64,000 nt of DNA from NCBI GenBank assembly GCA_031835245.1, contig JAVKOQ010000049.1, positions 186,001 to 250,000 on the forward strand, read 5' to 3'. This document shows positions 1-64,000 of the stretch, in pieces. A model generated the notes under the pieces. That model made no database searches. It saw only the letters and a list, made by a program, of their open reading frames with translations, and was not told where the DNA came from. This stretch comes from Balamuthia mandrillaris. Taxonomy: Eukaryota; Discosea; Longamoebia; Balamuthiidae. The position numbers and the translations under genes were made by a program. Position 1 is the stretch's first letter. Every line of letters begins with the position of its first letter.

Positions 1-872
1 ATCGAAGTGGAGGTCGGCGAGTTTGACGAGGTAACCAGCCAAAGGGAGGGCTGCGAGCTTCGCTTCTCTCACAGCAAGCACACAACGGCGGATCCGAGCG
101 GGTCTACTTTTGTTTTGGCTCTTTCTTTCTGCGTGAAACCGGATGTCGAAAGTATGGTTATTTTTTGTTGGTTTTGTTTTTAAAGTATCTTCTAACATTA
201 CTTTTTCTTGGGATAAATAGCATTTAGTTTGGGCGAGTTGTCTGGAAGCGTTAAAAACATCCTTGGTCTTGCTTCTGACAAACTGCATTACACTCTCAAA
301 AGTACGTTCTCTTTGCTTTGTTATCTTTTTTCCATTCTTCTCTTTTCTTATTTTTTTTTTCGGTTCTTTGAACACTAGGCTCTGTTTCTAGAGATGAAGA
401 GAAAGAAGATGCCCCGACTGTCTTCACTCTCACTCTGACGTTCACCAACGCCTCTCTTCGTGAACAACTCACTCACTTTCTCGACTATTACGATCCCAAG
501 CGCTTCAACGTTTCTCTCTCTTTTGATCAACGCCCTTCTTCTGCTTCGTCGTCGTCTTCTTCTTCTTCTACTTCCGAAGACTCCCTAAACGAAAAATTTA
601 TTCAGTTCAAGTTTTTGTGGGACAGCGTCACAACAAGAGACACTGTCCGTTTGTTTGAGAATCTGCTTCGCTCCCAAGTGGATGCCAAAGCTTTGACGCT
701 ATTGCGGGCCACGAAGCATCTTCGTTTTGGCATTGGCTTTGATGACATGACGGAGCTGCACGGAAAGGTTTTCAGTGGCCTACCAAATGAGTACAAGTTT
801 ATCAACTGGAACACCGTCACTGCCCTCATTCAAGATCCGTTGCGAGGGTATGTCTTTTCATTCTATCTTCTT

Positions 873-909
<37 letters not shown>

Positions 910-1155
910 CTGGTTCTTTCTTGGTTTCGTGTTGTCTCATTCTTTTGTTCTTTCTTGCTCACTTCCTCCTTTCGTTTTTCATCACACAGATTATTATCAA
1001 AGCAAGAACTGCCTCCACCCGTAAAAGAAACCTACAAAAAAGTACAAAACTACTTGGATGGTTTGCACAGCATCCGCCTCTCTGTTGGCGACCACGAGCT
1101 GCTCTTGCAATGTGACCACTTTGATGTCTTCACTTTGTTGCCCACATTAGACTAA
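1..1155 (+). CDS. C-terminal part of an unrecognised intron-containing protein
   Basis: The gene enters from the left edge. Exons 1-151, 221-301, 379-847 and 990-1155 join in one open frame with clean GT-AG borders, giving 288 residues and a TAA stop at 1153-1155. The encoded piece is mixed helix/strand with a short Ser run coded by TTC-type triplets and ends in LLQCDHFDVFTLLP. I see no signal peptide, membrane segment or catalytic motif, and I do not recognise the family. The intron at 848-989 contains a CT dinucleotide tract. The 5' end and true start lie outside the window. Confidence 0.75.
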
Positions 1156-1166
1156 AACCCTCCTTT

Positions 1167-1211
1167 GTTCTTCTTCTTCTTCTTCTTCTTCTTCTTCTTC
1201 TTCTTCTTCTT
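1167..1211. repeat. TTC triplet microsatellite
   Basis: An uninterrupted TTC run starts about 12 bp after the stop of the plus-strand gene and sits between two convergent genes. It is most simply 3'-flanking simple sequence. Confidence 0.9.
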
Positions 1212-1280
1212 CGTCATCTTCCCTCCTTCTCCTCCTCCTCCTTCGTGTAGCTTATTTTAAAGAAAAACAAAAGCATTCGT

Positions 1281-1778
1281 TTATAGCTCTTTCAACTCGC
1301 TGAAAGTTCTCACCAGCTCCACAATGTTGGGGGTGTGCTTCCATCCCTCCTCGATGGCGTACCGCTCCACCACCTCCTCCGTCCTCCGATGCTTGATGCT
1401 CGCTCGGATCCACTCCTGCTCAAAGTGGGCGTGGTAGCAGCCCTCCTCGAACAGCGGCAGCTTCTGCCTGAAGTGGTGGTAGATGCAGTTGCTAAGGACG
1501 GTCTCCACCCGCAACCGCTCCCACACGTGGGCGCGAGCGGCGGAGAGGTCGGCGAAGGTTTGCACGGGCCAGACTCCGGCGGAGGAACCGTACCCGGAGG
1601 AGACCTCCACCGCGTAGGGACTGCGATCGGCTTCTTCCTCCTTCGTCGTCTTGTTTGTTTGCGGGAACGGATGCGGATGCTGCTTCTTCATCATCGTCGC
1701 GGTTGGCTGAGCTTCTTTCTTTTCATAGTTTCTTTCTTCCTTTAGTGTAGGTTCATGTTTGGTGGCTTCAATTGTCAT
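1281..1778 (-). CDS. Unknown protein, paralogue of the next gene
   Basis: Single-exon ORF of 165 residues. I start it at the ATG at 1776-1778; a longer frame opens only with GTG. After a charged low-complexity N-terminus comes a conserved domain of about 110 residues with SSGYGSS, TFADLSAAR, VWERLR, LPLFEEGC and HTPNIVELV. The gene at 1918-2343 has the same landmarks in the same order, so the two are tandem duplicates. No signal peptide or membrane segment is visible. I do not recognise the family and assign no function. Confidence 0.75.
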   Translation of the reverse strand: MTIEATKHEPTLKEERNYEKKEAQPTATMMKKQHPHPFPQTNKTTKEEEADRSPYAVEVSSGYGSSAGVWPVQTFADLSAARAHVWERLRVETVLSNCIYHHFRQKLPLFEEGCYHAHFEQEWIRASIKHRRTEEVVERYAIEEGWKHTPNIVELVRTFSELKEL

Positions 1779-1917
1779 AGCGTTGCTCCACGTATCCACG
1801 GTGGGCTGAAAGGCACTGTGAAGAACGCGTTATAGCTGTCCCAAGAGGAATTGTGAAGCTCAGCCGTGGTTGTGCTCCTGTTGTGAGTGCTGGCGGGCCG
1901 TTTTCGCATCAGAGCTG

Positions 1918-2343
1918 CTATTCTACTACCGTTTGCGTTTTCTCATCCGCATCCTCATCGCTTGGTATGAGAGCAGTTTCGCTGTACGTCTTCACCAAGT
2001 CCAATAGGTTAGGGCTATGCACAAATCCCATGCCGATGGTGTATTCCTCCAAAATGTTTCCTGTGTCTCGGTCTTTCACCCTTGCCTCAAACCATTCCTC
2101 CTTGTAGTGGTCGCTGTTGCAGCACCCTTCCTCAAAGTGTGGGACCCTCTGCTTGTAGCGGTGATACATCCAGTTGGCAAAGACACTTTCGTGCCGCAAA
2201 TACTCCCACACTTGCCAGCGGGCGGAAGGCAGGTCCGGAAAGGTTTTGGGCTCCCAACAGCCGCATGAGGAACCGAAACCAGAGGAGGCCTCCACGATGT
2301 AGCCCGGTGGTTTCGCTTGTGGTCTCCTGCTTTGTTTCTTCAT
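1918..2343 (-). CDS. Unknown protein, tandem paralogue of the preceding gene
   Basis: Intronless 141-residue ORF from ATG 2341-2343 to TAG 1918-1920. It aligns over its whole core with the 1281-1778 product: SSGFGSS, TFPDLPSAR, VWEYLR, VPHFEEGC, HSPNLLDLV. This copy lacks the long basic N-terminal extension of its partner and instead has an acidic C-terminal tail. The shared G-S-S, F-E-E-G-C and H-x-P-N positions are likely structural or functional residues of an undescribed small domain. The same orientation and 140-bp gap are typical of a local duplication. Confidence 0.75.
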   Translation of the reverse strand: MKKQSRRPQAKPPGYIVEASSGFGSSCGCWEPKTFPDLPSARWQVWEYLRHESVFANWMYHRYKQRVPHFEEGCCNSDHYKEEWFEARVKDRDTGNILEEYTIGMGFVHSPNLLDLVKTYSETALIPSDEDADEKTQTVVE

Positions 2344-2541
2344 GTTTATCTCCTCTATAGGTTTTTTTTTCTAAAAAAAGTTTTTTTCTGTATTTTAGTT
2401 TTTGTTTTCACATAATGTGAAACCGTTTAGTGAAAGAGCGATGCCCAACATGCGGTCGTGGCCTTCTTAAGTTCGCCTAGCGGAGTGTTGTTGTTCGAGA
2501 GGGTAGGAGAGGAACGCTCATTGGGTTGGTGTTGTGCATGT

Positions 2542-5524
2542 TCAATCGAACTCATCATTTGCCAAAAGAGGGGCGTACTCTGCTCCTTCTCCTCCCATCG
2601 AAAACTCCTCCCCTGAAAAGTTGACTGCGCCCAAGGAGGCCGAGAAGTCTTTCAGCTTTCTTCTCCGCCACACCACCGCCCCTGACATCACCAAGACCAC
2701 CGCGCAAATCGCCACACCCACGCTCACCGACACCGCCACCACCAGCTTCACATTCATTCCGCCGTCTTCGTCGCTTCTTGTGTCCACCAAGACTTGTACG
2801 TCCGGATCGTAAAACATGTGTTGGCCAAGGGGCATTCGGATCACCAGCCATTGTTGCCGCTCTTCTTCCTCTACTCTGGCAAATGCGGCTCTTTGCCTGC
2901 CATCCACCAAGCACACCTGCAACAAGCCCATGGTGACTTGAGTGTGGTTGGTGGTCCACACGCCTCTCGTACTAGTTCCACCTCCGTGCAAGAGAGAATG
3001 GTTGAGTTGTTGTGGTGTCAAAGCACCATCCAAGCTGTTCAGGCTCACCTTCATCTCCAACCATTTCGCCATCTCTTTCTTTTCTTCTGGTGTCCGTGTC
3101 CAATGTCCAGTAGGTGAAGAAGAAGCCGTGAGATTGGAAGGAGCCCATCCAGAGAACTTCACGCTCCATTTGTTGAACCCAGCACCCACCTTGAATGTGG
3201 TGTTGCCCACATAAAACTCCCTCTCTTCCTCCACCACCGTGAATGTCCATTCCACCCGCTTTCTGCCTTTCTCCATCGTTTTATCGTCCTCCATCTCCAA
3301 GAAAAAGCCAATTGTCCTCTCATCCAAGAAAGAGGATTGATAGCCAGAAGAAGGAAAACTCATGTTTCTTACCACCTGGCCTTTGTCGTCCAACTCTTTT
3401 ATGGAATGAAACACGAAATCCAAGCGGAGGTGATTTTGAGGATGGGCGCCTTGTTTCGGGACGAGTTGAAGGTTTGGGGTGTTGCCTGGGAACTGGCTGG
3501 CTGTCTCTCCTGCACCTGGATCGATCGTGGGCTTTGCTCCACTGTCTTCCAAGACAGCAGACCAAGAGACCAAAGGGAAGTTGTTGGGTGTAATGCTTTG
3601 GCACCCGATCTCCACTCTTGTTGCTACCAACGCTTGCTCGGAGGAGAGCCCAAAGCGGAAAGATGTCCAAGCGCTGGTGGACAAGTCACCAGCCTGGCAG
3701 AGCACGTGCTTAGCTGAGGTGGTATCTGTCAGAATGACGCATGCGTGTTTTGGTAAAGAACTAGAGAAGGTGGTGCCGGCGAGGGAGGAGTCATCGTTCA
3801 GACTGGTGAAGTTGAAGAAGCAGCCCACTTGGCGGGCCCATGAAGGTCCTTCACTCTTTGCCTCCACTGAGAAGTCATGGTGTTTCTGTTCCTTTGAAAT
3901 GGTCCAAAGTCAGCAAAAACAAAGGGAAAAAAAGGAAAGAAAATGAATGTAAATACCCTTTCAGTGGACATGTTGGAAGGAGAGAGCCATCGAACTTTCA
4001 TCGTTACATCTTTGCTGAAGGGCTTCACTTGCAACTGGCCTTTTGCTTTGGGCAGCACCTTCTTCAGCTCGTCCTTGCAATCCACCGAGAAATCCACCAC
4101 CGTATCCGCCAAAGAGGAGTCCGCAAGAACCTCAACCTGGCTGGCCACCACTTCTTTTGGCTTTACGTCCAGCGTGCATGAGAGTACATCTGGTGCGTAA
4201 ACGATGTGGCAAAAGGATCGAGTGAAGGGGTTTTGGATGATGGTAAGGTTTGGGGGAAAATGCCAAGCCATGCTGGTATTAAGGCTGGTGGACTGGCCAG
4301 CGTTGGACAGGTTGAAACCGATTGCAGTCAGTTCGCCAGGCACGATGACAGCATCAGTTTTATCTTTGGCGATAGTATTGGTGAGACAAAAAACAAACAC
4401 AAAGATAAACAAAAAGCAGACATACTGGTGAAAGAAAAAGCAAGTTGAATGTCTGGAGATGGCTCTGTGGCCATAGGGTCGGGCGCAATGTAACGTTCCA
4501 ACTCGTCGCCTGCTGTGTTGTTGCATGATGGCACCTCCACCGTTATTCTGTCTCGCACCGAGGGACCCAAAGGAATCGTCCGAAAAGCAAAGCTTTCTGC
4601 AAGCCAAAACACCTCACGTCAGAGAGCAACCTCTGAAAAGAGGATGAAGAATTGAAAAAAAAACAGAAAGAAGGAGCAGAAAAGAGCCTGGTACTCACCA
4701 ACGGTAGCAGGCGGCAAAGTGGTGTTTTGAAAGTTACAACGAATGGTGCCGTTCTGGCCATCTCGGCAAGTCGGCGGCAAGGCTCCACGATCTAACAGGG
4801 AGAGTGGTGCAAAGGAGACCAAACAATAGCCGTCTTGAACCGAAGAAGGCCCGCTGCTGGACACGTTGAAGGAGGGGTGCAGTACAGTGTGTTGACCAGG
4901 CACAAAAGATGGCGGAAGCTCGGCGGTGAAGTTGCTCGTGAGGTTAAACTTGGCGTGTATTTTAATGTCCAGAGCGTTGTTCTGAGAGGCTCCGCCGTCG
5001 GCAATGGTGTACCTTAGAGGTGTGGAAGGCTGAACGGCTGAGAGAGGCAGGTTGAAATGCCTCTGAGAAGAGATAATTGCCTCGCCGGCGCCGCTCACTA
5101 CACAGCGGTTCTTCTGGGTTTTGCAGTCAACTAAAAAGTTGGATGGAACCGTTGGTACAGAGAGATCTGTGCACACGGTCAACTGGTTAGAGAACAAAAA
5201 CAAAAAGCGGATGCAAAGAGAATGAACACAGAAACGCGAACCATCGGTGGCCCAAGCGTCAAACTCAGGATGCGAGAGAAGCGTCAGAACGCAAGGAGGT
5301 TCGCCAATTTGAGCAGCCCACACAGTAATGGCCAGGTTGAGGAGGAAGGGCTCGCCAGGGGCTGGGTCCTTCGGCACCGTGGAATAAGAATGTTGGCCAC
5401 ATGCCAAAGCGGTGACGCTGGTTACGCAGCAAGCGAGCAGGCAAGAGAGAAGGAGAACCGGTGGTAACACGCAAGAAGGGGAAAGTCCAGGGAGGGAAGA
5501 CCTGCAGCAAACCCGTTCCTTCAT
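2542..5524 (-). CDS. Type I membrane glycoprotein with juxtamembrane beta-domain
   Basis: Multi-exon gene. The ATG at 5522-5524 opens a signal peptide (hydrophobic run around residues 14-38). Introns are visible near 5240-5170, 4704-4620, 4425-4374 and 3955-3893. The long ectodomain has many N-x-S/T sites and paired Cys. Near the C-terminus follow a W-rich beta-sandwich-like segment (NKWSVKFSGW), the motif LVIRMPLG...YDPDVQVLVD, one transmembrane helix (LVVAVSVSVGVAICAVVLVM), a basic stop-transfer RRRK and a short cytosolic tail. The same segment-TM order occurs in the 9156-11924 gene. Established: Dictyostelium ComC-type surface proteins carry a similar juxtamembrane W-P-F sandwich domain. 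Inference: a surface receptor or adhesion protein. Confidence 0.75.
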
Positions 5525-6002
5525 GCTTTGCGTCGTCTTTGTCTTCTTTTATGTCTGCTAATTACTTGTAGAGTTAATTTGGTGGTTGGCCACTAACTTA
5601 GGGATCCGAAGGGTCGGAAACAGGATACACAAGCAGAAAAACAACCCAACACCTACCCACTGGGACTGTGGACGACTCAACAACGAATCGCTAGTACCGT
5701 ATGATTCACTCTCTTGCCAAGTCCACTATCTCCCAAGACCTCCTCTTCACTAGTCTAGAAGTGGCCAACAACTGTCTTCCGTACGAGCTTTTAAACCTGC
5801 CAACCAAGCCCAAGCAACCATGCCTCCTCTTTTGCATTGCAACCAAAAAAAAAAAACTCCATGAGACGACTTCTTTCTGTTTCAGCTGAGAGACACCCTT
5901 TGCCCGGTCCAAGCCAAGCTCCAGGACAGAAAGAGAGAGCAGAGCGGAGCAGTTTGTTGTTGCTCTCTGAAGGGGTGTTTCGGTGCATCCCCCCCTCGTC
6001 GG

Positions 6003-6147
6003 CAAAAAATCGATTTGATTCTTAGCGTCGTCACGATACATGACTTTTCAGTCGACGAAAAATCTTTTTTTCGTGTCGTCAAAAAAAGATTTTTCCTCGT
6101 GTCGTGTTCGAAAAATCTTAATTTCGTGTCGTCACGAAAATTTCCCA
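6003..6147 (+). promoter_or_regulatory. Imperfect tandem CGTGTCGTC repeat upstream of the dehydratase gene
   Basis: Within 5525-6156 I see no gene, only short ORFs without coding character. Just before the next start codon, CGTGTCGTC, GCGTCGTCACGA, CGTGTCGTG and GTCGACGAAAAATC recur with T-rich spacers containing AAAAATCTT. The GTCGAC/GTCGTC core also lies upstream of many other genes here, so this is probably a promoter element array. Function is inferred. Confidence 0.45.
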
Positions 6148-6156
6148 GGCTCCTGT

Positions 6157-8092
6157 ATGTTGCCGGCGGTGAGGAGGGCTGCTTGGACGACGGCGGGACG
6201 TAACGGCATGCATACCCCATTCTTGTTGTTGGGCCGCGGGACCCCTGCGCTCCTGAGCAGGGGTGGAAGAAGCAGCAGCGCCAGCCACGTGGCTGGGTCC
6301 TCGTGGAGCGGCAGCTGCGCTCGGACCAAGAGCCTGCTGCTGGGGTGGTCCACAAGAGGGTATGCTGCCACCACGACGAAAAGCTTAAGGACAGGCAGCA
6401 GCCACGCCTCTTCTTCGGCTTCTTCCTCACGCTCAAACGTGTTGGGCGTTCCCACCCCAGCGTACAAGGAGTTCCTTGCTTCTCTTTTTGCTGCTCCTTC
6501 GCCTCAATTTCTCGGCTCCTCTTCTGCTGCTGCTGCTCAGCCAGCGATAACCACTTTGGACATGCACACCGAGGGAGAGCCTTTGCGCATCGTGTTGAGC
6601 GGACTAGAGGAGCTTCTTCCTTTTGACATGCAGGGCACCATGCTGCAGCGTAGACGTTTTGTCCAACAGAACCTGGACCACCTTCGTCGTTGCCTCATGT
6701 GGGAGCCTCGTGGCCATAGGTTTCTCTCTTCTCTCTCTCACTCTTTCTTCTCCTCTGTTATGTTGTTTGTTCTGCTGTGCTCTGTTCTTCGTCACCTTTT
6801 GTCTTTCGACTCAAGCTCACTCTTCTTCCTCGATAGAGACATGTATGGATGTCTTTTGTTTTCTCCAGAGAGACCGGACTCTGATGTTGGCGTTTTGTTC
6901 CTCCACAATGAGGGACTCAGCTCCATGTGTGGCCACGGCATCATTGCTCTGACCAAAGCCATCGTAGAGCTTCGTCTTGCTCATTCTTCTTTTTCGTCTT
7001 CTTTGTCCTCTTCGTCTTCTTCTTTTCAAGAACTGCGCATAGACACTCCTGCTGGACTCGTTGTGGCAAAAGCATGGCTCGAAGATTCCAAACCAGCTTC
7101 CTCATCCTCACCAGTTTCGACAAGCAAGCAAGTGAAACGAGTAACATTCGAGAACGTACCGTCCTTTGCGTATCGGTTGGACGTTCCCGTTTGGGTGCCT
7201 GAACTGGAAAGAGAAGTGCGCGTGGACATAGGATGGGGTGGTGCCTTCTATGCGTACGTGCAGGAGGATCAGCTGTGGAAGTGTGAAGAAGGAGGTAAGC
7301 CTCGCGAAGCGTCAGACTACCGTTTGCTTGGAATGGCAGTGAAGCGAGCTGTCATGCAACAAGTGGAGCTTGTTCACCCATTTGAACAAGATCTCAGTTT
7401 GCTTTATGGTACATTGCCTCTGCTCTTCTTCTCCTTATCTCTTTGCTTCTCCGGTTTCTCAGTAAAAACATGAAACCAAAGGAACCATCATTGTGGGGAA
7501 AGGACAAGCGGCAGGCTCTCACAGCAAAAACGTGTGCATCTTTGCTGATGGAGAGGTTGATCGCTGTCCCACCGGTACTTTCTTGCTCAGCTCTGTTCTT
7601 ATTCGTTGTTCACCGTGTGTTCCTCCGTTTCATTCCGATGAATAACAGGCACGGGAGTAAGCGGACGGTTGGCTCTTCATCACGCAAAGAACGAATTGTC
7701 TGTTGGTGAAACGATTGTGATAGAGAGCATACTTGGCACCACTTTTACTGGTTTTCTTTCTTCTTCACTTTTTTCGTCTTACCCCGCTAATCCCTGCTCC
7801 ATTTCTCCCATGAGATGCATCTCCTCTCTCCTAGCTTCTAACTTCTCTCCTTTCTCATCTCTTCACTCGCGTGTATCAAAACATAGGGAGGGTAGTGAAG
7901 GAAACTCAGTTTGGTTCGTTTAAAGCCATCATCCCGGAAGTCGGTGGAAGAGGTTCAGTACAGAAATCAGTTTTAACGTTTTCCGTTAAGCAATCTCTCA
8001 CCACTTTAAACAATGCAGCTTTTGTGACAGGATTCAACAAGTGGGTGATAGATCCTGATGATCCGTTGCGATATGGCTTTATTCTTTCATGA
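6157..8092 (+). CDS. L3HYPDH: Trans-3-hydroxy-L-proline dehydratase (proline racemase superfamily)
   Basis: Six exons (6157-6719, 6837-7408, 7482-7574, 7649-7750, 7887-7952, 8019-8092) sum to 1470 nt, 489 residues. It dehydrates trans-3-hydroxy-L-proline to pyrroline-2-carboxylate in hydroxyproline catabolism. The first catalytic motif SMCGHGIIAL keeps the Cys. The second is DRCPTGTGVSG: where racemases and 4-epimerases have a second Cys (PCGTG), this protein has Thr, the signature of the dehydratase. DMHTEGEP and the C-terminal IDPDDPLRYGF are also family landmarks. The ~125-residue Arg/Ser-rich, acid-poor N-terminal extension suggests mitochondrial import. An in-frame upstream ATG at 6040 lies in the promoter-like repeat and is less likely. 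Confidence 0.92.
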
Positions 8093-8175
8093 ACATCGTT
8101 TCTTCTGCAGAAGAAAACGAGGTGAGTTCTGCATGTTCTTTGCTTTTTGGGTTGTGCACCTTTTAGAACAAGATT

Positions 8176-8852
8176 TTATAGATTCTTGCTCTTCTGGTTG
8201 AGGACCCACAATTTGTAGTTTAGCCAGGAAGCAAAGCTGACCCATCCCAAGTAAGGTACCAACAACAATCCTGCTGTCTTATCCACTTGATGGCTTTTAT
8301 TGTATTTTTTTTTTTTTGTTTAGAGCGAAAAGAGAGGGAGAGAGAGAGAACGAGAAAACGAGAGACGCCACTTACAATAGAGCAACCGTTCCAGCCAAAC
8401 TCACCCACAAAGCGCCAATATCCACTAACGCCAAGTCCATGCGCTTTGCCCCAAAGAAAAGGCCGCTCCAAGCAAAGTTGAAACCCAGTTGGGCAGCATA
8501 GGCTCCCAACGCAAGACCCTGTTGCTCAAAGCCGCCTTGTCTCCACACCAAGTAGGATGCATACCCCATCGAAGCCTGCACAGCAAAGGCTCAGCTCTTC
8601 AAAAAAGTAGAGGAAGAAGAAGACAAGGCAAAGAACAACAACAACACTAAAATAAATGTGTACGTAGAGTGCAGTCCAAACAGGCCCAAAGACCCAATTG
8701 GGAGGTGTCAAATAGGGCTTCTTCAACGCTTTGTACCAACCATTGCTCTCCCCCTTCGCCGCCCTGGGAGAGAAGAGGTAGCCGCCCACCAGACCGCCCA
8801 CCACCGGCAAGGCGACAGCCAGGCCAAGAGTGAAGCCTTGCCTCTCCTCCAT
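8176..8852 (-). CDS. TSPO: TspO/MBR family protein
   Basis: Three exons on the minus strand, ATG at 8850-8852, stop at 8176-8178. The product has the five hydrophobic segments expected of the mitochondrial outer-membrane translocator protein, which binds porphyrins and lipids. Landmarks are [35 protein letters not shown] and the last helix [15 protein letters not shown]...LNYKLWVLN. The second intron is best spliced to CCATCAAGTGG so that FHQVDKTAG is in frame. Length (about 155-160 residues) matches the family. Divergent from the gene at 9156, with an inverted repeat in between. Confidence 0.93.
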
Positions 8853-8977
8853 TCTTGCTATGTTTTTTTTTTTTTTTTGAATGTTCTGCTACGCTGCGAA
8901 ACTGCAACGCTTCAACTTGGATAGCATGACGCACACATTCACCGACAGGACGTCAGCACCGTACGATAATTTTTGAA

Positions 8978-9079
8978 TGTCGACAAATAATCGTTGGGAT
9001 ACGGATTATCGGCAATTCTGATTCAAATTGGAAGATCGTTTTCTGATTCTCTTCCACCGGCTGGGATTATTTGTCGACA
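8978..9079. promoter_or_regulatory. 15-bp inverted repeat in a divergent promoter
   Basis: TGTCGACAAATAATC at 8978-8992 is repeated in perfect inverted orientation, GATTATTTGTCGACA, at 9065-9079, about 126 bp from the TSPO start and 77 bp from the start at 9156. Each arm contains the TGTCGACA palindrome. The mirrored placement fits one element facing each gene. Function is inferred. Confidence 0.55.
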
Positions 9080-9155
9080 ATCTATTTCGATTAATTAACA
9101 ACAATCGTTTGTAGCGAAAAGTTTATCGTTTTGCTGCACGGCTGCTGGTGTGGTG

Positions 9156-11924
9156 ATGAGCGCGAACACATGTTTGGTCGTTGGTCTGGTCGTGTTGGTT
9201 TGGTTGCGCGGCTCTGCCTGGGCGACAACCGGTGAGAAGAATGACCGGTTTTTTTTTGGTTTTATGGCTCTCCTTTAGCAAGGGCTTACCATTGTTACCC
9301 TTATTGCAGGTTACTTTTCGCCTGATGGTGCAGGGTCTGCATGTCTCGAAACGAACCCGTGCAACAACCCTTTTACGGTGGCCATTGAGTTTGACGAGTA
9401 TATTCTTGCCGCCGGAGAGTATAACATGACAGCAACTGTGGAACTTGACAGAGACATTACATACAGGTTTTTTCGACCTCCTGTTTTCACTTTGTCTTTT
9501 CTTCTGTTTTGCCAGTTTAAAACCTTCTTTGCTCGATCTTCCTCTTCTTTTTTTGACAAAAAAAAACTTTAAACGCTTGTTCTTCTGTAATAGAGGAAGA
9601 GACGGAGACCAACCAGCAGTGATAAAAGGAGCGTCTGATTCCGAGCCTTGTTTCAGCCTTAATCATGTAAACAGTGTCTCCTACAGCCTCAGCTTCCACC
9701 ATCTGGTTATTGAATGTCCCACCGACGCTGCTTTCCTTTTACGCCCATCCCACCCCATAAATGTGGAGTTGAGAGACGTGGTCATTCGAAACTCCTTTGG
9801 TGGCTTCTTTCTCAGCGTCCCGGATACTGGGGAATACGAGGTAAGCTCGTTGAAGATGACGAATGTACAAGTGAGAAACACTCAATGTGGAGCACCTGAG
9901 TGGAGTGGTTTGTACAATGGGGTTGTTTAGTCTCTATGAATGTACACTGATACTGCATGACCCTTTTCTTCTTCTACAGAGCCAATGATACTAATCAGCG
10001 TTGATTGGACATTTTACAAAGTTTCGTTTATTGATAACTGTGTTAAGAATACTGATACAAGTGAGTTGTTTTACTTGTTTGCGTTTTCTTCCATGCTAAC
10101 CTTAGCATATCCTGTAATATTCAGTGATAGCAGTGGTGCAGGACTGCAATGTTACAAGCAGCGGTGGCACACTTCTCTTTCAAGGCAATGGTGGAGAATA
10201 TGTTCTTAGGCTACAAGAACACACCACTTTTACCATGTATGGCGCAGATATGCTATTTGAAAATAATACAGCACTTACGTTAGGTTCGTTAAAGTTGCTT
10301 GCTTTTTTTTGTTTCTATTTTTCTTTGCTTTGTCTTCATTTGCTTATAAACTTTTTTTAACGTTTTATGGGCAGCAAGCTTGGAGGATCAGAGCTCATTG
10401 CGAACAAATGGGGTGCTCTCTTTCAAATCCAACTCCGTTGCGAACCAGTTGCTGTATTTCCGAAATGGGTCGGCCCTTCATAGTCTTCTTCCCATTCAAC
10501 TCCAAGGAAATAATGACAAGCCCTTGCTTGTCGTTGAACGTCCAGATTTCTCGGAGGTGTGCATCACTCCATGCGAAGAGGATGCGCCAATCTGTGATTG
10601 CAACCACCTGCCTCTCCTTTCATGGAGCATTCCATCAATTTCCCTGCAACTACCTCCTTCCAGCATGCTTGAACTTCCTCTTCTTAGCTCTTTTCCCCCC
10701 AATGATATGGATTTGCAGCTCTCCTTGGAGCTATCTGACGGGCTTGTTTACGGACAACACTTCACCACACAACCTCCTCCGGCTAATCCAAATCGTGCTT
10801 CTGTGATGAACGTGTCAATGGAGATTCCTGCATTTGCGGTGGACGCTCAGTTAAACATCATCCAGGCAAATGCCTTACTGCAAGAAGAAGCCATCACCAT
10901 CCGAGTGGCGCCCAACTTCTGGAGTGACTCTTTCTTCGTAAATATGACCTTCATTCAAGTCTCCATCCAACCATCCCCTTCTCCAAGCTATCAACCTGAC
11001 CAAGCCACCGTCTTGGTTACCTTTCCCGATCCTACAAAACCAGACCACACTCTTTCTCTCCTTGATCCACAAGATGACAACCAAACTCTGACTAACCGCT
11101 CTGTCTCCGCTCAGTTCGCTACGTTGATGGAGGTTGATGAAGACGGAGAAGTTGTTGCTATGGTGTTTTTGAAGGAAACCGAGTTCGAGGCAAAGGAGTT
11201 CGACAACATTACGTTCAACCTCAACAATGCTCTTCCGTTCTTCTCCTTCTCCACCAATATCACCGCTCTGACAACGTACATTGGAAACGGAGAAGAAACA
11301 ACGAAAACAAACCTGACAGAGAGCATCATAATGGAAGTGGAGTTCACCATGTTCGTGGAAGAGCAAGTGGTCTCTTTTGCAGGGGTGGAGCAGGTCATGG
11401 GGGCCAACACCCTCAAGTGGAGTTTATTGCTATCCTCTTGGCCCTTCCAACACCCCACCCATTCCTTGGAGCTGCATCTCTTCCTCTCCAGCGAGGATGG
11501 ACCCATCTCTCGGCTATCCGAAGAGCAATCAGGAGAAACCCAAGCGTGGATGCTGAAGCTTGGGACAGAGAACACTGAGATCCCGGTGAACGTCCTGCCC
11601 TTGGCTCTTCTTCTTAATGAACATAACGACGAGCAACAGGTGAGGGTGAGCGCGGAATGGAAGGCAGAAGAGCAGGAGTTGATGATCCGTTTGCCTTGGT
11701 TCGGCCAAGGCTCCTTGTTATTGGATCCCGACATGTCGTTGCTGGTGGCGGAGGAATCAACGGAAGAAGACGATGAGGATGATGGGCTATGGTGGAAGGT
11801 CACCGTCCCGGTGGTATTGGTTGTCTTCCTGGTGGCAGGCGCGGCGGTGGTGGCGGTGGTCGTGTTCGTGCAAAAGAAGCAGAGCCGCAGGACCATCAAC
11901 CAACGCTCCCACGTCAACTATTAA
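9156..11924 (+). CDS. Type I membrane protein with beta-helix-like ectodomain, related to the 2542-5524 product
   Basis: The ATG at 9156 starts a signal peptide (LVVGLVVLVWLRGSAWA). Exons 9156-~9231, 9310-~9465, 9592-~9927, ~9980-10060, 10126-10284 and ~10375-11924 join in frame. The early exons (VELRDVVIRNSFGGF, VQDCNVTSSGGTLLFQG) look like rungs of a right-handed beta-helix. The big last exon carries WSLLLSSWPF, a motif ELMIRLPWF...LDPDMSLLV, an acidic linker, one transmembrane helix (VPVVLVVFLVAGAAVVAVVV) and a short basic tail. The final ~200 residues share motif order with the paralogue at 2542-5524. A cell-surface role in adhesion or recognition is inferred. Confidence 0.75.
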
Positions 11925-12068
11925 ACCTTCATCCCCTTCACGAATGGTTCTTTTTCTGGGTGTATATTGGATTATATATAAAAAGACTTATATTAAAAGA
12001 ATAACAGGCGAAAAGCGAAGAAGGATTTGAAACGACAGCAGAGACCTTCACGACAAGAAACAACGACG

Positions 12069-12582
12069 ATGGGCAATATTTTCGGTGCGCCTGCTTTACG
12101 CTCTAAACCATGTTCGTTAGTTCCAAGCTTCTCTTTTTTCGTTTGTTTGGGGATGAGACGTCCAAACATGCTTTTCATCTTAACATTATAGGGAGAAGGA
12201 GCTCCTACTTCACCCTTGTGGACTTCCATATGCGTTGGAGCGACTTTGGGTCCATACTCTTCATGAACGGGCAGGAGGAGCTCTTTGATCTGGGCTGCGT
12301 CTACTGCGACGCCGCCAACCCAACCTCCGTGGAAGAGCTCTTCCACCTTTCTGATACCGACCAAGGTTAGCGGAGGAGAGGAGGGGTTTCCAGTTCGGTT
12401 TTTTTTCTCATCCTTTGTAACAAGGATACGCTATTCAAGTATGGGCTGGGAAAGAACCCGAGGATCCGTACGTCTACATAGAGCATGGCCCGGAGGTGTG
12501 CACCTTTGACGCCTGGTACCGGGTTCCTATCCCCATCTTTCGTCATGCATTTGCCAACCTGGGAACACCGCCATCCTCCTGA
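12069..12582 (+). CDS. Small unknown protein, first of a tandem pair
   Basis: Three exons, 12069-12084, 12192-12365 and 12425-12582, total 348 nt (115 residues). The first exon encodes only MGNIFG. Core landmarks are YFTLVDFHM, LFMNGQEELFDLG, TSVEELFHLSDTDQG, PYVYIEHGPEV and WYRVPIPIFRHAFANL. The downstream gene has the same motifs and a second exon of exactly the same length (174 nt). The pattern suggests a compact alpha/beta domain. I do not recognise the family. There is no signal peptide or membrane segment. Confidence 0.75.
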
Positions 12583-12817
12583 AGAAAAAAGAACAAGAGG
12601 AGGGACAGCAGCGAAAGCATAGGTCGAGAGGACAAAAGACTAGAAAGCAGGGAGAGAGAGAGAGAGAGAGAGAGCTTTGCGCGAGCGAGCGAAAGAGAGA
12701 AGAGAGCAGAGAACGAAGGACAAAACAAGAGAACGGGAAGAGCGGAGTGAGAGCTGTAAATAAAGCATTACTATAATAATTAATAAAAAAAAGAAAGAAG
12801 TACAAAACAAACCGGGA

Positions 12818-13437
12818 ATGCACAGAACGTCTTCTTCTCCTGGCTTACACAAAGAGCCTTGTTGGTCGCTCTCATTCATCCTCTGCGTCTGTTCTTTGGG
12901 TTTGCTGCTGACTTGTTTGTGTGACACAGCGGCTGATGAGCTTTACTTCACGGTGGACAACTTCAGCATGGCTCTCGGCCGCGACGGAGAGAGCATTTGC
13001 TTCATGGCAGGACGGGAAGAGCTCTTTGATATGGCCATCGTTTTTGACCCACCCCACCCTAACACGGTTGAAGAGCTCTTCACTTATTCTGACACTGACG
13101 AGGGTCTTTTTCTTTTTGCTTCTTGTTCTTCTTCTTCTTGTACTTGTTCTTCTTCTTCTTCTTCTTGTTCTTCTTCTTCTTCTTCTTCTTCTTCTTCTTC
13201 TTTTCTTCTTTTCTTCTTCATCGTTCTTCGTTCATCGTTCTTCTTCTTCTTTTCGTTTAGTAGTTCTGAAAACTTGGTGAACAATAAACAGGATATAACA
13301 TAGAGATATCGGTTGGGGACGATGCGTATGTTTACATAGAGCATGGCCATGAAGTCAGCAAGTCTGACACTTGGTACCGAGTTCCCATTTCGGTCTTTCG
13401 ACAGGCGTTCGCCAACTTTAAGAAGAGACAAAAATAA
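12818..13437 (+). CDS. Small unknown protein, second of the tandem pair
   Basis: Exons 12818-12860, 12930-13103 and 13292-13437 give 363 nt (120 residues), with YFTVDNFSM, CFMAGREELFDMA, NTVEELFTYSDTDEG, AYVYIEHGHEV and WYRVPISVFRQAFANF. The first intron (12861-12929, 69 nt) is placed by analogy with the first copy. It is a multiple of three and open, so retention would insert a hydrophobic segment (SLSFILCVCSLGLLLTCLC) that could serve as a signal peptide or membrane anchor. The second intron is filled with TTC/TTG repeats. Function unknown. Confidence 0.72.
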
Positions 13438-13828
13438 CAAAAGACTTGCAGGCAATGGGCTGTTAGTTACTTCACATACAAAAGAACCAAATCAACTCAC
13501 CAAAGCAGGAGAGAAAGGCAGAGCGGCAGAGAGACGGGAGAGAAAGAGAGATTTTGCACAAACAAGCAAAGGAGCGTTACTTCACAAAAGATCAGCCGAT
13601 TTTGGAGCAGCTATGGAATTGTTACGTAATATCTCAGGATCCAGCTCCACTACCTGCCCTATATCCAATATGATCCTTTTGTTGTTGAAAGATAATCGTT
13701 AGAGGAGGAAAGAGGGGGGAAAAGGAGAAGAGAAGGGAAGAGGGAGAAAGAGCAGCAAACAGAAAGAGAAGTAGGAAAGAGAAAGAAAATAACGAAAAGA
13801 CAAGAAAATAAAGGAGAGTAGTAAAGAG
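13438..13828. other. Intergenic, no gene seen
   Basis: About 390 bp between convergent gene ends. The right half is very purine-rich (GAGGAAAG, AGAAAGAG words). ORFs here are short and lack conserved character. Confidence 0.6.
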
Positions 13829-16099
13829 CTAGTGGAGAAGATACGTGGTTCCAGCCTCTCCGACGTCAAATCTTAAGAAGTCGTCCTGTAGCCGCTGAGA
13901 TGGTGATGCACAAGAACCTTTTTCGTCTTGCGAAGGAGAAAATGATGTTACATCCTTCTCATCTTCTTGTTTGTTGCTGTCTTGTGCTGCGTTTGCTTCT
14001 GTATCTTTCTCTTTTTCCTCTTGTTGCTGTTGCTCTGCTGCTTTGTTTTCCGGTTGCTTTCGTTCATGATAACGAGCCACCGCTTCTTCCACCAATGTCA
14101 CCAGATGCTTCAGTGATTGAACATTCTGTCCGTTGAAGCGGTACAGCACTGTGCACCAACCGCCAGCTGTGTAGCCTATTGTAGCCTTGGAGGACAACAT
14201 TTGGGCGAGGATCACGATTTCGCTTCTTTCTTTTGTGGGCAAACTATAGAAGAAACTGTGAACTAGCGCGCTAGGAGCGCGTTTCTGCCAGTCTACACCA
14301 TACCTTTAAAGCCATGTAAATACTAGAGAGAGATTGGAACAAAGGCACAGCCAACAGAGCGGCACCATAGAGCAAGCTACGAACCAAGAGAGAAGGAACG
14401 GGACAGATAAAGGAATGAATACAAGCCCGCCAATGACGTAGTAACTGGCAAAGCAATCGAAGCCATGAATCCGAGGCACTAGAGTTGGCGTATGGGCTAC
14501 CGTTGCTTCTAGCTCCACAACCTTACCTTGTCGCAGTACTGTAAGCCGGCAGTTGTCTCCTGTATACTTCATTCCTGGTTTCACATTAGAAAAAAGAAAG
14601 CGAGAAAACAAGAACACAAAAGAACAAACCAATGAGGTGTGTCCAAGAGATTCGTTCCTCGCCACGATACACAATCGTAGCATCATCCGCGATGGAAACT
14701 CCATCGAAGCTCAAAAGAATGTCCTCTTCTTGCAGTGCATTGGAAAAAGTGGACTTGGGATTGACAGAAGTGACCAGCACGCCGCTTTGTTTATCATCCA
14801 TGCTGTAGTACCGCCTTATAGAAGGGTTTTCCATGTTTGCTACCTGCACGTTGTTCTATTAACATTTTATGCACAACACAATAAACACAGGCAGAGAATA
14901 CGGACTCTAAGCCCAGGCGTACAGAATGACACGCGGCCAGTAGCATCATACTCGGTGAGAAAGCGCTGGATAACAGGCACTGGAATGATGTGTCTATTAT
15001 TCGATGTTAGAGTTAGCAACCTTCTTCTTCAGACACAGTGGTATAATTCGCATAGGCAAGAAAATTGCTAGCATACCCTATAAGTTGCGCTTTGAGTTTT
15101 CGTGAAAACGCAATACCAACTACTTTCGTTCCTTGGAAAACAGGTCCTCCTGTAGGTTACGTTTTAGTGAGTGTGCAAATGAATGCCAACACAAGGACAA
15201 AAGAAACGAAGAGCAACATAAATAATAAGAGAGAGAGGAGAGAGGAGAGAGAGAGAGAGAGAGAGAAGCAACCAGAATTGCCAGAGTTGATAGCAGCATC
15301 AATCTGAACGGCCAACAATGAGCAGAAGCGATTCACAAAGGTCCTTACGTCCACCCTCGAGACCACTCCACAAGTGACGCTGATGTTGTCGCCGCCGGTT
15401 GGATAGCCCACACAGGTCACCGACTCCTGCAGTTGTGGCACAGCCCCAAATTCGAGCGGCTTGTGGCCCTCCCAGAAGGCCTCATCCTGAACGCGCAGAA
15501 GCGCAATGTCACATTGGTAGCCTATGCACAGCACCTCCGCCATGTAGCGCTTCGGACTGCCGTGTCGCCTCACCCTTTGAAAAAAAGAGTTTGAGAAGAG
15601 ACCAAATGACCAGCAGAGGAGAGAGGAAGAGAGGAGAGGGAGAGAGAGAACGAGAGAGGGAGGGGAACGAAAGGACGAGGAAACGGATAATGAGAGCCGA
15701 GTCAAAGAGGCGAGAGGAAAGAGAGCAGAGAGCAGAGAGAGCGTACATGATGGTGGTAAAGTTTTCAACGACATGAGCGTTAGTGAGAATCCGTTTCCCG
15801 CCTATGATGAAGCCAGAGCCAGACGAGTTCTTTGGCCCCTTTTTCTGCCAAGGCCTCTTGTAGGACACGGAGCTCTTCACGGTGAAGACTTTGACCACAG
15901 AGCTCAAAGGGATGGCGTGGAGCAGGCTCTGCTGTCTTTTGGGCTGCTTTTTTGCTCTTGAGGCCTTGGTCTGTGGTGTCTGTGGTGGTTGCTGCTGTTG
16001 CTCTTCCTCCTCCTCCTCCTCTTCTTCTTCCTCCTGCTCTGCCTCCTCCTTCTCGTTCTTCTCCTCCAGAGAACCGCTGCTCGCGCCTTCCTCTTCCAT
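13829..16099 (-). CDS. DEG9: Deg9-type HtrA serine protease with PDZ domains
   Basis: The ATG at 16097-16099 is followed by an acidic poly-Glu/Gln and then basic N-terminus, then the trypsin-like domain: SSGSGFIIGGKRILTNAHVV (catalytic His), QCDIALLRV (Asp) and INSGNSGGP (Ser, split by an intron). C-terminal exons encode two PDZ-like regions, the first with ENPSIRR and EEDILLSFDGVSIADD, the second with SYYVIGGLVFIPLSVPF and TIGYTAGGW. Order and motifs match plant Deg9 (nuclear/nucleolar) rather than bacterial-type DegP. No transit peptide is evident. Splicing between 14240 and 14420 is uncertain and may involve a 20-odd-nt micro-exon. Introns near 15250 and 15600 hold CT tracts on the sense strand. 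Adjacent to the proteasome gene. Confidence 0.88.
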
Positions 16100-16134
16100 C
16101 TGCTACTCTTTTTTGTCAGAAGCAGGTTCATCTT

Positions 16135-16215
16135 CATGACGACCTTAGTTTGCATTTTTTGTGACGACGTGGCAAGCAATCGTGTCGACACTGGTAAATA
16201 ACTTCACGACGACCT
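16135..16215. promoter_or_regulatory. GACGAC/GTCGAC cluster upstream of the Deg9 gene
   Basis: Between the Deg9 start and the RPT1 end, the words ATGACGACC, GTGACGACGTGG, GTGTCGACAC and CACGACGACC occur within 80 bp. They resemble the words upstream of other starts in the window. The rest of 16100-16459 holds nothing recognisable. Confidence 0.4.
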
Positions 16216-16459
16216 GGATAGAAAACAAAAAAGAAAGAGAAAGGAAAGAGCAGAGCGGAAAGCAGGAATGGTGGAGGGATGTTTAGGTTATGAAACACGC
16301 AGTGATTTTTCTCTTTATAGGCTTCTTGCTTTGTTGTTGTTGTTGTTGTCAGTCTTGTTGCGCTTCTTGTTGTTCGTTCTTCTTCTTTTTGTTGAGTTTG
16401 CCAAAACCACACAAGTTTTTTTTTGTCTTTGTAAATGGATTTTTTTTGTCTTTTGTGTC

Positions 16460-16611
16460 TTAGTTGTAAACCATGTACTTGGGCGTCGCCGAGAACTTGG
16501 CATAACCTTTGATGACCTTGTTGATGGAATCCAAGAAATCCTTCTCGCTTACCGTCTGCCATTAGAATGAAACATAAGTAAACAAATATGGAAGTGTGAG
16601 GGCTAAGAGAG

Positions 16612-16698
<87 letters not shown>

Positions 16699-18538
16699 AA
16701 CGACAAGAAAGAAAGAAACGACAAGAAAGAAAGAAAGAAAGAAACGACAAGAAAGAAAGAAAGAAAGAAAGCAAGAAAACAAGACATAAAGGGAGAAGAC
16801 ATGAAAGAAGGACAAAAACAAACCTTTTTACGTGCTCGCACCGCAAACATGCCAGCCTCCGTACACACGCTCCTAATATCAGCTCCAGTGCTGTTGGGGC
16901 ACAGCCTCGCCAGGAGCTCAAACCGAATGTCACGATCGCAGCTCATCTGCTTGGCGTGGATCCTAAAGATCTGGGCCCTGCCCTCCAGGTCAGGCAGGTC
17001 AAACTCCACTTTTCTGTCAAGTCGACCCGGACGAGTCAGGGCGGGATCCAAAGTGTCTGGTCGGTTCGTGGCCATCAGCACTTTGATGTTGCCGCGTGCA
17101 TCAAAGCCGTCCAGCTGGTTGATCAGCTCCAACATGGTTCGCTGAACTTCGTTGTCACCACCAGCGCCGTCATCAAAGCGAGTGCCGCCGATAGCGTCCA
17201 CTTCGTCGAAAAAGATGATGCAGGCCTTCTTGGAGCGAGCCATCTCAAAGAGCTCGCGCACCATGCGTGCGCCCTCACCGACGTACTTTTGCACGAGCTC
17301 GCTGCCGATGACGCGAATAAAGGTGGCATCGGTACGGTTGGCGACAGCACGAGCAAGAAGGGTCTTGCCAGTGCCTGGAGGGCCGTACATCAACACTCCC
17401 TTGGGTGGGTCGATACCCAACTGTACAAAGCGCTCTGGCTGTTTTGTGGATGAGAAGAGAAAAAACGAGGTAAGGAACATGCTTCCACAGGTTGAACAAA
17501 AGAAAGGAGTGAAACGTACGTGAAGCAGAGGCAACTCCACGACCTCGCGCAGCTTTTCAATTTGTTCTTTGGAGCCACCAACATCGTTGTATGTGACGTT
17601 TGGCTTTTCATCTACTTTCATCATTGTGACAGAGGGATCAATCTTTGGTGGCAGAGGAATCTGGATTTGGTACTTTTTGCGGTCAACTCTACAACATAAA
17701 TATCAATCAGTATTTGCACAGTTTGCTTAAAGGAACAGGAGAAAGAGAAGAGAGTAAAGGATAGCACAGAACGAAAAGGGAGAAAGCATACCCAATACGC
17801 ATTCCCTCTTCTATGTCAGCAGCCGCCACACGGTCTCCCAAGCCTACCACGTACTTGCCATGTTGCTTGGCGTTGATGACGTACTTGGATTCATCCTCCT
17901 CTCCTTCTCCTCCTTTGATGATCTTTGTGCAACGGGAGACCTAAGCGAATAAAAGCTTCATCAGAGATTGTACATTTTTTGAGAGTGAGAGAGAGGGAAG
18001 AGAAAGAAGAGAAGAACGAGAGGAGAGAGAGAGTAGCGAAGTGAGAGGAGATGAGGATGGAAAACAAACCAGAAGAGGTTGTTCCTCTTGCATCATCTGC
18101 TTGTCAGCGACAAGATCCCACATACTGGGAGGGGCCAAACCAGTGTCCGACTCCTTGATTCCTGCACGACAATAAAACAACTCAGAAATCAATCAAGGAG
18201 TGAAGCGAGAGAAAGAAAAAAAGAACGCACCACAAATCTCGTTGATTCGTTTGGTGATCTTTGTGATGTCTTCTTGAACTTGCTTGATTGGCTTGGCATA
18301 TGGTCCAACGCCCTACAAACAAAAAAAAAACAAACACAAGAAGAGGAGAGAGAGAAGAGCAGAAGCAAGTCAGTGAAAGGTAAAGCAATAATCTCTTTTT
18401 GTTTTTTCTTCTTTTTGAAAAAAAGTTGATGGAGAGAAAAAAAATGGATGAGACGAAACGAACATAGGTCTTCAACAAGGCGATGTCACCCGCATCAAGC
18501 GCCTTCACGGGCTGATCCTTCTCTTCCATGTCTGCCAT
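16460..18538 (-). CDS. RPT1: 26S proteasome regulatory ATPase subunit RPT1 (S7)
   Basis: Seven exons on the minus strand, ATG at 18536-18538, TAA at 16460-16462. RPT1 is one of six AAA ATPases of the 19S base, which unfold substrates and open the 20S gate. Visible are the subunit-specific N-terminus ([25 protein letters not shown]), Walker A GPPGTGKT, Walker [14 protein letters not shown], the AAA second-region-of-homology motif [18 protein letters not shown] and the C-terminus [12 protein letters not shown]. These distinguish RPT1 from its paralogues. Length (about 430 residues after splicing) is normal. The last intron (about 16560-16822) is almost entirely CT and CTTT repeat on the sense strand. 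Confidence 0.97.
16614..16790. repeat. GA and GAAA microsatellite inside the last RPT1 intron
   Basis: GAGA dinucleotides pass into GAAA tetranucleotides interrupted by CGACAA. Read on the sense strand of RPT1 the tract is pure pyrimidine and sits just downstream of the donor. Confidence 0.9.
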
Positions 18539-18671
18539 CGTGTGTGTGAGAGTGATCTTCTGCTTTGCCGCTACTCTCTTTTCTCTCTTCTTTCACTTCT
18601 TTTCGTCTATTTGTTGTTTACCGGTGACCCCTCCGCCAAGGGACGCAAATTTTTGTTGGCAAGAATTCTTC

Positions 18672-18756
18672 CATGTCGACGTTTAATATGGCTTCTTTGG
18701 GTGTGCGGCATGTCGACAAAATATCTAAGGTGGTTACCGAAGTGAACCGCCTTAAA
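18672..18756. promoter_or_regulatory. Paired CATGTCGAC words and a TAAGGTGG inverted repeat in a divergent promoter
   Basis: Between RPT1 (start 18538, minus) and the ABP34-like gene (start 18927, plus) the word CATGTCGAC occurs twice, 39 bp apart (18672 and 18710), followed by TAAGGTGGTTA and GAACCGCCTTA facing each other. A short CA repeat follows at 18888-18901. Shared promoter function is inferred. Confidence 0.45.
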
Positions 18757-18926
18757 TTTGAACCAATCAAATTCGTCCATTATAGAATTGGCTCTTTGAT
18801 TTGATTTTTATTATCGGACAACCCAGAGAGAAGAAAAAGCCGTTATTTTCTTCTTTATCAAACCAAAAGCTCCGACAACACTAACCACACACACACACAC
18901 ACTTGGTCTTCCCTTTAAACAACCCA

Positions 18927-20339
18927 ATGGCTCACGTACTCGCCGGCTCGAACGACTTGGAAAAGCTGGAGGACCTCTCCAGCAAGACCTACAAGGAACA
19001 GGCCATTTGGTTCCTCAATGCCTTTTGGGACAAGCACAAGGAGGAGGCGGAGCGCCTGTGGAAGTTCAAGCACCAGTGCGACGAGCTGGACCACGCCAAA
19101 AAGTCCGAGGGCTGCGCGCTGGACGAGCTGCAGGCCCACCGCTTCTTGGAGAAGTTCCAAGAGACCATGACCGTTCAGTCCATGAGAGACAAGCTGCGGT
19201 CCACAGGAGCCATCGGTGCCAAGGTCAAGCTGGTCCCCTTGATCCACATCCTCATCATCCGTTTCAACGTGGACTGGCATGAGCTGGTCAATGCTCCCCA
19301 AGGCAGCAAGGAGGAGATCGACAGAGCCCAAAAGCTGTTTGACGAGGTGCAGGCCGCTTTCCAAGAGGCCGAGGCCCGCGCAGAGGAAGCCGCTGCTGCC
19401 TTGAAGGAAGCTCAGGCAAGAGAGGCTGCTGCCAAGGCCAGAGAAGCCGACGCTCTCGCTCGCGAGGCGGATGCCAAGGCGAGAGAGGCGGAAGCCAAGG
19501 AGAGAGAGGCGGAGGCCATTGCCAGGGAGCAAGAGGCCAAGGCCAGAGAGGCGGAAGCCATTCAGAGAGAGGCCGATGCCAAGGCCAGAGAAGCCGACGC
19601 TCGTGCCAACGAGGCCAAGGCCAAGGAGCAGGAGGCCGAGGCAGTGGCCAAGGAGGAGGAGCTGAGGGCAGCCAAGGAGGAGCAGGAAGCGGCGTTGGCG
19701 GAGGTGAAGGCCCAAGAGGATGCCTACAACAACAAGACGGCAGAGCTGAAGAGAGCCAGCGAGGAAGGCGGTTTGGTCTCTCGCAACAAGGCCAAGAACG
19801 AGCTGGCCCAACACTTGCAGGAGGACCCTCTCCCCTTGCGTCGTGCCAAGATCACCCTGGAGGCTGCTGTGAAGAAGGCTGAGAAGGCTGCTCAGATCGC
19901 TGCTGATGCTCGCTCTGCTGCCGAGGCCTCCGCCAGAGAGGCCGAAGCCTCCAGAGCCGCCGCTGAGAAGTCGGCAAGAGAGGCGGAGCAAGCTCGTGCC
20001 GCTGCCCAAGCCGCCGCTCGTGAGGCCGAAAGGGCTCGCGCCAGCGCCGAGGCAGCTGCTCGCGAGGCCGAGGAAGCCAGAGCCGTCGCCGAGCAAGCCG
20101 CTCGCGAGGCCGAGCAAGCCCGCGCCGAAGCGGAGGAGGCCAGGAGACACTCGGAGAGGGCCAAGGAGGCGGCCGAGGCTGCCTTGGAGGAGGCCAAGCG
20201 GAAGCTGGAGGAGGCGGAGGCCTATCTGGAGGAGGCCAAGAAGACCCTGCCCGAGGGCCAGATCTGGTGGATGGAAAGAGAGCTGCACGAGAGGAGGGCC
20301 TACTTGCCGCAAAGCAAGGGAGGCTTCCGCCGAAACTAA
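18927..20339 (+). CDS. ABP34-like actin-bundling family protein, copy A
   Basis: Intronless, 470 residues, starting at MAHVLAGSNDLEKLE. N-terminal globular part: YKEQAIWFLNAFW, DELQAHRFLEKFQETMTV, then LRSTGAIGAKVKLVPL where the Dictyostelium 34-kDa calcium-regulated actin-bundling protein has an EF-hand; the acidic ligands are absent here. Next, two long Ala/Glu/Arg coiled-coil stretches flank a constant block (AYNNKTAELKRASEEGGL, EDPLPLRRAKITLEAAVKKA). The end is IWWMERELHERRAYLP. The N-terminal and C-terminal landmarks place it in the ABP34 family by recall. Actin bundling is inferred; calcium control is doubtful. High GC, no introns and strong codon bias suggest high expression. Confidence 0.8.
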   Translation: MAHVLAGSNDLEKLEDLSSKTYKEQAIWFLNAFWDKHKEEAERLWKFKHQCDELDHAKKSEGCALDELQAHRFLEKFQETMTVQSMRDKLRSTGAIGAKVKLVPLIHILIIRFNVDWHELVNAPQGSKEEIDRAQKLFDEVQAAFQEAEARAEEAAAALKEAQAREAAAKAREADALAREADAKAREAEAKEREAEAIAREQEAKAREAEAIQREADAKAREADARANEAKAKEQEAEAVAKEEELRAAKEEQEAALAEVKAQEDAYNNKTAELKRASEEGGLVSRNKAKNELAQHLQEDPLPLRRAKITLEAAVKKAEKAAQIAADARSAAEASAREAEASRAAAEKSAREAEQARAAAQAAAREAERARASAEAAAREAEEARAVAEQAAREAEQARAEAEEARRHSERAKEAAEAALEEAKRKLEEAEAYLEEAKKTLPEGQIWWMERELHERRAYLPQSKGGFRRN

Positions 20340-20465
20340 ACTTTGCCGTTTTTTATCATTTTGTAAGAGTATTATCAAGTTTATAAACTTGTTTAACAAC
20401 AAACGAAAGCAACAAAAGAAGCAGAGTCAAGAAAGAAAGGAGCTATAAAGAAGCTCGTTTTTTTT

Positions 20466-23400
20466 TTAGTTCTCATTCTTGGTGGCCAAATAGGAGGTAA
20501 ACATGCTCTTCAGCTCTGCCAACTCCTCGCGAGCGCTCTTCAGTTCGCTCTCGAGCTCCTGCACCTTGTTGGACAATACTTCCACGGCAGCCCTATCCGC
20601 TCTCCTCAGCTCCATGGCGCTGGTGTCCGTGACCGTTCCTTCGACATAGACGTTGCCTTTGATGTAGAGGTCGCCAGTGTCGTCCATCATCAAAGAGGTC
20701 TCATGGGAGTCACAGCCGTTGTTTGTGGAGAAGGCGCCCGTGCCGATGGCGAAGATGGGGGTGCCGCTGCCCGTGAGGCTCTCAGCGGTTGCGTTGTTGC
20801 AAACGCCAAAGACGACGCCACCAACGGTATTGGTGCGGACATTAACGCCGTGGGCAAAGGAGGCAGTGGCCAAGGCCTCCACTTTACCAAGGTGGGCTGA
20901 TGATGAAAAGAAGGAAAACATTTAAAACAACAGCTAACAACCAAGAGATGCATAAAACAGAGGAGAGAAAGGGAGTCCAGAGGGGAGAAGAGGACACAAT
21001 GAGGGAACGGGAGAACGTAAAGAAGAAGGACAGCAGTACCTAGTCCAGACGCGTGAGCACCATCAGCAAACGCTTCAAGAGTACCGTTAAACAAAGCTGA
21101 ATGAGAAAAAGCATGGAGGTGTTATAAAGTTATAAACACTGCTTGTCTGAAAAAAGAAAGAGAGATACCAGCGCCCATGGCAATTGAGCCAAATCCTTGC
21201 GACATGATTGTACCACCTTCAATAGCTGATTGAGAGCAAAGAGGAGGACGTGAGTTAGGGGAAGGAGAGGGAGAGGGAGAGGGAGAGGGAGCGTTTACCT
21301 CCACCAGCAGCGAATGCGCCATCGCTCAAGGCCACAATTGCGCTTCCATTTCTGGCTGGAAACGGAAAGAAAGACCGCAAGAAGTGAATAAACAAGAAGA
21401 AAAACTAAACAGAATGTTGACAGATAACAAGGAATAATAAAACAAGTCAAAGGGATGGTACATGAGCCTATGGCAACAGATCCGTTGCCTTCAGAGTAAA
21501 TGCCGGAATTGCGAACAGCTGTTAGGAGTATTATTAGAAACACGAAGCAAGGCGTGTTGAAAAACAAAAAAAAAAATGTGAAAGTAAAAGAAATAAAAAT
21601 GCGAGAGCTGCTTGCAAAAATAATTCTAACATACCCTCGCCAGCTGCAAAGGATCCCCAGCCCAGCGATACCAACGAAGAAGACTGGTAAGCTGAACGAA
21701 TGAGGCAACACGTTAGCAAAAGAAGGCATCTTTCTCATCCAGCAGCAAGGAAGGGAGCCAGTAACGTACATTCTCCCATAGCTATAGAGCCGAAGTTCCC
21801 GGAAAGAATCTCACTGTTCTCGTCGGCTTTAAAACGTATACGAATTCGTTTGCAAGCTCAGTACAATCAAAGCAAAAACCAATAATAAAGCAAAATTGGA
21901 GGAGCTTACCTTCTCCGTAGGCTAATGCTCCGGACTCGTTGGCAAAAATCCTTGAGCCGTCAAGTGCTGCAACAAAGAATGTACAAGAGTTAAAGAATGC
22001 AATTATCAACACATAAAACGCAAATGGCAAGAAGAAAGAGCAAGAAGAATGAAGAACGAAGAAGAGAGAAGAAGATGAAGATGAAGAAGCAGGACAAAAA
22101 GAAGATGAAGGACAATAACGCCATAAGACAGCAACAACAAAGCAAGCAAAATCCAAAACACCAAACGGGCAAAAAAAATAGTAAATAGAAAAAGTATGAC
22201 GCAAAGAGCATGTACCTGAACCAATGGCAAACGAACCGTAGAAGCTGTTAGAAATAATTTCACCGACGTCCTCGGCTGGGGCGAAAGATGTTAAGGCACA
22301 AACAAAACACGCTCACAAATGAACTCCACAAACGCACCATAGCCGAAGGCAAATGTGCCGTCGCCAAAAGCACGGATGATACTGTCGTCGTCGGCTAGAA
22401 CAGAAAATCAAATGAGTTATTTTTTCTTTTTTGCGTTTATTAATCGTCTGTTGTTTGATACGTACCAGATCCAAAAGCAAAAGCACCAGTGTCCAACGAC
22501 TCAATAACCGAACGTTCATCAGCTGTAGGTAATTGCATGGCCACATTAGAAAGAGAGGGAAGTAGGGTTAGAGCAGAGAAACCAAGAGGAGAAAAGCAGG
22601 GAACGAGAAGAATGAGCATGAACACAAACCGCTGCCCATAGCGAAGCTTCCCGTGGCATTCGCCTTCAGCATTCCTCCCGCCTCAGCTAAAAGTGTTTCA
22701 GTTACAAACAAAAACTGATGAAAGCCAAAGACAAAAAATGACGAACCGAGACCCATGGCAAATGATCCAAGGCCGTTGGACTCTATTGTGCCGTTTAACG
22801 CTGCATTGCAGTACAGTTAATTATCTTTCTTGTTCATTTCTTATTGCACCTCTCATTTGTCTTACCATTGCCCAGAGCAAAGGCACCGAATTCCGAGGCT
22901 CTCACGGTCGCATTGGTTGCTTTCAAGTTGTGTGGAGGGACGAGGTAAGAGCGTGCAACTTTTTGAAAAAGAACAAAAACGAGTGGATCACTAAAAACAG
23001 CATACCGACACCCATGGCTACAGCGCCACCTGATGTTGCTGAGAGAGAGCCACCATTCTCCGCTAATAATTATGGTTCAGAATTGTTTTTGTCACAAAAG
23101 TAAAAAACACAACGTACAAGAACAAGACTAAGAAGAAGCACAATAATAACAAAACGGCCACAGCCACGACTTACCCAAACCAGCGGCAATAGAACCACGT
23201 CCATCAGACAATAGATCAGACTGACCCCCTCTAGCTGTTTTGTTGAGAGTCAGCTTCATAATGAGAAGGAGGTTTGTTCAACTGTTGTTTGTTTGTGTAC
23301 CCTGGCCCATCGCAATTGAGCCACCCGCGCGTGACCTCAAAGTGCCCCCTGAAGCTGTAAACAACAAAATAAATGAATGAACACAACGGCGGGAATAAGA

Positions 23401-25146
23401 AAAGTTACAAACTAACCAAAGCCCATTGCAAACGATCCTGGACCATCGGACACAATAACACCACCATAAGCTAAGAGAAGAGGCGGAAGGAGAGAGCGAG
23501 ATAGAGAGATGTTGAGTGTCAGCACCGGTTTTTTAGGGCAAGCACATTATATTTTGTTCTTTTTCTTCTGTTGCTTAATCTTCTGCATTTCTGTTTCCTT
23601 CTTGCAAAATGTTATAACTCACCATCACCCAAAGCGAACGCTCCAAACCCATCAGCCTCGATGGTGGAGTCATCATCAGCTATATAAATATGTAAAGCCA
23701 GCAACAAGAAAGGGAGTGAAAGATTAGAAGGAAGAAGAAGAAGAAGAAGAAGAAGAAGAAGAAGAAGAAGAACAAGAAGAAGAACAAGAAGAAGAAGAAC
23801 GCAGAAGAAGAAGAAGAACAAGAAGGTCACGAAGATTAAGAAGGAGAAGAACGCAGAAAGAAAAAACAACAAACCAAAGCCCATTGCGACACTGCCAGCC
23901 TTACGCGAGAAAATTTCGGAACTGTTGTAAGCTGAAGGTTTGAAAAGTAAAGAAGTATCGATTATTTATGTGATATTGCAAGGGTGCAACTGGTTTAAAC
24001 AACAACAGGTGAGAAGACGCACCATCACCCATGACAATCGATCCGTATGACTCGGCCACCAAGAGGGAATTCCAGTCGGCTGTGAGTCAAAGCAAGACGA
24101 GCTTAAGAATGAAGAGAAAAGAACTACAAAAAGAGGACAATAGCCCAATGGCAGAGGGATAACAAACCAATGCCAGCTACAAAAGCGCCTGCACCTCGGG
24201 CGGACACTAAAGCACCCTCAAAGGCTGCATAACAACAAAGTAGCCCAAAAGAATAACATTCAAGATGGTTAATAGGAACAACCTAGAGTGGGTTCATGGT
24301 TCCGAAGCTTTGGACAGATTGCGTACCTAGCCCAAATGCAGTGCTGCCGTCGTAAGTTGCTTCAAGTAAACTGTTATTCTTTGCTAGACGGACACAAGGT
24401 GAACAAGTGAAACAAACACAAAGAGAGAAGCAGCAAAGAACAAGACCAACATGACCGAGAACAAGAGTTAGTAATTCCAGTGAAAGAATATTGATACGAT
24501 GATCCTAACCAAAACCAGCAGCGAAAGAGCCTTGTCCCTCGGCGGCAGTGCTCAAACCAAAGGCAGCAGAATAGAGCCCGATGTTCTGTGGGTCCCATTG
24601 ATCGTTTGCCACGGAGCCTGCTCGGAAGGCAGCTCGGCTTCCATACCACAACATACGTGCTCCTGTTCATTTTTTTTGACGAAAACATAAAAAAAACGCA
24701 AACAAACGTTCAGAAAACTTTCGAAAAAAAAACAACAAATGTGATGCGTGAAGGAAAAGACACAAACGTAAAAACGCGAGAGAGAAGAGGGAAGCTGTAC
24801 CAGGGCCAGAAGCATCCCACGCTAGCCCGTCAACATCTGTGTTGTTCTCATTAACGTAGGAGCGCGCGTACACGGATCCTCCCTGCAATCTGTAGGTGCT
24901 GTTCTCAAAGACCTGCCATGCACCGCTCAACTCGAAGAGGGTCGCCAGCGATTCGCAAAGGTTCTGGTGGTCGGGGCAAACGAAGAGGGTACCGTTGGTG
25001 GACATTCGGAAGGCAACCTCACCTTCGTGCTGGATGATGAACTCGTTGGGGTTCTCCTCCACACAATGAGGGGCGCCGATATGAGCGGCCGTAAAACCCA
25101 ACAAACAGATCACCAACAAACCTAAAGATGTACTCTTCGTCATCAT
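20466..25146 (-). CDS. Secreted protein with trimeric-adhesin (YadA-like) head repeats
   Basis: The ATG at 25144-25146 starts a signal peptide (SLGLLVICLLGFTAA). The first exon ends in an N-terminal cap; the second (about 24511-24662) reads ARMLWYGSRAAFRAGS and SAAFGLSTAAEGQGSFAAGFG, typical of bacterial left-handed beta-roll head domains. Then come about 22 exons of ~57 nt, each one repeat of 18-20 residues with consensus A-x-x-[GNS]-[GS]-x-[IL]-x-x-x-x-x-G-[SA]-[FIV]-A-x-G. The last exon gives a linker (GDLYIKGNVYVEGTV) and a coiled coil (ELESELKSAREELAELK) as stalk. There is no membrane anchor and no autotransporter barrel. Expected: a trimeric extracellular fibre. Function is unknown; origin from a bacterial gene is possible. 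Confidence 0.82.
21040..24385 (-). repeat. Array of ~22 micro-exons, one protein repeat each
   Basis: Micro-exons lie at roughly 24328-24385, 24170-24227, 24023-24080, 23875-23932, 23624-23681, 23417-23471, 23301-23357, 23176-23236, 23006-23065, 22867-22920, 22747-22802, 22630-22688, 22467-22524, 22340-22396, 22216-22276, 21911-21968, 21770-21827, 21635-21691, 21463-21520, 21297-21356, 21168-21226 and 21040-21097. The ones I checked begin and end in phase 1 (G|CT), so exons can be lost or duplicated without frameshift. Introns are 60-250 bp and unlike each other; one holds a long GAA tract (23730-23815). Confidence 0.85.
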
Positions 25147-25573
25147 CTTTGTCACCCCTTTGTCGCTCCTTGGTCTCGCACACTCTTTTTCTTTCTTCTG
25201 CGAGTCCTCCCTCGCACGTCACAGTCACCCACCACAAAGGGAGGAAGCAAGAGCGAGGCCAAAAAAGGTGTTTGCAGACAAATGGGTAAGGCAGATTGAA
25301 TGCTTCCTATTGGTTGATTTTATGAACGACGACAACTCAGGTCGTGCACAGTTTGCTCTCCACGAAAAAAACCTATTAGGTGGAACGAGCCTGTGGTCTG
25401 AGAGGAGAGAGGAGAACTGTGAAGAGAGAGGAAGGGGGAGGGAGAGAGGTGCCAAGTAAGACGGAAAGAAGAACATTGGCAGCTTAACTAGCATGGCCTC
25501 GCTGGTCAGTTGTTCTCAAGTCTGCCTGTTATTCACAAAATACAAAAGACGGTCCTTACACCAAAAGATGACT
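25147..25573. other. Intergenic, no gene seen
   Basis: Region between the head-repeat gene start and the HSBP1-like gene end. It contains a GGAGAGAGG-rich patch near 25410-25450 and no ORF with coding character. Confidence 0.55.
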
Positions 25574-26319
25574 TCACGGTCGCTGTTGCTGTTGCTGTTG
25601 CTGTGACGAGGAAGAAGGGCCTGAATGTTGTTGCCGTGGTTGCGTGGACGAAGAAGAAGGAGGAGGCAAGGACACGCCTGCACTCTCCATCAAGTCCCCC
25701 ATTGACTTTTCCAATTGAGTGATCCTTGCTCCCATGTCATCGACTAAACACACCGACCGTATTGATGTTGTTGTGTTGGTTCAACAAACAGAAAAAAAAA
25801 TAGAAAAAGCAAAAGAAAAGGCATACTCTTGCCAAGAATGGCGTCTGACATTTGCTCAAAACGAAGTTGCTGGTTGATAAAACAACGGTGTAGCGAGTTA
25901 GCAAACAGTTCTGCAAAGAAGCAGAACAAGAAGAACGGGTAGAACAAGAAGGAGGGAAAGAAAATGAACAAGAACAAGCAGAACAAGAACGAGAGGACAC
26001 GAAAAAGCATAACAGGAGCAAGAACAAGAACAAACAGCAGAGTAGAAAAAAGGAAGAAAGAAAAAAAAACGAGGATAGGACATACCATTTGTTGAAGCAC
26101 CGTTTCCACCTTTGAAAGAAGAGGGGTTAATCACACACAGCAGGGAAGGAAATTATTGGAATACCAAGAGAAAGAGAGTACCATGACGTTCAAGTCTTGC
26201 TGTTGTTGGGAAGACGGAGGCACATCGTCTTGCGCGCCAGCGGTCGGCCTGCGTGCAGGAACATTGGTATCCGCATCGCCGCTTCTGCCACTGCAGCTGT
26301 CTTCTTTCTCGCTACTCAT
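25574..26319 (-). CDS. HSBP1: HSBP1-like (heat shock factor binding protein 1) coiled-coil protein
   Basis: Spliced minus-strand gene, ATG at 26317-26319, stop 25574-25576, about 115-120 residues. After a polar N-terminal extension (46 residues in exon 1) the exons join to VETVLQQMQLRFEQMSDAIL and GKIDDMGARITQLEKSMGDLMESAGV. This follows the compact heptad pattern of HSBP1, a small trimeric coiled coil that binds HSF1 trimers and also matures the WASH complex. For the third exon the acceptor after TATCAACCAG gives the family-length helix; the earlier CTTTGCAG would add 13 residues. The C-terminus is Ser/Gln-rich. Divergent from ABP34-like copy B. Confidence 0.8.
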
Positions 26320-26547
26320 TTTGCTTTTTCTCTTTTTTTTTTTTCAAACCATTCAGGACGACATGAATCTAAAAATCGAGACGACCCGAGTAGTCTTTTG
26401 CCAAAATTTTTAAGAGGGTTCATTTTAAGGTGATTGCAATTTCGCACAATCGATCTACCCCTCAGCCCCGTTTTTGGTTTTTTTTTCGTTCTCGTCAAAC
26501 TATTGCCAACATAACAACAACACCAGCTACACTACAGCAACCCCCCC

Positions 26548-27801
26548 ATGGCACACACGTTGAACGGCTCGAACGACTTGGAGAAGCTGGAGGACCTCTC
26601 CAGCAAGACCTACAAGGAACAGGCCGTGTGGTTCCTCAATGCCTTCTGGGAGGACTTTGCCAAAGATGAGGCGGAGCGCCTGTGGAAGTTCAAGCACCAG
26701 TGCGACGAGCTGGACCACGCCAAGAAGGCCCAGGGCTGCGCTCTGGACGAGCTGCAGGCCCACCGCTTCCTCGAAAAATTCAACGAGACCATGACCGTCC
26801 AGTCCATGAGAGACAAGCTGCGGTCCACAGGAGCCATCGGTGCCAAGGTCAAGCTGGTCCCCTTGATCCACATCCTCATCATCCGCTTCAACGTGGACTG
26901 GCACACCCTGGTCAACGCCCCCCAAGGTAGCAAGGAGGAGATCGCCAAGGCTCAACAGCTGTTGGACGAAGTGCAGGCCGCCTTCCAGGAGGCCGAGGCC
27001 CGTGCAGAGGAGGCCGCTGCTGCCTTGAAGGAAGCTCAGGCAAGAGAAGCTGACGCCAAAGCCCGAGAGGCGGACGCCAAGGCCAGAGAAGCCGAGGCCA
27101 AGGCCGCTGAGGCCGATGCCAAGGCCAGAGAAGCCGAAGCTCACTCCCGCGCGGAGGAGGCCAAAGCCACCGAGGCTGAGGCAGTGGCCAAGGAGGAGGA
27201 GCTGAGGGCAGCCAAGGAGGAGCAGGAAGCGGCGTTGGCGGAGGTGAAGGCTCAAGAGGATGCCTACAACAACAAGACGGCAGAGCTGAAGAGAGCCAGC
27301 GAGGAAGGCGGTTTGGTCTCTCGCAACAAGGCCAAGAACGAGCTGGCCCAACACTTGCAGGAGGACCCTCTTCCCTTGCGTCGTGCCAAGATCACTCTGG
27401 AGGCTGCTGTGAAGAAGGCTGAGAAGGCTGCTCAGATCGCTGCTGATGCTCGCTCTGCTGCTGAGGAGTCAGCCAGGCAGGCCGAGGCTGCTGCCCAACA
27501 AGCCAGCAGCGCTAGAGCAGCTGCCGAACAAGCCGCCCGACAGGCAGAGCAAGCCAGAGCCCAGGCCGAGCAGGCCAGAGCGCAAGCAGAGCAGGCCAGG
27601 CAACACTCGGAGAGGGCCAAGGAAGCAGCTGAGGAAGCGTTGGAGGAGGCCAAGAGGAAAGTGGAGGAGGCAGAGGCGTACTTGCAGGAGGTGAAGGCTC
27701 GTCTGCCGCAGGGAGCCATCTGGTGGATGGAAAGGGAGTTGCACGAGGCGAGGGCGTATTTGCCCAAGAGCAAGGGTGGTTACAACAAGAACGAGAAGTA
27801 A
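26548..27801 (+). CDS. ABP34-like actin-bundling family protein, copy B
   Basis: Intronless, 417 residues, from MAHTLNGSNDLEKLE. Same architecture as copy A, but the N-terminal domain has EDFAKDEAERLWK and the first Ala/Glu coiled coil is shorter (unit KAREAEAKAAEADA). The second coiled coil is Gln-rich (QARAQAEQARAQAEQ). The C-terminus is GAIWWMERELHEARAYLPKS plus KGGYNKNEK. Nearly identical at the DNA level to copy C 460 bp downstream, so the two are a recent tandem duplication. The EF-hand position is degenerate as in the other copies. Expected to act in the actin cortex; inference from family only. Confidence 0.8.
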   Translation: MAHTLNGSNDLEKLEDLSSKTYKEQAVWFLNAFWEDFAKDEAERLWKFKHQCDELDHAKKAQGCALDELQAHRFLEKFNETMTVQSMRDKLRSTGAIGAKVKLVPLIHILIIRFNVDWHTLVNAPQGSKEEIAKAQQLLDEVQAAFQEAEARAEEAAAALKEAQAREADAKAREADAKAREAEAKAAEADAKAREAEAHSRAEEAKATEAEAVAKEEELRAAKEEQEAALAEVKAQEDAYNNKTAELKRASEEGGLVSRNKAKNELAQHLQEDPLPLRRAKITLEAAVKKAEKAAQIAADARSAAEESARQAEAAAQQASSARAAAEQAARQAEQARAQAEQARAQAEQARQHSERAKEAAEEALEEAKRKVEEAEAYLQEVKARLPQGAIWWMERELHEARAYLPKSKGGYNKNEK

Positions 27802-27894
27802 AGCCACCAATCACCTTTTTTTTTGTACTCTGTACTGTATTTACTGGATAGATGTGAGCTTAACTACCATTCTTCTCTTGCATCGTTTCCCTTC

Positions 27895-27994
27895 TTCTTC
27901 TTGTTCTTCTTCTTCTTCTTCTTCTTCTTCTTCTTCTTCTTCTTCTTCTTCTTCTTCTTCTTCTTCTTCTTCTTCTTCTTCTTCCTTGTCCCAT

Positions 27995-28032
<38 letters not shown>
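27895..28032. repeat. TTC tract followed by CT tract between ABP34-like copies B and C
   Basis: About 85 bp of TTC repeats (to 27983) and then about 36 bp of CT repeats (27997-28032) lie between the tandem copies. ORFs of poly-Phe, poly-Ser or poly-Glu across it are artefacts of the repeat. Confidence 0.95.
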
Positions 28033-28034
<2 letters not shown>

Positions 28035-28257
28035 CTCTCTCTCTTTCTCGCCTACCTTCCACTAGTCCTCACCGCTGTCCTCTCCTTGTGTGCACCCATA
28101 TGAAAATGAACCCTCAATGGAATTCTTTTATTGCGGTGCTTCTCCGCTGCCCCCTTTTTGTTTTTTTTTGCCGCATTCACACTCGGCACTACGCAAAACG
28201 TAACACCCGCACAACAGCAACGCGCTCGCTACCGGCAAAAACGACAACAAAAACACA

Positions 28258-29469
28258 ATGGCTCAAGTGCTGAACGGCTCGAACGACTTGGAGAAGCTGG
28301 AGGACCTCTCCAGCAAGACCTACAAGGAACAGGCCGTGTGGTTCCTCAATGCCTTTTGGGAGGACTTTGCCAAGGAGGAGGCGGAGCGCCTGTGGAAGTT
28401 CAAGCACCAGTGCGACGAGCTGGACCACGCCAAGAAGGCCCAGGGTTGCGCTCTGGACGAGCTGCAGGCCCACCGCTTCCTCGAAAAATTCAACGAGACC
28501 ATGACCGTCCAGTCCATGAGAGACAAGCTGCGGTCCACAGGAGCCATCGGTGCCAAGGTCAAGCTGGTCCCCTTGATCCACATTCTCATCATCCGCTTCA
28601 ACGTGGACTGGCACACCCTGGTCAATGCTCCCCAAGGCAGCAAGGAGGAGATCGCCAAGGCTCAACAGCTGTTGGACGAAGTGCAGGCCGCCTTCCAGGA
28701 GTCTGAGGCCAGAGCCGCTGAGGCCGCCGCTGCCTTGAAGGAGGCTAAAGCAAGAGAGGCGGACGCCAAGGCCAGGGAAGCCGAGGCCAAGGCCGCTGAG
28801 GCCGACGCCAAGGCCAGAGAAGCGGAAGCCCACTCCCGCGCGGAGGAGGCCAAAGCCACCGAGGCTGAGGCAGTGGCCAAGGAGGAGGAGCTGAGAGCGG
28901 CCAAGGAGGAGCAGGAAGCGGCGTTGGCGGAGGTGAAGGCTCAAGAGGATGCCTACAACAACAAGACGGCAGAGCTGAAGAGAGCCAGCGAGGAAGGCGG
29001 TTTGGTCTCTCGCAACAAGGCCAAGAACGAGCTGGCCCAACACTTGCAGGAGGACCCTCTCCCCTTGCGTCGTGCCAAGATCACCCTGGAGGCTGCTGTG
29101 AAGAAGGCTGAGAAGGCTGCTCAGATCGCTGCTGATGCTCGCTCTGCTGCCGAGGAGTCAGCCAGGCAGGCCGAGGCTGCTGCCCAACAAGCTAGCAGCG
29201 CCCGCGCCGCCGCGGAGCAAGCCGCCAGGCAAGCCGAGCAAGCCAGAGCGCAAGCAGAGCAGGCCAGGCAACACTCGGAGAGGGCCAAGGAAGCAGCTGA
29301 GGAAGCGTTGGAGGAGGCCAAGAGGAAAGTGGAGGAGGCAGAGGCGTACTTGCAGGAAGTGAAGGCTCGTCTGCCGCAGGGAGCCATCTGGTGGATGGAA
29401 AGGGAGTTGCATGAGGCGAGGGCGTATTTGCCCAAGAGCAAGGGTGGTTACAACAAGAACGAGAAGTAA
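28258..29469 (+). CDS. ABP34-like actin-bundling family protein, copy C
   Basis: Intronless, 403 residues, from MAQVLNGSNDLEKLE. It differs from copy B mainly by loss of one coiled-coil unit on each side and a few substitutions (SEARAAEAAAALKEA). Third-position differences are few and clustered, as expected of recent duplication or gene conversion. The central block EEELRAAKEEQEAALAEVKA is identical in the copies. A CT repeat at 29532-29567 follows the gene. Confidence 0.8.
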   Translation: MAQVLNGSNDLEKLEDLSSKTYKEQAVWFLNAFWEDFAKEEAERLWKFKHQCDELDHAKKAQGCALDELQAHRFLEKFNETMTVQSMRDKLRSTGAIGAKVKLVPLIHILIIRFNVDWHTLVNAPQGSKEEIAKAQQLLDEVQAAFQESEARAAEAAAALKEAKAREADAKAREAEAKAAEADAKAREAEAHSRAEEAKATEAEAVAKEEELRAAKEEQEAALAEVKAQEDAYNNKTAELKRASEEGGLVSRNKAKNELAQHLQEDPLPLRRAKITLEAAVKKAEKAAQIAADARSAAEESARQAEAAAQQASSARAAAEQAARQAEQARAQAEQARQHSERAKEAAEEALEEAKRKVEEAEAYLQEVKARLPQGAIWWMERELHEARAYLPKSKGGYNKNEK

Positions 29470-29527
29470 ATAACGGCAATTGCCACCTTGCTCTGTACTG
29501 TAATAAGAGTGAACATTTGCTTTCGTT

Positions 29528-29570
<43 letters not shown>

Positions 29571-29628
29571 GCTCTCTCCGCTCACGTGAATAACCCGAGT
29601 TAACAAGAAAACGCCAAAAGAAAAGGAG

Positions 29629-31170
29629 CTAAAGATTTGATAGTTTTTCTAGTAAAACACACCCACCGCTTTGAAGCACATCAGGAGGAAGATCACAGAG
29701 TTTGGTGGCATTTGGCATAGGCTCCCCTGTGTTCACTGATATCAAGTACAGTTTCTTTCCAAACAATAACATGAGTCAAACAGACAAGCGTTGCAAGAAG
29801 CAGGAAAAAGAACGAAGAGAGGAGGTTACCTCAGCACCCATTTTGTTATTGAGATTCTCGATGCGACCAGCATCAGCGATGATGTCCAGCACTTTGCCAA
29901 CGACGTGGTTCTTGTTGAAGAACATCATCTTTGGTTGGACTTTGCTGTCCATTGGGAAAAGCACTTCTAAGTAGTACCGATTCTCTGCCGGTATCCTCTC
30001 ATCGCCCTGCGAAAGAAACGTATCGTGAGAAGCGAAAAAAGAAATAGAAGAGAAGCAGGAATGCAGAATGAGGAGAGAAAGAGAGAGAAAGAGAGAGAGA
30101 AGAATAAGAAATAGCGAAACCTTGGCAGTTGACTTCATGCGCATGAGTTGCACTTTAGCACTTTGTTTCTTATTTCGATGATTCTTCAAAAAACCTTCTA
30201 TACGACTTAACACAGAAGCTTGGCGTTGTTTGTGCTTTTGTAGCTCCTCAGCTCTGGCAGGAGATACTGAAGCGGAGGATTCGGGCGAGTTGCTGGGATC
30301 GTTCTTGCATCGATGATCTGAAGGTGCTCTGTGCCTATTGTGTGTTTAGTTATTTATGAGTTAGTCTCTCTATCTGCCTCTCTCTCTCTCTCTCTCTCTC
30401 TATTTAGTTTGTTTCTTGTTTTGGCCTCTCTTCTCATTTTTACAATGTGGTGGGTGTAAGTACCGCAAACAAAAGTTCTTTCTGCAGTATGGACAGATGA
30501 CAGGAACCAATTCGCCGCCCTTGCACGTCTTCACGGAACATGGATTCGACTTCTCAGGTTTGGTAGTCTCAGTCGTTGGACATCCCGCTTGAATGTGTTC
30601 ATCCATCTGCACATACTGAGCATTAGAGATGACGAAAAGGAGAAAGCAGAAAGAAGAATGAAGCATGAAGCATGAAGCATGAAAGAAAGAACTGAGAGGA
30701 AAGGAAACGAAAGAGAACGTTGGCAAGAGAAAAGAATTCGAGCAGGACAGAGGAGAAAAAAATAAGAAGAAAAGCAACAAAGAGGAAGCACCTTTGCGTT
30801 GACATCCTCGCCGGGGGCTACGCGCACAAGTGCGCCACACAATGGACATGAAGGCAAAACTTTCTAAAGCAAAAAAAAGGAGGTGTGGTGGTTTCAGTAT
30901 TCACAACAACCTTCCCAAGAAGAAGAAGAACATGTGTAGTGGTACCACTTACGTCTCTTGTTTCATGCAACTCGCACTGGTGGTCTTTGTATTTGTGATG
31001 CTCCAAACAAAAGATCCTGTGGCAAGCGTCGCAGGTGAACGGCAAAAAATCTAAGCTTTGCGCGTCAGCAAAACCAACATGATAAGAAATGTGGATGGAG
31101 AGAAAACGTGCGTACCCAGCTGCTTGCAGTCACGCTTTGAACACTGCTTGCCAAGCGAAGGGAACTCCAT
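29629..31170 (-). CDS. ZFAND1: ZFAND1/Cuz1-like AN1 zinc-finger protein
   Basis: The ATG at 31168-31170 gives MEFPSLGKQCSKRDCKQLDF, the classic AN1 start. The first AN1 finger follows (FTCDACHRIFCLEHHKYKDH), then a second (VICPYCRKNFCLRHRAPSDH plus Cys after splicing 30458 to 30336). The C-terminal half has a ubiquitin-like fold as in ZFAND1/Cuz1: YLEVLFPMDSK, PKMMFFNKNHVVGKVLDIIA, KLYLISVNTGEPMP. ZFAND1 recruits p97 and 26S proteasomes to arsenite-induced stress granules; that role is inferred. Six or seven exons; stop at 29629-29631. The intron at 30337-30460 has a CT tract on the plus strand, i.e. GA on the sense strand, unlike other introns here. Confidence 0.88.
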
Positions 31171-31238
31171 CACACACACCGACCCCTTTCTTCCTTTCAA
31201 TCTTTTCTGCGGAATGACAACCATGAAAGGCATGCAAT

Positions 31239-31247
31239 GTCGACAAT
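31239..31247. promoter_or_regulatory. TGTCGACAA word in the ZFAND1/FMO divergent promoter
   Basis: The 9-bp word TGTCGACAA lies midway in the 164-bp gap between the ZFAND1 start (31170, minus) and the FMO start (31335, plus), followed by ATCGATGACGTGG. The same word occurs in the promoters at 8978 and 18711. Function inferred. Confidence 0.4.
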
Positions 31248-31334
31248 TTTATCGATGACGTGGCACATCTTCAGATTTTAAAATATGCAAGTAATTTGAG
31301 GAATGCTAAGAATTTAGAAAACAAAGAAGAAAAA

Positions 31335-32521
31335 ATGCAACAGAAGAAAAGAGTAGCGGTGATAGGAGCTGGCGCTGCTGGCCTCGTAGCTGCCCGCTAC
31401 TTAAGGGAGGCTGGGTTCGACGTGGAGGTCCACGAGTACAGCGACCGCGTGGGTGGCACCTGGGTCTACACCGACGACACCGAGGAGGAAGAGCAGAAAT
31501 GGCTGCTGGAAGCAGCGGGGGAGCAGCATGACGGCAGCGCCTCTCCAAAGGTCTTCAGCAGCATGTACCGCAGCTTGAGGACCAACCTCCCCAAGGAAAT
31601 AATGGCCTTCAGCGACTTCCCTTTTGACCCTTCCATAGAAAGCTCCTTCGTTACGCACGACCAAGTCAGAGACTATCTTCAAGACTACGCTGCTCACCAC
31701 CAACTTTTGTCGCTGATCCGCTTCAACAGCACTGTTCGTTGTGTTGAGCCTTTTTCCAGTGAGGGAGACGGCTGTCAGCGTTGGCGAGTCGCAACTGCAC
31801 CTACTACATCGACATGTAATGGCCAACAACAGCATGAAACGCATTCTGTTGCGGACGCGGTGGTTGTCTGTAATGGTCACTTCTCGCAGCCTTACTATCC
31901 CTTTATACCCGGCTTGAAGGTGACCTTTTCTTTCTCCTTCGTGTTGTTTGTTTTATGTTTCGTTTTTTTTTTCGGTGCTAACACTCGACACAAATACCTC
32001 AACGAAAGGACTTTCCAGGAACGGTGACTCACAGCCACAACTACCGAAACCCTCAACACGAGAGTTTTGTGGACAAGACCGTTTTGGTGGTGGGCAGCGG
32101 CGCCTCCGCTGTCGACATTTCAAAAGAAGTAGCGACAGTGGCTAGCAAGGTCATCGTTTGCATTCGAAAGCAAACACTCAAGGCCTCTTCTTCTGATCGT
32201 TTGGAGGTCATGACAGACGCTTTCTCCAGAGAAATGGACAACTTGGAAAAGCGTTACAACACAACCATCAAAAGTTTGCGGTCTGATGGAAAAGTTGAGT
32301 TTTGTGAGGAGGGAGATGAGACAACCATAACAACTGAGATAGTGGTGGATACCATTTTGCTTTGTACAGGATACCTTTACCACTACCCATTTCTGAGCCC
32401 GTCGTGTGGAGTGGGATTAACTCCTCCAGAAGAAGATAGTCCTTCTCAAGTTCGTACGTTTGATTCTTCCCTTTGCTTTTTCTTTTTTGATTGGTTTTCT
32501 TTTTTTAATTTGTCTCTTGTT

Positions 32522-32564
<43 letters not shown>

Positions 32565-33179
32565 GTTTCTCTTTCGCTTGTTTCGGTAAAAGTTAATCCT
32601 AGTTTGCTATTTTTTTGAAACACAGAAGGAGGCGTGAGAGTAAAACCTTTGTACAAACATATCTTTCATGCTAGGCATCCCTCTCTCTGCTTCATTGGTC
32701 TCTGCTTCAAAGTGCTTCCATTCCCATGCTTTGAAGTTCAAACCCGATGTGTAGTTGCTGCCTTCTCTTCGCTTCTTCATCACCAAACTACCCAAACAAA
32801 CGAAGCAGAAAACGGAAGAAAAGAAGATAAAAGCTTCATTCCATCCATAGAAACAATGCAGAAAGGATACATGGAAGAGGAGCAACAAAGAGAAGAGTTG
32901 CATATACCTGAAAGAAAAGCCCACATGTTAGGTGGCAAGCAGTGGCAGTATTACAAGACATTGGAACAGATCTTTAACTTGACGCCACTGTTTCAGGATT
33001 GGAACGTTTTGGAAGAGATTTACAACGATGTGGCTCGTTCTCGCATCACATCACCGGATCATTACCGAGAAAGAAACTATCAATTGCTGCGGGAAGGAGG
33101 TGAAGAGGAAGAGAAGAATGGAGAAGGAAGGAAGAGAAGTACAGTCAAATGGACTTGCAAAGAGCCATCCTTAGCCTAA
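31335..33179 (+). CDS. Flavin-containing monooxygenase
   Basis: Three exons (31335-31919, 32009-~32453, ~32626-33179), about 525 residues. The FAD dinucleotide motif is at the very start (VAVIGAGAAGLVAARYL), followed by the FMO signature FPGTVTHSHNY (F-x-G-x-x-x-H-x-x-x-Y, across the first splice) and the NADPH motif VLVVGSGASAVDIS. VDTILLCTGYLYHYPFL and VKPLYKHIFH are further family landmarks. It should use NADPH and O2 to oxygenate N- or S-containing small molecules, probably in the cytosol or on the ER. The second intron has a CT tract. Substrate is not predictable. The ATG at 31335 is chosen because it directly precedes the FAD motif. Confidence 0.93.
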
Positions 33180-33219
33180 CTTATCAAGCATAGAGAGAGA
33201 GAGAAGAAGGAAAGACTGT

Positions 33220-33890
33220 TTAGGAGACGGTTGCAAAGGCAGGAGCATAACGAAGAAGACCCCTGGGAGCAGCACCAGAAGATAGAATACCTTCCTTCAC
33301 TTCCAACACCATAAATGATTCTTTTTGTTGTTGAAGAGAAGAAATAAGAAAAATGGAACAACAAGAAGAAAACGGAGTTGCATACCATCATCAACAGGAA
33401 AAGGAGCCTCTAGCCCAAACTGCCGAGCCGGTTTAAACCCAAACTTTGGATAATACTCAGCGTGGCCCACCACAACGACGGCCAATGGATACCTCTCTTG
33501 GTCGCGCCTCACGATGGCCAGAGCGTGTCGTATAAGCTGTGAGCCGATCCCTCTTCGTTGAAAGCGCGGAGAGACAGCCACAGGAGCAAGGGCTAGCACA
33601 TGCCCGCACGCGCGCCCGCTGCTGTCGAGCACTTCCGCGCGACTGAAAGAGATGTAGCCAACGATGGTTTCAGCATCCTTTTCCTCGTTCTTCATGGTCG
33701 CCACGAGCGCGAGTTCAGGATAGAAAGCGCCCGCAGAGCCGCTGCGAAGGGCCTTTACCAGAGCGGCCTCCTCGGGTCCTCCAAAAGCGTCACGAAGGAC
33801 CTCAGTGACGACATCGCCATCGGCAGTTGGAGCTTCCGGTCGGATGGAGACTTGGCTGGAGGACCTCTCGTGTTCTTCTACGCCCAACAT
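33220..33890 (-). CDS. GNAT-family N-acetyltransferase
   Basis: Two exons (33386-33890 and 33220-33299) give 585 nt, 194 residues, ATG at 33888-33890. The acetyl-CoA binding motif A is VSPRFQRRGIGSQLI (R/Q-x-x-G-x-G/A type), preceded by beta-4 HVLALAPVAV and followed by AVVVVGHAEYYPKFGFKPA. This YPKFGF ending is typical of the YhbS-like subgroup that acetylates small molecules. The second exon gives a short C-terminus (EGILSSGAAPRGLLRYAPA). No targeting signal is visible. Divergent from the carrier gene at 34120. Confidence 0.87.
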
Positions 33891-34119
33891 AGCGGCGGCG
33901 TTTTTATTATTCGCCTTTTTCGTTGGTGCACCACACACATAAACGAACCAGAGCAATTCTTGTCCCGAAATGCGTTGAGAATGGGCCTGGATAAAGAGGG
34001 ATAGCTGTGCTTGCTTTGTGTCTTCTTTGGCAGCGGATCCATTTTTCGTGGAACTCAGGGGCACAGGACGCGCCGACGAGAAGAAGAACTAAAGTTAGAG
34101 AGAAAGAAAGAAAACGCCA

Positions 34120-35034
34120 ATGGCCACCTCGTTTCTGGTAGACATGCTCCTCGGCGGCCTCTCCGCTGGCATCGCCAAGCTCGCCGCCGCCCCTCTTGAA
34201 AACATCAAGCTTCTCAAACAATGCCAACACTATCGCTCCCCCCTGACCGACCGCATCGAACCCAAATACTCTGAAGCCTACCTGGGCATCCCGCTGCTCC
34301 TGGAGCTCCCAAGAAGAACAGGCTCCTACCAGTCCTTGTTCGGCGGCACTATCGTCAACTTGCTTCGCTACTTTCCTACGCAGGCCCTCAACTTTGCCCT
34401 CAAAGACTACCTCCGTAACCTTCTCCCCACGGTGCGTCGCGACCGCGGCTTCCTCCTCAACTTCTTGTCCTTGCTGGCCAGCGGCGGCGCGGCCGGCGCC
34501 CTCAGCCTCGCGGTGGTCTACCCTCTGGACACTCTGCGCACCCACATGGGCCTCAACGCCATGCTGGAGAGGCCTCTCTACACGGGCTACTGGGACTGCA
34601 TCAAGCAGCTCGTCAGTAACAACCCCTTGGCTCTCTATGCCGGCTTTCAGGTCTCCGTTCTTGGCATCATCTTCTACAGGGGTTTCTACTTTGGTCTGTA
34701 CGACGGGTTGAGACCCGTTCGTGACCAGCTGGACCGTTTCTTCCCTAGGAACTCCTTGTGGCAGACCAGCAGTCGCTTCGTGTTTGCCGTCGCCGTGTCC
34801 TCTGCCGCTGGCTTCATCACTTATCCCTTTGATACGATCCGTCGCTGTCAGATGCTCACTGGAAAGAGCTTGATTGGAGCCACGGTTGCCATTGTGGAGG
34901 AAGGAGGCGGCTGCACGGCTTTGTGGACCGGAGCTGGAGAGAACGTGCTAAGGACCATCCTGTCCTCGCTCGTGTTGGTAGGATACGACATGGCAAAGAG
35001 CATCGTTGCGCCCAGCAAACCCAAGCACACTTGA
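34120..35034 (+). CDS. Mitochondrial carrier, ADP/ATP-translocase-like
   Basis: Intronless, 304 residues with three tandem carrier repeats. The repeat signatures are APLENIKLLKQ, YPLDTLRTHMG and YPFDTIRRCQM. FPTQALNFALKDYLRNLLP and the LYDGLR loop match ADP/ATP carriers closely. The diagnostic RRRMMM of true adenine-nucleotide translocases is replaced by RRCQML after YPFDTI, so exchange of ADP for ATP is likely but not certain; another nucleotide is possible. Inner mitochondrial membrane (or another organelle) is inferred. An extra ~20-residue loop follows the first repeat helix (PLTDRIEPKYSEAYLGIPLL). Confidence 0.88.
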   Translation: MATSFLVDMLLGGLSAGIAKLAAAPLENIKLLKQCQHYRSPLTDRIEPKYSEAYLGIPLLLELPRRTGSYQSLFGGTIVNLLRYFPTQALNFALKDYLRNLLPTVRRDRGFLLNFLSLLASGGAAGALSLAVVYPLDTLRTHMGLNAMLERPLYTGYWDCIKQLVSNNPLALYAGFQVSVLGIIFYRGFYFGLYDGLRPVRDQLDRFFPRNSLWQTSSRFVFAVAVSSAAGFITYPFDTIRRCQMLTGKSLIGATVAIVEEGGGCTALWTGAGENVLRTILSSLVLVGYDMAKSIVAPSKPKHT

Positions 35035-35180
35035 AAGAAACACCGCATCGCATAGTGTAACAAACAAACGTTATAGTCGAGAGACACGGCCTGGGCATGC
35101 CCTCGACTTGTTGTAGGGAGGGAGGAGACTTTTGTGCTATTTCTGTTTTTGGTTTTGTGGTTTATCCTAAAATGCTATAT

Positions 35181-35771
35181 TTACATGTGCTTACTCTCCA
35201 GTTCCCTACAGTGCCTCTTCTCTGGGCGAGCATCTTCATCCAGCCTCATCTTCTTTCGCTTCCTAGAGTTGGCCTTCTGATGCTGCTCCTTCTTCTTGTT
35301 CTTCTTCTTCTCCTTTGCTGGCTTTCTTTTGTGTGGGCGTCGTAGATACTTGAGCCCAGAGCCAATGGGAGGCACTCTTCCTCCTGGCATCTCGTCTTCA
35401 TGACAACAAAAAGAGCATGGCGGGCTCGTGTCGTACGCCCACATGCCAACCGCCGAAGAATACTGCACAGTACCAACCTCGCCGTCACTGCCAAAGAGGA
35501 TCTCCTCCAAGAGGTCCAGCTCGCTGGGGTGCTTCTGTTCGGGCAGGGGCGTTTCAGAAGGGGTTGCCATGAAGGCGGCCTCGTCCTTGAGGGGCTCCTC
35601 CGTGTAGACCAGCGGAGGAGGAGAAAGCAGAGGAGCACAATACAATGGAGAAGCAGCGTCTTGCGGGGGTCTCGTCCAAAAATCTTCGGACCAGGCATCT
35701 GGGGGTGGCTCCTGAGAGGACAGCAGGTCTGCATCGAGTCCTGCAAAGTAGCCTAATCGGTGGTAGGCCAT
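35181..35771 (-). CDS. Unknown protein with C-terminal nuclear-localisation-like basic tail
   Basis: Single ORF of 196 residues from ATG 35769-35771. The first 100 residues are Pro/acidic with DLLEEILFGSDGE, then CSFCCHEDEMPGGRVPPIG, and a strongly basic tail (RRPHKRKPAKEKKKNKKKE, SRKRKKMRL). An acidic N-terminal part followed by a basic region would suit a nuclear or transcription-related factor, but I recognise no domain. Convergent with the carrier gene. Confidence 0.55.
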   Translation of the reverse strand: MAYHRLGYFAGLDADLLSSQEPPPDAWSEDFWTRPPQDAASPLYCAPLLSPPPLVYTEEPLKDEAAFMATPSETPLPEQKHPSELDLLEEILFGSDGEVGTVQYSSAVGMWAYDTSPPCSFCCHEDEMPGGRVPPIGSGLKYLRRPHKRKPAKEKKKNKKKEQHQKANSRKRKKMRLDEDARPEKRHCRELESKHM

Positions 35772-36459
35772 GGTGGTTCAGCGCTGGCCTCAGTGCGTAT
35801 GAGAGAGGTTGTTAATGGTTTGGAGTAGTGATGCAGGGAATGAAGTTCAACAACAAACCAAAATAATTAAAAAAACGCACTGAACACTGAAGGTACAACT
35901 ATGAGTGCATAGTCTGATGTCGTTAGCGGAGAGCAACCTGTCATGCACGTTCCGTCAGCAAGCGAGGTAACGGTGTCAAAAGATGAAAACGCCAACAGTT
36001 GGCCAAAGTCAACGATTTCGCCGCTCCTTTCCAAAAAACGTGATGTCATGGAAAGGTTGTCACCGCTCCTTTCAAACAGATTTGAAGCATACACAACTTG
36101 ACCGCCTGAGCGGCTGCAGGTTGTAGGCGAGGTCGAACGGCTACAACTGCCGCATGAAAAAGATTCAAGGGTTGGTGGTGGTTCAACCCTGCCGGAATAA
36201 GGGCGGAAGGCGGCAAGCATGTGACGGACAAGACGCTGTCACCGTTACCGCTCAAACATGTGCGTGTTTTGGAGGACCGCACGGATGGCCAAGAAATGGA
36301 GAAAGCCATCTGTGCCGTGCTCTCTAGTGCCAAAAGGGTCTGCCGTCACGATCAGAGGCAAAATTTCCAAAAATAGAAGCAATATCCATTTTCAGACGAT
36401 TCGACTCCTCGTATTACATTCTTTGAGTTCTTCAGCCTTCTCTAGTTTCTTGGGACGAC
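35772..36459. other. Intergenic region with repeated CCGCTCCTTTC words
   Basis: No supported gene. CCGCTCCTTTCCAAA (36019), CCGCTCCTTTCAAAC (36061) and CCGTTACCGCTCAAAC (36240) recur. A 117-residue minus ORF (35867-36220) spans the words and inherits its internal repeat from them. GGACGACATGATG directly overlaps the kinase start. Confidence 0.45.
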
Positions 36460-37991
36460 ATGATGATCAGAAGAGATTTTGTCGATGGTGGCACCATGGC
36501 GGTACGTGCAGCATACACCAAAAACGTGAAGGTGAAGGAAAGAAACTCAATGCGTTCGCCTTCATGCTCGTTGTTGCTTTTTTCGTGTAGGATGCTGCAA
36601 CAACAAAGCAGGTACCAACGGACGTGAACGACTTGTCCCTTGCTTTCTTGCGGCAAGTGTTGGAGTCACACTTTGGCCGTGACACGGCTCTGCTTCTTCG
36701 GTCGTTTTCCACGGAACGAGTGGGAGAGAAGGACGGCTTTCTCGGCGCTATCTATCGGGTAAGTCTCCACTGGGAGAAAGGGGTAACTCGTGGAGGCCTT
36801 CCAGACTCTCTTATTGCAAAGTTTGCTTTGGCGGACAGCTCTGGTGAGGTGTTTGAACAGTTTTTCAAGCCGCTACATATCTTTGAACGTGAAGCCAGCT
36901 TCTACTCCTCCTTTCTTCATGTTGCTTCTTCTTCTTCTTCTTCTTCTTCTTCTTCTTCTTCTTCTTCTTCTTCTTCTTCTTCTTCTTCTTCTTCTTCTTC
37001 TTCTTCTTCTTCTTCTTCTTCTTCTTCTTCTGCTTCTTGTTCTCCTTATTCTCCTTGTTCTTCTTCGTCGTCTTCTTCTTCGTCTGTTCACAAGAGTGAA
37101 GCGTTCAACGTCTTTCGCCGCTTTGCTCCTTGCTGCTACTGTGCGTTGTGGGACACTCCTTCTGGTCGTGGTGTTTTGTTGATGGAGGACATCAGAAGTG
37201 GCGCTCTTCGTTCCTTCCGACAAGGACTAGACATTCCCGCTACGAAACTTGCTCTTCGAGCCTTGGCCTCCTTGCACGCCTTGCATTGGTGTTCTCCTTC
37301 TCCTTCCGCTTCTACTTCCTCTCCTTCGTCTCCCTTTCCCTGGTTGTTGCTTCCTCACTCAGCCCCATTTCCAGAACTCATCTCTGGTTTGACACGAGAG
37401 TCTATTAAGAGCTTGAAATCAGCGCTAGGGCAGGAGAATACCAACAAAACGACAGTTCTTTCAGAGCAAACCTGGAAGAAGTTAGAACAGCTTGCAGAGG
37501 ATGTTCCAATCATCTTCGCAGAGAAGGTCGAGGAAGTAAAAGCCATCTGCCATGGCGACCTTTGGAGCAGCAACTTGCTTTGCTCTCTTGCTTCGTCTTT
37601 GGAGAGAGAAGAGCGGATCACATTGATAGACTTTCAGTTTGTGCAGTGGAGCAACCCAATGCAGGACGTGGCGTTCTTCCTCTACAGCAGCCTACCTTGC
37701 CACCTCCTAAACACTCAAGTTCAGGACCTGCTAGCTTTCTATCACGACCAGGTCAACAACTTTCTCGTTAGCGATGGCAAGCATAATTATGCATGGGAGG
37801 ATTGCCAGCGAGACTTTGAAAAGGCAAAAAGGAGGGCTCTTATCCAAGCGTTAGCTGGAGTTGACGTCTTTCTGATGGCGACGGCGACAGCATCTCCTGA
37901 ACAACTGGATGACGAACCTCAGTCTCTGCCCGAGCCGTTGTCGCGTATCTTCCACCTTATAGGCGATTTGGTTGCCACGGGTCAGCTTTAA
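36460..37991 (+). CDS. CHK/EcKinase-like small-molecule kinase
   Basis: Exon 1 is 36460-36504 (MMIRRDFVDGGTMA plus), then a GTACGT intron, and a long second exon from about 36591. The fold is choline/ecdysteroid kinase-like: LIAKFALAD (ATP-site Lys), IFEREASFYSSF, GVLLMEDI, the catalytic loop ICHGDLWSSNLL and metal-binding LIDFQFVQW. These enzymes phosphorylate hydroxyls of small molecules such as steroids or choline. Between the first helix and the hinge is a TTC tract that reads as about 50 Ser, or can be spliced as an in-frame 174-nt intron (36921-37094, GT...AG). The protein is about 470 residues with it and about 410 without, the latter closer to the family. Confidence 0.85.
36926..37055. 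repeat. TTC microsatellite inside the kinase gene
   Basis: A long nearly perfect TTC run in the kinase reading frame (Ser codons), flanked by GT at 36921 and CAAG at 37091-37094. It resembles the TTC-filled introns of neighbouring genes. Confidence 0.9.
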
Positions 37992-38655
37992 AGAGCCAGC
38001 AGCATCTGCGTTCTCTCTCCTGAAGCCAGTAATGTTTTGTTTTGTCGTCAAAAACTCACACCCAGAAGAAGGAAAGACTTGCCTAAAACAAGACAAAGGC
38101 CACTATTCAACTTTAAGGTAGGGTGACTTTTTAATATCCGTTTTGATCAAAATAAGATGAAAAATTGGCATGTGCACCTTAATTTTAAGGTGAGCCGTCG
38201 TTTAAGGCTAATCGCCTTAAAAATCAGGAGGAAATGTTGCTGTAGCGAACACAAAAAAGAAAGTTAGGAAGGAACCTGAACCACTCTCGCTTTTTTTGTT
38301 GGTTTTGGTTTTCGTTTTAAGTAGTGGCGTTTGTTTTTGACTTCCTATACTTTCTCCCTTTGCCTTAAAAAACCGTTTAAAAAAAAAGCAACGCAAAAAA
38401 AAAACCAAAGGAGGAAGCCTAAGCGTTTCTTTTTGTTCCATGCTTTGTAGCGCATAACACTGATCGGTCGCTCTCCGTTCTTCTTTTTTTTTTCTGGTTG
38501 CAAAAAAAAAGAGTTTGCTTCAACCTCTATCTAATACTGCCAGTACCACCATCTATAATTTTTTTTGTGGAGCGGACAACAGCTTTCAGCAGCAGTAAAA
38601 CGTCTTCGAATTTTGAAGCGCCACAACCACCCCCCAGAGAACGAGCACTCCAGGC
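37992..38655. other. Intergenic region with TTAAGG palindromes
   Basis: No gene seen. CTTTAAGGTAGGGTG (38111) is followed by CACCTTAATTTTAAGGTG (38175-38192), an 8-bp inverted repeat with 2-bp spacer, then TTTAAGGC and GCCTTAAA (38211-38220). Poly-A and poly-T runs fill the rest. Confidence 0.5.
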
Positions 38656-39516
38656 ATGAATGCACTGGCCCATCCGAACAGGTACCCCTGGACCCACCAC
38701 AGCAACCTTGGCGGCCGAGGCTCCACCAACTCGGCCCCTTCCACCCCTGGTGGCGCCTCTGGCCTGACCAAATCCTCCTCCACCTGCACAACCACCACCA
38801 GCCCTATCACCACCCATTTCCTGCAATTCAGGTCCTCCTCTTTTTCTTCTTCATCCCATTCCCTCCCTATGACCGCTTCCTCCGCTACTGCAACAACTAC
38901 CCCTTTGGCAGTGGACCTCGGCCATGCGCGGGCCATGGAAAGACGACAAGCGCGGGCACACTCCCGTTGCATCCCTTCCTCTGCTGCTTCCCAAGCCCAC
39001 AACGGCAACAACTGCACGGGTTGCACGGCGGGGGAGGTTCGGCGGCAGTACCGTTCCCTTCCCACCTCCCCGCCGCAACGCGACAGCAACAACTCCAACC
39101 AATGTACTCCTGTAAAGCAGCCTCCCACCAGAGAGGAACTGTTTGCCCGGTTGCAACAGCAAGCCGACCACCAGCAACAACAGCAGCAGCAGCAACAGCA
39201 CCTTCATCTTCACAACACCTCAACTGCCACAACGGCTCAGCTGCTTACAAGTTTGGCCCAACAGGCGCAGCGCAACAGAGACCTGCTTTTAGCGGGTGGT
39301 GGCGACGTCGTGGACAACAGCGTAGAAGGGAGTGGAAGCAGCAGCAGTGGAGGTGGTGGCAGCAAACAGTTGGACCAACCACCGCCCTTCAAGACCCGTC
39401 GCTTGCATCACTCGCCGACACAGGATCGAAGGAAGAGCCGCAAGACCAACCTGGCCTACGTGCTCAACAGCGAACATTCAGAAAGCGCCAACGCCAGCCA
39501 GATGATGCGAGAATAG
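38656..39516 (+). CDS. Possible low-complexity protein (Ser/Thr/Gln-rich)
   Basis: Open frame of 286 residues rich in Ser, Thr, Asn and Gln, with a poly-Gln segment after REELFARLQQQADH and a basic stretch RRLHHSPTQDRRKSRK. Other frames of the same stretch are also long and open, and an RGG-box-like frame (GGRGRRGGRGGGRGRA) starts just after the stop, so the exon structure is not settled. It may be part of an RNA-binding protein. I do not recognise a domain. Low confidence. Confidence 0.35.
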   Translation: MNALAHPNRYPWTHHSNLGGRGSTNSAPSTPGGASGLTKSSSTCTTTTSPITTHFLQFRSSSFSSSSHSLPMTASSATATTTPLAVDLGHARAMERRQARAHSRCIPSSAASQAHNGNNCTGCTAGEVRRQYRSLPTSPPQRDSNNSNQCTPVKQPPTREELFARLQQQADHQQQQQQQQQHLHLHNTSTATTAQLLTSLAQQAQRNRDLLLAGGGDVVDNSVEGSGSSSSGGGGSKQLDQPPPFKTRRLHHSPTQDRRKSRKTNLAYVLNSEHSESANASQMMRE

Positions 39517-39960
39517 CGGTGGCGGCATGCAAGATGAAGGTGATGACGAGGATAATGGCGGTAGAGGACGGAGGGGAGGACGAGGAGGTGGAAGAGGTAG
39601 AGCAACAACATCAAGGGCAGAGGGAGAAGAAGGAGGAGAACGCAAGAAACAGAGCACGCACGAAAGGATGGGAGACGATACCCTTTTTTTGTCCATTTTT
39701 CCGATAGCATTATTGTAATTATTTAGTCATTTTCTTGAACTTATCATCAATTTCACAATTTTTGGACATTTCAACAATAATTGTACACAATCGGGCGAAC
39801 CATTTGTATTCAAATTATGTCCACAGCAACGTCGTTGTGCGCTATGACCATGAGAGGACGAAAGTTTCCGCGGTGGAGGGCATTATCGTTTCTATTGTTT
39901 CAAAATTATCTTCAAGAAAAAAAACGACCCTAAAATTATCGTAATAAACTAAACAGACGG

Positions 39961-41817
39961 ATGGAAGAAAGGCCAGAGCAAGGCGAGAGCATTTACAACG
40001 ACCACCCTTGGTTCTTCTACCAAGACAAGAAAACTGGGCGCGCGACTGGCACAAGGTTTGTTTTTGACATGTCTCTTCACTGAATATTTATCAACTTTAA
40101 AAAAAAACATCGACAGTTTTCCTCCTGTCTATCTTTTCATCTTGGAGAACAACCCAAACGAAAGCACCGTTCCTTCTTCTTCTTCTTCGGATGCGCCTAC
40201 CAACAACAACAAAAACAACATAGCCAATGTCTTGTATCGCAAAGGCCGAGTGGTGCGCTGCACCCGCAGTCTTCCCAATGAAGGAGATCCTCTTCTTAGC
40301 TTTGCCTGTTTTGCTTTCCTAGCCTCACCCTCCGATGCCTCTTTTGCCGAGCAACAAACTCTGAAAGGAGTGGAAGAGGTGGTGACGGTGCGGTGGAAGC
40401 TTCTCGTCAAGGAACGCTGTCCCAAGATCTTGCAAACTGTGTTTAGTCAGTACCGTATCAAGGCAGACGGCTCTCACATTATCCCTATCGCTAGTACGTT
40501 TGCTTTTGTTTTTCGTTTTCACGCTTCTTTCTTGTTGTTTCATTTTGTTTCTGGTTTTGTTTTTGGTTGACGCTCTTCTTCTTCTTGTTCTTCTTCTTGT
40601 TCTTCTTCTTCTTCTTGTTCTTCTTCTTGTTCTTCTTCTTCCTCTTCTTCCTCTTCTTCTTGTTCTTGTTCTTCTTCTTCTTTTTCTTCTTCTTCTTCTT
40701 CGTCTTCTTCTTCTTCGTCTTCTTCTTGTTCTTCTGCTTGTTCTTGTTCTTCCTCTTCTTCTTCTTCTTCTTCTTCTTCTTCTTCTTCTTCTTCTGCTTC
40801 TTCTTCTTGTTCTTCTTGTTCTTCTTCTTCTATTCTTGCGATAGAGTCGATACAAATGTACTTTGACAAGTCGTTGGTGGACGTCTCTTTGGAGCACGAA
40901 CGAGAAAGAGCCCTGCAAGCCATTCTTCCACACGAGAGCGAGGGCTCACACGGCATTACTCGTAGTGCTTCTTCCGACGATATTGTCTCAGCCAACGGAA
41001 CGACAACTCCAACGATGCCGTCTTCTTCATCATCCTCTTCAAGCGGTCGTCGGTTGCTGTCTTTCTCTCTTTCTTCTCCGCTGTCATTTTCTTCTTCGAC
41101 GCCATCTTCCAACAACAGCAACATCAACAATTCTGGTGCTGGTGAATATAATGTGGAATACTTGTTAACAGATAACCAACGATTGAAGCGAGAAAGGGTA
41201 CGCCCTTGCTTTCCTTTCTTGGAGTTTCTTTATTTCTTTCCTTACTTCCTTCTCTATTATAGGATGAAATAGAATTCCAATGGAACAATCTCAACAAAGC
41301 ACTTGAAGGTTTGCAAGTGGAAGAAGAGCTGAAACGAAGTTACTTGGAAGAGTCCAATGAAGTGTTGCGGCGGGATCTCAGAGAAGCCCGACAAACCAGT
41401 GAAGTCCTGAAAACTCAACTTTGTCTCAACCACGAGCAACAAGAGCTTCTCAAAGCTGAACTCACCGAAATGCAACAACGATTGAACGACTTCAGAGTGT
41501 TAATAGACAAAACAGAAAAGAAGTTGGAGCAAGAAGAAGAAACCGCAAAACGAGTCATGCTGCAAAACATTCAACTGGCGAAGCGCGTGCGAGAGATGGA
41601 AGAGGAGGAACGTGCTTTTCAGCGGTGGACTCACGGAAGAGACTTAGAAACGGGTTCTTCTTCTTCACCTTCGCCACTGCATCATCGATGGTTGCATGAA
41701 CGCATTTGGGAGGGATTGAAGAGATTGGGAGAGCGCAAAGTGATGGTGGTCACTGTGTTCGTGGTGCTCTTTCTTGGTGTCTTTCTCACTCGCCATCTCT
41801 CCGGAAACCAAAGTTAG
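39961..41817 (+). CDS. Tail-anchored coiled-coil protein, unknown
   Basis: Four exons from ATG 39961. Exon 1 (HPWFFYQDKKTGRATGT) and exon 2 (PVYLFILENNPNES, VVTVRWKLLVKERCPKILQ) form a globular beta-rich part. A ~350-bp intron (about 40495-40845) is almost all TTC/TTG repeat. Exon 3 has a Ser-rich linker, and exon 4 a long coiled coil (about 41270-41620) ending in one hydrophobic helix (VMVVTVFVVLFLGVFL) and ten residues. The position of the helix fits a tail anchor in ER, Golgi or mitochondrial outer membrane, with the rest cytosolic. The N-terminal domain is not one I recognise. Role as a membrane tether is a guess. Confidence 0.75.
40567..40835. repeat. Imperfect TTC/TTG microsatellite filling an intron
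   Basis: About 270 bp of TTC with scattered TTG and CTC units between the GTACG donor near 40496 and the GCGATAG acceptor near 40846. Poly-Phe, poly-Leu and poly-Glu ORFs across it are artefacts. Confidence 0.92.
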
Positions 41818-42339
41818 CCTGGCGTATACACCAAAAAATGAAATACAATACAAATAAAATAATGGAAGGACGTGAGCAAGGCTATGAGCGAGGACAGTTC
41901 CATGCCGCTGAAAGGCCTTTTTCCTCAAAATTTCCCGGACCACCAAAAAAAGTATTTATTGTCGACGATACTAGGATCGATGAGGATCTGAAATTGTCGA
42001 ATAGGTTGAATAGTACTAATCGATGGCCTAATAGAGGAGATTTTATCCGCCGAAGAAATATCGAGAAAAAGGGGTTCTTGTTTTGTTCCTCGTGTATTAA
42101 GAGCGTAGCGCTAGTAAAGCCCCTCTCCCCATTTCAGTTCACTGCCGCCCCCCAAGTGAAAGCAACAGTTTGTTGTTGTGTTGGAAAAGTGCGTGTCTTT
42201 GTGGACTGAGAATTTTCAATTTCTCCTTCTCTCCATTCACCACTTTTCGCTTCCCCAAACAAACGAGAGATTTCACTGACACTCTACTTTTCACATCAGA
42301 TTTGCTCTTTCTTTTTTTTTTTCGCTAAAGAAAGGGTAG

Positions 42340-43894
42340 ATGGCTGGCGTGCGAGCGAGACTGCTCTCCATCAGTCGCTCCAAATCGCCGTTTTATGATG
42401 TGGATGAAAGGGAGACGGGCTTCAACGAGCGGGACGAGCAGCAGCTGAGAATGTTTTCCTCAGCTGCTGCTCCTTCAAAGGCGGATGGTTCTGCCTCTGA
42501 AACCGCACCCCTGCTGCCTCACCCAAAGCGCTGGAAGAACCTTGGCACGCAGTCAGTCTCCCCTAGCTTCGCTCTTCTCACTCTCTCACTCTCTCCACCT
42601 TCCTCACCGCTATATTTGCTTCTCCTGCCGCGTTGTCTGTGTTCTCACGCGCTAAAATGTTACAACAAACCCATAGAGAGTTTATGCAGTATTACGACAG
42701 AACAAGATCTCGTCGCATGTTCTTCCGTGCTGTTCTCTTCCGTGACATCGCTATCTTTATAAACGTGCTTATCGGTTTAGGCTTAATGTTCTGCCTGGTG
42801 AGTACTTGTTTTGATTCTTGCGTTGTTATTGTTCTTCCTCCTTACTTTCTGTGTTACCTTCAAACAGTTGGAGTTGGATCACCGACACCACGTGATGGTG
42901 AACAACTCTCGTGCAGCGAAAGGCATAGAGATCGCACTCAGCGTGTCCACTTTTATACTGATTGTGCAAACCTTGGAGTATCACAGGCTGATCCTTCACA
43001 CAAAGATACGCGAGTTGAAAAGAGCAAAAAACAAGAAGATAAAGAAAAAGAGCTATATTCCTATCATCAAGAAGAAAGCGCCCATATGGTGGACTGTGTG
43101 GGTCAATTCTTCTCTTCGTTATAAGGTTTATTTCTTTCTTATTCGTTATCTGCGTATTTTCTTTCTTGCTTACTTACTATGACTTGTTTTTCTTCATTTC
43201 TTTCGCCCGAGCTTATTCTTTCTGTTCATTCGTTTTTGACTCAATTTTATTTTCAGATTTTTATAGAATTGATCTTCATCATTCCGCATCCGATTCTCGG
43301 GTTTCCTATTTGGCTTATCAAGTTTACTTCGATCTACATGTTTCTGCGCCTTTATGTCGTTTGCAGAATTGCTCGAGATCTGAATCCCATGTGGAGAAAT
43401 GCTGCCTTAATACGAAGAATTCCTGGGTACCTTTTCTTCCTTCTAGCCTTTTTTGTTGTTCTCTTAGGCTTCCTTCTTTCTTTTTATTCTTATTTGTTCT
43501 CCTTTTCATCCATCTTTTCTTCTTTCTTAAATTTTCTTGTATGCTCCTATTCGTTCCTATGGGCACACCACATAAAAAAAGATACTCAACATCACCAGTG
43601 CCAAACGTAACCACAATGCGTAGTCTCGTCATCTACTTCTACCAATACCCGATATTGATAACTCTTATTACTGGCGCTCTGATATGTATGTGGAGTGGCT
43701 ACGGGATTTATGTTTATGAAAGGTTAAAAAAAACCAACCCTTTTGTTGAATCCAACAAAACGTTTACTGAACCTCTTCTCTTATAGGGACTATTCGGATA
43801 CTTGCGACTACAAGACAGCACTTTTCGTAAGTATCTTGTCTTGTATTTTTTTTTTGCATCTCGTTTGTTTCATATTCTTTTCTGTCATTTAACA

Positions 43895-43933
<39 letters not shown>

Positions 43934-44936
43934 CCTCCGCTTATGCCAATAGTTGGCAACTACATCTATGTTGACAGCGTGGCCAGCGGACGTCTTTGGA
44001 ATCTACACTCCCGGCACTGCTGGTGGACGTTCCCTTGCCATAGTGCGTCCTTTCTCCTTTCTCCTTCTCTCTCCCTCTTATTAATCTCACAATTTTACAA
44101 AAGATTGCGAGTGTGTTAGGCTTGTTTGTTTTTGCTTTTCTGGTGGATCACTTTCATTCCAACCTTCGTCCATCGCAATTTGAGGTGGGGGTTGTGGACT
44201 GGGTCGAGAGACTGAAGTTGGAGGATCAGGAAAGGGTGGAGGCTGCAAAACTTGTACAAATGGTGTGGCGGCGGTATCTTCAGATGAAGCGCAAGGGCAA
44301 AACGTTCTTTTGGAAGAAGAGCTTTCGTGTGGACTTCAACAAGCAAGTCGCTTTGTTGCGTCACATTCGAGCGTTCGTATATTTCCTTCTTGCTTTCTCT
44401 CCTCTCTTCGCCGTTTATGAGTATGGCTAAACTTTATTATTATGCTTTTTGTTCTTTATAACACAACCAATAACTACAGTGAGAAAATGGCTCTTATTTT
44501 GAGAACAGGAGTCAACATTCACAGCTTAGAGGAGCAGAACTATGAAAAGGCAAAACAAAAGAAGTCTCGGAAAAAGTTGAAGAAAAAGCTGATCGGCTCT
44601 TTGTCCTCTCCAAATTGTTTGTCCTTGCCTCATTTTCATTTTCTTGAAGTTGCTGACTTTCTTTGAAACACAAAAATAGCAACGACAGGAACCTCATCTA
44701 CAGCTTCACGAGGCGAAAAAGCCAAAGAGTTGGCATCTCCTCCTTGTTCTCCTGCCGTTCGTCCTTATGGTGAAGCAGCAACTTTAACGGGAGATTCAGC
44801 CACAAAAGCCTATATTGATGAGGCGGTTGCCAAAATGCAGCACGAGCTTTTGAGACAGGTAGCCGTTCTTCTGGAGCGACAAAAGCAAGAACTCATGCAA
44901 CATTTCAAGTCAGAAGATGTGGGAAGAGGCATTTGA
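42340..44936 (+). CDS. SK-like channel with non-canonical selectivity filter
   Basis: At least nine exons from ATG 42340 to TGA 44936. Six membrane helices can be followed: S1 IAIFINVLIGLGLMF, S2 IEIALSVSTFILIVQTLEYH, S3 IFIELIFIIPHPILG, S4 MFLRLYVVCRIARDL, S5 ILITLITGALICMWSGYGIY and S6 VLGLFVFAFLVDHF. S3-S4 (IFxEx..HPxxG and MFLRLY) are typical of small-conductance Ca2+-activated K+ channels. After S6 an IQ-like stretch (LVQMVWRRYLQMKRK) sits where SK channels bind calmodulin, then a coiled coil. The pore helix reads LATTSMLTAWPADVFGIYTP: TAWPAD stands where SK has SIGYGD, so K+ selectivity is unlikely. One intron carries a CT tract (about 43900-43930). Confidence 0.82.
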
Positions 44937-45382
44937 AGGAAAAAAAAACATTCTGTCCGTATGTTGTAAGTATTTATTTTTTGATTTTGGTGGGTTCAAC
45001 CTGTTTTTTTCCCTTCTCTCTCTCTCTCTCTCTCACTCTCACTCTCTTTCCCTTTTCTTTTTGTATTCCAACACTCAACTACACAACCACACAAACATGA
45101 ACTTGATCCACGCCGTCTACCCTGAACTTACGCTTGTTTGTCGACACTAAATTTCCTCGCCAAATGAAATCTGCGCAAAGCAAAAAAAGGGACAAAAGAT
45201 TTCATTAACAGAAATGAAATTAACGGCGGAGCATTCCGGCAAATAGGTGGTTTGGGACGACCCGATGGAAAAGGCGTTGGCATTGGTTTTTTTTCTGTTT
45301 CTCTCTTCGCTACTACGTTTTTTTTTAGAATAATAGGCAAACCAACACAACCAGCAAACAAACAAAAAAACGTAGCAGGAAG
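44937..45382. other. Intergenic, no gene seen
   Basis: CT-rich tract at 45018-45040 and a T-rich stretch; GACGACC occurs at 45256 about 125 bp before the phosphatase start. No coding signal. Confidence 0.5.
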
Positions 45383-46953
45383 ATGAAAGACAAGGACCAA
45401 CAGGTAGCCCAACCGTTTGCGCTGTTAGAAGAGCACGAAGCGGAGGAGGACATCGAAGACCAGCAATCATCCTGGAGGGGACGCACAGAAGAGCCCACCC
45501 AACCAGCTAGCCTTCGTTCCACTTCGAGCCGTTTTGGGTCCTTCCTCTTTTTGAGCCTCTGCATCACCACTACATTTTTTGTCGCGACTGCTTTGGTTTT
45601 TTATCTTTCGTCTGCATCCTCTTCCTCCTCCTCTCTTCCTCCTTTGGAGCAAGGAGCAGCTCCCGTCTACTTGGCCGTGGTCGGAGACTATGGCCGCCAA
45701 GGTGAATACAACCAACACGCAGTGGCCCAACAGATGTCTCGTGCCTGTCTCGAGAGGACCGTTCGACATGACCAACACTCCCCTATGGCTCTCAACGTTA
45801 CCTCAGGTGGTCGCTGTGATGCCCTCGTGGGAACAGGGGATAATTTCTACAGCAACGGAATAACCTCTTTGCAAGACCCTCACCTCAACGTAAGCTTCGA
45901 GCATGTCTACACCCTTCCTGGGCTAATGGCCACGCCCTTCTACCAGCTCAATGGAAACCACGACTATCGAGGCAGGCCAGACCTGGAGATAGAGTACACC
46001 AAACAAAGCAAAGACGGTAGCTGGCAGATGCCTGACTATTTCTATGAAATAGTGCTGGAGGCGCCTTCACCAAAACAGGAAGAAGAGAGAGATGAAAATG
46101 CAGACGAAGAGCTTTACTTGACTCGAATTCATTTGATTTTCATCGATACGACACCTTTTCACGCCAAGTATGGGGAGGAGGATGATATCAACCACGAAAT
46201 ATGGGAGGAAAGAAGGAAGCACAACCAGGAGCAAGTACAGTGGGTTCAACAGCAGGTTTGTCTACCTGTTCTGTAGTTATTGTTGTTTGTTCCTGTTCCT
46301 GTTGCTTTGCCTTTTCCCTGCATTTCTATCTTTATTTTTGTTTCCCTTTTGCCATTGGTTTTCTTCTCTTTTTACTTCTTTTTTTTTTTTTTGCTTTCTT
46401 ATTTCTTTGTTGTTTGCCCACACCTCTTGGGTTATTATTTTTTCTCTTTTCTCTTTGCTAACATTCTCCATTCGCCCAATTACAGCTCCAAAAATACAAG
46501 TTACGTAGCGATGTAGTGCCAGAAGATAATGCCACCACACGAGCTGAGGCGGTGGACTACCGTATCGTGGTGGGGCACCACCCGCTCTACTCCTACGCGA
46601 GGCACGGCAATTCGCAGGAGATGATAGATACCTTTGAGGATATCTTTCTGGAAGGCAAAGTGTTCGCCTACTTGTGCGGCCACGACCACAACCTGCAGCA
46701 CATTCAACGCTCCGGTCAACCGTTGCATCACTTGCTGTCAGGAGCGGGCTCTGAGGTGCGGCCCGTCAACAAGAAGGGATGGTTCGACCATTCCCTGCAA
46801 CGGTCGTACGCCCAATCCTCCTTCATGTTTTTGCGGTTTGATGCCAGCAACGTTCATGTGCAGTGGATCAATCACGAAGGAGATACCGTGGAAACGTTCT
46901 CCCTGCCAAATCCGTACCCTACCCCCACCGCCACCAACCACAACAGCCGATAA
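45383..46953 (+). CDS. Membrane-anchored purple acid phosphatase (type 5/TRAP-like)
   Basis: Two exons joined across 46256-46484. An acidic cytosolic N-terminus of ~48 residues precedes one transmembrane helix (FLFLSLCITTTFFVATALVF), so this is a type II membrane protein with the enzyme outside or in the lumen. All metallophosphatase motifs are present: VVGDYG, VGTGDNFYSNG, LNGNHDY, VVGHHPLYS and CGHDHNLQ, supplying the seven ligands of the Fe(III)-M(II) centre. N-x-S/T sites occur. About 450 residues after splicing. It hydrolyses phosphate monoesters at acidic pH. The membrane anchor is unusual, since TRAP proteins normally have a cleaved signal peptide. Confidence 0.93.
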
Positions 46954-47169
46954 GCAAGCAACTGGAAGATCCACGTGTACATTTTGAGTTGAAGACCGAA
47001 GAAACCGTGACGACGTGAAAAAGGTCAGTAACGGAAAAGCCGCCAAGTCGACAAGAAACATGTTCGCATCCGTCGACAACAAATGAATAAAATGAAATAA
47101 CGAACAAAAAAAAGTAGTGAAGAAGAAACACAAAAAAGAAAGGGGCGGTGGGGGCTCAAGTTGGCCCGA

Positions 47170-49970
47170 ATGAAGGTGCACTTTCAACCCAAAAATAATA
47201 AGGGCAAAGAAAAGGAGGACGAGGGAAGGGGAGCCGCTAAAGATGGGGAACAAGCGACGCAGCGTGCGCAAAAACAAAAGCTTCGTTCCGGCGAATGGCG
47301 GAAAGGGAGCGTTGGGGAGTCGCCGAACAAACTCATCTCATCTTCATCTTCATCTTCTTTGGTGGGACCAAAGAGGGCGAGCCAACCGCTCAGCTTAGGG
47401 CTGCGAAAGCCACAAAATGGTGCGTCGACGGAAGAGAGCGAGGCTTCTACCGGCGGTGCCGACGGGGGTGGAGGGACTGATCACGAAACGAGACAACGGC
47501 AACGCATGGACGCGGCGCTTGAGATCATGGCCAAAGAAATATCCTACATCTCTGCTCTCACTACTCTTGTTAACGTTCGTTTCTTCTTCTTTGTTCTTCT
47601 TCTTGTTCTTCTTCTTGTTCTTCTTCTGCTTCTTTTTTCTTCTTCCTGTTCTTCTTCTTGTTGTTGTTCTTCTTGTTCTTCTTCGTGTTCTTCTTCTGCT
47701 TCTTTTTTTTTCTTCTTCTTGTTCTTCTACTTCTTCTTGTTCTTCTCTGTAGCTGCTGCTTCTCCAAGTTTTTTAATCCAATTGTTCTCTGACGACACCT
47801 TTGGAATAGTGTTATTTAAAGCCGTTGCGACAAGCACGCGCATCGGAGCAAACTATCTCTGCTATCTTTGGAAACGTGGAGCTGATATTGGAGGCAAACA
47901 AAAAGTTTTTAGAGAAGCTGAAACAGTCTTCCAAAAGTTGGAACTTAGATGGCATTCGTTTAGGACCTGTTATTGATGAGTTTGTTCGTTTCTTCTGTCC
48001 ATTTTCGCCTCTTCTTAGCTCTCATTATATTGACACGTTTCTATGTTTCACAGCTGCCATGGCTTACTCTCTATGCTGATTATTGTAAATATTTTTTGCT
48101 CAAGTGAGAGAATGAGAGATGAGAGATGAGATGAGAGAAGAACGCGAACGTGTGTTAACACCTACTCTGATGATGCAGGTGCGAACTATCCTCACTCGCA
48201 GGCGTTTATTCGGAAAAAAGGATTACAATCGGAGAAGCTTGCACCTTTTTTCCAAAACGAACTTGCCGTAAAAGCCCTTCTTATAAAGTACCTTTTGCTT
48301 CCTCTCCGCTTCGCTTTATTGTTTGTTTGTTTGTTTGTTTGTTTGTTTGTTTGTTTGTTTGTTTGTTTGTTTGTTTGTTTGTTTGTTTGTTTGTTTGTTT
48401 GTTTGTTTGTTTGTTTGTTTTGTTTGTTTGTTTGTTTGTTTGTTTGTTTGTTTGTTTGTTTGTTTGTTTGTTTGTTTGTTTGTTTGTTTGTTTGTTTGTT
48501 TGTTTGTTTGTTTGGCATATCCGTTTCGAGCTATTCTTTATCCCCTTTGTTTTCTACTGTGTAATCTAACAAACCGTACATCTAGACCAGTGCAAAAGAT
48601 TCCCCAATACATGGTCATGTTTGAGGTAAGTTCACCTCCTGTTCCTCTTCTTTCGTTTTTCTTCTTCTCCTCTGCTCTGTGACAAGCTGCTCATTAGCGC
48701 TCCATTGTTGCTTCAGCGTTTATTGCGGTGGACAGATAAGGATCATGAAGATTACGCTATATTGCAGGATGCATTGTTACAGATCCGAAGAGTGGCCGAG
48801 GTCGTGGACGAGACAGTGGGCTTGCGCCAAGCCTTGGCCAAATTGCGAGATGTGATGAGCAAGCTCACCGGAAATGTTCCAGCGGTAAGCATTCGTTTTG
48901 TTTTATTTCATTGCAGGGAATGGAAGAGCTCATCGTTGGCTGAACAGGGCATCATGTGCGGAGATAACGTTTTTGTTAAAGATGGAATGATGACCAAGGT
49001 AAATTTCTTCTTTGTGTTTTCTCCACTTCTCTGTTAGCTGCCTCGCTGCTTCTCTTGTTTACATTAAATGTTCTTGTGTACCAGCAATGTCGCAAAGCAG
49101 CGAAACAGCGCTATGTGCTTCTGTTGAGCGGCATGTTGCTCTATGGCATAAAAGAACTGCATAAGTACAGAATTCGCCATTATATTTTGCTCAGTGATGA
49201 CGTGCAGATTGAAAAGTTTGTTCCTATCCCCGATATCCCTGCAAAAGGTAAGAGGTGACTCCTAGCCTCTCCAGGTCACAAGCAACTAAAAGCAAATTTC
49301 TACAGGGTTGTGCAATGCCTTCGAAGTTACAGGAAAAACCAAGTCCTTTATTCTCTGGTGTTCCACTGCGCAACAAAAAGGCATGTCACTTATTTCTCTA
49401 CTGTTTTCTTTTCTCCCCTAACATGCCTTTTATTACTTAGATGAATGGATTGAGGCCCTTGCGACCGCCCACAGCATACGTCAGCAGTATCAACATTGCC
49501 TTAGAAAACGGAAGGCTTCCATGCTCGCTCTCAAAGGTTTCAACACTTCACAAGAAGTTATTTTCCCCTCTTCTTCTCCTACGCCTGCTGTTTCTCCCTC
49601 TTCTTCCTCCGCTTCGCTTTCCACTTCCCCACAGGCCATCTGCCATCCTTCTTCTTCCTCCTCATCAGACATTACTGTTCTTGAACTTTCCACCTCTCCT
49701 GTTTGGGATCCTGACAACTTTCGGGATACCTGTCCCATCTGTGAATTGCGGTTTACTGTTCGCCGCCGCCGGCATCATTGCAGGTTTGTTTTTTCAAATT
49801 GTAGTTAATACGTGTATTTAGACCCACTGACCTTTGGCCGCTTTCACAGAGCGTGTGGCGGGCTGGTGTGCGATAGATGCTCTCCACAGCGATGCTATGT
49901 TACAGCTCTGGGCAAGTCTGCACGAGTCTGTGTCAACTGTTGCCCACCAACCTCTTCTTCGCCCACATGA
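47170..49970 (+). CDS. DH-PH-FYVE Rho guanine nucleotide exchange factor (FGD-like)
   Basis: About ten exons from ATG 47170. After a low-complexity N-terminus comes the DH domain: IMAKEISYISALTTLV, SEQTISAIFGNVELILEAN, LPWLTLYADYCANYPHSQAF and the signature LLIKPVQKIPQY split by a 298-nt intron holding a TTTG repeat. The PH domain follows (RYVLLLSGMLLYG ... QQKDEWIEAL), and a C-terminal FYVE finger (CPICELRFTVRRRRHHCRAC) with the R-R-H-H-C-R phosphoinositide site. It should load GTP on a Rho/Cdc42 GTPase at PI3P membranes. The PH intron at 49381-49440 has a GC donor. Architecture matches FGD proteins without the second PH domain. Confidence 0.92.
48317..48513. repeat. TTTG tetranucleotide microsatellite
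   Basis: About 48 copies of TTTG with one interruption near 48418-48421, inside the RhoGEF intron 48288-48585. ORFs reading Phe-Val-Cys-Leu or Asn-Lys-Gln-Thr are artefacts. Confidence 0.97.
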
Positions 49971-50201
49971 AGTCGCCCTCCAAAACGCGAACGCGACTTT
50001 CTAATAGCCACCACGACACCGAAAAGGAGAGCCCTTTCCTGCAAACAGCGAGAAGAACGAAGAAGAGAACCAAACAAATAGACTTCGCAACCTTTCTGTA
50101 TACCCATTATTTAATATGTAAAATACAACAAGAATAATCGAATCTCACGTCCTGTTTTGCACTGCTCGTGCATTGTTTTTGTATGGTTTGGTTTACTAGT
50201 T

Positions 50202-51740
50202 TTACTTGTCGACGCCTCCCTTGGCCTTGGGCAAATACTTCCTTCGTTCCTGCAACTCCCTGTCCAACCACCAGATGGCACCCTGGGGCAGGGTGTTCTT
50301 GGCTTCCTCCAAGTAGGCTTCTGCCTCTTCAAGCTTCTTCCTGGCCTCCTCCAAGGCAGCCTCAGCAGCTTCCTTGGCCCTCTCAGAGTTCTCTCTGGCT
50401 CGCTCGGCGTCAGCCCTGGCCTGCTCGGCCTCTGCTCTGGCTTGCTCTGCCTCTCTGGCAGCCTGCTCAGCAGCAGCTCTGGCCTGCTCTGCTTCTCTGG
50501 CAGCCTGTTCGGCAACAGCTCTGGCTTCCTCGGCCTCGCGAGCAGCAGCTTGGGCGGCGGCGCGAGCCTTTTCAGCCTCACGAGCAGCAGCTTGAGCAGC
50601 GGCACGAGCTTGCTCCGCCTCTCTTGCCGACTTCTCGGCAGCAGCTCTGGATGCCTCAGCTTCTCTAGCAGACGCTTCGGCAGCGGCTCTGGCCTCAGCA
50701 GCAGCCTGAGCAGCCCTTTCAGCCTTCTTCACAGCAGCCTCCAGGGTGATCTTGGCACGACGCAAGGGGAGAGGGTCCTCCTGCAAGTGTTGGGCCAGCT
50801 CGTTCTTGGCCTTGTTGCGAGAGACCAAACCACCTTCCTCGCTGGCTCTCTTCAGCTCTGCCGTCTTGTTGTTGTAGGCATCCTCCTGGGCCTTCACCTC
50901 TGCCAACGCTGCTTCCTGCTCCTCCTTGGCCGCCCTCAGCTCCTCCTCCTTGGCCACTGCCTCGGCCTCCTGCTCCTTGGCCTTGGCCTCGTTGGCACGA
51001 GCGTCGGCTTCTCTGGCCTTGGCATCGGCCTCTCTCTGAATGGCTTCCGCCTCTCTGGCCTTGGCCTCCTGCTCCCTGGCAATGGCCTCCGCCTCTCTCT
51101 CCTTGGCTTCCGCCTCCCTCGCCTTGGCATCCGCCTCGCGAGCGAGAGCGTCAGCCTCCCTTTGCTTAGCATCGGCCTCGGCGGCCAAAGCTTCAGCTTC
51201 AGCGGCCTTGGCGTCAGCTTCTCTGGCTTTGGCGTCGGCCTCTCTCGCTTGAGCTTCCTTCAAGGCAGCAGCGGCCTCCTCTGCGCGGGCCTCGGACTCC
51301 TGGAAAGCGGCCTGCACCTCATCCAACAACCTTTGGGCCTTATCAATCTCCTCCTTGCTGCCTTGGGGAGCGTTGACCAGCTCATGCCAGTCCACATTGA
51401 AGCGGATGATGAGGATGTGGATCAAGGGGACCAGCTTGACCTTGGCACCGATGGCTCCCGTCGAGCGCAATTTCTCTCTCATGGTTTGAACGGTCATGGT
51501 CTCTTGGAACTTCTCCAAGAAGCGGTGGGCCTGCAGCTCGTCCAGCGCATTTCCTTCGGACTTTTTGCCGTGGTCCAACTCGTCGCACTGGTGCTTGTAC
51601 TGCCACAGGCGCTCCGCGTTATCCTTTCCGTGTTCCTCCCAGAAGGAGTTCAGGAACCAAATGACCTGTTCCTTGTAGGTCTTGCTGGAGAGGTCCTCCA
51701 GCTTTTCCAAGTCGTTCGAACCTTGCAAAACCAGTGTCAT
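50202..51740 (-). CDS. ABP34-like actin-bundling family protein, copy D
   Basis: Intronless, 512 residues, the longest copy, ATG at 51738-51740 (MTLVLQGSNDLEKLE). The N-terminal domain is the most divergent (NSFWEEHGKDNAERLWQYKH, MREKLRSTGAIGAKVKLVPL), but the central block and coiled-coil composition match copy A. The extra length comes from added AREADAKAREAEA-type units in both coiled coils. It ends GAIWWLDRELQERRKYLPKA. The EF-hand-equivalent loop again lacks acidic ligands. Arranged head to head with copy E, 457 bp apart. Confidence 0.8.
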   Translation of the reverse strand: MTLVLQGSNDLEKLEDLSSKTYKEQVIWFLNSFWEEHGKDNAERLWQYKHQCDELDHGKKSEGNALDELQAHRFLEKFQETMTVQTMREKLRSTGAIGAKVKLVPLIHILIIRFNVDWHELVNAPQGSKEEIDKAQRLLDEVQAAFQESEARAEEAAAALKEAQAREADAKAREADAKAAEAEALAAEADAKQREADALAREADAKAREAEAKEREAEAIAREQEAKAREAEAIQREADAKAREADARANEAKAKEQEAEAVAKEEELRAAKEEQEAALAEVKAQEDAYNNKTAELKRASEEGGLVSRNKAKNELAQHLQEDPLPLRRAKITLEAAVKKAERAAQAAAEARAAAEASAREAEASRAAAEKSAREAEQARAAAQAAAREAEKARAAAQAAAREAEEARAVAEQAAREAEQARAAAEQAAREAEQARAEAEQARADAERARENSERAKEAAEAALEEARKKLEEAEAYLEEAKNTLPQGAIWWLDRELQERRKYLPKAKGGVDK

Positions 51741-52197
51741 TCTACAGGAGTTTGAGCGGAAGTAGCTAGCACGAGTGTCGGTGTGTGAAGTTGTTTTAAA
51801 ATTTGAACAATAATAAAAATAATAAGATTTGATTTTAAAAATTGGCGAATAAGTTGGCAGGAAGGACGCCGCCTCTAACGTAGTGGAGAAGAAAGCGAGA
51901 AAATGGACGGTTATTATTCTTTCGGGAGGTGAGCTCGGTTACCGTTACCTTTGAAGCTTGCTACACCGAGCGCAACGCTCTTGTTGTCCATCCAGCTAAG
52001 CAGGACCGACCGCCAAGATAGGTTGGACAGGGCCGGTGTCCGGCCATTTGATCTCATATATCCTAGCTTATATTGCCAGAGACCCCTCAAGCCCGAACTT
52101 TTGGCTTTTTGGCCGTCACTCTCTCCCCTTCTATTTTAGCGCAAATCATACAAGACTCAAGAAACGCACAGAAGAGAAGCGGGCTACGAAGTTAGAG
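51741..52197. other. Divergent intergenic region between ABP34-like copies D and E
   Basis: No gene. AT-rich 51780-51845, then a GC-richer stretch with CGAGCGCAACGCTC (51966-51979). TATA-like TATATCC at 52065-52071 lies about 130 bp before copy E. Confidence 0.45.
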
Positions 52198-53535
52198 ATG
52201 GCACAAGTGTTAACGGGAGCGAACGATTTGGAGAAGTTGGAGCAGCTGGCCACCAAGACCTACAAGGAACAGGCCGTGTGGTTCCTCAATGCCTTCTGGG
52301 AGGACTTTGCCAAGGAGGAGGCGGAGAGGTTGTGGAAGTTCAAGCACCAGTGCGACGAGCTGGACCACGCCAAGAAGGCCCAGGGCTGCGCTCTGGACGA
52401 GCTGCAGGCTCACCGCTTCTTGGAGAAGTTCCAAGAGACCATGACCGTCCAGTCCATGAGAGACAAGCTGCGGTCCACAGGAGCCATCGGTGCCAAGGTC
52501 AAGCTGGTCCCCTTGATCCACATCCTCATCATCCGCTTCACCGTGGACTGGCACACCCTGGTCAATGCCCCCCAAGGCAGCAAGGAGGAGATCGCCAAGG
52601 CTCAACAGCTGTTGGACGAAGTGCAGGCCGCCTTCCAGGAGGCCGAGGCCCGCGCAGAGGAGGCTGCTGCTGCCTTGAAGGAAGCTCAGGCCCGGGAGGC
52701 TGATGCCAAAGCCAGAGAAGCTGATGCCAAGGCCAGGGAAGCCGAGGCCAAGGCCGCTGAGGCCGACGCCAAAGCACGAGAAGCCGAAGCTCACTCTCGT
52801 GCTGAAGAAGCTGCGGCTAGAGCGGAGGAGGCTAAGGGGAGGGAAGCCGAAGCCAAGGAACGAGAAGCTGAGGCGGCAGCCAGGGAGGAGGAGCTGAGAG
52901 CGGCCAAGGAGGAGCAGGAAGCAGCGTTGGCGGAGGTGAAGGCCCAAGAGGATGCCTACAACAACAAGACGGCAGAGCTGAAGAGAGCCAGCGAGGAAGG
53001 CGGTTTGGTCTCTCGCAACAAGGCCAAGAACGAGCTGGCCCAGCACTTGCAGGAGGACCCTCTCCCCTTGCGTCGTGCCAAGATCACCCTGGAGGCGGCT
53101 GTGAAGAAGGCCGAAAGGGCTGCTCAGGCTGCTGCTGAGGCCAGAGCCGCTGCCGAAGAGTCTGCTAGACAAGCCGCTCAAGCCAGAGCGAACGCCGAAG
53201 AGTCAGCCAGGCAGGCTGCCGCTGCTGCAGAGGAGGCTAGTAGGGCCCGCGCCGCCGCGGAACAAGCCGCCCGACAGGCAGAGCAAGCCAGAGCCCAGGC
53301 AGAGCAGGCCAGAGCGCAAGCAGAGCAGGCCAGGCAAAACTCAGAGAGGGCCAAGGAAGCGGCTGAGGAAGCGTTAGAGGAGGCCAAGAGGAAAGTGGAG
53401 GAAGCGGAGGCGTACTTGGAAGAAGCAAAGGCTCGTCTGCCACAGGGAGCCATCTGGTGGATGGAAAGGGAGTTGCATGAGGCGAGGGCGTATTTGCCCA
53501 AGAGCAAGGGTGGTTACAACAAAAACGAGAAGTAA
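52198..53535 (+). CDS. ABP34-like actin-bundling family protein, copy E
   Basis: Intronless, 445 residues from MAQVLTGANDLEKLE. The frame is open upstream to 52036 but without family sequence, so ATG 52198 is preferred. N-terminus resembles copies B and C (EDFAKEEAERLWKFKHQ); the first coiled coil has an extra unit (EEAAARAEEAKGREAEAKER). The C-terminus is the same as B and C (GAIWWMERELHEARAYLPKS then KGGYNKNEK). Mosaic similarity to A/D and B/C blocks suggests gene conversion among the copies. Confidence 0.8.
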   Translation: MAQVLTGANDLEKLEQLATKTYKEQAVWFLNAFWEDFAKEEAERLWKFKHQCDELDHAKKAQGCALDELQAHRFLEKFQETMTVQSMRDKLRSTGAIGAKVKLVPLIHILIIRFTVDWHTLVNAPQGSKEEIAKAQQLLDEVQAAFQEAEARAEEAAAALKEAQAREADAKAREADAKAREAEAKAAEADAKAREAEAHSRAEEAAARAEEAKGREAEAKEREAEAAAREEELRAAKEEQEAALAEVKAQEDAYNNKTAELKRASEEGGLVSRNKAKNELAQHLQEDPLPLRRAKITLEAAVKKAERAAQAAAEARAAAEESARQAAQARANAEESARQAAAAAEEASRARAAAEQAARQAEQARAQAEQARAQAEQARQNSERAKEAAEEALEEAKRKVEEAEAYLEEAKARLPQGAIWWMERELHEARAYLPKSKGGYNKNEK

Positions 53536-53737
53536 ACCGACCATTGCCCTTGCTATAATGTATCAGTACTACTGCTGTAGGTATCGAGAGAAAACAAACA
53601 CTTTTTAACCTGTTGTGTTCTTTATTCTTTTATTTTATTGGTAGCCGGAGACTGTTCGTAGTATTAATATGCAAGGCTAACGAGCATTATAGCATGAAAG
53701 GAAAAAAATGTGGCGAAAACAAGAAACGCAAGTCGCT

Positions 53738-54763
53738 TTAGTCTTCCTCATCAAGTTGGTCTTCCTCATCCTCGTCCTCTTCAACTTTGCCTTGGTACGT
53801 CTCCTCCTCAATGTTGACCCATATCTTGTCACCAGTGGCGATGTGAGGAGGCACACTCACCGTTCTTCCATTTTCCAGTTTCACTTTTCTAGGGCTAATC
53901 GTTCACAGTTCATTCCACACATCAGCAACTTCAAAACAAAAACAAACACACAAAAACACAAAGAAGTGCTTGCCTTGGACTGGCTTGAGTATCACGCATG
54001 TTCACCCCTCCATCGGCCACCGTCACTGCAGCTCGTGCTTTTTTTTTTCACAATTGGTTAGACGAATGACAAGAGAAAGAAGGAGGAACACTTACTAGGG
54101 AGAATAATGATAAGAGGCTTTTCTTCGTAAGTCTTGAGACGGACCCTCATTCCCTCTGCATATATCGTGTATCAGCAATGTAAGACATGATAAGTCGTTA
54201 CTAGTGTGGAAGAAAGAAAAACCAAGCAAAAAAGCGTAGGTCTAACCCTTCAAGTAGGTTGTGCGATGGCCCAACTTAGAGGCAGGACAGCTCACAGTGA
54301 TGCCTTCTTCCATATTCTCAAATAGGAGTTTGTCTTTCTCTTGCCCTTTGTAAGTGAAGGTTCCTTTTTCCAATATAACATCTTTCAAAGGGTCACCGAC
54401 ATTGGTGAGGAGAATAAGAGAGAAAGAGAAAGAACAGAAATAAGGACCTTCGACATTTTCAGCAGAGCGAAAACGTTCAATCTTACGAACACCCGTTTCC
54501 AAGTCCTTAATGGTTGCACTGACGTGGGCAGCGCCGCGGGCGGTATTCCTGGACTGTCCGATCTCTACAATCTCCCAAATGCTGCCCCGGAAGCGAAAGG
54601 CTTGCCCTCTTCTAAGATCCGCAGCCTTGACGTACGACCGACTCCAGCAACCCGTTTGCCAAGCTTTGTTCACCGACGTCCGCTGAAGACACACCAGAGA
54701 AGCCCTCCACGGCAGGAGGCTTCCTTGTCTTGCTAACATGGCAGGCGCTACGCCGACGTTCAT
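53738..54763 (-). CDS. EFP: Organellar elongation factor P
   Basis: Five exons, ATG at 54761-54763, TAA at 53738-53740. A ~40-residue basic, acid-free N-terminus (MLARQGSLLPWRASL) suggests mitochondrial import. The EF-P domains follow: KOW-like AADLRRGQAFRFRGSIWEIV, OB fold 1 ENVEDVILEKGTFTYKGQE, OB fold 2 with QASPRKVKLENGRTVSVPPH and GDKIWVNIEE, then an acidic tail (EEDEEDEEDQLDEED). EF-P relieves ribosome stalling at proline runs. The loop that carries the modified residue in bacteria reads NTARGAAHV, with Arg at the Lys-34 site. The fourth intron uses a GC donor (CCAAG|GCAAGC at 53973). Confidence 0.88.
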
Positions 54764-54941
54764 CTTGTTGTTGTTGTGTGTTGTTGTGCCTTAAAAAAAT
54801 ATTGTTGCTCAACAAAATGTGCAGCATTCCTGCACGTTATTTTTTTAAGGCACAAAAAGAATGTCTCCCCCCGAGCAAGCGAGCTAAAGAGCTGCAAAGC
54901 TAGTGAAGGAGAAACAGAAACGTGCAACATCGAGTACTGCA

Positions 54942-55783
54942 TCAGTGAGACTGCAGCTTGGCCTTCCACACGGGTCCGTCGGGGAAAGAGTACTCCTCGA
55001 TGGATGCTGCGTGCATTTGAGTGCTGTAGCCGGGGTCCTGTGGTGGCATGTAACACCCGTTTCTAGGTCATGCTTCGTTTGTCAGTTCCTGAGTGGGAAG
55101 AAAAAAAAAAAACGCACAAAAGAGGCAAGAAACACGTACTTAACGACACAGGGATGCACAAAGTGTTCGTGAAGATGATCTACAAACTCAGCCCAACGCT
55201 CTTCTGTGGATCCACAGCAGTAGACATAGTCAAAGAAAATGATATGTTGAACATACTCGCACAGGCCTACTCCACCAGCATGTGGCATCACCTATTGAAA
55301 GAGCCAAACATGACAGAGGAAACTTAGCATATAAGAATAACCTTCAGGGAAGAAAAAACAGGGAGAATGTCATCAAAAGAGAGCAGAAGATGAAAACCAA
55401 TACCGTCACACCAAACTTGGCGGCCATAAGAAGAACTGCGATGATCTCATTTAAGCTTCCTAAGCGACAGGAATCCAGCTGACAAATGCCCAAAGCCTCT
55501 GCCTGGAAGAACTGCTTGAACATGATCCTGTTCTGGCAGTGTTCGCCAGTAGCTACCTCGATGCCAAGCGGAGCCAACGCTTTGCGGATCTTGGCGTGGC
55601 CAAGTACGTCATCAGGAGAAGTGGGCTCTTCGATGAACCACGGCTTGAAGGATGCCAATTCTTTCATCCAGTTTATCGCTTCATCAACGTCCCACTTTTG
55701 GTTCGCATCTACCATCATCCTCCTGTGGGCAGAAAACACGCGAAGTTGGGTCAATATGTCATTTTCCTTAGGTGCAGTAGGGA

Positions 55784-55822
<39 letters not shown>

Positions 55823-56830
55823 GAAGTAAAGTAGACCTGTCGCCTATTTCTTCACGAATGACTGCCAGCCTGCGTTTATCATCTTCCAGATCAGAGCCTA
55901 CTTTCACCTTGAAAACACTCCAGCCATCGCTGATGCTCTTCCTGCACAGTTCGCGGATAGTCTCATCCGAATAGCCTAGCCATCCTGCCGACGTCGTGTA
56001 AGCGGGGTATCCCTCCGACAACATTTTCTATTTGAACGCGACACAAACAAGAAGGAAGAGAACAGAGCCATATAAGAAATAAAAGAGAAGACGACAACGA
56101 AGCAACGGACGAGCCAAAGGGAGTAAGGAAGAGGAAAGGAGGAAAAGTTGAAGAGCTGATCACATTGAGGGCAAGACGAACCTGCATACGTTCTGCTTTG
56201 AGAGGTTCGTTGGCTTTAAGTATTTGGAGGGCCTCTTCAGGGGTAAGAGCGTCGGTGATCCACTTGAACGGGATAAGAGATACCACCTCTTCAGGAGAGA
56301 GGTCAACCAAGAGCCGCCACACTGGCTTGCCTTCCTTCTTTGCCCAAAGATCCCAGATAGCATTGACGATGGTGGCTTGGGCCATATGTATGACGCCTTT
56401 CTCTGGGCCTAACCACCTGTACAACAACGCTTTAGAAAGACAAAGCAAAGCTGAAGGTGTGCTTACCTCAGTTGGCTTTCGTTGCTGAGACTGCTCCAAT
56501 ACTGACCAAAGTTAGCGGTGATGTCTTCCAGCTGCTTGCCCACCACCAAGTGTTGCATGGCTTCCACGCAAGCCAGTATCACTTCGTTTCCTCTGCCAAG
56601 GGTGAAAGAAAGACCATGACCTTCAAGCCCTTCTTGGTCAGTCTCGAGCACAACGTAGGGCGCGCTGCAGTGGCGAGTTTGATGAGGAAAAAAAAACATT
56701 ATAAAGCGCAGCGGAGGAGGCGAGAGGCGTGCCTGTAGTCAGGGTCCTTGTGCATAGCATCGGAGCCATGCATACCTTCCGAGGTAGGAAAGCGAAGGTC
56801 ATAGGACCTCAGTTTAGTGATACGAACCAT
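54942..56830 (-). CDS. ENOSF1: L-fuconate dehydratase (ENOSF1 type, enolase superfamily)
   Basis: Six or more exons, ATG at 56828-56830 (MVRITKLRSYDLRFPTSEG). Strong family landmarks: HGSDAMHKDPDYR, GLSFTLGRGNEV, RWLGPEKGVIHMAQA, NAIWDLWAKKEGKPVWRLLV, YPAYTTSAGWLGYSD. Catalytic residues are visible: FKVKVG (K-x-K), MVDANQKWD and WFIEEPTSPDD and VATGEHCQNR (Mg2+ ligands), and VMPHAGGVGLCE (general-acid His). It ends YMPPQDPGYSTQMHA. It dehydrates L-fuconate to the 2-keto-3-deoxy acid. About 440 residues, normal length; no targeting signal. One intron carries a CT tract on the sense strand (55787-55817). Confidence 0.93.
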
Positions 56831-57067
56831 GGTTGGGTGGGTTAGGAGTGGCTGAGGGCTGTTTCTTTCTTTTTCTTGTTTGCACCTCAAGCCTTTCGAG
56901 CTTAAGGTGTTTCTCTTTACGACGAACAATATTTCTAAATAAAGAAGGGCCATGTGGAACATCTCAGTGCAACAGGCTGCGGCAACATGAGACCAGTGGT
57001 GAGTTTTGGTGCGGCACAAGTCTTATTAATGCAACAGAATAAACGAGAAAACCAAAGCAAACATTCC

Positions 57068-58477
57068 TCATCCTTTTGCTGAAGACTTTTTCTTGTTTGG
57101 TTTGCTGCCTGACTTAGCAAGCCCAAAGACCACTTTGCCTACCTCACTTAGTTCGTTTTGAAAGCCGCATGCTTGGAGCAGCATGGCGATCGTCTCTCTT
57201 CGGGCTTTGGTGCATGGAGCATCCACCAATGCAGGTTGCTTTGGGAACATTTTGAAGAACTGAGCCGCCCGCATGTTGCCGCTATTGTTGGAACGTGAGC
57301 CATGTGGCATGCGTATATCCCACAAAACAACTGATCCAGCCCTCATCGGCACTCGCTTTGCAAATCGCTGGAATGGATGCGACTCTGGGAACAACACACT
57401 GTTTTGGTCTATTTCGCAAGAAAGAAAGAAAGAAAAGGTCAATACATTTCCACGCCTTGTAAAGAATTAGAAATGACAGCTAACCCCAAGCCTTCTGCTC
57501 CGTCTGACTGTGCTCGTTCTCCTTTGCCCAGGCTTCAAAGCAGTGCAGAAAACCTGGGACGCAGTGGAAACCTCCATCCTCTTCTCGGTTATCCAAAAGG
57601 TTGATGACTCCTTGAATGTGGACACCATTGGCGGAGGTGGAGTGATGAACCTGATTGTTCTCAAAGATGAAGTCATTGAGTCGATGGCGACCATACTCCA
57701 GAGCAGAGAGCTTGGGCAAGGCATGGTTGGTCTCACTAAGGAAGGCCCATGGATTCACGTCCAGATGCAAGCTTGGTGCAGTCTTCCATTGTGGCATGTC
57801 TTTCTGTTGCATCAAGTCAAGGTTAGAGCAGTTCGCCAGAAAGAAACAGAAGAAACTACACAAACCAAAGAAGAACCAAAAGGGACGCCAACAGTAGGTC
57901 TACAGAGGCCATAACGATCAATGCTTATCATCAGCTCAGTATCTTTTGTAAAGAGTGTAGAGCAAGCTTGAAGGAGCTTAGCATTTTGTCTGTTGCGAAA
58001 GGCTACTCGGGTCGTGACTGGAGCTTTGGAGGGCATGCCGTACTTTTCTATGCCAGAAGAAGGCCAGTTGCCCCATGTGCTTGGATCACTTCGTTGCCAG
58101 CGCTGTTGTAGTAGCGATCCCAGTTAGCTCAAAACACGGTTATAGAGCATACAAAACTAGGTCAAAGAACAGAGTACCTGCTTGCTTCCTTGCTCCAGCA
58201 AAGAAAAAATGTCTTCAACTGTGTCTTGACATTCTTGTGAGGAGAAAACATCTCGAATTACTACCAAGCCATATCGTTGGTAAAACTGTTGTATGGCTTC
58301 CGTCTCCTCCAAAGCAAATGATCTGATGTAGGTCGGATCGTCCTCTTCTCGTGGTAAGAGTACCGTTTGCAAAAAGAGGATATAATCTTCGTTGGCTCTT
58401 TGTTTTAGTGACTCGAGGCTTTCTTCTTCTTCTTCCTCCTCACTTTCTTCCTCACGCCTCACCTCTGGGTTTTGCAT
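57068..58477 (-). CDS. PhyH-like Fe(II)/2-oxoglutarate dioxygenase
   Basis: Four exons, ATG at 58475-58477 (a GTG three codons upstream is less likely), TGA at 57068-57070. After an acidic N-terminus come FYQRYGLVVIRDVFSSQEC (phytanoyl-CoA dioxygenase entry motif), LHLDVNPWAFL with the H-x-D facial-triad pair, GVINLLDNREEDGGFHCVPG, and RAGSVVLWDIRMPHGSRSNN with the distal His. RAAQFFKMFP may supply the 2-oxoglutarate Arg. The C-terminal tail is basic (GSKPNKKKSSAKG). Substrate unknown. About 390 residues. Confidence 0.87.
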
Positions 58478-59250
58478 CCTTTTCACTTCTGCCTACTTTC
58501 TTTTTTCTTTCTTTGTATCTTCTTCATTGCCGACTTCCTTTGTCTCCTTCAGTGAAAAAACAATAGTTGGTGCCGAAACGCTGGCGGTAAGAGACCTCCC
58601 TTGTGGCACAAAGACTTTAGTGGGGGTTGCACCACACACTGGTAACCAGCTTTGGCTGCTCATTCACATGTCTTCTTGTTCCATGGCAGGCGAAGCGACA
58701 TGCCACTATCAACCCCACCAGGTCGTCCTTCCACATGGTAATGGTCTCACACACTTCAACATTTACAATGGCCAGCATGGCTGCAACATCCCCATGGGAG
58801 TGCAGGCATGGGACGTGTTGCCTTGCTGCCTTTATTATGTGCCACTATCAGTTGTACACAAAACAGGTAATCATGCTCCAAAGTTCACCTCACTTCTCCT
58901 GACCAGGAGCTCTGGTGGCAGATCATGATGATAAAAGCATCATCATCACCATTGTCCTCTTTCATGGTGTGTGCCTTCTTTGCTTGCTTTTTCGCAGCTA
59001 AGTTCTTTTATTACCTCCAGCTGGCCTTCTCCAGTAGCAATGGCACAAGGCATTTTGTCCAGGGAGTAGTAATTAAGAAGGGACCACTGCAGTAACAGTT
59101 CTTTTCAGCTCCTTTTTCTTCTGCTGTTTTGCAATCCTTGTTTGCCGGACAAGTATAAGGTATATCATAAACATAGATACATCCAAAGGAAGAACAACAC
59201 TTGAAGTATTTGCTATAACAAACAGTTTGGTATTTCATGAAGTTGTAACA
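58478..59250. other. Intergenic, no well-supported gene
   Basis: Region between the dioxygenase start and the AT-rich block. Several short ORFs lack family character apart from the Cys-rich one listed separately. Confidence 0.45.
59011..59238 (-). CDS. Possible small Cys-rich protein
   Basis: A 75-residue ORF from ATG 59236-59238 with about ten Cys, including YFKCCSSFGCIYVYD and YTCPANKDCKTAEEK. The Cys density is unusual for chance, but there is no signal peptide, no homologous neighbour and no splice evidence. It may be an exon of a larger gene or spurious. Confidence 0.22.
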   Translation of the reverse strand: MKYQTVCYSKYFKCCSSFGCIYVYDIPYTCPANKDCKTAEEKGAEKNCYCSGPFLITTPWTKCLVPLLLEKASWR

Positions 59251-59273
59251 AAGTTATTGAGGTGCGAAAATGC

Positions 59274-59307
59274 GGAACCAAGGGAACCTGCTTGGTTCCC
59301 TGGTTCC
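59274..59307. repeat. Hairpin-forming inverted repeat at the edge of the AT-rich block
   Basis: GGAACCAAGGGAACC (59274-59288) and GGTTCCCTGGTTCC (59294-59307) face each other over a 5-bp loop; the stem has one bulged A. It is GC-rich within AT-rich surroundings. Confidence 0.7.
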
Positions 59308-59833
59308 ATAGCAAAAATTTCAGACTTAGAAAAAATTTCAACGTTCTCTAAGCCAAAATGATTGAAAAAAGGGAAAATTGATGTTTATTAATAAAAAAAA
59401 GGAATACCATGCTTTTGTTTGAAAAAATAAAAAAGGTTCTTGTAGAACTCAACATGCTCTATCCAATGAGCTTATTTACAAAGAGTAAAAATATTTTATG
59501 ACTGAGTAATTAATTTTATACATGATTTTGTATTTTAAAAATAATAGAAAATATTTGTGAAACTGACTGACAAATGGATAGATAAATAGATAAATAAATG
59601 AATAAATGAATGTTTAAAAAGTGTTTCATTAATATTGAATGAATGAATAAACAAGGGAAAAAAAATGTTCCACAACATAAAAAAACAAAACCTTGCAAAA
59701 ACAAACAACAATTAAATCAAAACAACAACTTAAAAACAAAATAAAAATTCTTCATTCTTTCCTAAACTATCATTGTTGTTGTTGCATAAATATAGCTCTA
59801 CTATCATTATTATAAAAATGATGATGATAATAA

Positions 59834-60127
59834 TTAAAATAATAATGGATCCTTTAAATTATTCCAATACTTTATAATCAAGCGTTGAGGTAATTCTTTT
59901 TCTTGTTTCCACATAGGATGATTTGCTCCTTTCCATTTGACTTGATATAAAACAACTTTGCTATCCAACTTATCATCATCACCAATTATTTGTTCCCATT
60001 TATGATCCAATATTTCTTCTACTACATCCATTATCTCTGTTGTCATTATTGCTTCATTTTCATTTTCATCCAACAATAAGTTTGTCTCAGAATATTTATC
60101 ATCATCATCATCATCATTATCATTCAT
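59834..60127 (-). CDS. Chromodomain protein, possibly part of a mobile element
   Basis: A 97-residue ORF, ATG 60125-60127. After an acidic N-terminus it reads VVEEILDHKWEQIIG, VVLYQVKWKGANHPMWKQEK and LPQRLIIKYWNN, the chromodomain pattern (V-E-x-I-L-D, Y-x-V-K-W-K-G, W...L..ii..y). Chromodomains are common at the C-terminus of retroelement integrases and other transposon proteins, where they steer insertion to histone-marked chromatin. It lies downstream of a tyrosine-recombinase remnant on the same strand and may be its last exon. Confidence 0.55.
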   Translation of the reverse strand: MNDNDDDDDDKYSETNLLLDENENEAIMTTEIMDVVEEILDHKWEQIIGDDDKLDSKVVLYQVKWKGANHPMWKQEKELPQRLIIKYWNNLKDPLLF

Positions 60128-60359
60128 AAATGTAAGTCTTCTAAGTCTTTTATATCTTCTTTTTGAAACTTGATCTGCTACTATTGATTGAAATAAAAAT
60201 TTATATTAATTAAAAATAAAGAAAATAACTAGAAAAAGAAAGTACTGTTTTACCACTCTCCCATAATACCTATCCCTATCTCTCCTTGTATATATATTTC
60301 TTTCTTTCATTCTATTAAAGGTCTTTTTCCCTACGCCCATCGAGTTGGTGTCCGTTAGG

Positions 60360-61000
60360 CTATTCCCCTACCGGCCTTATCACAGTACCTTTGTCTTCTT
60401 CATTTTCTTCAAATTGCTGTTGTAACTCTTGAAGTACATCAGATTCTTCTTGTGTTTCTTTTTGTTTTTCATCATCATCATCATCATCATCAATCTCACT
60501 ACTATCTTCCAAAAATAATGAAACTATATCATCATAAGTAGATTGCCATTCTTCTTCTTCTTCTTCTTCTTCTTCTTCTTCTTTTTCTCCATCATCCTTA
60601 ATATCATCTTTTATTTCTTTTTCTTTTTCTTCTTCGTCTTCTTCTTCTTCATGATTACACCACCAATTTGGATCTTTTATCTTCAAGTTTTGTTGAATAA
60701 CAAGTCGCATACGATTCACAATTTTTCTACCTAACTGATGATCCTTTTGAGCTAGCTGATACTTTGGTATAATGTGTATTATGAGTATCAAAACTATGAA
60801 GCATAGCTCGAGCTAACTTGATTCTAACTTCTTCTGGAACTGAAAGATCTCTAGCAGTCAGTACTTGCAATAATGCATCGACTTTTACCAGGAGTAATGC
60901 CAAAAACTCCAGTTCTTTCTTGTAGTTTTATGGACATACGATGTCCAAGTTTAGTATGTGGTTGACCAGAAGAATTACAAAAAAAGAAGTTGGTTTGTGG
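60360..61000 (-). pseudogene. Frameshifted tyrosine-recombinase remnant with acidic tail
   Basis: Reading the minus strand, one frame gives GQPHTKLGHRMSIKLQERTG and VFGITPGK, then a stop; shifting frame near 60880 continues VDALLQVLTARDLSVPEEVR and LARAMLHSFDTHNTHYTK. The H-S-x-x-T-x-x-x-x-Y ending is the C-terminal catalytic part of tyrosine recombinases of mobile elements. A further shift leads to KIVNRMRLVIQQNLKIKDPN and a long Glu/Asp tail (60360-60650). I see no intron that would restore the frame, so it is a decayed copy. Confidence 0.5.
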
Positions 61001-61034
61001 ATTCAGCTGTGATCTGATATATAACTCATAATCA

Positions 61035-61049
61035 GGTTAGGGTTAGGGG
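61035..61049 (+). repeat. Short TTAGGG tract
   Basis: GGTTAGGGTTAGGGG within AT-rich DNA between the recombinase remnant and the intact recombinase gene. Two full TTAGGG units only. Confidence 0.6.
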
Positions 61050-61180
61050 CGGGTACTCAGAACCTACGGCATTCAACTCCCCATGGTCCATTCTATAAAA
61101 CTCTAAGTCTATAAGTCTAACGGATAAAGTGGGTCAAAGTAGCAATTTTTTCAATTTTCGTATAGGAATACCTATATAAT

Positions 61181-62324
61181 CTAACAAGATATAATCATAA
61201 TATCATCATCATCATCATCATCATCATTCTCCTCTGTCTCTTCCTCTTCATCCAAGATGGATATAACTGTAGTGGTAGTAAAAGTAGGAGATGATGATGG
61301 GGAGGAAGTGTTGTCATTATCATCATCATCATCCGATTTGTCAAAGTCCTCATCATGGGCCACCAAGTATTTGGCCTTCAAAGCGTCCAGATTGTTGGAG
61401 AATTCTGTGAGGAGATTGCGCCATTTATCATAGCAATCATTGTTGGTTCGACGTTGGGTAGGCAAGTGTTTGGCAATCTCCAACCAAGACCATCCATCAC
61501 GCAAGCGCCAAGTGACAACTCTACGGATTTCTGGTGCCTGCCAAGCGATCCGTTGTCGATGGCCATTCTTCTGATATTTGAGTCGATTGGATAACAATTG
61601 TTGTCGCTGAAGCGCTCTGCGAACTCGTTGTCGTCGTGGTGTTTGTTTTTTTGAGTCAGGACTCTTGTCATCATCATCATCAGCATCGAGAGAAGCAAGG
61701 GAGGAGGATGATTGCTCTTGACGAGGGGTGAGGAATGCTTTGTGAATGGGTGATCCGTTGACCAACTTGGGAAGTACAGGAGCTACAAACTCATCCACCA
61801 GCTCATTCAAGCCACTGAAAAAGCTTTGCAGAATGCCAGAGATGTGTTGACGGCACAGCTGGCGATGAATATTGGGCCAACGAAGAGGAGATTTGTTTTT
61901 GGCCTCATAGGTGGCTGCAGCTTCAGCTAGCACATCCTTATCAAACTCATCTGGATGATTTTCTACCCAAGCGGTACAACATTCAAGCCACAAGGAGCGA
62001 TAAAATCGTATTTGTTGATCTTTGGTTGGCAAATCTGTTCGTTTCATGAACCACCTAAAGAAGCAGTGTAAAAGAAGAAGAAGAAAGAAAGAGAAAGTGA
62101 GAGAAAGAAAGAGGAAAAGAAAGAAAAAGGGAAAAGAGACAAAAAACAAAGTGTGAGTGAATGTTAAAAGAAGAACAAATGAACTAAGACCAATTATAAC
62201 AATTATTGTTTAGACTATGAATGTTGCTGCTGTCACAATAAACCTGTGCGTTCTAGCTGAGCGCTAGGTCTAAGGGTGCATTTTTGAATGCAAGCAAGCA
62301 AACAAACAAGCTAAAAACTGACTG

Positions 62325-62365
<41 letters not shown>

Positions 62366-63497
62366 TGGTGATGGTGGTGGATACTATGCAAACAAAACAA
62401 ACAAACAAACACAAACAAACAAACCGTTGGCGAACAGCATGAATAAAACTCTGATAGTTGGTATCTGCAGACCAGTTGGATTGTTGCAAAGCATCTGAGG
62501 ATAGATTGTGAAATGCTTCTTTGGTAACTAGCTCTGGAGCAATAACTGTATGTATGCAAGGGAGTGAGAATGAAAAGAACCAAAAAGAGAGCAAGTCAGT
62601 CCATCAAGTGATAGTGGTGGTGGTGGTGGTGATGGTGGTGGTGGTGGTGGTTTATTGACGCTGGTCAGGCAGCCAGCCCAGCCAAAGAAAAAACAAAAGA
62701 AAAAACAAAACTCAGACGAGCAGTAACGAACCACAATGTCGAGGAGGATGATAATCAGCAGTGGTAGTTGCAACAGAGGATGAAGATAATGAAGAAGAAG
62801 AAGAAGAAGAAGAATGAGGATGAGTGGTGGTAACATTGCTGACCAAGCGATTGGCCACAATAGCACGTTTTAATGTATCCTTGACGTAGACTTGCTGGGA
62901 TCTACCACGAGGTACCCAACCTGCGATAAGGGCAGTAGTATCCAGTACATTGTTCTGACTGTGACCTTCCTGCAGTCCCTCCAAGATCAAGGCAGTGCAA
63001 AGGAAGCCAGCACGCAAGGAGTGAAAGGAAAACAATCCTTCAGGATAACCAGCCCGAACAGCCCGATCTTGCAACTTGGCATTTAAAGTATCGCGTGACC
63101 ATCCCCATAATGATGTTTGTTTTTGTTTGTCTGTCAAGCGCCAGTTGTGAAACTCGCGCAAATCCAAACCATGCTTGCATAACAGATGCTTGTTTAACCA
63201 GTAAATAAAATCTCCAAGACAAATGCTTGGTGTTGATGTTGTTGATGTGGTGGCAGCAGGGGTGGTGACAGCAGCGGTCCTAAGTGGTGATGATGGTGAT
63301 GGTGATGGTGAAGAAGATGATCCTCGTGATGATGATGATGATGGTAGTGGTGGTGGTGGTGTTAAATAACCTTCAAATGTAACGATATGATTCCAATGAT
63401 TTGGTATTCCTTTAGTGACTTGTTGGCACAATGAAAGGAAATAAAGAGGAGGAGCAGAAAATGTATCCTCTTGGTGATGGCAGCTGATGTTGTCATT

Positions 63498-63551
<54 letters not shown>

Positions 63552-64000
63552 GAAAGAGGAGGATGAAAGTTTAGGTCGAAATGCCACAATATCACCCAAA
63601 CGAATGTTTGCAGCTGTAATGGCTCTGGCACCAGTACAAACACTGTGTAACCAACAACTGGCTTCAGCAGCTTTGCTCACCAGTCCATCTGGAGTGGATG
63701 CGATAATATGTAAGACATCATCTAACAAATATGCGTCTTTGCACAATTGTTTGCTAGAACAGGAGGGTTTGGCTCTTTTGCAATGTCGAATGGCCTGTTT
63801 GACTTGATCTTTGATGGCATCCATTTGGTTTTTTAGCAACAACAAGTAAGCATGGTCTGAGGTTGTTGTCAATGCTGTAGTGCGTCCTGTCGCTCCTGTT
63901 GTTGCTGCTCGAGTGACACCATCACCAAGAAGGGTTCTGGATAAAGGAGAAGGTGGGAAAGAAGTGGTACATGATGATGATGCTGGAGTTGAAGAGATCA
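61181..64000 (-). CDS. Tyrosine recombinase fused to a Myb/SANT-like domain (5' end outside window)
   Basis: Three exons: >64000-~62734, ~62546-62424 and ~62055-61181. The first carries the recombinase: SVCTGARAITAANIRLGDI (catalytic Arg I), FSFHSLRAGFLCTALI (H-x-L-R box) and IAGWVPRGRSQQVYVK (G-W...Y nucleophile). Joining CAT TGT G to TT ATT GCT gives VIAPELVTKEAFHNL; the last join gives AVRQRWFMKRTDLPTKDQQ. The last exon has a SANT/Myb-like segment WRLRDGWSWLEIAKHLP and DCYDKWRNLL (three spaced Trp), then an Asp/Glu-rich tail. At least 850 residues. TTG and CAT triplet repeats interrupt the coding sequence. Likely the protein of a Crypton- or DIRS-like element, or a domesticated copy. Confidence 0.6.
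62329..62365. repeat. GATA tetranucleotide microsatellite in the recombinase intron
   Basis: About nine GATA units in the intron between 62424 and 62055. Other tracts of this block are GGT (62611-62650) and TTG (63500-63552, coding Asn). Confidence 0.9.

Follow-up and report, generated by a model that had tools for sequence, protein, structure and literature searches.

A predicted exon-modular gene for a probably secreted, probably trimeric fibre with a bacterial-type YadA-like head entry in Balamuthia mandrillaris

Introduction

Bacteroidota-type YadA_head proteins, exemplified by P0020 and P0010 with a C-terminal Peptidase_S74 domain (listed in 18 of 47 homologue matches) and by P0028 (named Ferruginibacter) without one, are encoded in single open frames and carry classical 14-residue turns. 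The Balamuthia gene described here shares with them the head entry and perhaps, by weak matches, the neck, together with the neck-linker-entry order and tandem modules as in its C55 paralogue, but differs in having 18–20-residue repeats, 24 introns and a coiled coil, and in lacking S74. Trimeric autotransporter adhesins, such as YadA and BpaC, likewise place a repeat head before a coiled coil, and their solved heads are matched by the bacterial relatives of exon 2 of the gene; the BpaC head is reported to have grown through repeat expansion as well (PMC9543794). In contrast to these adhesins, the amoeba protein is eukaryotic and exon-modular, contains 18–20- rather than 14-residue repeats and has no membrane barrel. 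A separate intron-less class with the core G-[SA]-F-A-x-G (P0001, P0004, P0048, L115 and L212) has the same repeat period and residue profile; unlike the amoeba gene, however, its members have phage-type ends and neither introns nor the Bacteroidota-type entry. None of the 15 Pfam-scanned proteins (P0002 included) revealed a model for this intron-less repeat, save for a sub-threshold YadA_head match in P0050.

Among eukaryotic systems, fibrillar collagen genes are similar in exon architecture, although collagen differs in forming a triple helix, has no bacterial head or neck, and its exons are in phase 0. Collagen genes specify a trimeric fibre through arrays of 45/54-bp exons, which are described as having grown by exon addition, also pairwise (PMC4450265). 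The leucine-rich repeats of NLRP proteins are reported to be strictly exon-modular, a precondition for alternative splicing (PMC6642158). They differ in being LRR proteins of human gene families. To our knowledge, no sequence relation exists between them and the amoeba repeats. In Paulinella micropora, a YadA head inside the eukaryotic genome is reported to belong to a polinton-like virus, whose gene holds it as a single domain between discoidin domains; the portion of that source consulted makes no mention of micro-exons, unlike the Balamuthia gene (PMC12220804). No such protein is described in the consulted portions of the literature, which dealt with eukaryotic or amoebal YadA and with the adhesins and genomes of Balamuthia.

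Gene model and probable secretion

The window, that is, the whole stretch of 64,000 nucleotides analysed, contains a gene on the minus strand running in the splice model from ATG at 25146 to TAA at 20466, which is exactly the span given in the preliminary description. Once the 25 predicted exons are spliced, a 725-residue open frame results, in which a signal peptide, a head entry, 22 repeats of 18–20 residues, a neck and a coiled coil follow one another. All 24 predicted introns are GT-AG and in phase 1, and all 22 internal repeats are encoded by symmetric one-unit exons of 54 nt (4), 57 nt (16) or 60 nt (2), which bears out the earlier claim of one repeat per micro-exon with phase-1 borders. 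The features are as follows (from the splice model unless otherwise stated):

24801..25146, minus: exon 1, start codon, signal peptide and N-terminal region, phase-1 end (splice model, hydropathy)
about 25084-25146, minus: signal peptide within exon 1 (inspection and hydropathy peak)
24510..24662, minus: exon 2, 153 nt, bacterial-type head entry, its last part one YadA-like turn (phmmer, hhalign)
24327..24383, minus: micro-exon 3, repeat 1, 57 nt
24168..24224, minus: micro-exon 4, repeat 2, 57 nt
24023..24079, minus: micro-exon 5, repeat 3, 57 nt
23875..23931, minus: micro-exon 6, repeat 4, 57 nt
23623..23679, minus: micro-exon 7, repeat 5, 57 nt
23417..23470, minus: micro-exon 8, repeat 6, 54 nt
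23301..23354, minus: micro-exon 9, repeat 7, 54 nt
23175..23234, minus: micro-exon 10, repeat 8, 60 nt
23006..23062, minus: micro-exon 11, repeat 9, 57 nt
22866..22919, minus: micro-exon 12, repeat 10, 54 nt
22747..22800, minus: micro-exon 13, repeat 11, 54 nt
22630..22686, minus: micro-exon 14, repeat 12, 57 nt
22466..22522, minus: micro-exon 15, repeat 13, 57 nt
22338..22394, minus: micro-exon 16, repeat 14, 57 nt
22216..22275, minus: micro-exon 17, repeat 15, 60 nt
21910..21966, minus: micro-exon 18, repeat 16, 57 nt
21770..21826, minus: micro-exon 19, repeat 17, 57 nt
21635..21691, minus: micro-exon 20, repeat 18, 57 nt
21462..21518, minus: micro-exon 21, repeat 19, 57 nt
21299..21355, minus: micro-exon 22, repeat 20, 57 nt
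21169..21225, minus: micro-exon 23, repeat 21, 57 nt
21040..21096, minus: micro-exon 24, repeat 22, 57 nt
20466..20896, minus: exon 25, last half-turn, neck, coiled coil and stop
20634..20861, minus: neck domain (match to the C55 neck as query)
20499..20594, minus: C-terminal coiled coil of about 32 residues (heptad scoring)

For micro-exon 12, an alternative acceptor would place the start at 22958 and give a length of 93 nt.

The proposed signal peptide is in line with inspection and with a hydropathy peak at residues 6–26; beyond residue 30, no 19-residue window has a mean hydropathy above 1.21, and the protein is probably secreted. It contains 13 N-glycosylation sequons, compared with 6.1 expected by shuffling (p 0.0055). 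Sequon enrichment at p < 0.05 was found in 0 of 8 intron-less environmental proteins and was absent from the family loci L012, L013, L014, L019, L021 and L023.

Head entry, neck and C-terminal region

The bacterial character of the head entry, as first proposed, is upheld by profile comparison. Searched with phmmer against 47 homologues, exon 2 gave a best domain E-value of 1.1e-16, and hhalign of exon 2 and its paralogues against the Bacteroidota-type alignment yielded a probability of 99.7 and an E-value of 1.2e-25, with 60% identity in the first rows. A relative is encoded in 287 of 330 pattern-matching prokaryote stretches, and the 80 relatives kept from these comprise 61 from Bacteroidota, 15 from other phyla and 4 without a phylum. 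The bacterial alignment in turn matches the solved heads of BpaC (2.5e-15), CbpF (3.1e-13) and 1p9h (3.2e-9), the last labelled Invasin in the database and presumably the YadA head. YadA_head was matched in 9 of 9 members of this bacterial alignment and in 5 of 9 Balamuthia exon-2 sequences (best 5.9e-4); the window gene's own exon 2 alone gave no YadA_head match, and a Balamuthia-only exon-2 profile retrieved no trimeric adhesin from the PDB. In an exon-2 tree of few columns, in which each bacterial or viral locus was represented by its best copy and the C2 and C159 entries were omitted, the Balamuthia branch has a support of 74.

The neck of C55, used as a query, has 25 matches in the genome, 23 of them at E <= 1e-7. 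A profile of Balamuthia necks (23 of 24 sequences, syntenic copies included and the 24-residue L023 piece omitted) was run on 80 of the 287 bacterial relatives and matched 9 of these 80 loci at E <= 0.01, all weakly, and 0 of 95 viral loci; it also matched P0002 and, weakly, 5 of 46 other homologues, one of which, P0009, has listed domains that do not mark it as a YadA_head protein. In one paralogue, a single exon encoding neck, linker and entry is collinear with the bacterial-type P0020 over 189 residues at E 4e-16, a value that applies to that one comparison and owes much of its score to the entry. In a protein database search with the neck only, none of the 129 candidates reached E <= 0.001.

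The short coiled coil reported after the head is recovered by heptad scoring, as none of 2000 shuffles scored as well as its first 28 residues; the second gene of L011 lacks a significant one, with 593 of 2000 shuffles scoring as well. Agreement extends to the barrel-less layout, since PF03895 was not matched at E <= 0.001 anywhere in the genome, nor at E <= 10 by the protein. Peptidase_S74 is absent from the window protein, and the sole S74 match in the genome (E <= 0.001) is another gene, on C60, outside the family loci. Genome-wide S74 and PF03895 searches thus rule out a family with an S74 chaperone or a YadA anchor.

The 18–20-residue repeats

The description of the repeats themselves as YadA-like finds no support in that form: the YadA_head profile PF05658, whose use had been proposed at the outset, gives no match in the whole protein at E <= 10 or in the whole genome at E <= 0.001. 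Their period of 18–20 residues and their profile, G-[SA]-F-A-x-G-x-A...I-x-A (103 units of 19 residues from 161 in seven loci), are the same as those of the intron-less phage-type and environmental class (90 19-mers from 27 chosen proteins); by these sequence features, the repeats are nearest to that separate class and not to classical 14-residue YadA turns. Against the PDB, the repeat profile found no trimeric adhesin, its best match being the low-complexity Nsp1, and neither the whole protein nor P0052 matched a trimeric adhesin at a meaningful E-value. PHROGs returned nothing convincing for the window protein and one weak match of unknown function for eight environmental proteins. An alignment of the repeat as a classical 14-residue turn with a 5-residue insertion, appealing at first sight, is not claimed, as the second repeat half aligned to classical turns no better than shuffles (559 of 5000 as good).

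The period of 19 rather than 14 residues and the absence of HMM or PDB matches for the repeats would suit another type of beta-solenoid instead of a trimeric YadA-type roll, with the bacterial fold limited to exon 2 and the neck. However, P0003 and P0052, as read from their sequences, join runs of 14-residue YadA-like turns to 18–20-residue repeats in one chain (neither has a Pfam YadA_head match), the terminal YadA-like turn of exon 2 directly adjoins the first micro-exon repeat, and a G-x-x-[SA]-x-A-x-G half-turn is common to both repeat types, so that a different solenoid is considered unlikely.

A viral source for the repeats is likewise an improbable reading. On this view, the gene would be a domesticated viral receptor-binding fibre: the fibre gene of a virus or phage would have supplied the repeats, and the bacterial-type entry and neck would have come along or been added afterwards. 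Such an origin would fit the repeat spacing and residue profile shared with the intron-less environmental proteins. In three of these, P0001, P0005 and P0049, the C-termini resemble phage depolymerases, each time at scores under the Pfam cut-off, and that of P0001 matches the tail fibre of a Rhodococcus phage. Repeats of this kind are also encoded in the viral contigs L115 and L212; in L115, their gene lies two genes downstream of an ORF that, judged by its sequence, encodes a terminase. The exon-2 domain is present in 8 viral contigs, and the polinton-like virus reported to carry a YadA head (PMC12220804) is a further point in favour. On the other hand, 0 of 77 homologues combine the exon-2 entry with at least two 18–20 spacings in a regular-expression scan, the neck profile matches bacterial and not viral loci, annotated phage records show no match to the repeat region, and low-complexity repeats can converge. 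The annotated phage records also gave no match when searched with the bacterial entry, and a viral scan with P0003 found 79 loci, most of which matched the G2-type peptidase end of this protein instead of the repeats.

Coherence and conservation of the exon array

The splice pattern exceeds what chance would produce, as established by antisense counts, a phase-free scan, conservation in the C511 and C529 copies and the peptides of a deposited protein. A micro-exon chain finder recovered 22 exons on the gene strand of the window gene versus 1 on the antisense strand, and antisense counts were 0–2 in the 11 loci run. In the phase-free scan, the three gene-strand frames of 10 loci, some of these loci being mutual syntenic copies, yielded 219 repeat motifs; the nearest donor-like site was in phase 1 for 189, phase 2 for 6 and phase 0 for 5, with none for 19, and 186 of the 189 phase-1 sites sit exactly 4 nt past the motif. 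Acceptors fitted for 170 motifs and misfitted for 24, and 25 were without any. The antisense and phase controls rule out a chance array. Furthermore, the deposited paralogue protein QOT17_004443 contains 8 of 9 micro-exon peptides predicted by the finder; at the ninth, the deposited model reads through the intron.

Comparison with the syntenic copy on C511 gives 94.9% identity and 3 gap columns beside 2178 sites in exons versus 90.9% identity and 402 gap columns beside 2352 sites in introns, with dN 0.032, dS 0.123 and dN/dS 0.26; on these rates, purifying selection acts between the syntenic copies. The C511 frame is open across 25 exons, as in the window gene, and GT..AG pairs are retained at 24 of 24 introns in C511 and at 21 of 21 covered in the C529 copy. 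Possible relics do exist elsewhere, where the C2 entry and neck matches and the C159 neck match hold stops, although these six-frame matches may also run into introns. Set against the open frames, the low dN/dS, the concentration of gaps in introns and the retention of every compared splice site, a reading of the array as pseudogene decay or as an assembly artefact has hardly any credibility, and for the window gene a pseudogene is rejected on the C511 comparison and the splice sites kept in C511 and C529.

A gene family with visible exon duplication

The preliminary description concerned one gene, and further loci in the genome rule out a lone gene: the window gene belongs to a Balamuthia mandrillaris family with five main loci, which includes genes of 47–50 micro-exons whose exon pairs are duplicated together with their introns, as well as one gene of 11 modules. 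The raw finder counts include head-entry pieces in L013 (2), L014 (5) and L020, L021 and L022 (1 each) and one serine-rich false unit in L019; the first micro-exons of the window gene and of L016 were counted as real repeats. The window gene's protein was not found among the deposited proteins searched, and one family member is mis-annotated among them.

The repeats had been said to be separated by unlike introns, which holds for the window gene, whose introns resemble one another about as much as shuffled ones, but not for the C20, C550 and C310 paralogues. For introns under 200 nt, to which the comparison is limited, those two apart in L020–L022 are on average 0.68–0.76 identical and up to 1.00, versus 0.55–0.57 when shuffled, and L021 is built of tandem units of about 295 nt. 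The suggested exon duplication can thereby be extended, being directly visible in the paralogues, where, by intron identity, exon pairs have recently been duplicated with their introns. Since each repeat occupies one tiny exon, the fibres appear to lengthen by exon copying.

Proposed origin and assembly

The best explanation, given a probability of about 0.7, is that the gene encodes a secreted, probably trimeric Balamuthia mandrillaris fibre whose ancestor was a Bacteroidota-type YadA_head/S74 protein of a surface or a fibre. Three chains would associate through the coiled coil, and the repeats would stack as layers of a parallel beta-roll, one exon corresponding to one layer, such that the fibre would become one layer longer or shorter, with the reading frame intact, whenever an exon is gained or lost. 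It is probably N-glycosylated and may be released or retained in a surface coat or cyst wall, where it could bind glycans, matrix or surfaces. The least certain of these steps is the function, followed by the exact fold of the 18–20-residue layer.

A more far-reaching scenario is put forward tentatively, at slightly short of even odds. The amoeba may have taken a bacterial fibre-head protein into its secretory pathway and made it exon-modular in the manner of collagen, with lengthening by tandem duplication of exon pairs and introns; array length varies between copies of one locus, and alternative splicing could tune length. If true, a unicellular eukaryote would have arrived independently at the way in which collagen builds trimeric extracellular fibres, with intermediate stages visible.

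Significance

Old arrays with unlike introns, as in the window gene, stand beside young arrays with introns up to identical, and hence the process can be read from sequence. Two questions become testable in this family: how a transferred bacterial repeat protein without introns turns exon-modular, and whether exon modularity leads to extensible fibres in general. Balamuthia mandrillaris is a disease-causing soil amoeba responsible for fatal brain infection. The family is probably a set of secreted and glycosylated surface or coat proteins, which would be worth considering for diagnosis and for the surface and cyst biology of the amoeba.

Gene Model and Exon Array

The model of the window gene was obtained by enumerating AG..GT segments and then refining their ends, its splice sites being predictions, and its minus-strand coding span coincides exactly with that of the preliminary description. 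It comprises 25 exons, 22 of which are micro-exons of 54, 57 or 60 nt, each encoding one 18–20-residue repeat.

Predicted exons of the window gene (splice model)
25146-24801, minus strand, exon 1
24662-24510, minus strand, exon 2
24383-24327 (first) to 21096-21040 (last), minus strand, 22 micro-exons
20896-20466, minus strand, exon 25

The coding sequence of 2178 nt forms an open frame of 725 residues; in the model all 24 introns are GT-AG and phase 1, with lengths of 60–249 nt (median 89.5) and a G+C of 0.38 vs 0.54 in exons. A second possible acceptor was enumerated at exon 12. The protein runs from a signal peptide through an N-terminal part, the exon 2 part (GARMLWYGSRAAFRAG...), 22 repeats and a neck to a coiled coil. 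Each repeat has Ala or Ser as its first residue and closes with G-[SAT]-x-[AV]-x-G-x (H-A-S-G in one). With micro-exons of 54 nt (n = 4), 57 nt (n = 16) and 60 nt (n = 2), the earlier observation that about 22 repeats lie nearly each on its own ~57-nt phase-1 exon is confirmed.

A search for chains of such exons (the chain finder) returned 22 on the gene strand vs 1 on the antisense strand, and antisense counts were 0–2 at 11 loci. When the nearest donor-like site was located relative to 219 repeat motifs with no phase assumed, it fell in phase 1 in 189, phase 2 in 6 and phase 0 in 5, with none in 19; 186 of the 189 lie exactly 4 nt past the motif, although the 10 loci concerned are not independent, syntenic copies being among them. 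Syntenic copies of the window gene lie on two contigs, C529 (ending at the contig edge) and C511, the latter overlapped by C113 over 2672 bases at 100%. Against C511, exons show 94.9% identity with 3 gap columns vs 90.9% and 402 in introns (dN 0.032, dS 0.123, ratio 0.26); against C529 (exons 4–25), exon gaps number 0 and intron gap columns 269 (ratio 0.37). GT..AG is kept in 24/24 introns (C511) and 21/21 covered introns (C529), where intron identity alone would predict ~0.68 per intron.

A deposited Balamuthia mandrillaris homologue, QOT17_004443 (P0002), contains eight of the nine micro-exon peptides that the finder predicted in gene 1 of contig C27; at the ninth, it reads through the intron and misses the micro-exon. 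Piecewise, C27 and P0002 are 70–100% identical, with 5/10 pieces of that gene at least 94% (six-frame matches overrun exon ends). One report tabulates Balamuthia assemblies of 44–68 Mb and describes annotation with RNA-seq input (PMC10471605). No near-identical deposited protein for the window gene was present among the 47 matches listed, in a search bounded by length and candidate number.

Gene Family and Exon Duplication

Family loci were placed in the Balamuthia mandrillaris genome (Amoebozoa, Centramoebida; 64.8 Mb, 775 contigs) using P0002, exon 2 and a neck as queries. Five main loci were obtained: C48 (the window gene, copied on C529 and C511/C113), C27 with C202, C55, C20 with C550 and C310, and C85 with C98; weak or broken matches also occur on C2 and C159.

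Micro-exons per family locus (final finder, minus head-entry pieces and one false unit)
Window gene, 22
L011, 26, across two genes
L012, 19
L013 (part of C55), 19
L014 (part of C55), 12
L016, 22
L019, 17
L020, 50
L021, 47
L022, 47
L023, 2
Family total, 283; one copy per locus, 146

The C55 paralogue is one gene with ~11 head modules in series, a many-headed fibre gene, in which 10/11 necks continue into the next head entry in one open frame without stop or frameshift.

C55:219012-232167, minus strand, many-headed paralogue (L013 and L014), 11 necks, 10 fused in frame to the following head entry

Both first exons of C27 (L011) are also present on C202 (L012), which has only one neck match; the first gene on C202 may be without its 3' half.

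In the C550, C20 and C310 genes, 54-nt exons alternate with 57–60-nt exons, L021 holds tandem units of ~295 nt, and introns two apart have mean identities of 0.76, 0.70 and 0.68 (up to 1.00) vs 0.55–0.57 for shuffled introns; exon pairs have therefore been duplicated together with their introns, recently. Exon duplication, as proposed earlier, is thus seen in paralogues. These three contigs are taken as copies of one locus differing in array length, because their 3' parts align at 84–89%; head entry to neck spans ~7.8, ~7.1 and ~7.4 kb, respectively. In the window gene, introns two apart score 0.44 vs 0.45 shuffled and no such tandem units were detected, from which we infer the same duplication long ago. 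The earlier description of unlike introns accordingly holds for the window gene, but not for C550, C20 and C310. The window gene belongs to a gene family in which exon duplication can be seen, and its earlier interpretation is thereby enlarged.

Neighboring Sequences

An F-actin bundling family (PF18060) is represented by five single-frame copies, with matches of 4.8e-7 to 9.6e-20, that flank the window gene on both sides and form a local family; their Ala/Glu/Arg-rich segments vary in length between copies.

PF18060 copies in the window
18885-20339, plus strand, copy 1
26515-27801, plus strand, copy 2
28204-29469, plus strand, copy 3
50202-51938, minus strand, copy 4
52000-53535, plus strand, copy 5

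Elsewhere in the window, 48287-48570 is a simple tandem array with VCLF repeats read in three frames, G+C declines to 0.38 within 58000-62000, and a minus-strand ORF (61184-62209) has a weak Myb-like match under its cut-off.

Origin of the Head Entry, Neck and Repeats

Exon 2 matches YadA_head/Peptidase_S74-type proteins at up to 61% identity (YadA_head in 24 and Peptidase_S74 in 18 of the 47 matches listed). The proposed bacterial-type head entry was borne out when nine Balamuthia and nine bacterial-type entries were compared alignment to alignment (50 columns, probability 99.7, E 1.2e-25). The bacterial alignment reaches the solved heads of BpaC (2.5e-15), CbpF (3.1e-13) and chain 1p9h (3.2e-9), which a Balamuthia-only exon-2 profile did not reach. 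Among 330 pattern-matching prokaryotic stretches, 287 encode a relative, and the 80 kept belong to Bacteroidota (61), other phyla (15) or no given phylum (4). In a tree of 103 entries and 51 columns, the 15 Balamuthia rows lie on one side of a branch whose support, 74, is not strong. The Balamuthia neck profile, searched against 47 homologues, weakly matches, besides P0002, P0025 (1.2e-5), P0033 (2.1e-5), P0020 (6.4e-5), P0023 and P0009, as well as 9/80 bacterial and 0/95 viral loci at E <= 0.01. A single C55 exon (neck, linker, entry) aligns with bacterial-type P0020 in the same order over 189 residues (30% identity, E 4e-16, one comparison).

The repeats differ from the YadA_head class, spaced at 7, 14, 21 and 28; their spacing of 19, 18 and 20 matches the one in intron-less environmental proteins (19, n = 130; 18, n = 84; 20, n = 65), as does their column profile (26.2 bits across 19 columns). 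Genes with 18–20-residue repeats also occur in two viral contigs. This intron-less G-[SA]-F-A-x-G class, environmental and phage-type (P0001, P0004, P0005, P0048-P0077; L115, L212), is possibly an undescribed fibre repeat; no Pfam model covers the repeats of scanned members, except one YadA_head match below threshold. A scan of 77 homologues found none combining the entry with two or more 18–20 spacings. The most economical history would be one transfer of a Bacteroidota-type gene, the 18–20-residue repeat either having come with that gene or having been added afterwards.

Likeness to Known Systems and Possible Working

The window protein looks like a trimeric adhesin but is barrel-less: no anchor was found, in agreement with the head layout first described, and a trimeric autotransporter is therefore rejected. 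A full S74 protein is likewise rejected, as the protein has no S74; the sole match in the genome (L213, C60:36323-36541) lies within an open frame that also has acidic and coiled segments and may encode a MYRF-like regulator. The gene organization resembles that of a collagen gene (PMC4450265). A polinton-like virus is reported to carry a YadA head (PMC12220804), and literature searches gave YadA-type genes in prasinoviruses; no eukaryotic exon-modular YadA-type member appeared in the literature searched, mostly without subscription papers. Balamuthia was the only named eukaryote in protein searches scoring ~8000 candidates each, which mispredicted micro-exon genes elsewhere would escape.

Inspection and hydropathy uphold the signal peptide, and hydropathy gave no later strongly hydrophobic segment. 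The window protein has 13 N-glycosylation sequons vs 6.1 in shuffled sequence (p 0.0055), whereas eight environmental proteins are not so enriched; at p < 0.05, paralogues L011, L016, L020 and L022 are enriched and L012, L013, L014, L019, L021 and L023 are not. Three of the four proteins tested show a coiled coil. The earlier interpretation is partly supported. Three chains would associate at the coil, the repeats would stack as a beta-roll head with one layer per exon, and the fibre may bind a surface, matrix or glycan. Given the predicted phase-1 symmetry, skipping or duplicating any micro-exon would, in the model, preserve the reading frame.
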